Source: Laccaria trichodermophora (lineage: Eukaryota > Basidiomycota > Agaricomycetes > Agaricales > Hydnangiaceae). From it: a stretch of 64,000 nucleotides of DNA. Both the position numbers and the translations under genes were made by a program. Location: positions 186,001 to 250,000 of the forward strand of contig JACTVC010000014.1 in NCBI GenBank assembly GCA_018417955.1, given 5' to 3'. The notes below the pieces were generated by a model that saw only the letters and a program-made list of their open reading frames with translations, had not been told where the DNA came from and ran no database searches. This document shows, one piece after another, positions 1 through 64,000 of this stretch; position 1 is the stretch's first letter, and every line of letters begins with the position of its first letter.

Positions 1-238
1 GCTCTCTACCGGAAGTGCAACATACTTAGTGTAGCTATTTCTGTTGATTGAACATCATCGATCATCCCTTGACTGGGAACTCTCGACCGTAAAAGTTTTT
101 CACCATCAACATGGACATTTACTCAGGTTACCAAGTCATCTACGTACCTTGTGTTGACGGTTGCAGCATCGAAGGGGCCAACAAATTGAATATTGGCCAG
201 AGCTTGAAGAAAAAAGATCCAGGCGATGTTGGTGACAG

Positions 239-332
239 TGTCCTGGAGAGGATTCGAACCTCCCGCTTCCCAGTGGCAATATTGCAGTTTTACCAAGTTC
301 ATGGGATGATTTCACCACTGATCTACCAGGAC
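239..332 (-). tRNA. tRNA-like gene with intron, isotype unclear
   Basis: On the minus strand a 7-bp acceptor stem (GTCCTGG with CCAGGAC) pairs perfectly. TA follows at positions 8-9, then a D arm with loop AGTGGTGA. A 5-bp anticodon stem (TCCCA with TGGGA) encloses 29 nt, which is a 7-nt loop plus about 22 nt of intron. The T arm has loop TTCGAAT and the discriminator base is A. The enclosed segment contains the palindrome GCAATATTGC. With this fold position 33 is G instead of the near-universal T, so the anticodon cannot be named with confidence. It may be a decaying copy. The 86-codon reading frame over it is probably chance. Confidence 0.5.
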
Positions 333-582
333 GCATACTCTGAAAACTGTGAGTGCATTTCAAACGATTGACTTCGAGCAAAAATCCATACCGCAAATCT
401 TCAATCTCGCAGCGGACGAAGATGAGATTTTCAGTATGGTCTGTCTACTGTCATGGCCGAATCTGCGTAACGGTACTTGAAGTAATGTTGAACGTTGAAC
501 ACGTGACAATGAAGTTGTGACTGACGCGTCTGTCACATCGTAATGTTCAATTCTTGGCCGCCTTTCACGACTCTCAACGGCC

Positions 583-3500
583 ATGCCACCACGACGCTCA
601 TCGCGCGCGCCCAGCGCCCCCGTCGGGACAGAAAATTTACCAGTCAAGCGTAAACGAAGCCAAGCTGCCGACTCAGAACCCGAAGAAAAAGAAAATGTCG
701 CGAAACCGGCTTCCAGGACGACAAGAAGGAGCTCTTCAGCCAGACCAAGCGTCGCACCGCCGTCGAAGAGCCGTGTAGCCTCGCGATCAAAGGTTTTGCC
801 GGATGTGCAGGAATCAGGGGACGAAGAACAGGAGGATGAACCGCCCGTTAAGAAATCTCGACCATCCGTGGATGCGGGAGACCAAGAGGAGGAAGACGAG
901 GAGGAGGTGCAGCCCGTGAAGGGGAGGAAAAGCACCAAAGGGAGAGGAGTGAAGATGGAGGTCGAACAGGAGCCAAGAAGCCGTCGAAGCTCCAGCAGGC
1001 AGGCCGTGAATGTGTCATCGGGCAGCAGGTCGAGTGCAGCTGGCTCTGCCAGATCGAAAATCGCTCCTGTGGAGGAGTCGGCGGCCGAAGGAGAGGAAGA
1101 GGAAGAGGAGGAGAAACCAAAGCCAGCTCGTCGCAGTCGTGCTCCTGCCAAGCCAGCAGCCCGAAAGTCTTCTAAAGCCAACCCTATATCAGACGACGAC
1201 GAGTCTGATGCAGCTGCTCCTCCATCCGACGAGGACGACGAGGTCAAACCCGTTCGCAAAGGACGCAAACCCAAGGCCGCTCCTGCAGCTCGCAAATCCC
1301 GCGCCCCAGCCAAGAAAGCACCCAAACCTGCCGTTGCAGACGATTCTGATGAAGACATTGAAGCTCCCCCCTCCGCCCAACCTCGCCCAGCCCCAATGGA
1401 CGTTGAAGCCCCCGCACCCTCCGCGCCACCTCCGGAAGAAGAGGAAGAAAAGTCATTGTTCGATCCGCCCCCTATGCCAGCGCTGTCTAGTCTCCCAACA
1501 ACGATGCCCGAAGAGCCCTCTGGTCCCAAATCACGCCTCGTCATTCACAAAATGGCCCTTGTCAATTTCAAGAGCTATGCTGGACGACAGGAGATCGGAC
1601 CTTTTCACAAGGTAAGTAAGCACGCTTCAGTCCTCGAATTCTTGACTCATAAGGTTTGGTTTTGTAGTCGTTCTCGTCTATTGTCGGTCCAAATGGATCC
1701 GGGAAATCCAACACCATCGACGCGTTGCTCTTTGTTTTCGGATATCGCGCTTCGAAAATGCGACAAGCCAAAGTCTCTGAACTCATCCACAATTCTGCGA
1801 GATATCCGGACCTTGAGGATTGTAGCGTTGAGGTTCACTTTCGCGAGATTCTTGACCTGGTGAGCCGTTTATTCAGTCTACATATGCGTGTAAAAGTTCA
1901 TACTCTTTCCAGCCCGGTCCAGATGCGTTCAAAGTTATACCTGGTTCAAAACTCGTCGTTTCACGTCAAGCATCCAAGAATAATCAAAGCAAGTATATGA
2001 TCAATGGACGAACAAGCACATACTCCGAAGTTCAAACGTTACTGAAAGGACGTGGAATTGATCTAGATCATAAACGATTCCTTATTCTTCAGGTATTTCT
2101 TCACTCGTAACGTCCTGTTTTGAAGCTCGTGAGCTGACCCGATCTTGACAGGGCGAAGTAGAGTCCATCGCGCAAATGAAGCCGAAAGCACCAACGGAGC
2201 ATGAAGATGGGCTGCTCGAATATCTCGAAGACATCATTGGAACCTCGAAATACAAAGAGCCCATCGACGAAGCTCTTGTCAAGATGGAGCAGCTGCAGGA
2301 AGAACGGCAAGTCAAACTGAACAGGCTTCGCCTCGTGGAGAAGGAGAAGAGTGCTTTGGAGGCGAAGAAACGCGAAGCTGAGGATTACTTGCGGTTGAAG
2401 AATGAGCATGTGCGAGCGTTGTCGAGGCTTTGGCAGTGGTATTTGTGGCAAGGGTTGATGCGTGAAGAGCAGGCGCAGTTGGATGTCGTATGTGCATTTT
2501 CTTACCTCTCGCGGGGCAAAGTGATCAACTTTTTCTGTAGGAAAAGTATCAGAAGCTGCTGGCTGAGGAAACGGAGAAGAACAAGGATGATATTACCCAT
2601 CTGGAGATGCTTCGGAAGCATTTTGGGCAGCGTGAGGCTGCATACGCGGTAATTATCTTGGTTTCGACTACCATTGACGTGTATTCATGGTGAGACGCTT
2701 TTAGGAAGTGAACAAGGCTGCAGCGGCGGCTGTCAAGGAGCTCGCTGCGAATGAAAGACAGGAAGTCTCGTTGACGGAACGGAGGAAACATGCGGCTGGA
2801 AGGGAAAAGAAGCTCAAGAAGTCGTTGCAGGAGGTGAGCTTTTCCGCCTTCGTCTAACATGGACGAAATCGATAAAGGATCATAGGACAAAACTGCAATG
2901 ACGACGGCTCTACGTGCCGTCGAAGAAAGCGCTGACAAGATCAAGCGAAATAAGGTCAAAGTCGAGGAACACGAAGTATCACTTGTGGAGGAGGAGAAGA
3001 TTCTGGAGGGTATCCGCGATAGTTTAAAAGGTAGCTTTCCTTTTCTTCTTCTTGCCGATAGCTGACAGGCTGTTTATCCCTCAGACAAGACTCAAGTCTT
3101 CCATGACCAAATCGAAGTCAAGCAGAAGGAGCTCCAGCCGTGGACAGCTCAGATCAACTCGAAGAGGGCTGAGGTTGATGTCGCCACCAGCGAACGCGAT
3201 GCCCTTGCGAAGAAGGCTGCCGTTCTCAAGGCGTCCAACGAAGAAGCCGAGGAAAACTTGAGGACGTTGCAGGCAGATCAACAGAAAAATGTAGTTATCA
3301 CTTGCTTCTTTCGCAAAAGTACGTTGTCCTGACGAGGAGCAGCTTGATGTTCAGAACAGGCACAAGACTGAGAAGGCCAACCTCCAGAGGCAAACGCAGG
3401 AGGCTCAAAAGCGATTCGAGGTAAACATTCGTGCAGTCGTTATAGTCATTTTTTGCTGATGAAAATTCTTACAGGATGCGCAAAAGCAAGTCAACGAGCT

Positions 3501-6266
3501 GCGAAACAAAGCTAACGCCGCTCGCAACAAAGTTGAAGATGCCAAAGCCAGCCAGTCCCAAAACAGATCGCAGGGTGCGGTTCTTGACACTCTTTCCCAA
3601 TTGCAGAGGTCGGGACGCATTCAAGGGTTTCATGTGCGTATGATTCCATTTCAAGGTCAAAGTGTCCAGCCTGACGGATTCCAGGGACGACTGGGAGCCT
3701 TGGGCACGATCCCGGACAAGTACGATGTGGCGATCTCTACCGCATGTGGTGGTGCCTTGAGCAACATGGTGGTGGACACCGTCAACCAGGGCCAGGATTG
3801 TATCGCGTATCTGCGAAAGAACAACATTGGACGGGCGTCCTTCATGATCCTCGAGAAACTCCCAAACAACTCCCATACGGAGAAGGTCCAGACGCCAGAG
3901 AACGTTCCCCGGTTGTTTGACCTCATCAAACCAAAGGAAGCGCGGTTTGCGCCTGCGTTCTATAAAGCTATTCGTGATACGTTGGTCGCGGACGACATGG
4001 AGCAGGCAAATCGGATTGCTTTTGGGGGTCAAAAGAGGTGGAGGGTCGTCACCCTTGCTGGCCAAGTCATCGAGACATCTGGAGCCATGTCCGGTGGAGG
4101 TTCCCAGCCAATGCGAGGCGGTATGAGCTCAAAACTCGCTGCTGACGCTGTGTCGCCGGCTGTGCTTCGTGAATATGAGAAGGACAGCGAGACGTCTGCG
4201 CAGCAGTTGCAGCAAGTCGTGGAGGAAGCCCGGGCAGCTGAATCTGAGGCGGATCGTTTGTCGAGGTCGGGTCCGGAGATCGATATGGCGCTGCAAAAGT
4301 TGAACCTTGATATTGAGAATGGGAAGAAACGTATCAGTGAAGCTGAAAAGCGGGTTCGCGATCTCAAGTTAGTCTTTTTCACAGATGCCATGACACAGCT
4401 CATCCGTTTGTCACAGAGCGCAGAGTAAACCCAACGCTGGCGATATCGCTCGGATCTCCGAATTGGAGAAGGAGATTGCATCCTCCACCAAGGCGCTAGA
4501 ACAACTTGAAGAGGAGTCCGGCAAGATCACGAAGGAGATTCAAAATCTTGAGAAGAAGATCCTCGAAATCGGTGGCTCCAAACTCCTGACGCAGAAATCC
4601 AAAGTCGACGGCATCCGGCTGCACATCGGCTTGGCGAACGACGAAATCACGAAAGCTGAAGTGGCCAAGATGAAGGCCGAGAAGGATTCCGCGAAATTGG
4701 AAACGACGATCGAAAACAATAAGAACGCAGTGGAGGAGGTCGTCAAGGAACTCGAGGATTTGGACAGTCAGCTCGAAACCTTGCAGGAGTACGTGACTGC
4801 GCTTAGGGAAAAGGTCGATACGGCGAAATCTGCTGCAGAGAACTCGAAAGAGGATCTGGACAATCTCAGAAACGAACTAGACGAAAAGGAGGAGCAGATT
4901 TCTCAATTCAGACAAAAGGAGGTTCGTTGTTCCATTTGCCTTTCTCCCTTCTGGTAAACATGAGCCTGCCTTTTTAGGTGGAGTTGAAGCAAAAGTTGAA
5001 CGATGCTGAGAAGGAGGCCAAAGAGAATTTACGGCTTGTTGAACATTGGCAAGATGAGCACGACAAGCTGAAGTTAGAGGAGATTGAGTACGTCTTCACC
5101 TCAATAAGACAACTGCATCTGACATCGGATTCAGCGACAGCGACGACGAGGATGATGAAGACGAAAATGACGAAGAAGGGGGGGAACTACCAGCTGAGTC
5201 CCTCGCAGACCCCGACGCCATGGTCAAGGACGAGCCAGGGAACGAACGAGCGGCAGCGCCCGCTGCTCCTGAGAAGAAGCAGAAGGAGAAGAAGAGGAAA
5301 CAAACCGAGGACCTAGAATTACATACCTACGAAGAAGACGAACTTAAACGTTTCAAACAACGGGAAATGGTTGCGGACGCGGAACTTTTAGATGGTGGGT
5401 TTTCCTTTCTTATAATCAACGGACAAGTACACATTCATTGTTGACAATGACAGAGAAAATCAAGAACGCAAAGCCGGATCTGAGCGTTCTCCGGGAGTAT
5501 AAGCAACGAAAAGCAGAATACGAGAACCGGGAGAAGGACCTACAAGAAACAACTAGCCAGCGTGATGCGCAGAAGGCAACATATGACGGCCTGCGGAAGA
5601 CGCGTCTGGATGAGTTCATGGCTGGGTTCAACTTGATCTCGCTGAAGTTGAAGGAGATGTACCGGGTGCGTACTTGGCACGGTCCCTCTGAATCAAAGTT
5701 GAAGTAAATAACAGATGATCACGCTGGGCGGTAACGCCGAGCTGGAGCTGGTGGACAGCCTTGACCCGTTTTCGGAGGGGATCATCTTCAGCGTGATGCC
5801 GCCCAAGAAGAGCTGGAAGAACATATCTAACCTATCGGGTGGCGAGAAGACATTGAGCTCGTTGGCTCTAGTCTTTGCGTTGCACGTTTTCAAGGTCCGT
5901 CCTTTCAGCTGCGCTTAGCCACCTCAGTGCTAACGTGACTGATCAGCCCACCCCACTGTATTTCATGGACGAGATCGACGCGGCGCTCGACTTCCGGAAC
6001 GTCTCCATTGTTGCCAATTACATCAAAGATCGGACTAAAAACGCACAGTTTATCATTATATCCCTACGGAACGACATGTTCGAGCTCAGTCATAGGTTGA
6101 TTGGGATTTACAAGACGGCGAATGCTACTCGAAGTATGCTTCATTATCTCTTTCCTTTTTTCAAATGATGCTGATGTGCGTCAAAACAGGTATATCGATC
6201 GACAATCACGCGCTGCTGACTGCCGTTCCCGCGCCAAATTCTAGCAGCGTTGTTGCAACTGCATAA
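583..6266 (+). CDS. SMC4: condensin complex subunit SMC4
   Basis: This is the SMC4 ATPase of condensin, which pairs with SMC2 to compact mitotic chromosomes in the nucleus. Exon 1 starts at ATG 583 and encodes about 310 residues of Ser/Glu/Lys/Pro-rich, probably disordered, N-terminus. Walker A (GPNGSGKS) opens exon 2 at 1668. The SMC4 hallmark QGEVESIAQMKPKAPTEHED follows at about 2151-2210. Then come a long coiled coil, a hinge (about 3560-4000) and a second coiled coil with an acidic insert near 5130-5220. The ABC signature NLSGGEKTLSSLAL (about 5828-5870) and Walker B YFMDEIDAALD (about 5957-5990) close the head. I can place about 17 introns of 45-60 nt with GT-AG ends, for example 1612-1667, 3632-3684 and 6134-6189. 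The last exon ends in TAA at 6264-6266. The gene looks intact. A 394-codon open frame antisense to exon 1 is an artefact of Ser/Glu-rich codons. Confidence 0.96.
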
Positions 6267-6657
6267 GAGGGAACGGTTCGTTCAAGGGCCAAATACGCAC
6301 TACTTCAACCTGACGACTACCTGTATCTTGATTCTGTACACCTATATCTACCCTCTTCTCACACACATATATATTGTAGCGAGATATGATAATTTCAGCA
6401 GGCAATCCTCGCGCCGTGATGCGAACGTTCAGGCTATTTTACGCCAGAACTGACTATAGTTTGTTCAATGGCTGTGACTGAAATAGGTCTAAGTAGTAGA
6501 TCCCTCAGCAAACACCAGAACTTCGCGAGATAGTCATTTGATTATATTGCTGTCATTTAGAATACCGTTGCTGAACTCATTTGTACATTTTTCTTTGCAG
6601 GAACTACTGTGCCTGTGTCCGCCTCCCACAATAATCAAGACAACAAAACCATCATCG
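6267..6657. other. intergenic, convergent 3' ends
   Basis: This is the 391-bp space between the stop of SMC4 and the stop of the convergent kinase gene. It holds AT-rich sequence, including a TATATATT stretch near 6368, that probably serves as 3' UTR and poly(A) sites for both genes. No gene is seen. Confidence 0.6.
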
Positions 6658-8676
<2,019 letters not shown>

Positions 8677-8821
8677 TGTAGTGTGGTAGGAGATCAGGAC
8701 ATGGTGCGAGTATGGGTTTTTTGTTGTATATGAGCTGTGTAGGTACGATCAGAAATGTCACTAGGCCTCACACGACCAGTTATTCCAAGTCAAATATTAT
8801 ATTCATATAATACGGACAATT

Positions 8822-10149
8822 CTACAAAGTCGACGTCCAAACATTCATGGTCAACCGATGATAAACGTCAACCGCCGATTCTGACAACCTTTCAATTGTC
8901 AATCCTCTATGTGGTCCATAAGCACCCGCCAGAATACCCGAATCCACCATGAGGGGCAGAGACCACCAAAACCACAAGAGCACCCAGACGTACCCAATGA
9001 TTCGCATCCACAATTTTGGTGTCGAAAGTGCTGCCTTTCGAGGGCTTGCCAAGGTCAATCCAGAAAGGCTCAACACATTGAAAACCATCGTCTCAGCAGA
9101 GACAGCAAGACCTTGAAGGACGAAGAATCGGAATGCTCCCAGACTCAGTCTGCCGAGCATCATGTATTCGCCCCCGACGTGAACGAGGCCTGAGATCAAG
9201 AACACGGTGTTGAGGAAGACAAAGGCGGTGTACTGCTTGCCCCTTGGACAGCGGAGGGTCATTGTGACCACAAAGATGGTGCATGATTTTAGTGGCTGGA
9301 AAGTATTGTTAGTGTAAGGTAAGTAATGGCGTCGATGAAACTTACTCGACGCAATACCTGGTGCCACGTCCGCCTGTAAATGAGTGTTTCGGTCAGATGG
9401 ATCACATCTGGGCTCAAACGTACGTACCCCCAGAACCTTTGCACGCTGTAAGCGTCAAACGGACTTCCAAACAGATCCGGCCATTCTTTCGGGCCAGAAA
9501 TCCCAACACCCACACAAAAAGCAGCCAAAACACAATGTATCGTGTTAATTTGTGCGACCGCGTTAAGGGCGAACGCAAAAACGCCCGTAGTATGATGAAA
9601 CCAACCCATGTCCCTCACGGATAAGGTGATACCCGACAGCGCTGGGTTAGAGTTGATCATCACGGATGCGAAAGTGCCTATCAGCGCGCTGGCGAGGGCA
9701 CGGGCGATCCTTGACGAGACGAATGCGAAGCGTGGTTTGGTTGACGGTCTCGGAAGGGTCCGCGGTTCAAATGACCACCCTATTCCGCGTGGAGTGGTGT
9801 ACAGGCAAAGGGCCCGACGGAGACGCTTCATCAATGACATGTCCACTTCTTCACCCTTCTTTCTTGGAGCCTCATCCTTCGGGTAGATGTCCCTCTGGAC
9901 GTTGGTTATGAGGATGTAATCCACGGCTATCATGAGCTGGATCAAGATGGCAGTTCCAAGGCCTTGGTCAACGGCCACATCGCCCGTTGTTGTGTAGCAG
10001 ACAAGGTAGCAGGAAGTGACGGCGATAGGGAGGAACATCGACCAGCGGGTCCATATTGTAGTTTTGCTTGCAAACACTGTGATAGATAGAACAACTAGAC
10101 ACTGTGTCAGGGCGTGAAGAACCCAAGAGAAACGGTGCTGTCCTGGCAT
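8822..10149 (-). CDS. wax-synthase-like MBOAT acyltransferase
   Basis: This is a multi-pass membrane protein of the wax synthase-like MBOAT family, O-acyltransferases of fatty alcohols or terpenoids that act in the ER membrane. The segment DLFGSPFDAYSVQRFWG, joined across an intron to RTWHQVLRR, is the family's RFWG-xxWHQ core. SGLVHVGGEY carries the likely active-site histidine. Exon 1 is 10149-9428, exon 2 is a 28-nt microexon (9373-9346) and exon 3 is 9295-8822. Together they give 1224 nt, or 407 residues. The ATG at 10149 is the first in frame. A GTCAGT donor-like site just upstream leaves room for an earlier coding exon, so the start is uncertain. The TAG stop is at 8822-8824. Substrate is unknown, and no biosynthetic cluster is seen beside it. 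Confidence 0.85.
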
Positions 10150-11443
10150 GGCGGACGAAGAGAGGGAACACAACTGACCTGATTCACAGTTCGGCTCCTA
10201 AACACAGAAGGCTTCTTGACTTTGACCTTGATGGGGATGACACGTTACATAATTTCGCCTTGTATATCGGTGATATCAATAATCGAGGGGCTTTGAGGGG
10301 ACTATTTTACCAGTAAAGTGTCGAAGACAAAGGCGGAAAAAGGATAACGTACATATCGCGCGGACTCCTAAGGTTTGGTCGAGGCAAGGGCCTAGGTCTG
10401 CGCAACATGAATGATGCGCCTTCTTTAATGGCTAATAGCTCCGTAAGGGATTCTTCTTTGGCTAGCGAGAGCCCCGCAATAGTTGATAAAGCGCGGGGAA
10501 AGAAAGTGCAGACCCTGTGTTTGGGCGTTCGTCGGGATAATGCCATGCCCCGTTTGCGTGGGTAGACACATAGTTTGTTTGAATGTGATTCCGAGATAAA
10601 ACATCATCTTAGCAATGCGGGCACATCAAAGATGAGGATTCCTTGTCTGTTCGCGCAGGTGCTAAAATGCATTCATCTGGGATACAGTCTATCAGTAAGA
10701 AGGGGTGTAGCGTGGAGGTGATCACTTAGAGCTCACCTTTGGTAGTCATTGAACCCTCCAGTATTGCCATCGGATGCATCCATGAGTCACTGAGGGATCA
10801 ACCACGATTGGGACAGTCGCTTGCACGGGTGATATCACTGCTTTTGCAGTCGCCGCTGTTAACGGGGAAGACGACGGCATTCCACCACCACCACAGTACG
10901 CGCTCCCCGTTTTCCCTGGATCGAGCGACCGCTGTTAGCAGGTGTGGTTCTGTGTTACAGGTCAATCTGGGAAACCAGGGTCGAATGGGAGTGGCCCTGC
11001 GGTAGCTGACCAGAGGGTGGAGGAAGAATTTGGTAAGGATGGGGAGGGATGTCGCGCAACGATCGACCATGGGTTTGATATGAATCCGCGGTGACACTTC
11101 GACTTCGGGGCGGTTTTGACGAAACAGATACGTGCGACGTCGAGAGTACGTGGAACTGATGAACGAGTCCTCAGACACTCGTTGACGCTACCTAGAAAGA
11201 AGCTTTCCCTTTTGAATAGGGACCACCGTGGTAACGGTTCTTATATTTTGGAAAGCATGTATGCATGATTGCCCACCTAGATCAAAGAGGAGAGCATTGG
11301 AAGATTGGTGGCCTTCTCGAGTCGAATCTGTAGGTCGTTTAGTAAAGTGGTCACGTTGTCTCATGGCATCGGTCACACTCAAGTAAGGACACGTTTTTGC
11401 CTCGTTCACATCTTTCGTCTCAACTTCCATCTCGTCGTCTGCC
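10150..11443. other. intergenic, no gene recognised
   Basis: About 1.3 kb lies between the divergently oriented acyltransferase and NACHT genes. Open frames here are short, have no recognisable domain and overlap on both strands. The region probably holds the promoters of both genes. Confidence 0.5.
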
Positions 11444-14400
11444 ATGTCTAACCCAGTCAAAGATTGTTTACTCGAGCCTTTTTACAGTCTCAAGAACGCT
11501 GTAGCAAGATTGTGGTCGCCGAAACCTCGATCGGCGAATATCAATAACAACACTTCAAACCCCCGTCCCAGTTCTGCTCCGCCCATCTTGCCATCCTCAG
11601 CCATCCGCGTGGTGGATGCAGGAGTAGCTGTCTCTGGTGAGATACCTGATATCCCCTTTGCGCATCAAGTCGATATTGATCTTTGTCTGTTCAAGGCGAC
11701 CAGCGTGGGCATCCCCATGCGAGTCAGCCCTTGCAGAAGCCTTTCTCTGTCTTAACTGGTCTGCTCTGCTTCAAATTATGCTGTTCGAAATCACTGACGG
11801 TTCTGGCGTAGATCATTCAACATCCGGCCCAAGCACCTCAACTGTGCCTCTATCCAATTTTCCTGTTGCAGATTTAGTGTCAAAGTCAGCGGGTAATTTT
11901 CACGATAAATTCTTGTGATCTTTATCAGGTGCAAGCTCACCATGCAGGTCATTCAACTAACTCTCAAGTTGGTGTTATCAATGTGCCTCTATCCAATTTT
12001 CCTGTTGTGGATCCAATGTCAAAGTCAGCAGGTAATTCTCATGATAAATTCTTGTGATCTATATCAGATGCAAGCTCACCATGCAGGTCATTCAACTAAC
12101 CCTTGGGTCGGTGTTATCAATGCGCCTCTATCCAATTTTCCTGTTACGGATCCAGCGTCAAAGTCGGCAGGTAATTTTCACGATAAACTCTTGTGATCTA
12201 TATCAGATGCAAGCTCACCATGCAGGTCATTCAACTAACCCTCGAGTTGGTGTTATCAATGTGCCTCGATCCAATTTTCCTGTTGCAGATCCAGTGTCAA
12301 AGTCAGCAGGTAATTTTCATGATAAATTCTTGTGATCTATATCAGATGCAAGCTCACCATGCAGGTCATTCAACTAACCCTCAAGTTGGTGTTATCAATA
12401 ATATTGAGAAGGTTCAGAATGTAAATACTGGCCCCAACCAAGGTATGTTAATTTGGACAATTTTATGGTCAAGATGTTCACCTGCTTTTCAAAAGGTGTT
12501 ATCATTCAACAAGTCACTCAAGGTGTGAAATAAATGCAACATGTTATTGACCTCAACAAATATTCTGTTCAATAGTTCTGGATTTGGGTATTCAAATTAC
12601 CCTTCAGACAATCAAGAATGAGCAACTTGGTATATACATGCCAGCTTTATCTATATCATTAACTAACCAATCTGATTACTTCAGTTAAAGATATTTGTGC
12701 ATGGCTTTCTCCATCTGACAGTTCTAGTAATTACCATGCAGCATATAAAATTTTAAAGAGTCAGCCAGACTCCTGCTCATGGTTTCTTACAGGGAGGAGC
12801 TTTTCTAAGTGGCTGGCAGAGGCTGGCTTTCTCTGGATCAAAGGAAAATGTAAGTTTTTCTATGGATACAATTTCAGGCTCTGAATTTACCATTGGTCAA
12901 GCGGGATGTGGCAAAACTATTCTAAGGTAAAATACTTGATCTACTTTATTGCATCAAGAGTGACTAAAATGCAATTAGCTCTTCCATCATCCATCATCTT
13001 TCCAAATCACAATCTTCTCTTGCAACTGCTTATTTCTTTTTTGATGGCAGAGATTCTCAAAAGGAACTACAGCTGCATGATAAACTAATTCGATCGCTTA
13101 TTTGGCAATTCTCTCTAAAATGTGGGGATGGTGTACCAAAGGTTTTGGCAGAATTGCATTCTCTCTGTGGCAAAGGCTTTCAGCAACCTTCTCTTGATGA
13201 TCTTCATGATGTTCTCCAAAAAATTCTCAGTGGCTTTAATTCTGCATATATTATTCTGGATGCTCTTGATGAATGCTCTGAGAGAGATAAGGTGCTTGAC
13301 TGGATTCAGACTGTCATCTTGGATAAGAATGGAAATCTTAGGCTGCACTTGATCACTACTAGCAGACCAGAGAAAGAGATCAATGACAAATTTGAGTTTT
13401 ATCCCTGTATTGATCTGGTTGAGGCAGCTGGGGACCATAATATTGTGGCCTATCTTGACTATCAGCTATGGAATGACTCTGACTGGCATAAGTGGGGTCG
13501 AGGGATTCGGGTTGAAGTAAAGTCAACATTAATAAACCAAGCAGATGGAATGTATGTTTTTATATTACTAGTCAAATGACAAGGTAATTGCTAACTTCAA
13601 ATTTAGGTTTCGATGGGTTGCATTGCAGCTAATGGATCTTAAGAAATGTCGAACTGAGAAGGCAATCAGAAAGCAGTTGAACAATCTACCTAAGGGTCTG
13701 GATGAGACATATGATTGAATGTTGCTAAGAATTGATGAAAGAGACTGTGGCTATGCCAAAATATTTCTCTTGTGGTTGTGTTTTGCTGTTCGTCCAATGA
13801 CATTGAAGGAACTTGCTGAAACTGTAACTGTGGATCTGGCTGCTGAAAATGGACCACAATATGAATCTAAAAATCAAATTCAAGATATCTCAGATGTCTT
13901 AACTATATGCTCCAGTTTTGTTATTCAATCAAAATGTATGTTCTCATATTTCACTAGATTTAAGTAAATTCTAAACACCATAAACAGATGAAATCAAGCT
14001 TGCACATTTCTCTGTCAAAGAATATCTCTTGTCTCAGCATGTCAAAGAACATTATGATAAGCAAGTGAAAAGATTTAGCTTGAGTGCAGAGCTCTCTCAC
14101 TCAATGATATCTCAGACCTGTCTTGCCTACCTTCTGCAATTTGAGACACCAGAGCCAGAAAATTATGCAGATGTTCCTCTTTTGGATTATGCAGCAAAAA
14201 ACTGGATATCTCATATACAATCTAGTAGTGAAGATACATCTCAAGAATCTTCCTCATTGGAGTTGATGATAAAGCTTCTAAAATCTGGCAATCCTGCTTT
14301 TGTCAATTGGGTAAAGATTTATGATCCATTGCATGCTTCTCAAAATATGCCACCACTGTATTATGCATGCAAAGCTGGTCTGATCAAAACTACACTTTGT

Positions 14401-16614
14401 CTGCTGAAAAATGAAGTAGATATCAATATAAGAGTGACAGAAGAGCATGGATCTGTGCTGCAACTGGCATCACATGAAGGCCATGAGGCAATTGCAAAAC
14501 TGCTGATAGAGAAGGGGGCAGATGTCAATGCACAAGGAGGACACTATGGAAATGCGCTCCAGGCAGCATCATTGTATGGACATGGGAAAATTGCAAAGCT
14601 TTTGATTGAGAAGGGTGCAGATGTGAATGCAGAAGGTGGAGGATATGGATATGCACTTCAGGCAGCATCATTGCATGGTCATGAGGCAATTGCAAAGCAT
14701 TTGATAGAGAATGGAGCGAATGTGAATGCACAAGGTGGATGGCATCAAAGTGCACTTCAGGCAGCATCATTGTATGGTCATGAGGCAATTGCAAAACTTT
14801 TGATAATGAATGGGGCAAATGTAAAGGTACAAGGAGGCCGGCATGGAAATGCACTTCTGGCAGCATCATTTCATGGTCATGAGGCAATTGCAAAGCTTTT
14901 GATCAAGCATGGGGCAGATGTGAATGCACAAGAAAGAGAGCATGGCAGTGCACTCCAGGTAGCATCATCTCGTGGCCATGAGGCCATTGTAAGGCTTTTG
15001 ATAAAGAGTGGGGCAGATGTGAATGCATTTGGACAAAAGTATGGAACTGCACTTCAGGCAGCAATATCTGACAGACATGAGGCAGTTGTAAAGCTTTTGA
15101 TAGAGAATGGAGCAAATGTGAATGCAGATAGAGGGTTTGGAAGTCCACTTGAAATAGCATCATATTGTGGTTATGAGGCAATTGTGAAGCTTTTGATACA
15201 GAGTGGGGCAAAGGTGAATGCAGAAGGTGGACGGTATGGAAATGCACTTCAGGCAGCAGTAGACAAAGGACATGAGGCAATTATAAAGCTTTTGATAGAA
15301 AATGGAGCAAATGTGAATGCACAAGGTAGAAGTGTACTTCAGGCACCATCATTTCGTGGTAATGAGGCAATTGTAAAGCTTTTGCTAGAGAGTGGGGCAG
15401 ATGTGAATGCACAAGGTGGACAGTATGGAAATGCACTTCAGACAGCATCATACATAGGCCATGAGGCAATCACAAAGCTTTTGATATATTATGGGGCAGA
15501 TGTGAATGCACAAGGTGGAACATATGGAAATGCACTCCAGGCAGCATCATACAAAGGCCATGAGGCAATTGCAAAGCTTTTGATATATCATGGGGCAGAT
15601 GTGAATGCAGAAGGTGGACAATATGGATATGCACTCCAGGCAGCATCATTCTATGGCCATACAGCAATTGTGATGCTTTTGATAGAGTATGGTGCAGATG
15701 TCAATGCACAGGGAGGAGAGCATGGAAATGCACTTCAGGCAGCATCTACACAAGGTCATGAGGCAATTGCAGAACTTTTGATAGTGAGTGGGGCCAATGT
15801 GAGTGCACCAGGAGGACAGCATGGGAATGCACTTCACAAAGCATTACTTGGTAGTCATGAGGCAATTGCAAGGCTTTTGATAGAGAATGGGGCAGATGTG
15901 AATGCAAAAGCAGGAGAGCATGGGAATGCACTTCGCATAGCATCATTCAAAGGTCAGGAGGTAGTTGCCAAGCTTTTGATAGAGCATGGGGCAGATGTGA
16001 ATGCACAAGAAAAAAAGTATGGAAATATACTTACAGCAACATCAACTTGGGGACATGAGGCAATTGTAAAGGCATTGATAGAGAAGGGAGCAGATGTGAA
16101 TGCACAATGTGGAGAGCATGGAAATGCACTTCATGCAGCATCATTGCATGATCATAAAGGAACTGTCAACCTTTTGATAAATAGTGGGGCAGATGTCAAT
16201 GCACAGGGAGGTTACTATGGAAATGCACTTAAAGCAGCATCATTTCATGGTCATGAGACAATTGTGAAGCTTTTGATAGACAATGGGGCAGATGTAAATG
16301 CACAAGATGGACAGTATGGAAATGCACTCAACATAGCATCAACTTGGGGTCATAAGGCAATTGTACAGAATTTGATAGAGAATGGGGCAGATGTGAATGC
16401 ACAAGGAGGAAAGTATGGAAATGCACTTCAGGCAGCATCATTCTATGGTCATAAGGAAATTGCAAAGCTTTTGATAGAGAATGGGGCAGATGTCAATGCA
16501 CAAGGTGGAGAGTATGGAAATGCACTTAAAGCAGCATTTACACAGGGTTATGGAGCACTTGCAAAGCTCTTGATAAAGAATGGGGCAGATTTGGGTACAA
16601 AAGGGAGAGAGTAA
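11444..16614 (+). CDS. NACHT-ankyrin STAND protein (NLR-like), one in-frame TGA
   Basis: This is a fungal NLR-like protein of the kind linked to non-self recognition. The N-terminus (MSNPVKDC..., exon 11444-11636) is followed by tandemly duplicated small exons. Next is the segment KDICAWLSPSDSSSNYHAAY typical of basidiomycete NACHT proteins. P-loop GQAGCGKTIL is near 12890-12925 and Walker B AYIILDALDEC near 13248-13280. A C-terminal run of about 21 ankyrin repeats (33 residues each) reaches the TAA at 16612-16614. Introns are short and many are phase 1, so the joins are in frame. One TGA at 13716-13718 interrupts the NACHT C-terminal region (DETYD-stop-MLLRID), where an Arg codon is expected. 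Coding otherwise continues intact for another 2.9 kb. It is either a recently inactivated gene, a truncated NACHT-only product or a sequencing error. Confidence 0.85.
11844..12400 (+). repeat. 139-bp tandem exon-intron repeat inside the NACHT gene
   Basis: The phrase GTGCCTC at 11844 recurs at 11983 and 12261, with a variant at 12122, exactly 139 bp apart. A final partial unit ends near 12400. Each unit fits a 96-nt exon (11936-12031, 12075-12170, 12214-12309, then 12353 onward) separated by 43-nt introns that start GTAATT and end at GCAAG. All junctions are phase 1, so each exon adds 32 residues in frame, beginning HHAGHSTN. The acceptor choice is inferred from keeping the frame. Confidence 0.75.
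13716..13718 (+). other. premature TGA in NACHT domain
   Basis: TGA lies in frame between DETYD and MLLRID. Related proteins usually have a basic residue here, so a CGA-to-TGA change is the simplest explanation. No GT-AG pair around it would splice it out cleanly. Confidence 0.7.
14440..16611 (+). repeat. 99-bp ankyrin-coding tandem array
   Basis: About 21-22 units of 99 bp encode ankyrin repeats with a core close to GHEAIAKLLIENGADVNAQ. For example GGTCATGAGGC recurs at 14678 and 14777. Unit similarity is high at the DNA level, with variation concentrated at a few positions per repeat. Such arrays change quickly by unequal exchange. Confidence 0.85.
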
Positions 16615-16667
16615 AACATTTTTGGCCCATTATTCAACCTCATTTACATTCTACATAAGATCTGTAG

Positions 16668-16684
16668 TAGTGTTGCCGCGGCTC
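16668..16684 (+). repeat. left terminal inverted repeat of hAT element
   Basis: This 17-bp repeat is an exact complement of 24438-24454. It is followed by GGCTC-rich subterminal repeats to about 16815 and preceded by the 8-bp duplication ATCTGTAG. Confidence 0.9.
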
Positions 16685-16919
16685 CGGCTCAGAGCCAGCT
16701 GAAGCCAGGAGCCGAGCCGAGTTTAGCCGAAGCCTAGCCAGAACTGTTGAGTGATGACTCCCACGGCTCGGCTAATTTCGGCTCCGGCTAAGAAGCCGGC
16801 TTGAGCTGACTAAGCCAGTTATAAATAGTGATTGTCTCGCAATAAGGTCAAGAATATACATTGGCATCAATATAGGCGTAAAACATACATGAAGAGTCTC
16901 TAAACATATCTAAGGTATC

Positions 16920-19504
16920 TTATCCCCGGGTAACTACAAGTTCATTGGTGGTGATTTGGACATCAACCTTTCTCAAAAGCTTTGTTGATTTCAAATGAGA
17001 GCAGCCGCAGATATCTTCACCAAAAACCTTGATCCTAAACTGTGATCCCTTATGCGGGCCGTCAAACGCGGTAACGACTTGGGCTTTGCACTCCGGCCTT
17101 TCAGGTATCAAGTACGGAAACGGCACTTCCACCACTGTGAAACCGAGTTGGACCTTAACCACATCTCCGACCACTCCCTTGAACTCCCCGCACAGATTTT
17201 CGTACTTGCCATCATGGAAATTAGAGCGGGTGTTGATGAGACGAAGGCTCAGTCTCATGGTGGCAAAGAGGTTATCTCTAAGCCAATACGGAGGGGCTGC
17301 CATAATTGCGTCAGTATATATATTGACTCTGAATCAAAAATATAATCACCATAATTGCCACGGAGAGGGGTATCTGAGCTTGGGTTCCAAGCTGGGCTCG
17401 TCGGGATATCTTGTGAGTTAGGAAGCGGAGTAGACGGCCCCGCAATGGTCGGAGTCTGCACGAGGGCAGCAGGATATGCGGCTGAGGGTTGCGGATCCGG
17501 CAAGGGCAGACCAGGGAACAAAAAGCTTGCCAAAGTACCGGGCGGAGGCGCTGGTTCAAGTGGGTAAGAGAAATCGGTCAGAAGCTCTCGAGGCCTTGGG
17601 GGCTGAAGCCTTTCGTCAGCACTGGAAGCTAATTAGCATCGATTTCAGAAAGAAAAAAAGCAAAAGGGCTTGCATGATGTGTAGTGCAGAGATGTCCAAA
17701 ATTTGTGGGCGTTGGAGGAGCGCCTCGAGTTCGACCAAAAGCCTTTTCTCACCAACTGTGCTTTTTATTCTGCCTCGGTAAGTTCTAAAGTTGCCTTGGG
17801 TTACCATTACACGTTTTCCTACAAGATGACTGTTCGAGTCCCCCTTCATGACTCGCTTTTGTGCAGCTGTCAAGGACTCCGGGGATTCTGTTGCGAAGAC
17901 AAAGGGGGAGCTAAAGAACTCGACATTCCCGGGGGATACCTCTACCTAAAAGATGACGGATTGTCAGAGTATGTATTGTAAAAACGAAACATTTACCTCT
18001 GTTCCAGTCCTGTCATTGAAGACACACACATAGTCATCGTCTTGATTTACTACCCAGCCCGTAACACCTTGGTGGTCTCCCGAAAGAATGCGCACTTCGT
18101 CCCCTACTTTAAGATGTTTTCGAAGCGACGAAAAGGGTACGGTAATTGTCACATCCTGCGTTGTCAAAAACACAACAGCCTCATTGTCTTTGATGTCAAC
18201 AATCGTTCCAAAACCCGCCCTCGAATCTCCGTCAGTAATTTTCACTCCATTGCCTATCTGAAGAATCCTGGCCGACATTCTCGCCATTGTGTGCTGTCGG
18301 ACGTTGAGAGGGATGTCCGAACAGGCGCTAAACAGATCGAATTCTTTCGGTGATGGTACCACATCTTCAGCGGTATACCAATCAGTGTCGAGGTCCGGGA
18401 AGTACGCATATCCATCGCCATCGTAAAGAACTCCTCGGAATAATGATAAGTTGTTTCGTTTTTGGAACGCCCGACGAAACCGTTGCTTGGCCAGTGTTGG
18501 ATTGAACAGGGCTTGGGGAGGTCGCCCTGGTGCTGAAGCTCTTCGGTTTAGCTCGCGTTCAGGTTTGTAGAGCGCTGCGAACTCGTCGTCCGTCTCATCG
18601 TTTCGGTCCTCATGTGCGATCAGCCGGCTTCCTTTGACTTTGGTGGAAGGTGGGTCATAGGCCACGCGTGGTACCACGAGGACATTGATGAGTAAGGATG
18701 TGACCTCCCGAATGAAGGCGATATCTCCTTTGTAGATGCCGCGGTGCAGCCTCACCCAGGAATGACGCTTTGGTTGAAAGGTGTCGGGAAGAGTGAAGAT
18801 GGAGGGGTTAGGATCCGGGATGTTGAAAGTCTTTGAGGCCAGCACGTTTGATATGCCGTTACAGACTTTGCGAATCATTTCTTTAGAACCACCTTCGAAA
18901 AAGACTCTGCCGGGTAGTGCTTTCCAACCAAAGACCGCTGGGGGTCGTAAGTGCGCAGAAAACCTCTCGTCCATGAGGCGCTGATGGATTCGAAAGACTA
19001 TCTGCTCCTCATAACCAGGCTGAGTATAAAAGTTATTACAAAAATAACCCGAAGATGGGGTTACTTTTACCTTGACGACCACTGCCCATAAAGACACCTT
19101 TCCGATATCTTGGACATCTTCCCCAATATCTTGATGAGATGTGACGCGCTCGAGAAAGCTTTCCCAAAAGGCGTTGTCATCAGACGGCATCAACGCTTCA
19201 CGGAGAAGGTTTTGGTGCGCATCTCCCGAAATCGACTCGTCAATGTCTTCATCGTTGTCGATAAGATCGTCTTTGAAAGAATTAGCACTGTACCAACTAC
19301 AATTACAATCTATAATACACACCTTCGTCGCCGTCATTCTGATCGTCGGTCTCAGCCTCTGATACTTGAGCTTCGAGATCTAGGAATCCAAGGACTTCTG
19401 GCGACTATAGCGTGATTAGCTTGATACGAAATCTCACAAAAATAAAAAGAACTTGCCTCAAGTTTTCTACGTTTCATTGGTCTCTCATTGTGTTTTGATG
19501 CCAT
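16920..19504 (-). CDS. Spt5-like transcription elongation factor carried by the hAT element
   Basis: This is a full-length but divergent homologue of Spt5 (NusG/DSIF large subunit), which binds RNA polymerase II and promotes elongation. From the ATG at 19504 it has a basic start (KRRKLE) and the Spt5-like acidic segment FLDLEAQVSEAETDD. The NGN domain has SLWAVVVKVKV and EEQIVFRIHQRLMDE. KOW motifs include SWVRLHRGIYKGDIAFI, LKVGDEVRILSGDHQGVTGW and VGKRVMVTQGNFRTYRGR. A linker near 17355-17400 (minus strand) carries SPAWNPSSDTPL, close to the TPAWNPSSRTP repeat of fungal Spt5 C-terminal regions. A last KOW-like region ends at TAA 16920-16922. Exons join in frame through short introns, one probably with a GC donor (GAG|GCAAGT). 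The gene lies inside the transposon, transcribed away from the transposase. It is probably a captured paralogue, and its role in transposition is unknown. Confidence 0.85.
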
Positions 19505-19929
19505 GATTTCGTATTTACTAGCTATGCACAAACGTTTCTATCTGTTAGAGTCTACAATCTACAAGTACGGTGCACGGAAAGAGGAAAGAAGCCTGACGAT
19601 GGGTTTGCGGGCTGTTTAGCTTCGTTGACTTTAGGGCCAGTCCACATGTATCACGTCAGCATTGTCGCGGGTAACCCCGAGGTGCTGCCTTCAACATACG
19701 CTGTCGAAACGGCGTTGGTGGGCCTGTGATGTGGGTCGTCATCACCATTAGTGTGAGCCATGGGTCGTTGGTAACATCGGTGACACAGAGGTGAACGACG
19801 ACGAATCCGTCGTCGTTCCTCGCGTACTGCATTCGACTTCGTATTTTACTTTGTATTGATTCGTAAAGTAAATATTCTACATGTAGGTAAGTAAATAGAG
19901 GGAGGGGTAACTATGGAGGTAAATACGAG

Positions 19930-20379
19930 GGGGTAATACGGAGGGGTGGGTAACTACGGAAGGGGGGGTAACTACGGCAGACGTAACTACAGCAGATAAA
20001 CGGCAGAGGAGGAGAAGGGGTGAGGGAGTGGAGAAAGAAGGAAAGGAGAGCCGAAATATGTTCCATTGCTATATATCATAGGCACTTTAGGGCCGCTTTT
20101 GATTTAGGGCAGGCATGGAACGTTGAGGGCAGGCATGGAACATTCTTTTATGCCTGCCCTAAATGTTCCAGGCCTGCCCTCAACGTTCTATGCCTGCCCT
20201 AAATCAAAAGCGGCCCTAAAGTGCCTATGATATATAGCAATGGAACATATTTCGACTCTCCTTTCCTCCTTTCTCCACTCCCCCATCCCTTCTCCTCCTC
20301 TGCCGTTTATCTGCTGTAGTTACGTCTGCCATAGTTACCCCCCCCCTTCCGTAGTTACCCACCCCTCCGTATTACCCCC
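19930..20379. repeat. 450-bp near-perfect inverted repeat (MITE-like hairpin)
   Basis: Two arms of about 215 bp are complementary around a centre near 20154. The left arm starts GGGGGTAATACGGAGGGG and the right arm ends with its complement. The centre holds repeated GGGCAGGCATGGAAC motifs. It sits inside the hAT element between the Spt5-like gene and the transposase. It looks like a MITE-type insertion; flanking TAAATA on both sides may be part of a target duplication, but the boundary is not exact. Confidence 0.8.
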
Positions 20380-20449
20380 TAAATAACGTTAGAATAGTTG
20401 AATGAACCGTGAAAAAAAGTATAAACCATGTTAAAATATTCACGAAATG

Positions 20450-20665
20450 TCGATAGTGTGTGTGGATACACAATGGATAGATAATATGCCCAGATACACG
20501 ACGAGTTTAGGCGCCCAGATAAGGGATGATGTGCCTGGATGCACGATGGATAATGCGCCCGGACGCGCGATGGGTGACACGCCCAGACATGCGATTGATA
20601 ATGTGCCTGGAGGCACGACGCGTGGAGGCACAATGGCTGGAGGCATGATGCCTGGAGGATAATGC
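20450..20665 (+). repeat. short tandem repeat, about 32-bp unit
   Basis: Degenerate units of the form GATAATGTGCCTGGATGCACGA recur with a period near 32 bp (for example 20520-20560 and 20590-20660). It is non-coding in appearance and lies within the hAT element. Confidence 0.55.
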
Positions 20666-20968
20666 ACATTTATCCATGTGGACACAGTGGTAACTTTCTT
20701 CGTTTCATAATATTTCACAGATTTGAAGACTGACTACCTATCTACAGACCAAGGAATCAAGGATGACAATTTCCTTGGACATTCGTGGACCCCAAAGCCT
20801 TGGTATGGCATTGGAATACTCTATGATCGCTATCGGTCTATCGATCACGCCGACGAAGCCTTCTCTCGTGTTCTTCATATAGGTAAAGGTCGGCCTTACT
20901 CCATCGTTATTAACCTCGTGTTCATTTCGCTTTCCCAGCAGATTCCTTGTATCACGTTCGGCATTTTA

Positions 20969-21170
20969 GGCTGTAAAGCCTCGAGTTAGGTATCTGTAAC
21001 GTGTTAGTAGACAAGACATTCATTGGACACCGATCGAAACAACTGTTACATTAATTCCGATAGAAACACACGCTGTAAAGCCTCAAGTTAGGTATCTGTG
21101 ACGCGTTATTAGATGAGACATTCACCGATTGAATTCACTGTTACATGAATTCCAATAAAAACACGCGCTA
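20969..21170 (+). repeat. two direct repeats of about 102 bp
   Basis: Two adjacent diverged copies start with CTGTAAAGCCTC (20969 and about 21071). Each contains AGTTAGGTATCTGT, and they end just upstream of the transposase start. They may form the transposase promoter region. Confidence 0.65.
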
Positions 21171-21244
21171 ATGGCATGTGAGGTATGGTTCTGTATAAAA
21201 TACTAAACAGCAGCTCTATTGCTGTAAATCGCCCAGCTTCCTTA

Positions 21245-24182
21245 ATGGCCCGAGGTAGAGGCAGAAAATCGACACAGCAGCCAGCACCTCCTCGTACAGG
21301 TGGCCGTAGAGCAGCACCAGTCAACTTTCGTGAAGATCCTGGTTCTGGAGAAGAGTTCGACTTCACCGGCGTGGACGAACATTCTTCTGATAGAGATGTA
21401 CCGGATGCACCACGACCAGTCTCTCCTCCCATTAGTGTTGAGCCTGTAGCTGGCTCTGCTACCTCCACTCGACCTGCAACGCCTTTGGAGCAACCCTCAG
21501 AATCTTCACGGAGCCGAACGGCCCCTGATATCGATTATTTCTATGAACGCGGATCGAAGGTTGCCCCAGTGACCAGAACTCTATGCAAGACATGCAAGTA
21601 TGTGGCCCTCCATAATTACATATGTTGTACTGACAAGGATTGTTGTTTAGGGCGAATGGGATAGACTTACGCCAGGGTGCAGGTAGTTTCTCAGCGTCCA
21701 CCTCAAATAACCCATTGCGCAACCACCTCCTAAGCCGCCACAAGGATATTTATCTCCAGAAGTGTCGCGAAATGCGATGGAAAGTCCCTGCACTCGAGAG
21801 CGAAACTGGAACACCCCCTGCGTCCGGACGTGGAACGCAACGTTCTCCCTTTTCCCAGAACGCATTTTTACAGCATCTTCTGAACTTCATCGTTGCGGAT
21901 GATCAGGTTAGTAAAGCACGCTTTTAATGTTTGGTATTAGTCTAAACTTCTTCATAGTCTATATATGTCGTCAAATGCCCAGAATTTCGACAGCTCCTCT
22001 TGCTTTTACGTGAGGACCTCGAGGACAAAGACATTCCCCGCCGAACAAAGATGCGCGAACTTATTATCAAGGCATGGGAGGCGTATTTCAAGGTCCTAAA
22101 ACAGGAATTAGCAGTATGTTGTCTCAGTTGACCGCTTTGTTTCCTTGTATTCACGAATCACTCTAGGATGCACCAGGGCGAATTTCCTACACGGCGGATA
22201 TCTGGTCAACAAAAGCTCGGTACCCATACCTGGCCATTACCGCACATTGGATACATAGAGACAAGTCTACCAAAGGTCTTCAGCTGCGTTCTACACTCAT
22301 CGCATTTCACCGTCTTCGAGGAAGCCACAATGGGAATAGGCTAGCAAGGATTGTCCTCCATCTCTTGGATCGAGTTGGGATCACGGTCAAGGCACGTCTA
22401 CGTTTCATTTATTTACCCTTTTCTACTTTATGCTTACGTGGACAGGGAGGCCATTGGACCCTCGATAACTGCTCGCTCAACGATGCCTTCCTGAAAGAAC
22501 TCGAGATACTTCTACGCCCGCGCGAGATTGAGTTCAATCACAAGGAAAATCATATACGATGTTTCCCACACGTTACCAACATATGTTCAACTCATGTCAT
22601 CGAAGCCTTTACTAACATCGCCCTGGTAGATGATACAGGGGGGTTCATCGCATCTGCATCAGGCCCTCCAAGCGATCCTGATAATCAGACTTATGAAGAA
22701 GCGGTTGTTCGCGACCCAATCGCATTGTGCCGGAGTACCGTACGAGCAGTACGCGCCTCAGGTCAACGACGTGAGCACCTGGCGGAAGTAATAGAGGATG
22801 GAAACAAGAAAGGGTGGTTCAAGTCAACTGAGGATCCGACCGTGACTATCCAAGTTAAGCAGGCGCAACTTGTACGTGACATGAAGGTTCGGTGGGACTC
22901 TCTTTATTTCATGATCAATCGGTTTCGTAAACTACGCCCGGTATGTTTGAACTCTATCGTTTTATAAGTGTATACTTATAAAAATAGGCCGTCGAGCATT
23001 TTCTTTCTTTGCCCATCAATAGAGATCTTGCGAAACTTAGACTTACTGATATGGAATGGGCTGTACTCCAGGATTTTGAGATCGTACTGGGTGTATGTCT
23101 CTAATATTGATACCTGTTCGAGGCTAAGTCTTTCTCTTAGGTACCCCATCAAGTACAGACACTCATGTCGAAAGAGCGCACTCCCGTTTTATCAGGCGCA
23201 ATTCCCGCCTTCGAAATGTTCATGACGGCATGGGAGCAACTTGGGAGAGATCACCCCCGCTTGGCCCGATGGACGGATATTGGTATCCAGTGGGCGACAA
23301 CTTACTACAAGAAAATGGATGATTCGCCTGCCTACGTTATCGCGATGTGTGAGTTAAGGTTCAGATTCATACATTATTTAATAACTTGACATGGCCAGTT
23401 CTCAATCCCTCGATACGATTGTCATGGATTCGACGACACTGGGAGCCTAATTATGTTGCCAGGGCCGTCGTAATCATCAAGAATACTGTAAGTCGCTCAG
23501 TTTGTTACGGTGACAGTACCCTTAATATACTTGTTGCAGATGCGAAAATACCATGACCGTCTTCATGGACAAGCTCAACAACCTACATCTAGTACGGACT
23601 CACAGCAACAGAGGCGAAGCTGGCATGATTTAGCTGGACGATATGGTCTTGAAGATATGTTGGAGGTTTCGGGCGCTCCTTCGCCGTCGGGCCAAGGAGT
23701 TGAAGAACAGTTTGAGTTGTATGGAAATGGGACGGTCTCACCGCGTGGCACGGATATTATAGGGTTTTGGGCGGTAAGTACAATGTCTCACTATTTTCCA
23801 ATCTGCGTCACTGATTTGTTTGCAGATAAGCGAGGAAACCCATCAAATATTGTACGCGATGGCGTTAGATTACTTACCCATTCAAGCATCCTCGGTTCCT
23901 TCCGAGCGCGTTTTTTCATCCAGTGCCGAAACTGATACGAAGAGGCGAAATCGAATTCACCCTGTTCTAATGGAGGCACTTCAAATGTTGAAATTTTCGC
24001 TCAAGCAGCAACGGCTTAACTTTACGGAGGGTTGGGCTGTTACAGAAGATGAACTCGAGTATCATGCAGATGACAACAAAGATTTAGCAGATTTGTTAGG
24101 GAAGCTAACTTCGGAGATTAGGGAGAATGGTATAGATATTGATGAGGTAATTCACGTTGTTGGACAGGATGACGATGATTGA
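21245..24182 (+). CDS. hAT transposase with BED-type zinc finger
   Basis: This enzyme is a hAT-superfamily DNA transposase that cuts and inserts the surrounding element. The start is taken at ATG 21245 (MARGRGRK), giving a low-complexity N-terminus. A BED-like finger is split by the intron 21598-21650: LCKTCK, then LRNHLLSRHKD. The exon from 22167 has TADIWSTKARYPYLAI, the usual site of the first catalytic Asp. GGHWTLDNCSLNDAFL follows the next intron. The C-terminus (23820-24182) holds the hAT dimerisation block with YLPIQASSVPSERVFSS and ALQMLKFSLK. At least six short introns join in frame, and the TGA is at 24180-24182. No nonsense codon was found, so it may be functional. The intron near 22393 needs either a GC or a weak GT donor. 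Confidence 0.88.
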
Positions 24183-24437
24183 GAGGGCTATTTTTTGTTC
24201 ACTATAATGTATGCAACCTTACATACCATCACGCTGTACATTTATGTTGAATTTTATTACGCATTTACGCTCACTGTACTTAATGCGCGAGTCATCAATT
24301 GCGGCAACATTTACCGGCTATAACCGGCTCAAAACCATTGGCCAAGCTGAGCCGAACCGGATTTGATCGGCTCCCGAGCCATCACAAACCAGAACCGGCA
24401 AAAGCCGCCGTTTCGGCGAGCTGGCTTGCGGCTAGCC

Positions 24438-24454
24438 GAGCCGCGGCAACACTA
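24438..24454 (-). repeat. right terminal inverted repeat of hAT element
   Basis: This is the exact complement of 16668-16684. Subterminal GCCGAGCC/CCGGCT motifs occupy about 24300-24437. The duplication ATCTGTAG follows directly. Confidence 0.9.
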
Positions 24455-24462
24455 ATCTGTAG

Positions 24463-25798
24463 GTCAACATTTTTATACTTCCATCTGTTAGCCACAGTAA
24501 GTAGAAAAGTTTGTAGTAGATAAACAGTATACTATCCAAATAAGTTTCTGCACTTCTTCTCTTTGGTGCTAATATTGGGTACCCCTTCACATGGTAGTTC
24601 TCATACTAGATTAGATATAAGTCTTATCATCAGTCATATGCATAAACACAGTGCTATTATAAACACTTGAATTGAATAACTTTAATGCCATTGTGTGACT
24701 CTCTTCAGCCTAATCATGAGACTCTAAATTTAACTCATGAAATGGTGTACTTTATGCATGCAGACAAACTTCATTGGAGCTCTTTACACTCCCCAACCTA
24801 TTCCTACTGGACTGGACTAGGACTAGGACTGGGACAAGTTTCATGTTCGCCAATCACCATACAATTTTTGTATCTCAGTCCTAATGGAATCCTTTTAAAT
24901 TCCTACTGGAATGATCACAAATCACAAGAAATTGTGGATTCCTAAGGAATGGGTATACTGGAGTCCAGTACAAGAAGTCCAGTAGAGATCCAATAGATAT
25001 TTCCAGATACAAGGGACCAGTAGTTTGTCACTATTGGCTTTTCTTATATCATAACAAAAAGTTGCAGTAGCATGAATTGAACCCTTGACCTTTAGATCAT
25101 GCAAACACACAACACTTATCCAAGTGCACCACAAAAGCTTTAGTATGTGCTAATACATTATATTATAGATTCCATCCTTGATGACTTTCATCTGTAAGAT
25201 GTCAGCAAATTCCACAAGTGGGAATTCTGCCCAAATCTCAACCCACAACATTCCACATAACCACCACCACCATTCTGCCCTCTGCTCCCATCACCATGCC
25301 TGCCATCTACTGCCCTCACCACCCATTGCCAAACACCATGCCCACCTACACATACTCAGCAAAACCATGACAACCCCATCAGCTGGAAAATGCATGTGAA
25401 ACACATGGTGCCACATCACTGATGGTGACATGGCAAGCAAACAATAATTCATCATTCATCATTGTGAAATGGTGTTTGTGAACTTCTTGTGTAGTGAGTC
25501 TTGAAGAGAAGTTGAGGGTGGCTGACAACATGTCAGCACCTATCCTAGTGAGTGGGCAGTTACAGGGTCCTCAGCCAGCCGGACATGTTGTAGGTAAGGT
25601 ACACAAGCCTTGCAGGCTTGTATGGACATGAGATGCTAGTTTGCAAGCATATGATGCAAGCGGTAATGGATTCAAAAGATAAGTAACCCTAAGGTAGGGT
25701 TCTCTTTGTATATATGACAAACAACAACTATGTACAACTGAATACAATGGTGCATGATGTTAGTAATTCTACTTCACAAAGCCCCCCACCAGGGCGTT
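24463..25798. other. non-coding repeat-rich stretch
   Basis: No gene is recognised. Near 24785 there is TTTACACTCCCC followed by ACTGGACTGGACTAGG repeats, which recall the ends of the 30142-31633 element and may be a relic of that family. A tRNA-derived SINE-like sequence lies at 25070-25135. CA/CC-rich sequence is at 25240-25400. The stretch 25586-25777 resembles an LTR end but has no partner in the window. Confidence 0.5.
25070..25135 (-). mobile_element. tRNA-derived SINE-like head
   Basis: Read on the minus strand, TGGTGCACTTGG (about 25121-25132) matches a polymerase III A box and GGGTTCAATTC (25074-25084) a B box, with tRNA-like spacing. The acceptor stem does not pair, so it is not a working tRNA. 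Confidence 0.5.
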
Positions 25799-26249
25799 CA
25801 GTAGATACACTATGGAACCATAACAATAGAAATTGACAATTGTCCCAATAAGTCATAGGGCTACCCCAATGGGCCCAATTACAAAAGACATTATGATACT
25901 ATACATTGGCCCAACAACATGACAATATGTATATTTGATTGTTGGGCCCAGTGACGGTGCCACTGTCCAAGCTAAGGGTTTATAGATTGGCCACATGGCT
26001 TAAATGGGGGTAATTTTGGCCATTGATATATGATGGTATTAAGCTATGGTTGATGGTTGGGCCTAATGTAAGGTATTTGTTAAAGCAACAGGTTGGGCCC
26101 AATGGCAAAATTTCAATGCTATGGCTTGTAAGTTGGGCCCATGCCATGATATAAGCTATAGTTTATAGGTTAGCCCAATGATTCTTTGAATTTTTCTGGC
26201 TGTGGGCATTGGTCTGGTAGGCCTACAGGCCTGCTCCCATTCAGTTGGA

Positions 26250-26960
26250 CCCATGGCCGAAAATTTGTGCATTTACACCTGCAGACCAGCTGTTGTTCCA
26301 TTACACCTGTGGGTCCACAATTGCTCCCTTACACCTGCAGAATCTTATTCCGTTATACCCTGTGGGCCTGCAATTACACCCATGGACCACCTGCTGCTCC
26401 ATTACACCCATGGACCAGCAATTGTGCCTTTATATTCACAGTCCAGCTCTTGTTCCATTACCCCATGGGTCCACAATTGCTCCATTACACCCACAGAATC
26501 TTATTCCATTATACCCCATGGGCCTGCAATTACACCCATGGACCACCTGCTGCTCTGTTACATCTGCAGACCAGCAATTGTGCCTTTACATTTACAATCC
26601 AGCTCTTGTTCCATTGCCCTGTGGGTCCACAATTGCTCCGTTACACCTGTGGAATCTTATTCTGTTATACCTGCAGGCCTGCAATTACACCCATGGACCA
26701 CCTGCTGCTCCATTACACCCATGGACCAGCAATTGTGCATTTACATTTACAGTCCAGCTCTTGTTCCCTTACCCCATGGGTCCACAATTGCTCTGTTACA
26801 CCCGCGGAATCTTATTCCATTATACCCACAGGCCTGCAATTACACCCATGGACCACCTGCTGCACCACAGACCACCTGCTGCTCTGTTACACCCACAGAT
26901 CAGCAATTGTGCCTTTATATTCATGGACCAGCTCTTGTTCCATCACACCCACAGGTGAAC
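26250..26960 (+). repeat. 156-bp minisatellite
   Basis: GGGTCCACAATTGCTC recurs at 26311, 26467, 26623 and about 26778. Each unit is built from variants of CCATTACACCCATGGACCA. Three reading frames stay open because the period is a multiple of three and lacks stops, so none is taken as coding. Confidence 0.8.
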
Positions 26961-26989
26961 AATTAGCCCTCTTCCATTAGCTGTCCAAA

Positions 26990-27990
26990 ATTTAGAATTT
27001 CAAGCACCCAAAAATGCGGCCAAAAAAACATCCAGATCTGTATTTGACATGCCAGAGGTCATGGCCCCAAAAGTGTGGCCAAAAAGAATGTCTGGATTAA
27101 TTTAGAACTTGGAGCACCCAAAAATGCAGCCAAAAAAACATCCAGATCTGTATTTAACATGCCAGAGGCCATGGCCCCAAAAATGTGGCCAAAAAAAATG
27201 TCTGGATTTTTCTGTGGGTCATCCAGATATAATGATCCCCATAGACAGCACTAATGTCCAAAAGTTTGGATGTAATTTTGACACAGACAAGACAACCCCC
27301 CCGCGGACTGCTCTGAAGTCCAAAACATGTTAGGTTACTTCCATCTGGATTTAATGATCCCTGTAGACTGCACCAATGTCCGAAATTTCAGATGTAATTT
27401 TGACATGGACCAGACAACCCTTGCAGACTGCTTCGAAGTCCGAAATCCTTTAGGTTACTTCCATCCAGATATAATAATCCCTGTAGACTGCACCAATGTC
27501 CGAAATTTCGGATTTAATTTTCATCCAGACCAGACAACCCCCCCTGCATCAAGTGAATTAGTACTTCAAGTATCTGAAAATGCAGCAGAAAAAACATCCG
27601 GATCTGTATTTAACATGCTGAATGTCATTGCCCCAAAAATGCGGCCAAAAAAATGTCTGGAGCCCCCCGCGGACTGCTCTGAGGTCTGAAATCTTTTAAG
27701 TTACTTCCCCCATGTCAAGTGAATTAGTACTTCAAGTACCCGAACATGCGGTGGAAAAAACATCCGGATCTGTATTTAACATGCCAGAGGTCATGGCCCC
27801 GAAAATGCAGCTGAAAAAAATGTGCGGATTTGTGATTAACTTGATGGATGTCACTGCTCCGAAAATGCGGCTGAAAAAGATCCAAATTTGAATGTCCACA
27901 ATTTTTGATATAATTTTTACATGGACCAGACATCCCCTGCAGAATGCTCTGAAGTCCGAAATTCTGTGGGTCATCTGGATATAATGATGT
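26990..27990 (+). repeat. left arm of inverted array
   Basis: Interspersed units such as ATGCGGCCAAAAAAACATCC and GACTGCTCTGAAGTCC alternate. The complementary array lies at 28495-29720; for example 27545 onward pairs with sequence ending near 28745. Confidence 0.7.
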
Positions 27991-28494
27991 ACTTATTCAT
28001 AGTGAAGGACACTACAAATTATATGTCAGAAAAGTGGACTACAAACTTTCAAGTTTGGGAGACTGGACACTAATGAATAAGTACATATGTTCATGGGGAT
28101 GTATGGTTGAAGAGGTGATGCAGACGGTGACAGCAATGGACTCCTTCAACCATAGACCCACAAATATGAACCCATGTACTTATTCATGATCAAGGACACT
28201 ACGAAAACCCATGGGTATTGCACCAGTGGCCTATACTCGAGCTGTAAATTACCCATACCCAGAACCCCACGGGTTTACCCATCAAAATGAGCCTAAGAAC
28301 ATCGAAATCAGTTAAGAATTGAGGGAGTTTTGCCTGATTAGAAAATTTTGTAGTCTAAAAAGCGGACACTACAAAGTTTTGTAGTCTGAAAAAAGGATAC
28401 TACAAACAGTTGTAGTCAAAAAAGCGGACAATATAAAATTTTGTAGTCTCAAAACGCAAACACTACAGACATGTGTAGTCTCAAAAAATGACAT

Positions 28495-29720
28495 TCAGCA
28501 TGTTAAATACACATCTGGATGTTTTTTCGGCCGCATTTTCGGGGCAGTGACATTTACCAAGTCAACTACAACTCCGGACATTTTTTTGGCCGCATTTTTG
28601 GGGCAGTGACATTTACCAAGTCAACTACAACTCCGGACATTTCTTTGGCCGCATTTTCGGGGCAATGACATTCAGCATGTTAAATACAAATCTGGATGTT
28701 TTTTCCACCGCATTTTCGGGTACCTGAAGTACTAATTCACTTGATGCGGGGGGGTCGTCTGGTCTGGATCAAAATTACATCTGAAATTTCGGACATTGGT
28801 GCAGTCTACAGGGATTATATTATATCCAGATGGAAGTAACATAAAAGATTTCGGACTTCGAAGCAGTCCACAGGGGGTTGTCTGGTCTGTGTCAAAATTA
28901 CATCTGAAATTTCGGACATTGGTGCAGTCTACGGGGATCATTAAATCCAGATGGAAGTAACCTAGAAGATTTTGGACTTCAGAGCAGTCTGTGGGGGGAT
29001 TCATCCAGATGTTTTTTCGGCCGCATTTTAGGAGCAGTGACATTTACCAAGTCAACTACAACTCTGGACATTTTTTTGGCTGCATTTTCGCAGCAGTGAC
29101 ATTCACCAAGTTAATCACAAATCCGGACATTTTTTGGGCCACATTTTCGGGGCAATGACATTCAGGATGTTAAATACAAGTCCGGATGTTTTTTCAGCTG
29201 CTTTTTTGGGTGCTTGAAGTTCTAAATTTCGGACATTGGAGCATTCCACGGGGGTTGTCTGGCCCCTGTCAAAGTTACATCCAAAATTTCGGACACTGTT
29301 GCACTAATACAAATCCAGATGTTTTTTTGGCCACATTTTCGGAGCAGTGATATTTGCCAAGTCAACTACAACTCTGGACATTTTTTCGGCCGCATTTTCG
29401 AGGCAATGACATTCAGCATGTTAAATACAAATCCGGACATTTTTTCGGCTGCATTTTTGGGTCCTTGTAGTACTAAATTTCAGACATTGGAGCATTCCAT
29501 GGGGGCTGTCTGGCCCCTGTCAAAATTACATCCAAAATTTCGGACACTGTTGCACTAATACAACTCCGGACATTTTTTCAGCCGCATTTTCGGGGCAATG
29601 ACATTCAGCATGTTAAATACAAATCCGGAAATCTGGATGTTTTTTTCGGCCACATTTTCCGGAGCAGTGACATTAACTAAGTTAATCACAAATCCGGACA
29701 TTTTTTCAGTCACATTTTCG
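28495..29720 (-). repeat. right arm of inverted array
   Basis: This is the complement of the 26990-27990 array, with units such as GGACATTTTTTCGGCCGCAT and GACATTCAGCATGTTAAATA repeated about ten times. The loop between the arms (27990-28490) holds TTGTAGTCT...GCGGACACTACAAA repeats that recur at 51.4 and 52.5 kb. Confidence 0.7.
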
Positions 29721-30141
29721 GAGCACTTGCAGTCAGCATCTCAATGCTCTGGGTGATCTCTTGAATGCATGTGGCCCAACATTTGGCCATTCTGTAGATT
29801 ATACCTTGGGTACCTATGGTATCATTGATTATGGCAATAACCACATCTGCAGAATATGCATTGGGCCACGCATTAATACCATATGCTGTAAACATCCATT
29901 GGTCCCAGGTATGGATCCATAGTGTCCATGTGTATTGGGCCCATTGGGGTAGCCCTATGACTTATTGGGACAATTGTCAATTTCTATTGTTATGGTACTA
30001 TAGTGACATCTATGTATACTTGTGCCCCCACATCACTAGCTGTGGTTATGACTTCTGTTGTTTCTTGGCCTTGTACTTGCGATGTTTCTGCCTGCCTTGA
30101 GGACATTGCTCTACTCTTTCTTCCAAAGTTATGGCTGCATG

Positions 30142-31633
30142 CAGTACTTTACCATCCCCCACATAATCCACATGGACTCCACTGGAATCCACTGGACTTC
30201 ACTACATACTGGCAATATCCACAAAACTGGATTCCACTGGACTCCCAGCACAAAACTGGACTCCACTGGACTGCAAGCATAAATCTGGACTGGACTGGAC
30301 TGCAAATCACAAAACTGGACTCCACTGGACTCTCCCAACACAAAACTGGACTGGACTGGACTGCCACAGACCTAAGTTAATTCAGAATTCCTGAACTTAG
30401 ATCTCAAAACAAAAAATAAAATCAAGGTATATTTATTAATTAAATTAATTAACTTTACTAGATTCTATGTTACAGAGAGGGGGAGGGAGAAGAAGGAAAA
30501 GAAAGGGGAGAGGGAAGAAGGGGGAAGGGAGGAATGGAGGGGGAGGGAGCAAGGAAAGGGGGAGGGGGGAAAGGGGGGAGAGAGTGGAGGGCAGAGGGAG
30601 TGGTGAAGAGAGGAGGTAGTGATGGGGGGAGAGAGTGGAGGGGAGGGGTGCTGCTGCTGGGCCCTCGTCACCATTCTGCGTTGGCGTTGGCGGTGGTGGG
30701 TGCTGTCATGTATTGTCGTGCTTGCGCGTTGTTGTCATTGTTGTTCTTGCACATCGTTGTCATTGTCATTGTCATCATGTGTCATTGTTGTTGTCGTTGT
30801 CACATGTCGTTGTGCTTGTGTGTCGTTGTGCTTGTGTGTCATTGTTGTTGTTGTTCTCGCATGTTGTTGTTGTCATCGTGTGTTGTTGTTGTTGTTGTCG
30901 CATGTTGTTGTTGTCGCATGTTGTCCTCCTCGCATGTCATCGTCGTCGTCGTCGTTCTTGCATGTTGTCGTCCTTGTTGTCCTCGCACATTGTTGTCGTG
31001 TGCCGCTGGCACCTGTTGTGGTGAGAACTGGGCATTGGGGTGGTGGGCATACGTACCCTTGGCCCATGACATTGCCACATCATGGGCATTGTCCCTCATT
31101 CTTGGCCTGTCATTCCGCATTTGCATGGGTGTTGTTGGCGTGGGCGGTGTTAGAGGACTGTGGTGGTGGTGGAAGGGAAAGGGATGGTCACAGATGTGTG
31201 ACCATGCCGTAAACAGGATATGTGACGATATGCCATGCCCTCAAGTAGTCATGTGACCTCACCCCGCAGACTGAACAAAATCATGAATCCTTATTGCAGC
31301 TATCACTAATATGTATATCATTACCTTTCTATTCATTGATCAATAGAATTATAGATCTATTTTGCTTTTTTTGTAGTATTCATAATTAATAATAATAAGT
31401 AATAAGCAATAATGCACTGGAATCACTGGAATCCACTGGACTCCAGTGGATTCTGACTGGACTCATAGTCCACTGGACTGGGACTGGACTCAGGAAAGTG
31501 GCTTGTAGTCCAGTGAGAGTCCAGTGGACTGGACTGGACTTGAATCCAGTGGACTGGGGATTGTGCAAGCCAATTTGGCCTGACAAATGGGCCACTGGAA
31601 TCCACATGGATTACATGGGAGGGTAAAGACCTC
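30142..31633. mobile_element. polypurine/GTC element, copy A
   Basis: The left end CAGTACTTTACCATCCCCC is complementary to the right end ...GGGAGGGTAAAGACCTC, as in copies B and C. Both ends carry ACTGGACTCC repeats. Inside are a polypurine tract at about 30474-30655 and a TTGTTGTCGTTGTC-rich stretch at about 30660-31010. No transposase is present. The long open frames across the GTC-rich part are low-complexity and not believed. No matching 8-bp target duplication was found for this copy. Confidence 0.65.
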
Positions 31634-32261
31634 CATCCCATGTGCCAACATACCATGATCAAAGGCTATGACTGCCTGAGCTGAACATACCAAGGAATGG
31701 GCAAGCTCAATCCCTATCTGTGTGGTTGCCGAGGGGTTGTCAGGTGCAAAAATAATTGGAGGAAGACCAGCAGCATGTAAAGGCAAGCTAAGACCTCTAC
31801 TTTCAGCCTTATAATGACACATGTTTTTTCAGCTACCTCAAAGGGAATATGAAGTGGGAAAGACCTCCAAAGTATGTGTTCCTTGAAATGTCATATTCCA
31901 TACAAACAATCTGAGAATACAGGGAAAGCCAGTGTAAAGACCACAAAACTTGAGGCCAAGCTATCCAAAGGAAGGACTGCCAAGCATGAGTTTTTAAGTG
32001 TTTGATGTTTGAAACCCAGTCCTCAGAATCACCAATATAGCCAATCCCGTTCTCGCAAGAAAGCAAAAGCTGCATAAAGCTAAAGCTGATGTCATACAAG
32101 GTAAAATCTGCTGTGTATCTGACTATGCTGGCTGAACTCATCTATGATCAGCCAAATGTGACCAACAGAAGCTTCACTGTCAGGCCACCCTTCCAAGACA
32201 TGCAAGGCAAGTTTAACCACTTCCAGCACATTGTAAACGTCAGATGTTGACTCTCATTGTA
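31634..32261. other. unassigned stretch with short minus-strand coding-like frames
   Basis: Minus-strand frames at 31833-32141 and 31634-31822 have mixed-composition peptides that look more like protein than the surrounding repeats. No family was recognised. They may be remnants of a gene interrupted by element A. Confidence 0.3.
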
Positions 32262-32714
32262 GGTTCATTGACCAAAGGGATGAAGATCTTGTTGTATTGG
32301 AAGAAGATCCTGTAGAATCAGAGGAAGAAACTTTAGGCCCTGAAAAACCTCAACCATCCAGGCAAAGTCAGAAAAGGTACCCTATCTTGACTATAACACT
32401 ACTAAGGAACTTATGGATTATCAAATCAGCAACCAAGGACCCTTGGGCAATCACAACAACTGTGAGCATGGACCTGATAGAATGGATGTTGATATGGAAG
32501 ATGTAGTAGCTGGAGGTAAGATGCTATGCTCATCTAGAAAGAGAAGTAGAGGATAGATGAATGTTTCTAGTGGATCAACCTATTGTGCTCCAATTGGGGG
32601 ATAAGGACATTGAAATGGAGGGTGCAGAGCCACAAGGTATGTTTCAACAGTCAAGACTAAGATATGACTGTGATCTGACTTGAGTTATTAGATATAGTGA
32701 TCATCCAATGCTAT
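32262..32714 (+). pseudogene. 5' part of unknown gene, cut by element B
   Basis: Coding-like sequence includes DEDLVVLEEDPVESEEE at about 32280-32330 and likely GT-AG introns. It ends at the target duplication AATGCTAT (32707-32714). The same gene appears to resume at 34689: joining the two flanks restores an open exon that ends at a GTAACA donor near 34704. Function is unknown. Confidence 0.4.
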
Positions 32715-34688
32715 CAGTACTTATCAGTCCCCCACAGAGTCCTGCAGGACTCACAGGATTCCTGGGACTTCCTGAGGATTCCTCAGGACTACACTATAAC
32801 TTTGGTGATTTTGTGTTGGAGGAGAAAAATTCTGTCAAGTCCTCAGGAATCCTGAGGACTACATGTCATTTAAACCATAAGTTAATGCTAAGAATGCCTC
32901 ATGATAGGTAAATTTTATTGGTAAAAAATAAGATGTATTGAATGTAATTAATTAAGTATATTTACTACAATTTAATTATAAAGGGAGGGGGGAGGAGTGA
33001 TGAAAAGTGATGAAGGGATGCTGGTGGGGAGTGAGAAGGGAGGGGAGGGGAGTGATGGAGGGGGAAGGGAGTGTGGAGAGGGGGAAGGGAGTGTGGAGAG
33101 GGAGAGGGGAGGGAATGATAGAGGGGGGAGGATGGATGGGGGAGCAATGGAGGAGTGATGAAGGGAGGGAGTGGGTGGAGTGATGGAGGAGCAATGGAGG
33201 GAGGGGGAATGGAAAGAGGGGGAGAGCTCACTTACCTGGGCTCATCATCACCTGTTTCTGTTCATGGGGGCTGGCGATTGTCCGTGGGTGGCACAAAGTC
33301 ATCTGGGGGCATCTGCCGTTTGTTGATGGTGGGTGCTCATGAAGGGTGGTGGGTGCTGGTCACCGTTTGTTGTTCATGGGTGCTGGGTGCTTGTCTGTGG
33401 GCACTGGCTGTTTGTTTGCAGGCAGTGGGTGTCGTTTGCTGTGGTTCAGGTGGTGGTGGCAGGCGCTCGTATGATGGTGGTGTTGCCCATTGTCTGGGAG
33501 GTTGTCAGGGGTCATCGTTGTCCAGGGATGGGGTGTTGTTGTCCATGGGCACTCGATGTTGGCATTCATGGGCAGTTGTGGTTGTGTGTGGGGGCATCAT
33601 GTTCATCTGTGGCATTGTTGTTGTCGCCATCCCTCGTTGTCCTGGTGTGTGGGCGTTTGTTGGCCTGAAAGTTGCCATTGATGTGTGTGCCACATCAGTG
33701 GTTTCATGGTGGCACTGTTTGTTGGGCACCACCATTGTCACTGTTGTTGTTGTCATGGCCATCGATGTTGTTGTCATTGTCATTTGTTGTGTGGTCATTG
33801 TGGTGGGCAAGGTTGTGGGTGGTGAGGAAATAGAGAGGTGATGTAATGTGTCACATATGATCAACAAACATGTGCATGGGATGCACCACATCATATGATG
33901 TATTCAAGCTCATGCTTATAGGTCATGTGACTCATCACATGCATCAATCCTGGGACTAGTCCTGTTTGAAAATCCTCAGGAATGGACCCCCACAGGACTG
34001 AAAAAATTGGCTGGTACATCAGCCAATACTCAGTCCTGGGACTGTGCAAAAATCCTCAGGAATCCTGCAGGAATAGTGTTTGGAAGTCCGGTCTTGTGAC
34101 TGGAAAAAGACCATAACCAGACTGGACCAAGACCACAAAAGACCGGACCTGCGGTTTGGTTTTTTTATTTTTGAGAACTAAAGACCGCAAAAGACCGGTC
34201 TAAATGAACCGGTCTTAACCGGTTAGGATTGGTTTTTTGTAGCCCACTAAATACCCTTCAAAACGCACCCAAGCACGTATTAATTGGTTGAGAATTGACA
34301 AAGATATAAATAAAAATGTAAAATTTCGTTAAAAATAGTAGATGTACAAGACTTTTTTTATAGAAACACCAATTCTCAATGGAATTTAACGTTCTTGGGC
34401 TCTTTTTAAAGCTACGAAAAACGTTAACAAATTTACCGATTCATAATTTTAAAATATTGGCCAGAAAACCGGTCTTAAACCAGTTAAAACCGAAGAAGAC
34501 CAAGACCGGTCTATAGACTGCAAAAAGACCACAGACCGCAGTTTTTTGCGGTCCGGTTCGGTCTTTTGATGTCTGGGAAAAATGCAGACCGGTTACGGTT
34601 ACGGTTAAAGCCTGGGGGCATCAAAAAACCGGACCAGACCAGACTTTTAAACACTATGCAGGAATCTGTGGGGGACAATAAAGACCTC
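32715..34688. mobile_element. polypurine/GTC element, copy B
   Basis: The element is 1974 bp and flanked by the perfect 8-bp duplication AATGCTAT (32707-32714 and 34689-34696). Its start, CAGTACTTATCAGTCCCCC, mirrors its end, GGGGGACAATAAAGACCTC. Ends carry TCCTGCAGGACTC repeats. A polypurine tract (about 32980-33230) is followed by a GT-rich body (33240-33840). A hAT-type MITE at 34074-34656 is nested within it. There is no transposase. Confidence 0.8.
34074..34656. mobile_element. hAT-type MITE nested in element B
   Basis: The 583-bp element begins TAGTGTTTGGAAGTC and ends GACTTTTAAACACTA. It is flanked by the perfect 8-bp duplication TGCAGGAA (34066-34073 and 34657-34664). Subterminal GACCGGTCTT motifs are repeated on both sides, as in hAT elements. 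It is non-coding. Confidence 0.88.
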
Positions 34689-36588
34689 AATGCTATGATC
34701 GAGGTAACATATTTGAAATATTGGAATGCTAGATGATCAATGATGGTATAACTTTCACAGGATGTTTTCTTGGTGATCTGTCACTACCATATTTGCAAGG
34801 TATCTTGGAAAGTCTGTCCAAGCTGGAGGTTCCAATGTTGTCCACCCAGGTTCCTCTACCTGATTACCACAAGGTCTTATTGTGTCTTGTCTCTCATGGC
34901 AAACCAGAGAGGTCTGCCATTTCTAGCATCTGGACTGCATTCTCTATGCTGTCTAATGTCTGAGACTTATCAAGCACACACTTGCGACACCAGGAGCAAC
35001 AGCTAATGATCATGAATGTGATCATGTGGGAGTGGTTGGAGCATGTCATTGAGAGCACATATAACGAACAGTCCTCTATCTTGGCGAATGGCCCTGCTCG
35101 CTTAGCACAAAAATACAAGACCATTCTTCAGGTATCTGGAGTTGGAGAGAACACACTTCTTGATGCTGCAGACTATTTATCTGGCTTTGAGAAAGGAGAG
35201 TCTGTCTTTTGCATTCAAGGTCATCACCAACAAAGGTCTTATGCTGATGTTGGGCATCATCAAGTTGACGCACTCATGATGAAAGTCCTTGTCTCCTGGC
35301 TCTGCTTTCCTAATCCCACCATCTACCTACCACAGGCCTGGCTTATCCATTGTCTCCTTGACTTCTGTGGCCCTGAAGTTCTTTATTTGGAGAATGTTTG
35401 GAAAGCATGTGGCCATATTCAGAGCAAAATTTTCAGTAATTGATTGAAAGCCCCACTTACTTGGCTTGATTTCTCTAAGTGGGCAGGCAATCATCTTTCT
35501 TGCCATGCTCTATCATTATCTGGGAGTTCAGAATCACTTTTAATCACCAAAATTGGCTCTGTATATGGCATCATATGTCCTGGTGACCCAGCTCTACTTG
35601 GACTTGCATCTGCAAGCTCTAAATCCTATCCGGCCTCCATGCTACACCCTCCTTCTCCTACATCTGGGTTAGAACTTTCACCTTCACTCCAACCAATTCC
35701 AAAGCAGACTGTATTTGATGATCTCATCAACCAGCTCAACATGTTATACCAGATCATGGATAGTCCAGATATGCCAATTGTTGCACCCCCTGGGTCATCA
35801 CTCTCCCAGAAACAAAAGGCCAAGTTTGTTGAAAAGGTTCATCAAGCAGGAGACAAAAGTTACCCTTCTGTGATTTTGCCCCTTAATGATGAATTCTGCA
35901 ACCTGGTGGGCCGTTCTCCCCAGAGCATCTGGGGACTTGTGCAGGCCTCTTCAGTGCACTCATTCACCAAGCCATCACCCACAACACAGGCTTTCTGTTG
36001 CAGCAGCAAACCCTTTTCCACAGTTTGGAAGATTATGAAGATCTGTGTTGTTCCTTGCTGCCACATTCAGATGAGTGCTTCTGTAACCAGAATGCCTATG
36101 GAGCCTGGACTGATCAAAGCATACAAAATGCAAAGTGGTTATGGGAGGTAACTGGCAACCCTGATTTAATGAGGTGGTTGGATGCAGCAGAGCCCATCAA
36201 ATTTCTAGAATTTTACCACATATTCTTTCAAGGAAAGCACACTGATGGACAGAAAGTGTTCACCTCTGTGGGAGGTCTTATTTCCTTTCTTCTTGCTGCA
36301 GATTATGCACTGGCTGGAAAAGCAACAATGCCAACATCTTCAGAAATGGGGGCAATTATGAAGGAGATTGGGGCGGGGGGTGTGAAGGGACTTAGACTTC
36401 TAGGGTATCCTTGTCTGACCAAGGAGGAGATGGGGAGCGCATTTGAACAGGTATCACTCCATTTGGAAAGGGCTATTCCTGAACATCAAAGGGGGAAGAT
36501 TCCCTTCAACCCCATCTTTATTGAACACACCCTGTGCAAGATAGATTGTCTTGATATTTCAGAGTATCACATTATTGACCAAGCATAG
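34689..36588 (+). pseudogene. unknown protein gene, broken by two TGA codons
   Basis: After a short exon and intron (donor near 34704, acceptor near 34760), one frame runs from about 34761 to about 35950. It encodes CFLGDLSLPYLQGILESL, then HQEQQLMIMNVIMWEWLEHV and LVSWLCFPNPTIYLPQAW. It is interrupted only by TGA at 34961-34963 and 35441-35443, both consistent with lost Arg codons. A frame change near 35950, from an intron or an indel, leads to LFHSLEDYEDLCCSLLPHS and a C-terminus ending ISEYHIIDQA before TAG at 36586-36588. No domain was recognised. It looks like a real, formerly expressed protein of at least 600 residues, perhaps itself carried by a transposon. Confidence 0.55.
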
Positions 36589-38265
36589 TTTATGACTTGT
36601 TACCAGTTGTAAATCAGTATCTATCAGATCCAGAAGGTCTAGGATATTCGTAGTACGTCATTAACCTGGTTCATGAAGTTCCTACTGTGGTTGGAACTTG
36701 GCCCAACCATGTGACAATGTCATCGAGATGTATAGTAATCATTTCTCCATTGAAGGGGATAGTGGGGGCAGGTCGGTGTGCTCCAGCAACCACACCCAGA
36801 GTTTGAGAAACAGACTGGATCTGCCAGTCAATCAGATACTGTCATGGGTCAGGAAGTGGGCCACCCTGACTATTGGGCCACTTTGCTTTTTTCTGTTAAA
36901 TGGAGAGACATGAATCTAAGGTGTTATGCTACAAAGGTGCCTCCATAGGACATATACATGGACTGAAGAGCTCAAGTGGAGGGATGTGATGGTCATTTCT
37001 AAAAATGTGCCCAATCATCAAAAACTGCCCTAAAATGGCAGTTTCCTTATTTCATGTGACCTACAAGTTTCAAATGTTGTTGAGCAGGACCGGGCAGCTC
37101 TAAAATCCTGAAAATATTTATGAAGCATCATCAAGTATGTGAGGTTATATAAAATTAAAATCAAAGTGGTTCCAATAAGTTGTAATGTGGTGAATCCCTT
37201 AGTGGCCCATTTCTGAGGCATTACCACATTGGTGGACCACATGAGAAAGCACCTGATATATTTCACACAACAAGGATTTCTGGCCAGCTGGGGTTTTGTA
37301 CAGCAAGTCAAGATGCTAAGCTATGGTACGCACAAGTATTAGTGACCTTACCCCAACAACACTGAGCCTCCTGACCATACAAACAGGCCATGGTTGATGG
37401 TGCCTGCTGATGAGCCGATGTATATGTTGACCCCATCAAAGCTGGCTCAGCCACCCATATTTTCTTGAGGAGTGGTTCTGTGTGCCGGCTGACCAGCCTA
37501 ATGATGAATTGACCCCACTGAAATTGCCTTGGATTGTGGGTCAGCTGGTCTGTTCCAACATGTATTATGGGTCAGCCGAACAGCTTTTGATTCCTCACAA
37601 TATGGATCAGCCCACTTGCCACACCCTGGCTCGGCACAGTCAGTGTACATACCCGAGGTCATGAATCTCATTGTCAGCCCTGAGCAGAGATGAGGCCGGC
37701 CCCCATCTGTTGCCATCTCCAGCCTGGATATGGCCTGGCCCAGTCGGCACCACACTCCCTACCATTCTTCGGCTTGTCTCCAATTCAACAATTTATGTTG
37801 CCATCTGTCCGGTGATGATAGCCAGCCTGGCTAACACATGGCCTAACTAAGTTTACTTGTTCATATGTTTTACCAACCTCCCAGTGTTCTTTGCCATGTC
37901 CTGCATTCAAAATCACCCTCTGGTTTTATGTGTGCATCAGGCCATTGAGTACATTAGCTGGTGCTGTATTCTGGTGCAAAATTACTGAGCAGCCAAGGTC
38001 ATTGAATCTGTATAAATGCATGGAAACAGCCAATCAAACATGTTCAAATGCAAAATAACAGAGCTGACAAGTGGGAAACGGTACAAATACCCGGGTTTCA
38101 CCTTGAGTGATTGAGCTGATTCCATATTAAATCATTGTGTCTGAGCCAGTGCATTTTTTAGGGAAAAGATGTGTGAGCTGGTGCCATGTCCAGGCAAAAT
38201 CACACCAAGCAGACAAGCGAATTGCATCAGTAAAGGTGTACATCAGGTGATGCAGGCATTTAAAT
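36589..38265. other. no gene recognised
   Basis: From about 37380 to 38100 the sequence is rich in GGCTGA/CAGCC motifs (for example GTCAGCCGAACAGC). Similar motifs lie at 46000-46440 on the far side of the satellite. They may be the outer, subterminal parts of one large element enclosing 37.3-46.4 kb. Confidence 0.4.
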
Positions 38266-39203
38266 CCTAAACTGTTGAAGTGCTTTGGCTGGTGCCATGT
38301 CCGGAGGCAAAATAATCAAGCAGACAAGTAAATGAAATTGGTAAAAATGCCTAGGCTGCACATCAGGTGATGCTGGTGCTATTAAAGTGTTGAAGTACTT
38401 TGGCTGGGTGGAAAACAACCAAGCAGACAAGTGAATTAAATCGGTAACATTGCCCGGGCTGTGTCTCGCATAATAGAACCTGTTTAATATTAAATTATTG
38501 AAGTACTTTGGCTGGGTGGAAAAGAACCGAGCAGACAAGTGAATTAAATCGGTAAAATTGCCCAGGCTGCATCTCGAATAATAGAGCCAATTTAATATTA
38601 AATTGGTGAAGTACTTTGGCTGGTGCCCAGGCCAGGTGGAAAATAACCGAGGAGACAAGTGACTTAAATTGGTAAAAGTGACCAGCCTGCATCCTGGATA
38701 ATAGAGCTGATTTACTATTAAATTGTTGAAGTACTTTGGCTGGTGCCGAGGCCAGGTGAAAAATAACCGAGCAGACAAGTGAATTAAATCGGTAAAAGTG
38801 CCCAGGCTGCGTCTCGGGTAATAAAGCTGATTTAATATTAAATTGGTGAAGTACTTTAACTGGTGCCAAGGCCGAGTGGAAAATAACCGAGCAGAGAAGT
38901 GAATTAAATCGGTAAAAGTGCCCAGGCTGCATGTTGGATAATACAGCCGATGTAATTTTAAATTGGTGAAGTACTTTGGCTGGTGCCGAGGCTGGGTGGA
39001 AAATATCCGAGCAGACAAGTGAATTAAATCGGTAAAAGTGCCTGGGCTGCATCTCAGGTAATAGAGCCGATTTAATTTTAAATTGTTGAAGTACTTTAGC
39101 TGGTGCCAAGGCCGGGTAAAAAATAACTGAGCAGACAAGTGAATTAAATTGGTAAGTACTTTGGCTGGGTGGAAAACAACCGAGCAGACAAGTGAATTAA
39201 TCG
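38266..39203 (-). repeat. 120-bp satellite, block 1
   Basis: GTACTTTGGC occurs at 38611, 38731 and 38971, with close variants at 38851 and 39091, exactly 120 bp apart. Each unit contains GCCGAGGCCGGGTGGAAAAT and a TTTAATATTAAA palindrome. Open frames on the minus strand arise because 120 is divisible by three. They are not taken as genes. Confidence 0.85.
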
Positions 39204-39333
39204 AGTTTAAAATTATTTTTACTATAGTCTAATTGAGGCACACAGGTGCTTGGGGACGAAACCGCATCCCTCTTTCCTCACTTGAGATACTTTCCATCAC
39301 GTCGCTCTTGTTCGCGCTTACATATATCAACCT

Positions 39334-41741
39334 ATGGTTGCATCAGACCAGTCTTCACATCTTATGTCTACCGGCAATGAAACTCTCAATACTCCTATTC
39401 CTTCTGATCCTACTACTCAGTCAACTCTTGGGAATGAACAAGATCCTGATCAAGGTCAAGGAGGTCAGGAACTACGTCAAGAAGGGCAACATCCAACTCA
39501 AAACCCAAATCCTGAACAGGACGACGACAAACAAGATGATCCAAGCTTGCCTGGGAATTTCCCAGCTGTGAACGCCGTTCTTGCTTCGTGCAATTCCATT
39601 CTCGAGGATTTTAGATCATCACAGATCCCTAAAGCGGCTGCGTTATCCAGAATCTACACACACTTACTTCATGGCATTCCAGATAATGATGTTTCCTTTG
39701 CTTCAACCATTGAAGAGGCGTTCGCTCAATATCTCACTATCATTGAGAATCATCAACATCACCTCAAAGAAGCTCAGCATCGTGGCATTCGTCGACAACA
39801 ATCCAAAACTCCACCAGAAAGTCGTGCTGAAAGAGGAAACCCTGATGAAGATCAAACACCCAACAAGTGTTCAAAACCAGACGAATCTCAATATCCTTGG
39901 ATTATATCTGACTTCATTCATTGTGTCACTCTATCACCGTCACTTGCAAGCACACTTGAACTTCTTAAGCTCTATGTGATCAATCCAAAAGGGATTAAAC
40001 GCTCTCTTGTCAACTCTCCAACTTGCCCTGAATTCCCAGACTCGGAGTGGACTAACATTCTTGCCAGGAGAGCTGTCAACCTTGATGCTGTCCTCAGTGG
40101 TTATTACTCAACGTCCAACAATGATGAGTGAGTGGAGGAGATTGGAGATCTTGAAATACGCTTTGGAACAGTCAACCCAACAAAGACAGTTTCAACAGCT
40201 GGGGAATGGAGCATCACATGGAACAGGGCTTCACGAGCAACATCAACTGCTTTCCCACACAGAGCTGGGGAGCTGGCTGAATATGCTGAGTATATCGTTG
40301 GACTCTTCGCTGCCACTGATGCCCACTTCCATGATTGTGTTATCCTTTTTGACAAAGCTGTACAGCGTCGTGTTGGCGCTTGTCAGGACTTGGAGCTCAC
40401 AGATCTCAACAAATTCTCAGACCTCAGATCAACTCACATGGACTCGATTGGTGCCGCTGTTGTTCAACAAGCATCTCTCGCCACCAATATCAAACCCAAT
40501 TCAACCTCTCAGAAGAAGATACAAGAACCATGCAACTGTTGGAATGAGGGGTTATGCACGCTTGAGGCTTCTCAGTGTCGCTGACTTCATGTTTGTAACA
40601 AATGCATGAAATCTGGACACAAGGGCCCTGATTGTCCATCTTGATCTTCCCTGGCTGTCGCTCCCACACTCGTTTATCACCTCTCCCATCAAAAACCTAT
40701 TTCAGCCCCCTCAAGTTCAGCTGGGGGTCATCATAAAATGATCAACATCTCACATGGCTCTTGTCAACCCCATCGAGAGCTGTGGACATTAGACCATCTT
40801 GTGCACAAGCGGTCTATCGCTTTGGGGCTTGCTATAGACAATTCAACTCACCTTACCTACACCTCGGCACTCAATTCATATTTTACATTCTGCAAAATCC
40901 ACAACTTCCCCATAGAACCCACTGAAGAAACCTTCAGCTTCTTCATCGTATATATGTCAACCCATATCAAACCTGACTCAGTCAACTTATATCTTTCAGG
41001 CATTTGCAACCAACTCGAGCCTTTCTTCCCTGAGGTCCGGAAGCGGCGAGGAAGCATTCTAGTCTCTCAGACTCTTGCTGGATGCTGACGTCGCTTCGGA
41101 ACACCCATCCATCGCAAACGACCCTTATCGAAAACTGATTTAGAAACTGTCATATCCCATATCGGGAGTTCCCTGGATCATGATGAAAAACTGTTCCTTG
41201 CTATTTTACTCACCGGATTTCACGGTCTCTTGCGACTTAACGAGTTGACTTTTCCTGATAGAGTCGACTCTCGTGACTATCGCAAAGTCACCCTACGCCA
41301 TACCATCAACATATCAGCTACATCCTACTCATTCTTGCTGCCTGGCCATAAGGCCGACCGCTTTTTTGAGGGGAATATGATCATAATTCAAAAGACAAAC
41401 CTTCCATCAAGCCCACACAATTTTTTCCTGTCATATCTCACCTCACGAGATCATCTCCACCCCTTCAAGCCTGAATTATGGTTATGGAAGTCTGGCATTG
41501 TGCTGACACGTTCCTGGTTCATCAAAAAACTTCGCCGGTTTTTCCCTCTGACATTGCAGGGCAATCAATGCGTGCCGGAGGTGCCACCTCATTAGCTGAA
41601 GCCGGGGTGTCACCTGAAATCATTCAAGCCACAGGACATTGGGCAACGGATACTTTCAAGATTTACATCAGAAAAAATCCCATCCTTCTCCAAGCCATGC
41701 TCTTTGGTCGACCTGCTCACCAACCTGCATCTGTTTCATAA
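39334..41741 (+). pseudogene. Gag-like / zinc knuckle / tyrosine recombinase polyprotein, degenerate
   Basis: A single frame from ATG 39334 runs to about 41540. It has an acidic Gln/Asp-rich start, a Gag-like helical region (to about 40500) and a zinc knuckle (CNCWNEGLC, then CNKCMKSGHKGPDCP, about 40520-40640). A tyrosine recombinase follows from about 40760. Stops are TGA at 40129, 40582, 40642 and 41086. One lost base in the T run near 41542 shifts the frame, which then continues to TAA-free code ending near 41741. Recombinase features are FHGLLRLNELT (first catalytic Arg), GQSMRAGGATSLAEAGV and FKIYIRKNP (nucleophile Tyr). The usual His of HxxR is Gln here. The gene is not functional as it stands. 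Its order resembles DIRS/Ngaro elements minus the RT, or a Crypton with an added Gag. Confidence 0.7.
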
Positions 41742-41981
41742 TTGTCTGAACATTTCTCTTCTTTTTTATTTCTCTGACTTTTGTACTACTCTTTCTATGG
41801 ACTTCTCAAGCCTAGGACAGTTACCTCAACATCCTCCCATTTTCCAGCACCTTACAAACATCCCTCCGTTTTTCCACTCCACTCAACTTCTTATATTCAA
41901 CTTACCCTCCCTTCCCTCCCTTTTTTCACATCTTTAATAGGTATAATAGGACATTGGTACCTTCAATGGACATCCTAGCGG

Positions 41982-42012
41982 GTTCTCCAGGTGCGCGGCG
42001 CATCTGGAGAAC
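41982..42012. repeat. hairpin near the 3' end of the recombinase element
   Basis: GTTCTCCAGGTGCGC and GCGCATCTGGAGAAC pair with one mismatch around a one-base centre. It lies about 240 bp after the recombinase frame and 55 bp before the element edge. It could be a terminus, a recombination site or a terminator. Confidence 0.6.
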
Positions 42013-42067
42013 TCTGCATTTGCCTATTTACATATATATAAGGTTTCGAAAACTTCACCCTTACTCA

Positions 42068-42830
42068 ATTAGATCAGTAAAAGTGTCCAGGCTGCATCTC
42101 AGATAATAGGGCCGATTTAATATTAAATTGGTGAAGTACTTTGGCTGGTGCCGAGGCCGAGTGGAAAATAACCGAGCAGACAAGTGAATTAAATCGGTAA
42201 AAGTGCCCAGGCTGTGTCTTGGATAATAGAGCTGATTTAATATTAAATTGGTGAAGTACTTTGGCTGGTGCCAAGGCTGGGAGGAAAATAACTGAGCAGA
42301 CAAGTGAATTTAATTGGTAAAAGTGCCTGGGCTGCACATCAGATGACGGATATTAAATTGTTGTACTTTGGCTGGTCCGAGGCCAGGTAAAAAATAACAT
42401 AGCAGACAAGTGAATTGAATTGGGCCTGGGTTGCATCTCGGATAATAGAGCCAATCTAACATTAAATTGTTAAAGTACCTTAGCTTGTGCCATGTCTGGG
42501 TGTGAAGTCACTGAGAATTCAATTGGTAAAAATGCCTGGGCTGCTGCTTGTGATTAGATATCAAATTGCTATGCAATGTCTGGATGCAAAATAACCAAGA
42601 AAATGAGTGAATTGAATTGGTAAAAATAACTAGGCTGCATCTCAGGTGATACAGCCAATTTAATATTGATTTGTTGCAGTCCTTTAGCTGGTGCCATGGC
42701 TGGGTGCAAAATGACTAAGCAGACAAGTAAATTAAATTGGTAGAAATGCCCAGGTTGCATGTCAGGTAATAGAACTGATTTAATATTCAATTGTTGAAGT
42801 CCTTCAGCTAATGCCATGTCTGGCTGCAGA
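42068..42830 (-). repeat. 120-bp satellite, block 2
   Basis: This continues block 1 in the same orientation beyond the recombinase element. Units decay toward 42830, where CCATCCTG microsatellite sequence (42855-42945) begins. Confidence 0.8.
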
Positions 42831-43929
42831 GTTGCAAGTGAGTGGATTCTCCTGCCATCCTGCCATCCTGCCATCCTGTCATCCTTCCCTCCTACCCTCC
42901 TACCCTCCTTCCATCCCACCATCCTGCCATCCTGCCCTCCCATCATCAGCATTATTTCTTGACCATTACTGGGCCATTTCTCTCCAAAAACCCTGCTAAT
43001 TATATCTTGATGTAGTCTATGACATACTCAAAACAAGAACCTATAGTAGTGTAGTTGACGTGCATCTCCCTCAATGTTCCCCATAGTATGTATACCTTTA
43101 CTGTAGCCTCCCCAAAGTGGAAAGAATAAAGTGTATATTATACATGCTTAATTTGTGGTAGCTCAGAATAGCCATTTGGGGTTCTGAGTATTTGTATTGC
43201 TTAAAATGTCCAGAAGAGATATAAATCCCATGGGAGTTCCAGAGGAATATGTTCAATTATTATTTGCAAGACATGAAGATATAAGGTTCTAATTGGAGCA
43301 ACTTACCTGGTAAATGGTGCATGGAGAGGAGGGAGGAATACATAGTATCCATTAGTTACATCACCACAGTTTCACCAATGAGAGTCAAAAGTGGGTTGGA
43401 GGTAGGGATGGGATAGCTAGAAAGAAGTTTAAAAGGAATTACAGAGATTGACAAGACAAGATAATGATTTCAGAAGATTATATATGGAGCAGGACAATGG
43501 TACATGGATAGTCACTAACATTCCAGCCATATCTCTGTATCCACCAAAACACATACCCAGAACCTCCTGCCTTCCTTACCTGATCAATACTCTTTGAACA
43601 ACCTACTAGCTACCCCAGCCTTAAGTGAACCTCACACCATATATAATAAACACCACCAAGATATGATTAGGAACTTTTTTGGAGAGAAATAGTCCAGTAA
43701 CAGTGGAAATACTATACTCATGACTGGTGGGTGGAATGGGGGCAGGATTACACCTATTGGAGAAACTAGTGCCTGATTTGGTAATTGTCGGTCAACAATG
43801 ATGGCATTGAGAGGGGGCACCAGGCAGATGGTGTGAAAGTTATAACTAACTTGTCTATTCCACAATGGTGTATGAATGGTGCCGAGGTCGGGGAACAACC
43901 CTCATGAGTTGTGTTATCTTGCTTATCTG
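42831..43929. other. spacer between satellite blocks, no gene
   Basis: A CCATCCTGC-rich microsatellite opens the stretch (42855-42945). The remainder is unique-looking AT-rich sequence without a supported frame. It forms the loop between inverted satellite blocks. Confidence 0.5.
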
Positions 43930-45960
43930 GAATGCAGGCTGGTCACTTTTACCAATTTAAGTCACTTGTCTCCTCGGTTATTTTCCACCCGGCCTTGGCA
44001 CCAGCCAAAGTACTTCACCAATTTAATATTAAATCGGCTCTATTATCCAAGACACAGCCTGGACACTTTTACTGATGTACTTCACTTGTCTCCTCAGTTA
44101 TTTTCCACCCAGCCTCGGCACCAGTTAAAGTACTTCACCAATTTAATATTAAATCGGCTCTATTACCCAACACACAGCCTGGGCACTTTTACCAATTTAA
44201 TTCACTTGTCTGCTCAGTTATTTTCCACTGGGCCTCGGCACTAGTTAAAGTACTTCACCCATTTAATATTAAATTGGCTCTATTACCCAAGGCGCAGCCT
44301 GGGCACTTTTACCAATTCAATTCACTTGTCTGCTTGGTTATATTCCACCTGGCCTTGGCACCAGCCAAAGGACTTCAACAATTCAATAGTAAATCGGCTC
44401 TATTGTCTGAGACGCAGCCTGGGCACTTTCATCGATTTAATTCACTTGTCTGCTTGGTTATTTTCCACCCAGCCTCAGCACCAGCCAAAATACACCAATT
44501 CAATATTAACTCGGCTCTATTACCTGAGACGCAGCCTGGGCACTTTTGCCGATTTCATTCACTTGTCTACTCAGTTATTTTCCTCCCAGCCTTGGCACCA
44601 GCCAAAGTACTTCACCAATTTAATATTAAATCAGCTCTATTATCCGAGACGCAGCCTGGGCACTTTTACCGATTTAATTCACTTGTCTGCTCGGTTATTT
44701 TCCACCCGGCCTCGGCACCAGCCAAAGTACTTCACCAATTTAATATTAAATCGGCCCTATTATCTGAGACGCAGCCCGGACACTTTTACCGATTTAATTC
44801 ACTTGTCTGCTCTGTTGTTTTCCACCCAGCCAAAGTACTTACCAATTTAATTCACTTGTCTGCTCGGTTATTTTTCACCCGGCCTCGGCACCAGCTAAAG
44901 TACTTCAACAATTTAAAATTAAATCAGCTCGATTACCCGAGACGTAGCCCAGGCACTTTTACCGATTTAATTCACTTGTCTGCTCGGTTGTTTTGCACCC
45001 AGCCAAAGTACTTAAACAATTTAATATTAAATTGGCTCTATTATCTGACATGCAGCCCGGGCACTTTTACCCATTTAATTCACTTGTCTGCTCGATTGTT
45101 TTGCACCCAGCCAAAGTACTTCAACTTTAATATTAAACAGGTTCTATCATGTGAGACACAGCCCAGGCAATGTTACTGATTTAATTCATTTGTCTGCTTG
45201 GTTATATTTCACCTGGCCTCGGCACCAGTTGAAGTACTTCAACAATTTAATATTAAATCGGCTCTATTATCCAAGATGCAGCTCGGGCATATTTCTCGAT
45301 TTAGTTCAGTTGTCTGCTCGGTTATCTACCACCCAGCCTCGGCACCAGCCAAAGTACTTCCCCAATTTAATATTAAATTGGCTCTATTATCCGACATGCA
45401 GCCCGGGCACTTTTACCGATTTAATTCACTTGTCTGCTCAGCTGTTTTCCACCCAGCCAAAGTACTTCAACAATTTAATATTAAACAGGTTCTATTATAC
45501 AAGACACAGCCCGGGCATTGTTACTGATTTAATTCACTTGTCTTCTTGGTTATTTTTCACCCAGCCTCAGGACTAGCTAAAGTACTTCAACAATTTAACA
45601 TTAAATCAGTTCTATTATCCGAGACACAGCCCAGGCACTTTTACCAATTTGTTTCACTTCTCTGCTCAGTTATTTTCCACCCAGCCTCGGCACCAGCCAA
45701 AGTACTCCAACAATTTAAAATGAAATTGGCTCTGTTATCCAACGTGCAGCCTGGGCATTTAATTCACCTGTTTGCTCAGTGATCATTTACTCGAACATAG
45801 TAACAGCTAAATGGCTTCAACAAATTAATTTAATTACCTGCACCACCCAATGTGCAGCCTGGGTGTCTTTACTGATTTAATTCATTTGTCTTCTTGGTTA
45901 CTTTGCATCTGGACACGGCACCAGCTAAAGTACTTGAACAATTTAATATTAAATCACCTG
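43930..45960 (+). repeat. 120-bp satellite, block 3 (inverted)
   Basis: About 17 units of the same 120-bp repeat lie in opposite orientation to blocks 1 and 2. CCAGCCAAAG occurs at about 44000 and 44360 and CCAGTTAAAG at 44120, in 120-bp register. Some units are shortened by about 40 bp. The 301-codon frame across them has no credible product. Confidence 0.85.
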
Positions 45961-46456
45961 GGCAAGTCACTTTTCCTGTAAACATACTACATGTTGGACA
46001 TTTCGACCGGGCATGGAAGCCCAGGTCTGGCTCAAACAACCCTACTCGGCTGCATAAAATGAAAGCCGAGCAGAAAACATATACTAGTCCATATTTAAAA
46101 GGCCAGGCTGGCTCAAACATCAGCTGATCCCATGTTTATAAATTGTCAGTTTCCATGGCTGACTCAGTAGTGGTATCCGTTTGCTGGACTGATCAGCTGA
46201 GCCATGACTACAATAATGTGGGTCCCACCAGCTGACTCTGCTAATCAGAATTTAAGACCCTCAGCCGATCACCAACCCAGGAACATTCAAATCCGTCAAC
46301 CGATCCTGCATAGCTATCTTCCATCAGCCGATATACAAATAGTTGTCCTTCGCTCTCTAGGTGTAATTCCTGCTGATCCTGCTGTGCTAAATCTACATCG
46401 CCGGCCAACCCTTCATTACCTTACTCATGGGACTGCATCAGCCAATTCATCAACAC
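45961..46456. other. non-coding, CAGC/GGCT-motif-rich
   Basis: This stretch lies between the satellite and the DIRS element. GGCTGGCTCAAACATCAGCTGA-like motifs recur and resemble those at 37.4-38.1 kb. No gene is seen. Confidence 0.45.
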
Positions 46457-46734
46457 TGAGCCAGTCAAAAGCATTTGACTGGGGTCTATGCAGCAACACG
46501 TGATCCGCCCGTTTGGGCTTTCCTTATCACCTGCGCTTTGTTGCCTCGCTCCTTTCCCTCCTCCCTCGTGTTCTCTTTGTTTCGTCTCTGTATATACCAT
46601 GTCTCACTCCTCCATTCTTCCTTGTGCCCTCATATTTCCATACCACTCACATAGAGCTCGTTAGGTAGGGTCTTCATGCCCTCATATTTCCATACCACTC
46701 ACATAGAGCTCATTAGCAAGCATCTTTCTTTTCA
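46457..46734 (+). repeat. DIRS left direct repeat
   Basis: It starts TGAGCCAGTCAAAAGC and ends TCTTTCTTTTCA, and matches 57932-58209 nearly base for base. An internal duplicate of CCCTCATATTTCCATACC occurs about 47 bp apart. Confidence 0.85.
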
Positions 46735-46755
46735 TCAGGCACCATTCCTTCGACT

Positions 46756-49700
46756 TTGTCATCGAATCCACCAACCCAGCTGCGTCGCGGTCCCGGGGGT
46801 CACTTCATATCCGCCAATAGCCCTCCTTCTGCCACTGCCCAGCGCGCCATTGTCAGGGCATCCCACAACTCCTTGCCCGCGGCCTCTCCCTCATCGCTTC
46901 TGCCAGCAGTCTCTCCGTTATCACTTCCACCTGAGTCGTCGCCACTTGCTCCTCCCTCCGACGTCCCTAACATGACCAACGCATCCGACGATCCATCCCC
47001 TCCAGCCAGTGGCTCAGTACCATCCACCCAACCATCCCAGATACCGGACGACTTCATGCGCCAGTATCACGAGCTGCAAATGATGATGTCACAAATGATT
47101 TTGGCACGAAGCAACAGCCCTCAAATCCCAACTGCCGTTGCCCCTCAAAGCATCTTCGCACCACTCCCTCCGTTCACTTCCATCCATGCTCAAGCTTCAC
47201 CTGGTAAGTCATCGCTTTACCATCGCTTCCCCACCATCGAGGCAAGCATGCTGCTGGACATCGCACGTCACGAGTTCAAGCCCAAGGATCTCTTCAAGCT
47301 CGACTCACACTTTCGGGAGAAGGGAGATCCGGATAAGGGGGAGGATAGTAAGAGTTGTGCGGGTTTGCCAAAGGAATACCCCTCCCTTAGCTCCCTCCTC
47401 ACACCCCTCCTCACCTATTTTCGGGTTTTGGAGAATTTTGCTGCATCAGCTGGCGATCTCAAGGCCACTCACATTATTGCTGACAGCGCCACCATTTACA
47501 CATCCCACATCCTGGCGCTTCACCAACAGTACCAGTGGGGAGCAGTCCTCCAGTACCACTTCAACTTCCACTACCTTCGTCGCCCCGAGATGTGAGACGG
47601 CGATTACTCAGGGTGGGCTCAGACAGATGCAGAGCTCATGAACCGCCATCTCTTCGGTCACTTCAAGACTGCAAAGGAAGGAGCCAATCGGTCGTCGTCG
47701 TCGACATCGAAGACTCGCGCTGAGCAAGTGTGCTTTGCTTTCAACAAGGGCGAGTGCACTGCCAGTCCATGTCCAGGGGGACGCGTTCATAAGTGTCGCA
47801 AGTGCGGCACTACAGGTCATGGGGAGAAGGATTGCAAGAAGACCTAGGTTGCTGGCAGGGTGGGCTCAGCTGCCCCATCGGTTTCAGCTGCTCGCCTGGG
47901 CCAGCAGCCTCCATCTGGTATTTCTTCTTCGTCTTCAGCCTCTTCATCACCAATTACATTCTCTCCCCCTCACTCTGACCTCTTCCCTCCATGTCTTTCT
48001 CCTCCTCGCCCTAATACAGACCCACGTTGTAACAAGCCCATACTGGACCCCCCCTCACATACAGCTCTAGTGCTGTCCCTGTTACATATCAACGCTTGGG
48101 AACACTACTTACATGACTACCCCAATAGAATGTTCATAGCCACGTTACGTCAAATTATTTCTTTTGGTGCCAACTTGGGTTTCATTGGTGATCAGCATTC
48201 TCAGTCTTGCAAGAATCTCAAGTCGGCGGTCAAACATGACACTTTTGTGGGCACATCTATTGAGGCACTCACTTCATCTGGTCAGGCAGCTGGCCCATTC
48301 CCATCACCCCCTCTCTCCAATTTCCGTTGCTCACCCCTTGGCGCCGTTGGCCGCAAACGGAATCCCAACAAACTCCGTGTGATTAATCACCTTTCCTGGC
48401 CCCATGACTCTTCAGTCAATGATGGCATCCCTGATAGCAAAGCTCACATTTCTTATGATATGTTTGAGCGCACTGTTCATGACCTGATTTGTTTGGGGCA
48501 AGGCTCTTTGATGGCATAGCTTGATCTCAAGGATGCTTTCCGCCACATTCCCGTTAGGGCAGCCGATTGGCATCTGCTTGGTTTCCACTGGGGCTCCAAG
48601 TTCATTTATTTGCTTGTTTTGGCCTTCAGCCTGAAGAACGCACCTTACATATTTAACCTCTTTGCTGAGGCTCTGCATTGGATCATTCAATGGCATATTC
48701 CAGCAGCTCTTTGTCATTATTTGGACGATTTCCTCCTTATTTTTCCCAGCAATACACAATGCTCCCTGGCAGATGCAGCTGTTGAGTGGGTTATGGGCTT
48801 GGGAAAGGAGCTTGGTTTGAACTTCCAAGACTCAAAGACAGTGTGGCCGTGCACTCGTCTTGAGTTTCTTGGTCTCAAGCTTGACTCATCTATGATGGAA
48901 GCTCGTCTTCCTGTTGACAAACTTATTTTTCTCCAAGATCTTCTCCACTCTTGGTCAGCAAAGCGAACTTGTACCCTCCTTGAATTGCAAGAATTGTTGG
49001 GCTTCTTGCAATTTACATCTCAGGTCATTCCGCTCTTGCACTCTTTCCTTCGCCGTCTTTTCGACTTTTCATCGAAATTCAAATCCCCCTTTGCCCATCG
49101 TCATATTCCCTCCTCTGCTTGAGCTGATATCAGATGGTGGCTGGTGTTTAGCTCGACGTGGAATGGGGTTCACTTGGTCTCGCCTTCTCGACCTGTTGTG
49201 GTGGTTCACACAGATGCGAGTGGTCGCAAAGGGCTTGGGGGCGTTCATGCAAATCAGTGGTTCGCTTCACGTGCCCCATGACATTATCGTGATCATGACA
49301 TTCAGTTCAAGGAGCTATATGCCATCATTCAGGCAGTACTTCGCTGGGGAGATACATGGAATAATCATCACGTAAATTTTTACTGTGATAACCAGGTGGT
49401 GGTTGTTTGGATTAATTCCAGGACAGCGCGTTCCCCTGATTCAATGGCCCTCATTCGCCTTTTGTCCATGCTAGCTGCTTGCCTCAATTTTTCTTATTCC
49501 TCTATTTGGATTCCAACTGAAGAGAATGTGCTTGCTGATGCTGCTTCTCGTTTCCAGTACAGCTGCCTCTTCCAGCTTGCCCCACACCTCCCACGCAAAC
49601 CTTGTTATCTGAAATCCCATCTCACTGGTTTGAAGTGCATGCTAACTTCTCACGACAAGCTGCAACCTTCCTTTGGCATGGTCTTGCATCCAGCACTCGC

Positions 49701-49790
49701 AAATCCTACTCCACAGGTCAGCGTTCCTTCATTGATTTCGCCTGACTTCACCCAGGATTGCTCAACGAGCCTGGGAAATTCCTGCCAGCA
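46756..49790 (+). pseudogene. DIRS Gag-RT-RNase H polyprotein, degenerate
   Basis: One reading frame holds everything. It starts with a Pro/Ser-rich Gag (MSSNPPTQ...) and a helical region with FPTIEASMLLDIARHEF. A zinc-finger segment follows (CFAFNKGECTASPC, then CRKCGTTGHGEKDC, about 47730-47840). RT motifs are LRVINHLSWPHDSSVNDGI, LDLKDAFRHIPV and the catalytic YLDDFLL (about 48718). RNase H has VVHTDASGRKGLGG, FKELYAI and ADAASRF (about 49190-49555). The frame is broken by TGA 47593, TAG 47845, TAG 48517, TGA 49120 and TGA 49279 without any shift. Each break fits a CGA or CAG codon. Copying activity is lost unless supplied by another copy. Confidence 0.8.
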
Positions 49791-50031
49791 ACCCCTCGGG
49801 TCATCGTTGAGTGGGTTGCAAGTCTTGGGGCTCGCGCACTCCAGCCCAAAACAATTAAATCCTATCTGTCTGCCGTTCGTTCCCTCCATGTCGATGAAGG
49901 TCTTCCATTCGACGCTTGTGAATCCGAGACAGTCTGCCGAGTTATCTGCGGAATCAAGCGTTTTTATGGAGAAAAGGTTCGGAATCCCAAGCTCCCCATC
50001 ACACTTGGAATTCTCCAGCAACTTGCGACTG
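49640..50031 (+). pseudogene. DIRS tyrosine recombinase, 5' part
   Basis: This is in a different frame from the RT, overlapping its end. It includes FLWHGLASSTRKSYSTGQ, a TGA at 49743-49745, and the core-binding region LQPKTIKSYLSAVRSLHVDE. It is cut after LGILQQLAT by the palindromic element at 50032. The remainder resumes at 55094. Confidence 0.75.
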
Positions 50032-50109
50032 GTGGCTACCACTTTTATCATATAACTAAGGCACTTGCCATGGGAGCTCTGTGTATAAGTCCACACTCTT
50101 TATGAGATA

Positions 50110-50850
50110 TCGCTCTGGATATTTCATTGGGTGTCTTGGTGGCTTTCATTAACTATTTCATTCCTGTTTCAGTGTGGTTTCAATAGATATTTCATTAGTA
50201 TTTCAGGCTATTTCATTGCGCTTTTCATAACTAATACTCTGCTCTTTCAATAGATATTTCATTAAGAATGTTGGGCCCTCTCATTGTGATTTTCATTAAT
50301 TACTCAGTGCGCTTTCAATGGATTTTTCATTAACATTTCATGATATTTCATTGTGCTTTTCATAACTGATGCTCTGTGTTTTCAATGTATATTTCATTAA
50401 TTACTCTATGCGCTTTCAATGGATTTTTCATTAATATTTCAGGATATTTCATTGTGCTTTTCATAACTAATGCTCTGCACTTTCAATGGATATTTCATTA
50501 GGAATGTTAGGCCCTCTCATTGAGATTTTCATTAATTACTCAGTGCGCTTTCAATGGATTTTTCATTGCGCTTTTCATAACTAATGCTCTGTGCTTTCAA
50601 TAGATATTTCATTAGGAATGTTAGGCTCTCTCATTGATATTTTCATTAATTACTCAGTGCGCTTTCAATGGATTTTTCATTAATATTTCAGGATATTTCA
50701 TTGTGCTTTTCATAACTAATGCTCTGCACTTTCAATGGATATTTCATTGGGAATGTTAGGCTCTCTCATTGATATTTTCATTAATTACTCAGTGCACTTT
50801 CAATGGATTTTTCATTAATATTTCAGGATATTTCATTGTGCTTTTCATAA
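50110..50850 (-). repeat. minisatellite, left arm
   Basis: About five units contain GCTTTCAATGGATTTTTCAT and TTTCATTAATTACTCAGTGC. It is the complement of the larger right-arm array. Confidence 0.75.
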
Positions 50851-53264
50851 TAATGCTCAGAATGATTTCACCTATCAGGGTCCATGTAATGGGATGTTGG
50901 GATGATGGTCACATGACCAATTACCAAAAATGGTCAAAAAACGAAAGTTGTAGCCCTACACTGTAGCTTCCGAAATCTGTTTGAATTATGTTCTGAAGTG
51001 CTCCCATTGTGGAGATATGAGGTAAAGGAATTTCAAAAGTGTTGTGTTTTTTTTTGTATTTTGTGTTTTTCTCCATGAAAACAAAACCAAATAACATGAT
51101 TTCAGTACATTTAAAAAGCTAAAAGAAAGGGCTACAATTATTGTATCATGGGAAAATTGACCAAAAAAGGAAGGTGCATGCCAGTGAGATATAGACTACC
51201 AAGTTTACTGATAGACTACAAAAAAGTTGGACTTAGATAGACTACACGGTTTACTGATACATTATAAAGACTACAAAAGTCAAACTTAGACTACAAAGCT
51301 TGCTGATAGACTACAAAAAAGTCAGACTTAAACTACAAAAGCTAGAGTTAGGGTCAAAAGGATATCTTGACTACAAAGTTTGTAGTGTCTGCTTTTTGTC
51401 ATTACAAAGGATTGTAGTGTCCACTTTTTGAGACTACAAAAGGTTGTAGTGTGTGCTTTTATATTAGAAAAGTTTGTAGTGTATGCTTTTTGAGACTACA
51501 AAAGGTTGTAGTGTGTGCTTTTATATTAGAAAAGTTTGTAGTGTATGCTTTTTGAGACTACAAAAGGTTGTAGTGTGCGCTTTTTTATTAGAAAAGTTTG
51601 TAGTGTATGCTTTTTGAGACTACAAAAGGTTGTAGTGTGCGCTTTTTTATCAGAAAAGTTTGTAGTGTCCGCTTTTTGAGACTACAAAAGTTTGTAGTCA
51701 ACATGTAGTTTATGGTGTCCTTGGTGCTATCTATGTCATGGGATGAGGTTGAAGGATTGCCATCATATTGCCAGTGCTGCAACATTAGTTTTGCCATCAT
51801 ACACAAGTTGTCTTTCACATTAGGAAAGGCCATTCTAAGCCTTTCATATTGATACCTACTGTTCCATCTCAAAACAGAACTGTAAGATCATGTGGATATG
51901 GTTGAAGAATTGACATAACTTTACATATTGCTATTGCCACATCATCAGTCTCTCACATCATGCCCAAGTTGTCTGTCAAGCTAGGGATGCTAATCATGTT
52001 GATATCTACTGAATACATGGTCAACACACAACATGACCTGACTTAAAGACACCTCCAAGGATGAATCAGCCCATCATTGAAAGCCAACTTAGTCATGATG
52101 TCAAAAACTGGTGATGTTATGTCAATCTTTCAGTGATATCTCCACATGAATGTATCAAAGTTGACTATATTTCAGACAGGCCAGTAGCTATCAATGTGAA
52201 AGCAGACAGGATGAAAGCTAACTTGGTCATGATGTCAAAAACTGGTGATGCCAAGTCAATCCTTCAGCCAAATCCCCACATGAACTGATAATTATATTTG
52301 AGGATAGAACAGTAGATATCATTATGAAAGGCTTAGAATGACCTTTCCTAATGTGAAAGACAACTTGTGTATGATGGCAAAACTAATGTTGCAGCACTGG
52401 CAATATGATGGCAATCCTTCAACCTCATCCCATGACATAGATAGCACCAAGGACACCATAAACTACATGTTGACTACAAACTTTTGTAGTCTCAAAAAGC
52501 GGACACTACAAACTTTTCTGATAAAAAAGCGCACACTACAACCTTTTGTAGTCTCAAAAAGCATACACTACAAACTTTTCTAATATAAAAGCACACACTA
52601 CAACCTTTTGTAGTCTCAAAAAGCATACACTACAAACTTTTCTAATATAAAAGCACACACTACAACCTTTTGTAGTCTCAAAAAGTGGACACTACAATCC
52701 TTTGTAATGACAAAAAGCAGACACTACAAACTTTGTAGTCAAGATATCCTTTTGACCCTAACTCTAGCTTTTGTAGTTTAAGTCTGACTTTTTTGTAGTC
52801 TATCAGCAAGCTTTGTAGTCTAAGTTTGACTTTTGTAGTCTTTATAATGTATCAGTAAACCGTGTAGTCTATCTAAGTCCAACTTTTTTGTAGTCTATCA
52901 GTAAACTTGGTAGTCTATATCTCACTGGCATGCACCTTCCTTTTTTGGTCAATTTTCCCATGATACAATAATTGTAGCCCTTTCTTTTAGCTTTTTAAAT
53001 GTACTGAAATCATGTTATTTGGTTTTGTTTTCATGGAGAAAAACACAAAATACAAAAAAAAACACAACACTTTTGAAATTCCTTTACCTCATATCTCCAC
53101 AATGGGAGCACTTCAGAACATAATTCAAACAGATTTCGGAAGCTACAGTGTAGGGCTACAACTTTCGTTTTTGACCATTTTTGGTAATTGGTCATGTGAC
53201 CATCATCCCAACATCCCATTACATGGACCCTGATAGGTGAAATCATTCTGAGCATTATTATGAA

Positions 53265-54930
53265 AAGCACAATGAAATATCCTGAAATATTAATGAAAAA
53301 TCCATTGAAAGTGCACTGAGTAATTAATGAAAATATCAATGAGAGAGCCTAACATTCCCAATGAAATATCCATTGAAAGTGCAGAGCATTAGTTATGAAA
53401 AGCACAATGAAATATCCTGAAATATTAATGAAAAATCCATTGAAAGCGCACTGAGTAATTAATGAAAATATCAATGAGAGAGCCTAACATTCCTAATGAA
53501 ATATCTATTGAAAGCACAGAGCATTAGTTATGAAAAGCGCAATGAAAAATCCATTGAAAGCGCACTGAGTAATTAATGAAAATCTCAATGAGAGAGCCTA
53601 ACATTCCTAATGAAATATCTATTGAAAGCACAGAGCATTAGTTATGAAAAGCACAATGAAATATCCTGAAATATTAATGAAAAATCCATTGAAAGCGCAC
53701 TGAGTAATTAATGAAAATCTCAATGAGAGGGCCTAACATTTCTAATGAAATATCCATTGAAAGTGCAGAGCATTAGTTATGAAAAGCACAATGAAATAGC
53801 CTGAAATATTAATGAAAAATCCATTGAAAGTGCACTGAGTAATTAATGAAAATCTCAATGAGAGAGCCTAACATTCCTAATGAAATATCCATTGAAAGTG
53901 CAGAGCATTAGTTATGAAAAGCACAATGAAATATCCTGAAATATTAATGAAAAATCCATTGAAAGCGCACTGAGTAATTAATGAAAATCTCAATGAGAGA
54001 GCCTAACATTCCTAATGAAATATCTATTGAAAGCACAGAGCATTAGTTATGAAAAGCGCAATGAAAAATCCATTGAAAGCGCACTGAGTAATTAATGAAA
54101 ATCTCAATGAGAGAGCCTAACATTCCTAATGAAATATCCATTGAAAGTGCAGAGCATTAGTTATGAAAAGCACAATGAAATATCCTGAAATATTAATGAA
54201 AAATCCATTGAAAGCGCACTGAGTAATTAATGAAAATATCAATGAGAGAGCCTAACATTCCTAATGAAATATCTATTGAAAGCACAGAGCATTAGTTATG
54301 AAAAGCGCAATGAAAAATCCATTGAAAGCGCACTGAGTAATTAATGAAAATCTCAATGAGAGAGCCTAACATTCCCAATGAAATATCCATTGAAAGTGCA
54401 GAGCATTAGTTATGAAAAGCACAATGAAATATCCTGAAATATTAATGAAAAATCCATTGAAAGCGCACTGAGTAATTAATGAAAATATCAATGAGAGAGC
54501 CTAACATTCCCAATGAAATATCTATTGAAAGCACAGAGCATTAGTTATGAAAAGCGCAATGAAAAATCCATTGAAAGCGCACTGAGTAATTAATGAAAAT
54601 CTCAATGAGAGGGCCTAACATTCCTAATGAAATATCCATTGAAAGTGCAGAGCATTAGTTATGAAAAGCACAATGAAATATCCTGAAATATTAATGAAAA
54701 ATCCATTGAAAGCGCATAGAGTAATTAATGAAATATACATTGAAAACACAGAGCATCAGTTATGAAAAGCACAATGAAATATCATGAAATGTTAATGAAA
54801 AATCCATTGAAAGCGCACTGAGTAATTAATGAAAATCACAATGAGAGGGCCTAACATTCTTAATGAAATATCTATTGAAAGAGCAGACTATTAGTTATGA
54901 AAAGCGCAATGAAATAGCCTGAAATACTAA
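53265..54930 (+). repeat. minisatellite, right arm (114/135-bp units)
   Basis: GAGAGAGCCTAACATTCC or a near variant recurs at 53341, 53476, 53590, 53725, 53860 and 53995, spaced 135 or 114 bp. It continues to about 54860. The 21-bp difference reflects presence or absence of one sub-block. Confidence 0.85.
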
Positions 54931-55093
54931 TGAAATATCTATTGAAACCACACTGAAACAGGAATGAAATAGTTAATGAAAGCCACCAAGACACCCAATG
55001 AAATATCCAGAGCGATATCTCATAAAGAGTGTGGATTTATACACAGAGCTCCTATGGCAAGTGCCTTAGTTATATGATAAAAGTGGTAGCCAC

Positions 55094-55746
55094 TTGTGAA
55101 CTTGCAGCTGTTTCGGGCGACTGCTCCATCCACAACAATGCTGTCTTTGACACTGCTATGAAGCTGGCCTGGGCTGGCTTCCTTCGTTGTGGGGAATTTA
55201 CACTTGGAGCAGGTGAGAAGTTCAATCCAGCTGTCCATTTGACACAGGGTTGTATTACCTTTGAACCGTCTCTTGAAAACCCTACTCATGTCCACCTTGA
55301 CCTCCCCGCATCCAAGACCAATCCTTTTCGGAAAGGTGTTTCCATTCTCATTGCTAAGGCACCATTAGGATCGACCACATGTGCTGTCTCAGCACTGCAG
55401 AATCTTTTCCAGCTCTTTCCTGGAACACCAAATACACCTCTGTTCACTAACGAAGATGGTTCAGCCCTTACACGGTCTACATTCATCTCTACCTTAACAT
55501 TTCGTTTATCCATCATAGGTCTCGATGCATCTCTGTATTCAGGGCACAGCTTTCGCCGAGGAGCTGCTTCTGCTGCTGCAGCAGTGGGCTATGCTGATCA
55601 CGAGATTCAGCTCTTGGGCCGTTGGCGCAGCGATGCATACAAGCTGTACATTGATGTCCCAAAGGACCGCATTCTCGGACTCTCTGCACGCCTTCATTTG
55701 GCCATTCTCACTGCCGAACCTTTTGAACCTCCGGCTCTCCTGTTCA
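55094..55746 (+). pseudogene. DIRS tyrosine recombinase, catalytic part
   Basis: It continues from 50031 after the palindromic insertion. First catalytic Arg is in LAWAGFLRCGEFTL. The second-box motif is SGHSFRRGAASAAAAVG, and LLGRWRSDAYKLYID carries the nucleophile Tyr. All catalytic residues expected of the family are present. Element C interrupts at the duplication CCTGTTCA (55739-55746). The original frame continues beyond it and ends with TGA at 57786-57788. Confidence 0.8.
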
Positions 55747-57763
55747 CAATACTTTACCCTCCCCAGGTTATTCCATGTGGAATCCATGGAATGGGGGGTG
55801 GACTGCAGAAATTCCAGATGGATTCCATGGAAGGGGGGGATGGATTCCATGGAATGGGGATGGATTCCATGACTTTGGGGGATGGATTCCATACTTCCCC
55901 CAGATGGAATCCATACTTTTTCACATGGATTCCATACTCTATTCTATATGTTCTATACCATTTTAAGGGTGGAATCCATATGGACTCCATATGGATTCCA
56001 TATGGATTCCACATGGAATGACTTTATGAAATGATTCTCAGTTGAGCAGGAAAAATTGAAATGTATTAAATAGACTACACAATTTATTTTTACTATTCTC
56101 AATATTTAATGGAGGGGGGAAGACAGGGGGAAGTGATGGAGGGGGGATAATGTAGTAGAGAGTGAGGGGGGAGGGAGGGGGAAGGAGTGATGGAGGAGAG
56201 AGGGAGTGGTGAAGGGAGGGAGTGGTGAAGGGAGGGAGTGGTGAAGGGAGGGAGTGGTGAAGGGAGAGGTGGGAATGGATGGAGGGGGGAGCAATGGGAG
56301 GGGGAGCAATGGAGGGAGGGGGAGAAATGGGAGGGGGAGCAACAGAGGGAGGGAGGGGGGATGATGGAAGGGTGGTGGTGAGGAATGATGGAGGGAGGGG
56401 GAGCTCACCTGGGCTTGTCGTTGCCCATTTCCGTTGACGCGAGTGGAATCCTCTGTGTGTAGGCACACGTGCGTCATCGTCAGTCATGGGTGGTGGGCTG
56501 TATTGGCATCCGTGGGGGTGGGTTGCCGTTTCGTTCGTCTTTGCGTTGGCATTGGCGTTGCACTCGTGGGTTTTCGTTGTTGTGCATGGGCGTTCATTGT
56601 CGCGTCGTGGGCGCTTGTGGGCAGTCGTTGTCATGGGCGGGCATTTGTGGGCGTTGGGGTCGTGTGGGGCAGTGGGTGTCGTTCGTGGGTGGGCAGATTT
56701 CGTCATTGTCGTGTCATGGGCGGGCATTGACGTTGGTGGGCATTCGTGGTTGTGGCATGACGTGGCACCGTCCTTGGTGTCATGCTGTTGTTGTCGTGTC
56801 TGCACGCTCGTTTCTTTTTGTGGGCGCTCATGGGCAGTGGGGGTCGCGTGGGGCCGTGTGCGTTGTTTGTGGGTGGGCGGGCTCCTCGGTTGTCATGTCG
56901 GAACGTCCCCGCATCGTCATCTTTGCCTCCCATCTGTGCGTCATGGCACCTGGTTTGTTGTTGTCAAAAGGTGGACTGGGAGGGGTTACCCAGTCCACTT
57001 ACCTGGGCTGCAGTTGAGGCGGAACGTCCATCGACGTTCCGTGTCGTCGTCGTCGCCTCCCATCCATGTGACGTGGCATTGCCACATCGTGTGGCTCTTG
57101 CAATGGTGGGGTCGTTGTTGACGACGTTGCGTGTCGTCGTGCATCGTCAGCATCGTCGTCGTCATCAGCATGGTCGTGGTCGTGGTCGTGGTCGACGTCG
57201 ATGTCGCGGGCGGTCATCGTGGCTTGAAACGGTGGGGTGGATGGTGATGGTGATGGTGGAAGGAAGAAACGACGTGGCATTGGCAACGCGTTGTGTCACG
57301 TTTGAGACGTCACATGACAAAAGGCAGTATATACATACCTTTACTTTACCATATAATAATGCCTTTGTGGCTCAGTTGGTTTGAGCACTGCTAATATTGA
57401 CAAGGTTGAGAGTTCAATTCCTGTAGATGTAAAATTTCTATTTTTACCTAAATATAGTAAGGACACTATAAATACTGTATTCTAATGGTATAATGGTCAT
57501 CCATGGAATCCATGTGGACTGCTCCATGGAATCCAAGGTGGATATGCCTGCATTCCATGTGGAATCCAATGGAATCCATATGGAGTGGTGTTGGAGTCCA
57601 TATGGAATTAATCATTCCATGACCATTCCATGGTCATTCGATATGGAATCCATGAGGTCTATGGAATAAGGAAATGGGTGGGTCCTCAGCCAACATTGAT
57701 TCCATGGATTCCATGGATTCCACATGGATTCCATATGGAATAACCCGGGAAGGTAAAGACCTC
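55747..57763. mobile_element. polypurine/GTC element, copy C
   Basis: The element is 2017 bp, flanked by the perfect 8-bp duplication CCTGTTCA (55739-55746 and 57764-57771). Its ends are CAATACTTTACCCTCC and the complement-like GGAAGGTAAAGACCTC. Terminal ATTCCATGGAATCC repeats occur on both sides. A polypurine tract (about 56108-56405) is followed by a GT/GTC-rich body (56420-57290). A tRNA-derived sequence sits at 57361-57425. It lies in the last codons of the DIRS recombinase. Confidence 0.82.
57361..57425 (+). mobile_element. tRNA-derived SINE-like head
   Basis: TGGCTCAGTTGG (57368-57379) fits an A box and GAGTTCAATTC (57410-57420) a B box. The D arm GCTC...GAGC pairs, but the acceptor and anticodon arms do not, so it is a SINE head or tRNA relic and not a tRNA gene. 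Confidence 0.5.
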
Positions 57764-57931
57764 CCTGTTCAGCCCTGCTTTGGCTTGAGCTCGGCCCTCC
57801 CCTTGCGGGATCCGTGTGAGAGAGCTTGGGCGACCAAACACAATTTGTTTGTCTCCAACTTTGGGATCTCGTGTCAATCTTGCATGAACACACTCTCAGT
57901 CTTTTCTCAACTCACTCGGAGTACGCATAGA

Positions 57932-58209
57932 TGAGCCAGTCAAAAGCATTTGACTGGGGTCTATGCAGTGACACGTGATCCGCCTGTTTGGGCTTTCCTT
58001 ATCACCTGCACTTTGTCGCCTCGCTCCTTTCCCTCCTCCCTCGTGTTCTCTTTGTTTCGTCTCTGTATATACCATGTCTCACTCCTCCATTCTTCCTTGT
58101 GCCCTCATATTTCCATACCACTCACATAGAGCTCGTTAGGTAGGGTCTTCGTGCCCTCATATTTCCATACCACTCACATAGAGCTTGTTAGTGAGCATCT
58201 TTCTTTTCA
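57932..58209 (+). repeat. DIRS right direct repeat
   Basis: This second copy of the 278-bp repeat has the same orientation as the left copy, with about 3% difference. The start contains the short inverted repeat CAGTCAAAAGCATTTGACTG. Confidence 0.85.
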
Positions 58210-60931
58210 CCCGCCCTTACCACTTACCCTTTTTTCTTTCTGTTTCCATTTTCAGTCTCATGTACTACATACTATTCGCCTGTGCCGTGGCCCATCAGCA
58301 GGCACCATCAACTATGGCCTGTTTGTATGTTCGGGGCTCTCAGTGTTGGTGGGTGATTCCTACTAACTGCCCTGCATGGCATACACAAGACAGTCTTGGT
58401 GGAGGGTTGTTGGCCTGAAAGTATTGAAAAGTGAGTGAAAATAGAGAGAAAAAACTTGTGAAATATGGCTACCACATTCATAATGGAAGGTATGACAGGC
58501 ATGTCTGATACTTGTGTTGGCTGATGAGATGGCACTGCTGTGCTTGATGATGATGGGGCAGAGGGGAAACAGATCTTTAACTCAATCATTAGATTGAAAA
58601 TCAATGCTGAACATGGTCAGGACTGCACCTCATTAGTGGGAGAATTGATGGCATCTGCTCCTGGACAAAGATTAGTGAGGCAAGTTAGCTCATGGTGCTG
58701 TGATCCAGAGTGCGGAACCATGTACACAACTCTTGGCCCAAAACATGGGTGAGGTAGCACAGGAAATCAGATGTGAGGGTCAGAAGGAACATTATCAAAT
58801 GTTAGAGAGCCTGCAACATGACCATATCAAGGAGCTAGATGGAAATGTGCAAGTCATTGAGTGTCACTGAATATCCTCAAAATTTATTAGCTTACTTAAA
58901 ATGATAATTGGCTTATTTCCTGCAGCAGGGTCAGGATTTTTAAATCGTGCTTGCAGCAACATGATTCCTGCATGATTGAAAGTGTTGCCATTGATACTAG
59001 GATGGGGAGCTATTGTATAGACTCCTTGTCAGAGGGTAGGCTTCATAAGCACCCAAGGAAGATGGTGAAAATGAAGGTTGGAATCAGCCAAAGGGTTTGG
59101 AGGAAGAGATAGGTAACAGGCACTAAAGTGAGAAAGTATCTTGAAATTTAGTTCTGTGCCTAAAGGATTTGTCTTGGACAGTGTGATGGTGAAGAAGAGT
59201 TGATGTTGTTTGGGTCTTAGTAACATATCAGTAAACTGGTCAATGGTAACTTTGAAATTGTAGGTCAGCATATCAAGTGGTTTGAATCCACCTTTGACCT
59301 AAACTGATATGAGGATATCATAGATATGAAATATCTTGAAACTTACCACATTGAGCCAAAATAAAATATCTGTGATGAACATCATACTAACACTATGGGA
59401 AGATGAAGGAGAAGAGGATGGATAAGAATGTGTTCTTGATTGATGTTGGGGAAGATTCCGATAGCAGCTGGCATTGCAATTGGCATTAGCATTACCAGAA
59501 TCAGGAACAGGTGGTGTAAAAATGGATATTGGAGGGGCAGCAACAGTTTGCAAAGTAGATGTAATTGAAGATGAAACTGGAGGAGGAACCTGGGCAGCCA
59601 GAGATGAAGCAGAAGAAGTAGATTGCATGCCAGAAATGGCTGATGGGAGTGACATGCTGGTGAAAAAAGGCTCTAAGCTTTAAAAGTCTAGTGAAAGAGG
59701 AATGGTGTACCTCATACTCATGGTCAATGGCTCTGAGTTAAGTTGCCCATGATGCAACCATACCACACTGTAAACACAGAGCATGTTTACAGCCCAAGTT
59801 GTTGTTGCCTGTAGGAAGAGAGTTGAATAAGGGTAGTCAAGGAAGAGGGGTGATAATGAAGGATAGCACATACTGAATAAAAACCACCACAGTGAGTGGC
59901 AGGGCATCCACCTTTTTGAAACCAATACAAAGGGTCATTAGAAGAAACTGATGATGAATTATGATTAATCCAGCCATGCTGGCAGGCATAGCAACTCTTC
60001 GCAGTTGAGGAGGGTATCTGGCAAACCAATTTCAGCATACAATTTGGTGACTGCACTGGGGCTGGCTTACATGGCGAGGTATCAATCCACCTGTGGTGGG
60101 ATCAAGCTCAGAGGTGAGGAACTCACCACAAGGGCATAACATGCAAGACAAATGTGGTCAGAGTGGGCTCATGGGATTGCAGGATAGAAAGATAGTGTGT
60201 GGAGATGGAAAAATATGAAGTATGTGTTCAATGTACCAACCACTGATATTTCTGGGGAAAAAACATGTAATGTCTGCTGACCTTTTACAGAGGCTGTCCC
60301 TCAAATGTACCTGGTATGATTTATGCAGAGTTTGATTTTAAAAGGGGAATCAAGGGCAATACTGAGCTTGGGAATTTGAGGATGGGGTGTATATGCTGCT
60401 TCTGGCTTTTATACTCTGCTGGTTTAGCTAAGCACTATGATATCTCTCTGCCATATTGACTATGAATAAAAGCTTCAAGACTCCTAAGATCAGGAAAGAT
60501 AGCCAGCTATGACATCATACCATCGAACCATTTGCAGCAAGTTACTGATTCATTTGAATCACTGGACTTCCAAATGCAGACATAAAGCTTGGTGTGTTCC
60601 TGTGACTGGATCATATGATCATTACATAATGCCCTTGGCCAAAAATTAAGAGAGACAAAGAAAGCTGAAGATCTTTGAAATGAATTCCATTCTTGACAAA
60701 AAGTCCTGGAGAATATGGAAGATCTTTGAATATATACAAGATCTTTAGCAATCTAGTATATCTTTGACAATTGTTGGAAAAGTATAGATTCTTCAAGATT
60801 CTTGACTATTTGTCACCTTAGAAAATCAACAATCTTTGAAGATCTTTGTGAAAAATTCATGGGTTTCAAGAAAATTTTATTTTTGTCCACAGCTAACCTT
60901 CATACAGATGTGATGCACACACGGATTATCA
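58210..60931. other. unassigned region, possible gene fragments
   Basis: Two frames have protein-like composition. On the plus strand 58540-58752 contains CTSLVGELMASAPGQRLVRQ. On the minus strand 59299-60060 includes a Ser/Pro-rich frame and a Cys/His-rich segment with SCYACQHGWINHN and GGCPATHC that could be a zinc finger. No family was recognised, and the exons could not be joined with confidence. Confidence 0.3.
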
Positions 60932-61350
60932 CAAGGGGGCTCCGGCAATAGAATGCCAGACCGGAACCCGGTTAGTTAGTCCAAGCATTGGTCCCAAAAA
61001 AAAAAAATGGAAGCCTCGACAACTAAGGTCCCAAATCATCATAGAATGTCATATCAACTTACCAGGACCCAGCTGGACCTCCAGGCATGTTATTCAGTGT
61101 CATAGAGTTCAAATACCAGTAGTTTTGGCTGTATCTAAGTACATAATCATGCTTATGCAACCAAAAGTCATCTTATCACAATCACACAAACAATTTTCAA
61201 ATCTACAACACGAAAATGGAACCTGTGACACAATCTCAGGCAAGTAGTAAAGCTTCTGTCAATAGAATCACTTACCAGTCATGTTGACAGGGAAGTATGG
61301 AACCAACATCACAGTTAGTGGAACTGGATCCAGTTCTTGATGATGAAGGA

Positions 61351-63012
61351 TAGGGCTGCTCACCATGTCCATCTTAGATGGATAGACAGGTCCATCAGAC
61401 AGGCACCGTCACTGTACCGTCTGGGCCTGTCACAAGTCTCCTGACGTACGGTAGACGTATGGGGAAAGGCCATCTGTTTCCATTGAGTGACAGGCATTAA
61501 TGGGGTTGACAGGTGTCACCGCATAAGTGGAGTTTGAAATGAGAATTGCCCCAAGGCTGCTATCACCTTCCAACCCCCACGTACCTGGTGAACTTTTTTT
61601 CTGAAACCGGTGACCTGTCCTTCAAATATTTCTTCATGTACATGCAGCCCCTGTTGGTTTTTGAATTTTTGGATACTTAATTTATTATTATTATCTAATT
61701 ATCACTTGTTGATCACTAGGAATGAAACTTTTCAGCAAAAGCACTCACCAAGACCGAAAGATCAATCTCATCGTGGACAGTAGTAGGTAGGTATTGAGTA
61801 AATTTCTGCTTTGTATGTACTTTGCAATCAGTACTCATCTGTTTATTACATTGTACTAGTTTCCAAGGGGGTGGTGGAATGTGGATTTTAGATATACAGT
61901 CGCATTATGAATTAAGGCGCCCTCAGCCTACCCACCCCTTACCCCCCAAAAAAGGAAATTTCCAAGTTCCTATGTCAAAAACATACTCAAGTAAGCAAGA
62001 AGTAAGTACTAAAACTTCGATGAACAGCTACTAACCTTCACATATTTGTGGGCAAATTGCAATGTATCCTATACACTGTACATTTCAGTCAGCCACATAC
62101 AGAACGCCGCCACACAAAGCGAACTCACCAGTCTTGTACTTAACGCTCAACGACAATTTCTGAATATCGTTCCTGAAGACGTTGCATGGCTTTCCCCCCA
62201 GAACAAGGGTCGTGGTGAACTTGGTCCTGCTGGCAGATACATTGGTGGCCTTGTATTTAGAACACACATTCAGTACATTGGGATCAATGAAAGTTGTGTC
62301 AAACTGAGACGATGTGTGGGAGGAGCGTCACCCCGAGGTAGAGCCCGGCTTGCTGTCACTCACAAACCCCGACACTTGTCTGCAATACAGTATTGGATTA
62401 GTATATATGTAAAATAGGAACTTACTTCTACTTTGCCATACTTTTTGCGAATCTAACTGGTGTTATAAAAAAGTTCATTGACTTTTTTTGGGCTCTCAGT
62501 CAATTTTTTGGACAGTAAATATGTCAATTAGGCAACAATTAGGTGTTTGCTGTGCATCTGAATTTCCCAACTTCTTTCATAGTGTGATTTGGCTTATTGA
62601 CAGGACTTTTCCAAGTTAGGTCACAAAAAAAAATTCAACCCCCTAGCAGAGCCCCCCCCCCCTAACCCTATATCCAGGATCCACGTTCTGCCACCCCCTT
62701 GCTAGTTTCCATCCCATGTGATGTTCGCTAAGAGACAACACATGCACAGACAAATGCCGCCCTAGTACACTGCTAGATAGTAACAATTGTTTTTCATACC
62801 TTTGTAATATCATTTATTCTATGTATCACTAAAATTTGTTGACATCAATACAATTGACGTCCATCTACATCTGTTGACAGCCGTTTCATATCAGTCTGTC
62901 TCCATTTGCTTCTGCTTGGGTGACCCAGATGGACGGTTGCTGGTTGAACCGCCCCTGTCGACACCTGTCAATTAGACGACCGTGTCCATCAGACGGACAG
63001 TGTGCAGCCCTA
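61351..63012. mobile_element. non-autonomous hAT element nested in element D
   Basis: The ends TAGGGCTGCTCACCATGTCC and ...ACAGTGTGCAGCCCTA form an imperfect inverted repeat. The 8-bp duplication ATGAAGGA (61343-61350 and 63013-63020) is perfect. Subterminal GTCCATCAGAC/GGACGG motifs are shared by both ends. It has no recognisable transposase. Confidence 0.85.
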
Positions 63013-63162
63013 ATGAAGGACACACCGTATGTCCACAATGCCAAATGCTTATCCACTGCAGCTGCATTGGCCTCTCAAATCTCACAATTTGTCATATGGG
63101 GTCAAAAATCTGTCATGAAACCAAAGCAAAATGTGATAAGGAGAAGAATAAGAAGTCTGCAT
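63013..63162 (+). pseudogene. Cys/His-rich fragment, possible zinc finger
   Basis: Joining the flanks of the nested hAT element gives an open stretch with GHTVCPQCQMLIHCSCIG followed by KICHETKAKC, ending KNKKSA at a TGA. The Cys/His spacing suggests a small zinc finger of PHD or RING kind. It is part of element D and too short to assign. Confidence 0.4.
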
Positions 63163-63326
63163 GACACGTGCTCAAGGAAGAGGGAAGTGAGGCTGCAGAT
63201 GATGTAGAATTACCATATTTGGACATGTGCCTGATTACGTAGTTAGTTAGTCCACCTAAAGTTGAGGGAAAAAAAAAATCGACCCCAGGTCTTTTTTTTC
63301 AATGCCGGAGCCCCCTTGGATTATCA

Positions 63327-63896
63327 TTTGGCATGGTGGGCATCATGTCTCAGCACAAGAACTTTCAGGCCTTGTTGGATGAAGAGGTCTGTTTCTCTCT
63401 GATTTGTGGCAGTCACGGTACAACACGTACAAACATATTTTCCAAATTCCATTGTGCAGATGGCAGTGCAAAGCACTGTACTGTAGCTATGTGTATGGTA
63501 CCAACTGTAACGCATAACGCAGGCCTGGTTGGTAATGCCATGGTCATTCAGCCTGAGCGCTCTGCAAGCGCTCAGGCATACACCGTGTGCCCAGGATGAA
63601 CAGTTGCTTATTTTGTGCTTGTAATGTGTAACATGAGCCTGGTTGCTAAAGGTATATCAATCCAGGATGTAACGCTGCTGAGGCCATTGGTACCCTACAC
63701 ACAGCTACAGTAAGGTCCATGAAGCCATCGTTCATGGCTGACAGACCTAGGCCCTCACCTCGACCAAACCTTTGAACCTGGGCAACTCAATGGAAAGTGT
63801 ATGGAAAAACGTCGCGATGGATAGTAGTTAAATCAGCGACGATGCGGAGCGCGCTCTTTTGGCAGGTAGGAAGGGTGCTTACTGTGGTGGGTATGT
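63327..63896. other. no gene recognised
   Basis: Open frames here are short and without motifs. The stretch separates element D from the hAT end at 63897. Confidence 0.4.
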
Positions 63897-64000
63897 TAGT
63901 GTTGCCAACGGCCCAGCTCGGGGCTGCGAGCCGCCAGGGCGAGCCACTATTTTGGGCGAGCTGAGCCACTAAGTTGGCTCTCAGCTAACATGGCTTGGCT
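63897..64000 (+). mobile_element. left end of a further hAT element (runs off window)
   Basis: TAGTGTTGCC starts at 63897, as in the element at 16668, and is followed by GGCTC/GAGCC motifs (GCTGCGAGCCGCC, GGCGAGCTGAGCC) to the window end. It is probably the subterminal region of a related hAT element. GGGTATGT precedes it as a candidate duplication that cannot be tested here. Confidence 0.6.

Follow-up and report, generated by a model that had tools for sequence, protein, structure and literature searches.

Fungal DNA transposons are known to carry passenger genes related to chromatin. According to PMC12730594, TET/JBP genes ride, mostly intact, in several unrelated transposon lineages, including hAT and KDZ-group carriers; they were passed passively between superfamilies and have been proposed to counter silencing. 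The view that hAT elements normally encode a transposase only, which a preliminary description of the present locus had adopted, is therefore too strict, because hAT elements carrying TET/JBP are described in that article. Spt5, in turn, is the sole factor among ten elongation factors surveyed that is conserved in all kingdoms (PMC13289920), and paralogues of it can serve silencing or non-coding transcription (PMC8934623). The term Spt5 does not occur in the accessible text of PMC12730594. Among the top-ranked literature matches, we found no publication on Spt5 as transposon cargo. In yeast, Spt5 owes its name to the suppression of Ty elements. Here, we describe a hAT element carrying an Spt5-like gene in Laccaria trichodermophora, within a window that comprises the whole analysed stretch of 64,000 nucleotides; positions refer to this window unless another locus is named.

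The element and its two genes

The element, which we assign to hAT family 1, extends from 16668 to 24454 (7787 bp). Its ends, TAGTGTTGCCGCGGCTC, match each other over 17 bp, forming perfect terminal inverted repeats at 16668..16684 (plus strand) and 24438..24454 (minus strand), and it is flanked by the perfect 8-bp target-site duplication (TSD) ATCTGTAG at 16660..16667 and 24455..24462, confirming the boundaries described previously. Genome-wide, a 14-mer of the element end occurs 16 times in forward and 17 times in reverse orientation, with a reversed-pattern control yielding 0 and 0. Family 1 shares with hAT elements an 8-bp TSD, short inverted repeats and the C-terminal dimerisation domain of its transposase. 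The two genes are divergently oriented and separated by a near-perfect palindrome of 453 bp (19928..20380), the arms of which are complementary over 183 nt (96%) and 41 nt (100%). The transposase gene (21245..24182, plus strand) comprises ten exons (21245-21597, 21651-21906, 21958-22113, 22167-22391, 22446-22940, 22988-23092, 23141-23348, 23399-23487, 23540-23773 and 23826-24182) and, as had been claimed, is unbroken, encoding 825 residues after splicing; the protein contains a Dimer_Tnp_hAT domain (3.6e-9) and matches Hermes weakly (0.0011).

The Spt5-like gene (16920..19504, minus strand) consists of seven exons (19504-19457, 19404-19323, 19270-19071, 19019-17997, 17945-17674, 17621-17359 and 17296-16920) and encodes 754 residues; introns 1, 5 and 6 are GC-AG in this model, which we applied to 19 other copies. 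The protein is composed of an acidic N-terminus, NGN, KOW motifs, one CTR-like motif and a C-terminal domain without a match. KOW5_SPT5 (1.5e-13; 50.4 bits in two stretches), KOW (9.7e-10; 38.3 bits in two stretches) and Spt5-NGN (2.1e-6; 28.0 bits versus a cut-off of 22.4) all exceed their curated cut-offs, bearing out a multi-exon Spt5-like gene inside the same inverted repeats, and the best relatives of solved structure are SPT5 chains (2e-21, residues 6-460). The label 'full-length' nevertheless overstates the case: the protein is shorter than the best-matching SPT5 chains (~1064 residues), has a single CTR-like motif, and its C-terminal stretch yields neither Pfam matches at E 0.1 nor PDB matches at E 10. 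The CTR-like motif, SPAWNPSSDTP (17366..17398, minus strand), resembles the S. pombe repeat TPAWNSGSK (PMC10659198); an array of such motifs is absent, with one [ST]PAW[ND]PSSxTP per protein in the five rows compared. In all five rows compared, the NGN position aligned with yeast E338, which is mutated to K in spt5-194, is occupied by E.

The host possesses a separate, canonical SPT5 at C1:3130841 (NGN, 69.3 bits), and the cargo can therefore be rejected as the genome's only SPT5. Over the NGN-KOW exon the cargo is 26% identical to the canonical gene, and the other 64 matches to the canonical SPT5 exon are 27-34% identical. For Spt4, one gene was found in the genome.

Copies and relatives in the genome

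Besides the canonical gene, the genome contains about 63 Spt5-like loci, a list in which interrupted elements may be counted twice (for example C6:50761 and C6:57986). A full copy at C12 is 99.5% identical to the window element and has a different TSD, CCTACACA; both genes likewise lie between distinct TSDs at C21 (CGGTAGCG) and at C38 (ATCATCCA), the latter copy containing nested inserts, and an 8-bp TSD was also found at C17. In all five two-ended family-1 copies (window, C12, C21, C38 and C1:3.5M) the gene occupies the same position inside the ends. The copy at C1:3518005-3530285 retains both genes and both ends, but its flanking 8-mers, GTGCTATA and TATCCATG, are unlike, so that a clean insertion is not true of every copy.

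Within 10 kb of the family-1 transposase, the gene is present at 15 of 19 loci, a count made from all 111 transposase places, merged at 9 kb, with 55 of 163 candidates scored. Together with the distinct TSDs at C12, C21 and C38, this supports capture of an Spt5 paralogue by the element. Other copies lacking the gene, which the preliminary description had named as counter-evidence, do occur in part: four of the 19 loci lack it, as do two related elements with the same ends, at C9 (4730 bp, TSD GTGCACGT) and C13 (4754 bp, TSD with one mismatch). The cargo is thus dispensable for movement, which does not make its capture wrong.

Viewed from the gene, a hAT transposase and/or terminus lies nearby at no fewer than 27 of the 35 Spt5-like loci of at least 60% identity, with a transposase match within 10 kb at 22 or more of those 27; at a random locus, the expectation is about 3%. 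These counts are lower bounds, with a complete list of hAT dimerisation domains (89 places), a transposase list in which each locus is represented once (20 places), and terminus and KDZ lists limited to places near Spt5-like loci. Among the 29 Spt5-like loci below 60% identity, canonical gene included, none has a hAT match within 10 kb. Linked hAT matches were also absent from four near-identical contig-end copies (C29, C37, C73 and C11; 74% identical), of which C29 and C37 have an intact frame, and from a class of ~28-44% identity, so host genes may be among the relatives.

Other transposons are associated with the gene to varying degrees. At three of five loci of a KDZ subfamily (members at ≥85%, queried with the KDZ piece of C34), a diverged Spt5-like gene lies on the other strand at a distance of no more than 12 kb (C34:2842774, C34:829003 and C14:372123); C9:826462 and C20:633949 are without it. 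At the family level, KDZ linkage is thin, consisting of two loci from the 50-55% group and, in the distant class, C23:2141530. The class of roughly 50% identity includes loci at C34, C76, C4, C23, C20, C10 and C14. A KDZ group probably also carries the gene. For Plavaka, the sole link is a fixed spacing of ~9.5 kb at C2, C7 and C12, suggestive of a single segment that was duplicated. A large protein set, searched with the best 7996 candidates scored each time, returned few homologues: a chimeric Laccaria bicolor model, a metagenome protein, an mmetsp protein, and proteins of Lanmaoa and Suillus.

A passenger gene shared by two hAT families

The same Spt5-like gene resides inside a hAT element of a second family, at C5:1129225-1136987, which is flanked on both sides by its own 8-bp TSD, AATCCATG. 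The transposase of family 2 is ~28% identical to that of family 1 in the best stretches and contains a dimerisation domain (7.6e-5); its terminal inverted repeats are weak (right end TAGGGGTAAC versus TAGTGATTGT). What the two families have in common is a block made up of the gene and short 5' and 3' flanks (16836..19661; element coordinates 169-2994 at its widest). In a gene tree of 20 rows, family 2 is nested within family 1 (AU p = 3.2e-36), which indicates that the cargo moved between transposons; L041, near-identical to L039, L040 and L042, was omitted, u_C77 is unlabelled as to group, and in the KDZ-linked row the first exons and the linker are missing. The gene is a long-lived passenger that travels along with DNA transposons and has crossed from one hAT family to another, only distantly related one.

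Across all ten pairs of five intact copies, the NG86 dN/dS of the Spt5-like gene is 0.153-0.341, and the transposase behaves similarly (0.261, window versus C21); codons were skipped wherever one of the two copies has a gap or a stop. Purifying selection has thus acted on the protein across synonymous distances of 0.23-0.75; frames and splice sites are maintained from copy to copy, and indels are in-frame. Ratios are higher in near-identical pairs (window versus C12, 0.61; window versus C1:3.5M, 0.53), and many copies carry stops. Decay proceeds by C-to-T change at CpG (e.g. at 38 of 298 CpG C/G versus 5 of 1005 others), a pattern indicative of methylation of the elements by the host. The suggestion in the preliminary description of selection at the element level is supported by the low ratios between intact copies, and we consider it highly probable that the gene is a cargo selected in this way.

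Possible role and known counterparts

The explanation that we favour overall, with some reservation, is that of a selected, transferable selfish cargo that would act as an alternative Spt5 and probably aid its elements through silencing. The preliminary description had likewise proposed that the gene may aid transcription through host silencing or influence host elongation. In such a role, the NGN would bind the one Spt4 of the host and dock onto RNA polymerase II, the elongation complex would be held by the KOW modules, and few if any partners of the host's CTR array would be recruited by the lone CTR-like motif. The likeliest gain would be the element's own: productive transcription of methylated, silenced copies, or weaker Spt5-dependent silencing. 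The occurrence of the same cargo in a distantly related transposon likewise suggests that it helps its elements to be transcribed or to evade silencing. Such a mechanism, acting on elongation or against silencing, has in our estimate not quite an even chance of being correct, and any single molecular step of it would be less certain still. Plausible as well, though somewhat less likely than not, is a selfish DSIF, a dedicated Spt5 encoded by transposons, which superfamilies of DNA transposons would exchange in the manner of TET/JBP in order to counter silencing or to promote their own elongation, and which would provide natural variants of Spt5 that have lost the CTR array. In S. pombe, the Spt5 CTD restricts heterochromatin, and its shortening leads to stronger RNAi-independent heterochromatin (PMC10659198), so an Spt5 with a short CTR is not necessarily anti-silencing.

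The protein could instead act against the host complex, titrating Spt4 or occupying Pol II without a CTR array and thereby disturbing Spt5-dependent silencing or expression. A conserved NGN, the single CTR-like motif, the one Spt4 gene and the CTD phenotypes of S. pombe (PMC10659198) would all fit this scenario, but carrying an inhibitor of an essential factor in some 63 copies would come at a high cost unless most of them were silent, and we regard this scenario as rather unlikely. Somewhat less plausible is a family that mainly serves the host, for instance as a silencing-specific Spt5 like plant SPT5L/KTF1, with transposons merely dispersing copies. The intact contig-end copies C29 and C37, which like C73 and C11 have no linked hAT match, the mostly open frames in the ~28-44% class, and the precedent of SPT5L/KTF1 and Paramecium Spt5m as paralogues for silencing or non-coding transcription argue for a host role; against it, hAT parts are found close to at least 27 of the 35 close copies, many of those fetched have decayed, and gene copies assort with transposon families, cross between them, and keep a fixed place inside the ends of the five family-1 copies. 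Passive hitch-hiking of a host gene caught by chance and now drifting would account for the relaxed ratios of the near-identical pairs and for the stops in many copies, but dN/dS values of 0.15-0.34 among diverged intact copies, the preservation of splice sites, indels that keep the frame, and the passage of the gene from one family to another make it very improbable, and we reject it. Chance nesting, with the element having jumped around or beside a resident gene, is practically ruled out, even though other insertions do sit inside the copies at C38 and C1, as the same layout is found again at C12, C21 and C38, each time with a different TSD.

If the gene is indeed a spreading, transposon-owned relative of Spt5, mobile elements would fight silencing at the elongation step, besides editing DNA methylation. 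The scale exceeds that of the preliminary description, as the gene is also carried by a second hAT family and probably by a KDZ group. The question can be tested in one genome, where intact copies exist next to decayed ones and to relatives that share the ends but lack the cargo, and where the host has one gene each for Spt4 and SPT5.

Plant SPT5L/KTF1 and Paramecium Spt5m resemble the cargo in being Spt5 paralogues with specialised roles, linked to non-coding transcription and the defence of the genome; to our knowledge, these are host genes and not transposon-borne. With canonical Spt5/DSIF, the cargo shares the acidic N-terminus, NGN, KOW and a CTR-like motif of the TPAWNS type, but where the canonical protein has a CTR array, the cargo has one motif and an unmatched C-terminal domain, and it is multicopy and mobile. 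The element conforms to the hAT superfamily in its 8-bp TSD, short inverted repeats, C-terminal dimerisation domain and weak Hermes match, and differs from it by a second, unrelated gene under purifying selection. Comparable, too, are the TET/JBP transposons, in which a chromatin-related passenger likewise occurs in several unrelated DNA transposon lineages (PMC12730594); there, the cargo is a 5mC dioxygenase, whereas here it is an Spt5-like elongation factor.

An Spt5-like gene as mobile cargo of hAT elements

The Spt5-like gene is mobile cargo. In the window (G000, contig C6:186001-250000; the genome comprises 59.0 Mb in 77 contigs) it resides in a whole hAT element of 7787 bp (16668 to 24454), which is flanked by a perfect target duplication, ATCTGTAG (16660-16667 and 24455-24462), and whose two ends share 17 identical bases. 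This element, assigned to family 1, carries two divergent genes: on the + strand a transposase of 825 aa in 10 exons (Dimer_Tnp_hAT 3.6e-9; its match to Hermes is weak, 0.0011), and on the - strand the Spt5-like gene, encoding 754 aa in 7 exons. The product of the latter matches KOW5_SPT5 (1.5e-13), KOW (9.7e-10) and Spt5-NGN (2.1e-6) in Pfam, and among solved structures it comes closest to SPT5 chains (2e-21, residues 6-460). Between the genes lies a near-perfect palindrome of 453 bp (19928-20380), which may represent a fold-back element or else form a hairpin able to yield double-stranded RNA; diverged forms of it occur in several further copies of family 1 and of family 2, a second hAT family with the same cargo. 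Elsewhere in the window, an ankyrin-repeat ORF of 861 aa (14029-16614) lies to the left of the element and ends 45 bp from its duplication, uninterrupted by the insertion, and ORFs at about 46750-56021 resemble, by eye only, a tyrosine-recombinase retrotransposon of the DIRS/Ngaro type.

Further family-1 copies are found on other contigs. The C12 copy, likewise 7787 bp long, is 99.5% identical to the window element and has the duplication CCTACACA; the C21 copy (7832 bp) has CGGTAGCG, the C38 copy, interrupted by other insertions, shows ATCATCCA at both ends, and a deleted form of 2329 bp on C17 is flanked by ATTTAGGC. An interrupted copy at C1:3518005-3530285, about 98% identical, retains both ends and both genes; matching 8-mers were not found at its flanks. 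Merged exon searches, which score best candidates only and hence give lower bounds, yielded at least about 64 Spt5-like loci including the canonical gene, at least 35 of them at ≥60% identity. A hAT transposase match lies within 10 kb of 22 of these 35, and 27 are hAT-linked once hAT termini are also counted; for random loci, a nearby dimerisation match is expected in about 3%. Conversely, 15 of 19 family-1 transposase loci have an Spt5-like gene within 10 kb, the gene being absent over that distance at C45:1517k, C14:564k, C67:1394k and C67:1647k. Four copies near contig ends (C29, C37, C73 and C11; L039-L042) are ≥99.8% identical to each other and showed no linked hAT match; they are probably subtelomeric duplications. 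The copies at C74:22912 and C6:802160 have identical match values in the exon search and are possibly located on allelic or duplicated contigs.

Gain of the cargo and its passage between families

The cargo is a gain that movement does not require, since elements with the same ends exist without it: one on C9 (4730 bp, duplication GTGCACGT) and one on C13 (4754 bp, TGTCCAGT/TCTCCAGT, one mismatch), both with diverged transposases (about 23-64%, depending on the segment). L015, L016, L018 and L024 are short elements (1.5-2.5 kb) that share these ends, are flanked by perfect 8-bp duplications and match neither transposase nor Spt5-like protein; these four are non-autonomous relatives. A fifth, L017, has the ends without a duplication.

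The cargo has also passed between the two hAT families. Six copies (C5, C67, C23:897k, C8:583k, C10, C56) align to the window element only inward of position 169, the C5 copy from element position 260, and share a different terminus, TAGTGATTGTCACGGGTT or a sequence close to it, for which a genome search with up to two mismatches returned 30 forward and 27 reverse hits, compared to 2 and 3 for the control. The C5 element (1129225 to 1136987, 7763 bp) is flanked on both sides by AATCCATG; its inverted ends are weak, and its transposase, which has a dimerisation domain of its own, is 28% identical to that of family 1 over the best 144 aa. Seven of ten loci assigned to family 2 have a dimerisation match, and one further locus, C1:2824160, bears marks of both families. 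In a tree of 20 Spt5-like coding sequences, rooted on a copy linked to a KDZ transposase, family 2 (six rows, support 100/100) is nested within family 1 (nine rows), the families having been named beforehand by termini and transposases; a constraint keeping family 1 together was rejected (p-AU 3.2e-36). Between window and C21, dS is 0.441 in the Spt5-like gene vs 0.261 in the transposase, and the C21 gene is less distant from family 2 (0.299 from C5, 0.312 from C23) than from the window copy. The block common to both families spans at most 16836-19661, that is, the gene plus short flanks.

A tie to a KDZ element is probable; it stays at this level because element ends were not found around the KDZ-linked copies. 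At C34:2847291, an Spt5-like copy (55% identical) is transcribed divergently from a KDZ transposase (KDZ 1.1e-28, CxC2 1e-12), and at three of the five loci matching this KDZ piece at ≥85% identity, an Spt5-like gene from the 52-55% group lies on the opposite strand no more than 12 kb away. Members of the class at roughly 28-44% identity may be host genes or parts of other transposons; one of them, C23:2141530, lies 6 kb from a KDZ match. At C2:298265, C7:15488 and C12:14585, two of these places being near contig starts, more distant Spt5-like genes have a Plavaka transposase about 9.5 kb away; C2:325267 has equal Spt5 match values without Plavaka.

Gene integrity, constraint and decay

The Spt5-like gene model is real. 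Among 20 gene copies compared, the window's own included and a part of all copies only, 17 cover the gene completely or almost completely, with intron positions in common, while L037, L043 and L045 are partial. Six copies (window, C5, C23:897k, C21, C29, C37) are near-complete without an internal stop, and their exon indels are multiples of three, except that in C5, C29 and C37 the alignment falls 1-4 bases short at its 3' end. L045, though partial, has no stop; the remaining 13 contain stops, some after frameshifts. A mechanically called ORF of 457 aa begins within exon 2/intron 2 sequence and runs through the third intron, where the match to most of the other close copies is interrupted, with an intervening stop.

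For all ten pairs of the C6 window, C21, C5, C23:897k and C29 copies, dN/dS is 0.153-0.341 by NG86 and 0.224-0.406 by YN00. When regions are compared, the KOW parts have some of the lowest ratios (0.12-0.18 for the window vs C21, C5 and C23; 0.20-0.26 vs C29), and the CTR stretch, at 17 codons too short to judge, ranges from 0.28 to 1.62. Near-identical pairs give 0.5-0.6, as expected for fresh decay. Decay of the copies follows the pattern of methylated CpG. With the more intact copy set as ancestral, C>T or G>A changes affect 38/298 CpG C/G vs 5/1005 elsewhere from the window to the C1:3518005-3530285 copy, 76/319 vs 14/968 from C5 to C67, and 72/254 vs 13/936 from C21 to C77; from the window to C12 they are too few to judge (3 vs 2). 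The two diverged intact pairs included for comparison have the lowest excess, about twofold. In the decayed copies compared, for example L031, L033 and L043, C-to-T changes are concentrated at CpG, a signature of methylation of the element DNA.

Host factors and known systems

The canonical SPT5 is located at C1:3130841 (NGN 69.3 bits); its exon shares 26% identity with the window protein and 27-34% with 64 other genomic matches. The search for Spt4 gave one gene, seen as two exon matches on C13. From their NGN and KOW modules, the mobile proteins would be predicted to bind Spt4 and Pol II. The position counted as yeast E338, which presumably touches Spt4, is E in the alignment with SPT5 chains and identical in five representatives. 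The yeast allele spt5-194 is E338K (PMC4978902). The mobile protein may act as an alternative Spt5 that escapes control by the host, with which its one retained CTR motif is consistent. Spt5 of S. pombe has 18 Cdk9-phosphorylated TPAWNSGSK repeats, in contrast to the single such motif of the mobile protein, and a CTD that restrains heterochromatin: loss of its phosphorylation leads to aberrant RNAi-dependent nucleation and spread of heterochromatin, and its shortening enhances RNAi-independent heterochromatin (PMC10659198). As far as the sequence goes, a mobile Spt5 may affect silencing in either direction.

The protein set holds few relatives from beyond this genome. One is a chimeric model from Laccaria bicolor with pieces that reach 81% identity (73 aa) to an Spt5-like copy here; the others are distant and come from Lanmaoa, Suillus, a metagenome and an mmetsp transcript. 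A Laccaria-like mushroom is therefore the probable host. Among the top literature-search results, no paper on Spt5 as transposon cargo was found. The closest kind are the fungal DNA transposons carrying TET/JBP genes, which occur in 11 lineages and for which passive transfer between superfamilies has been reported (PMC12730594).
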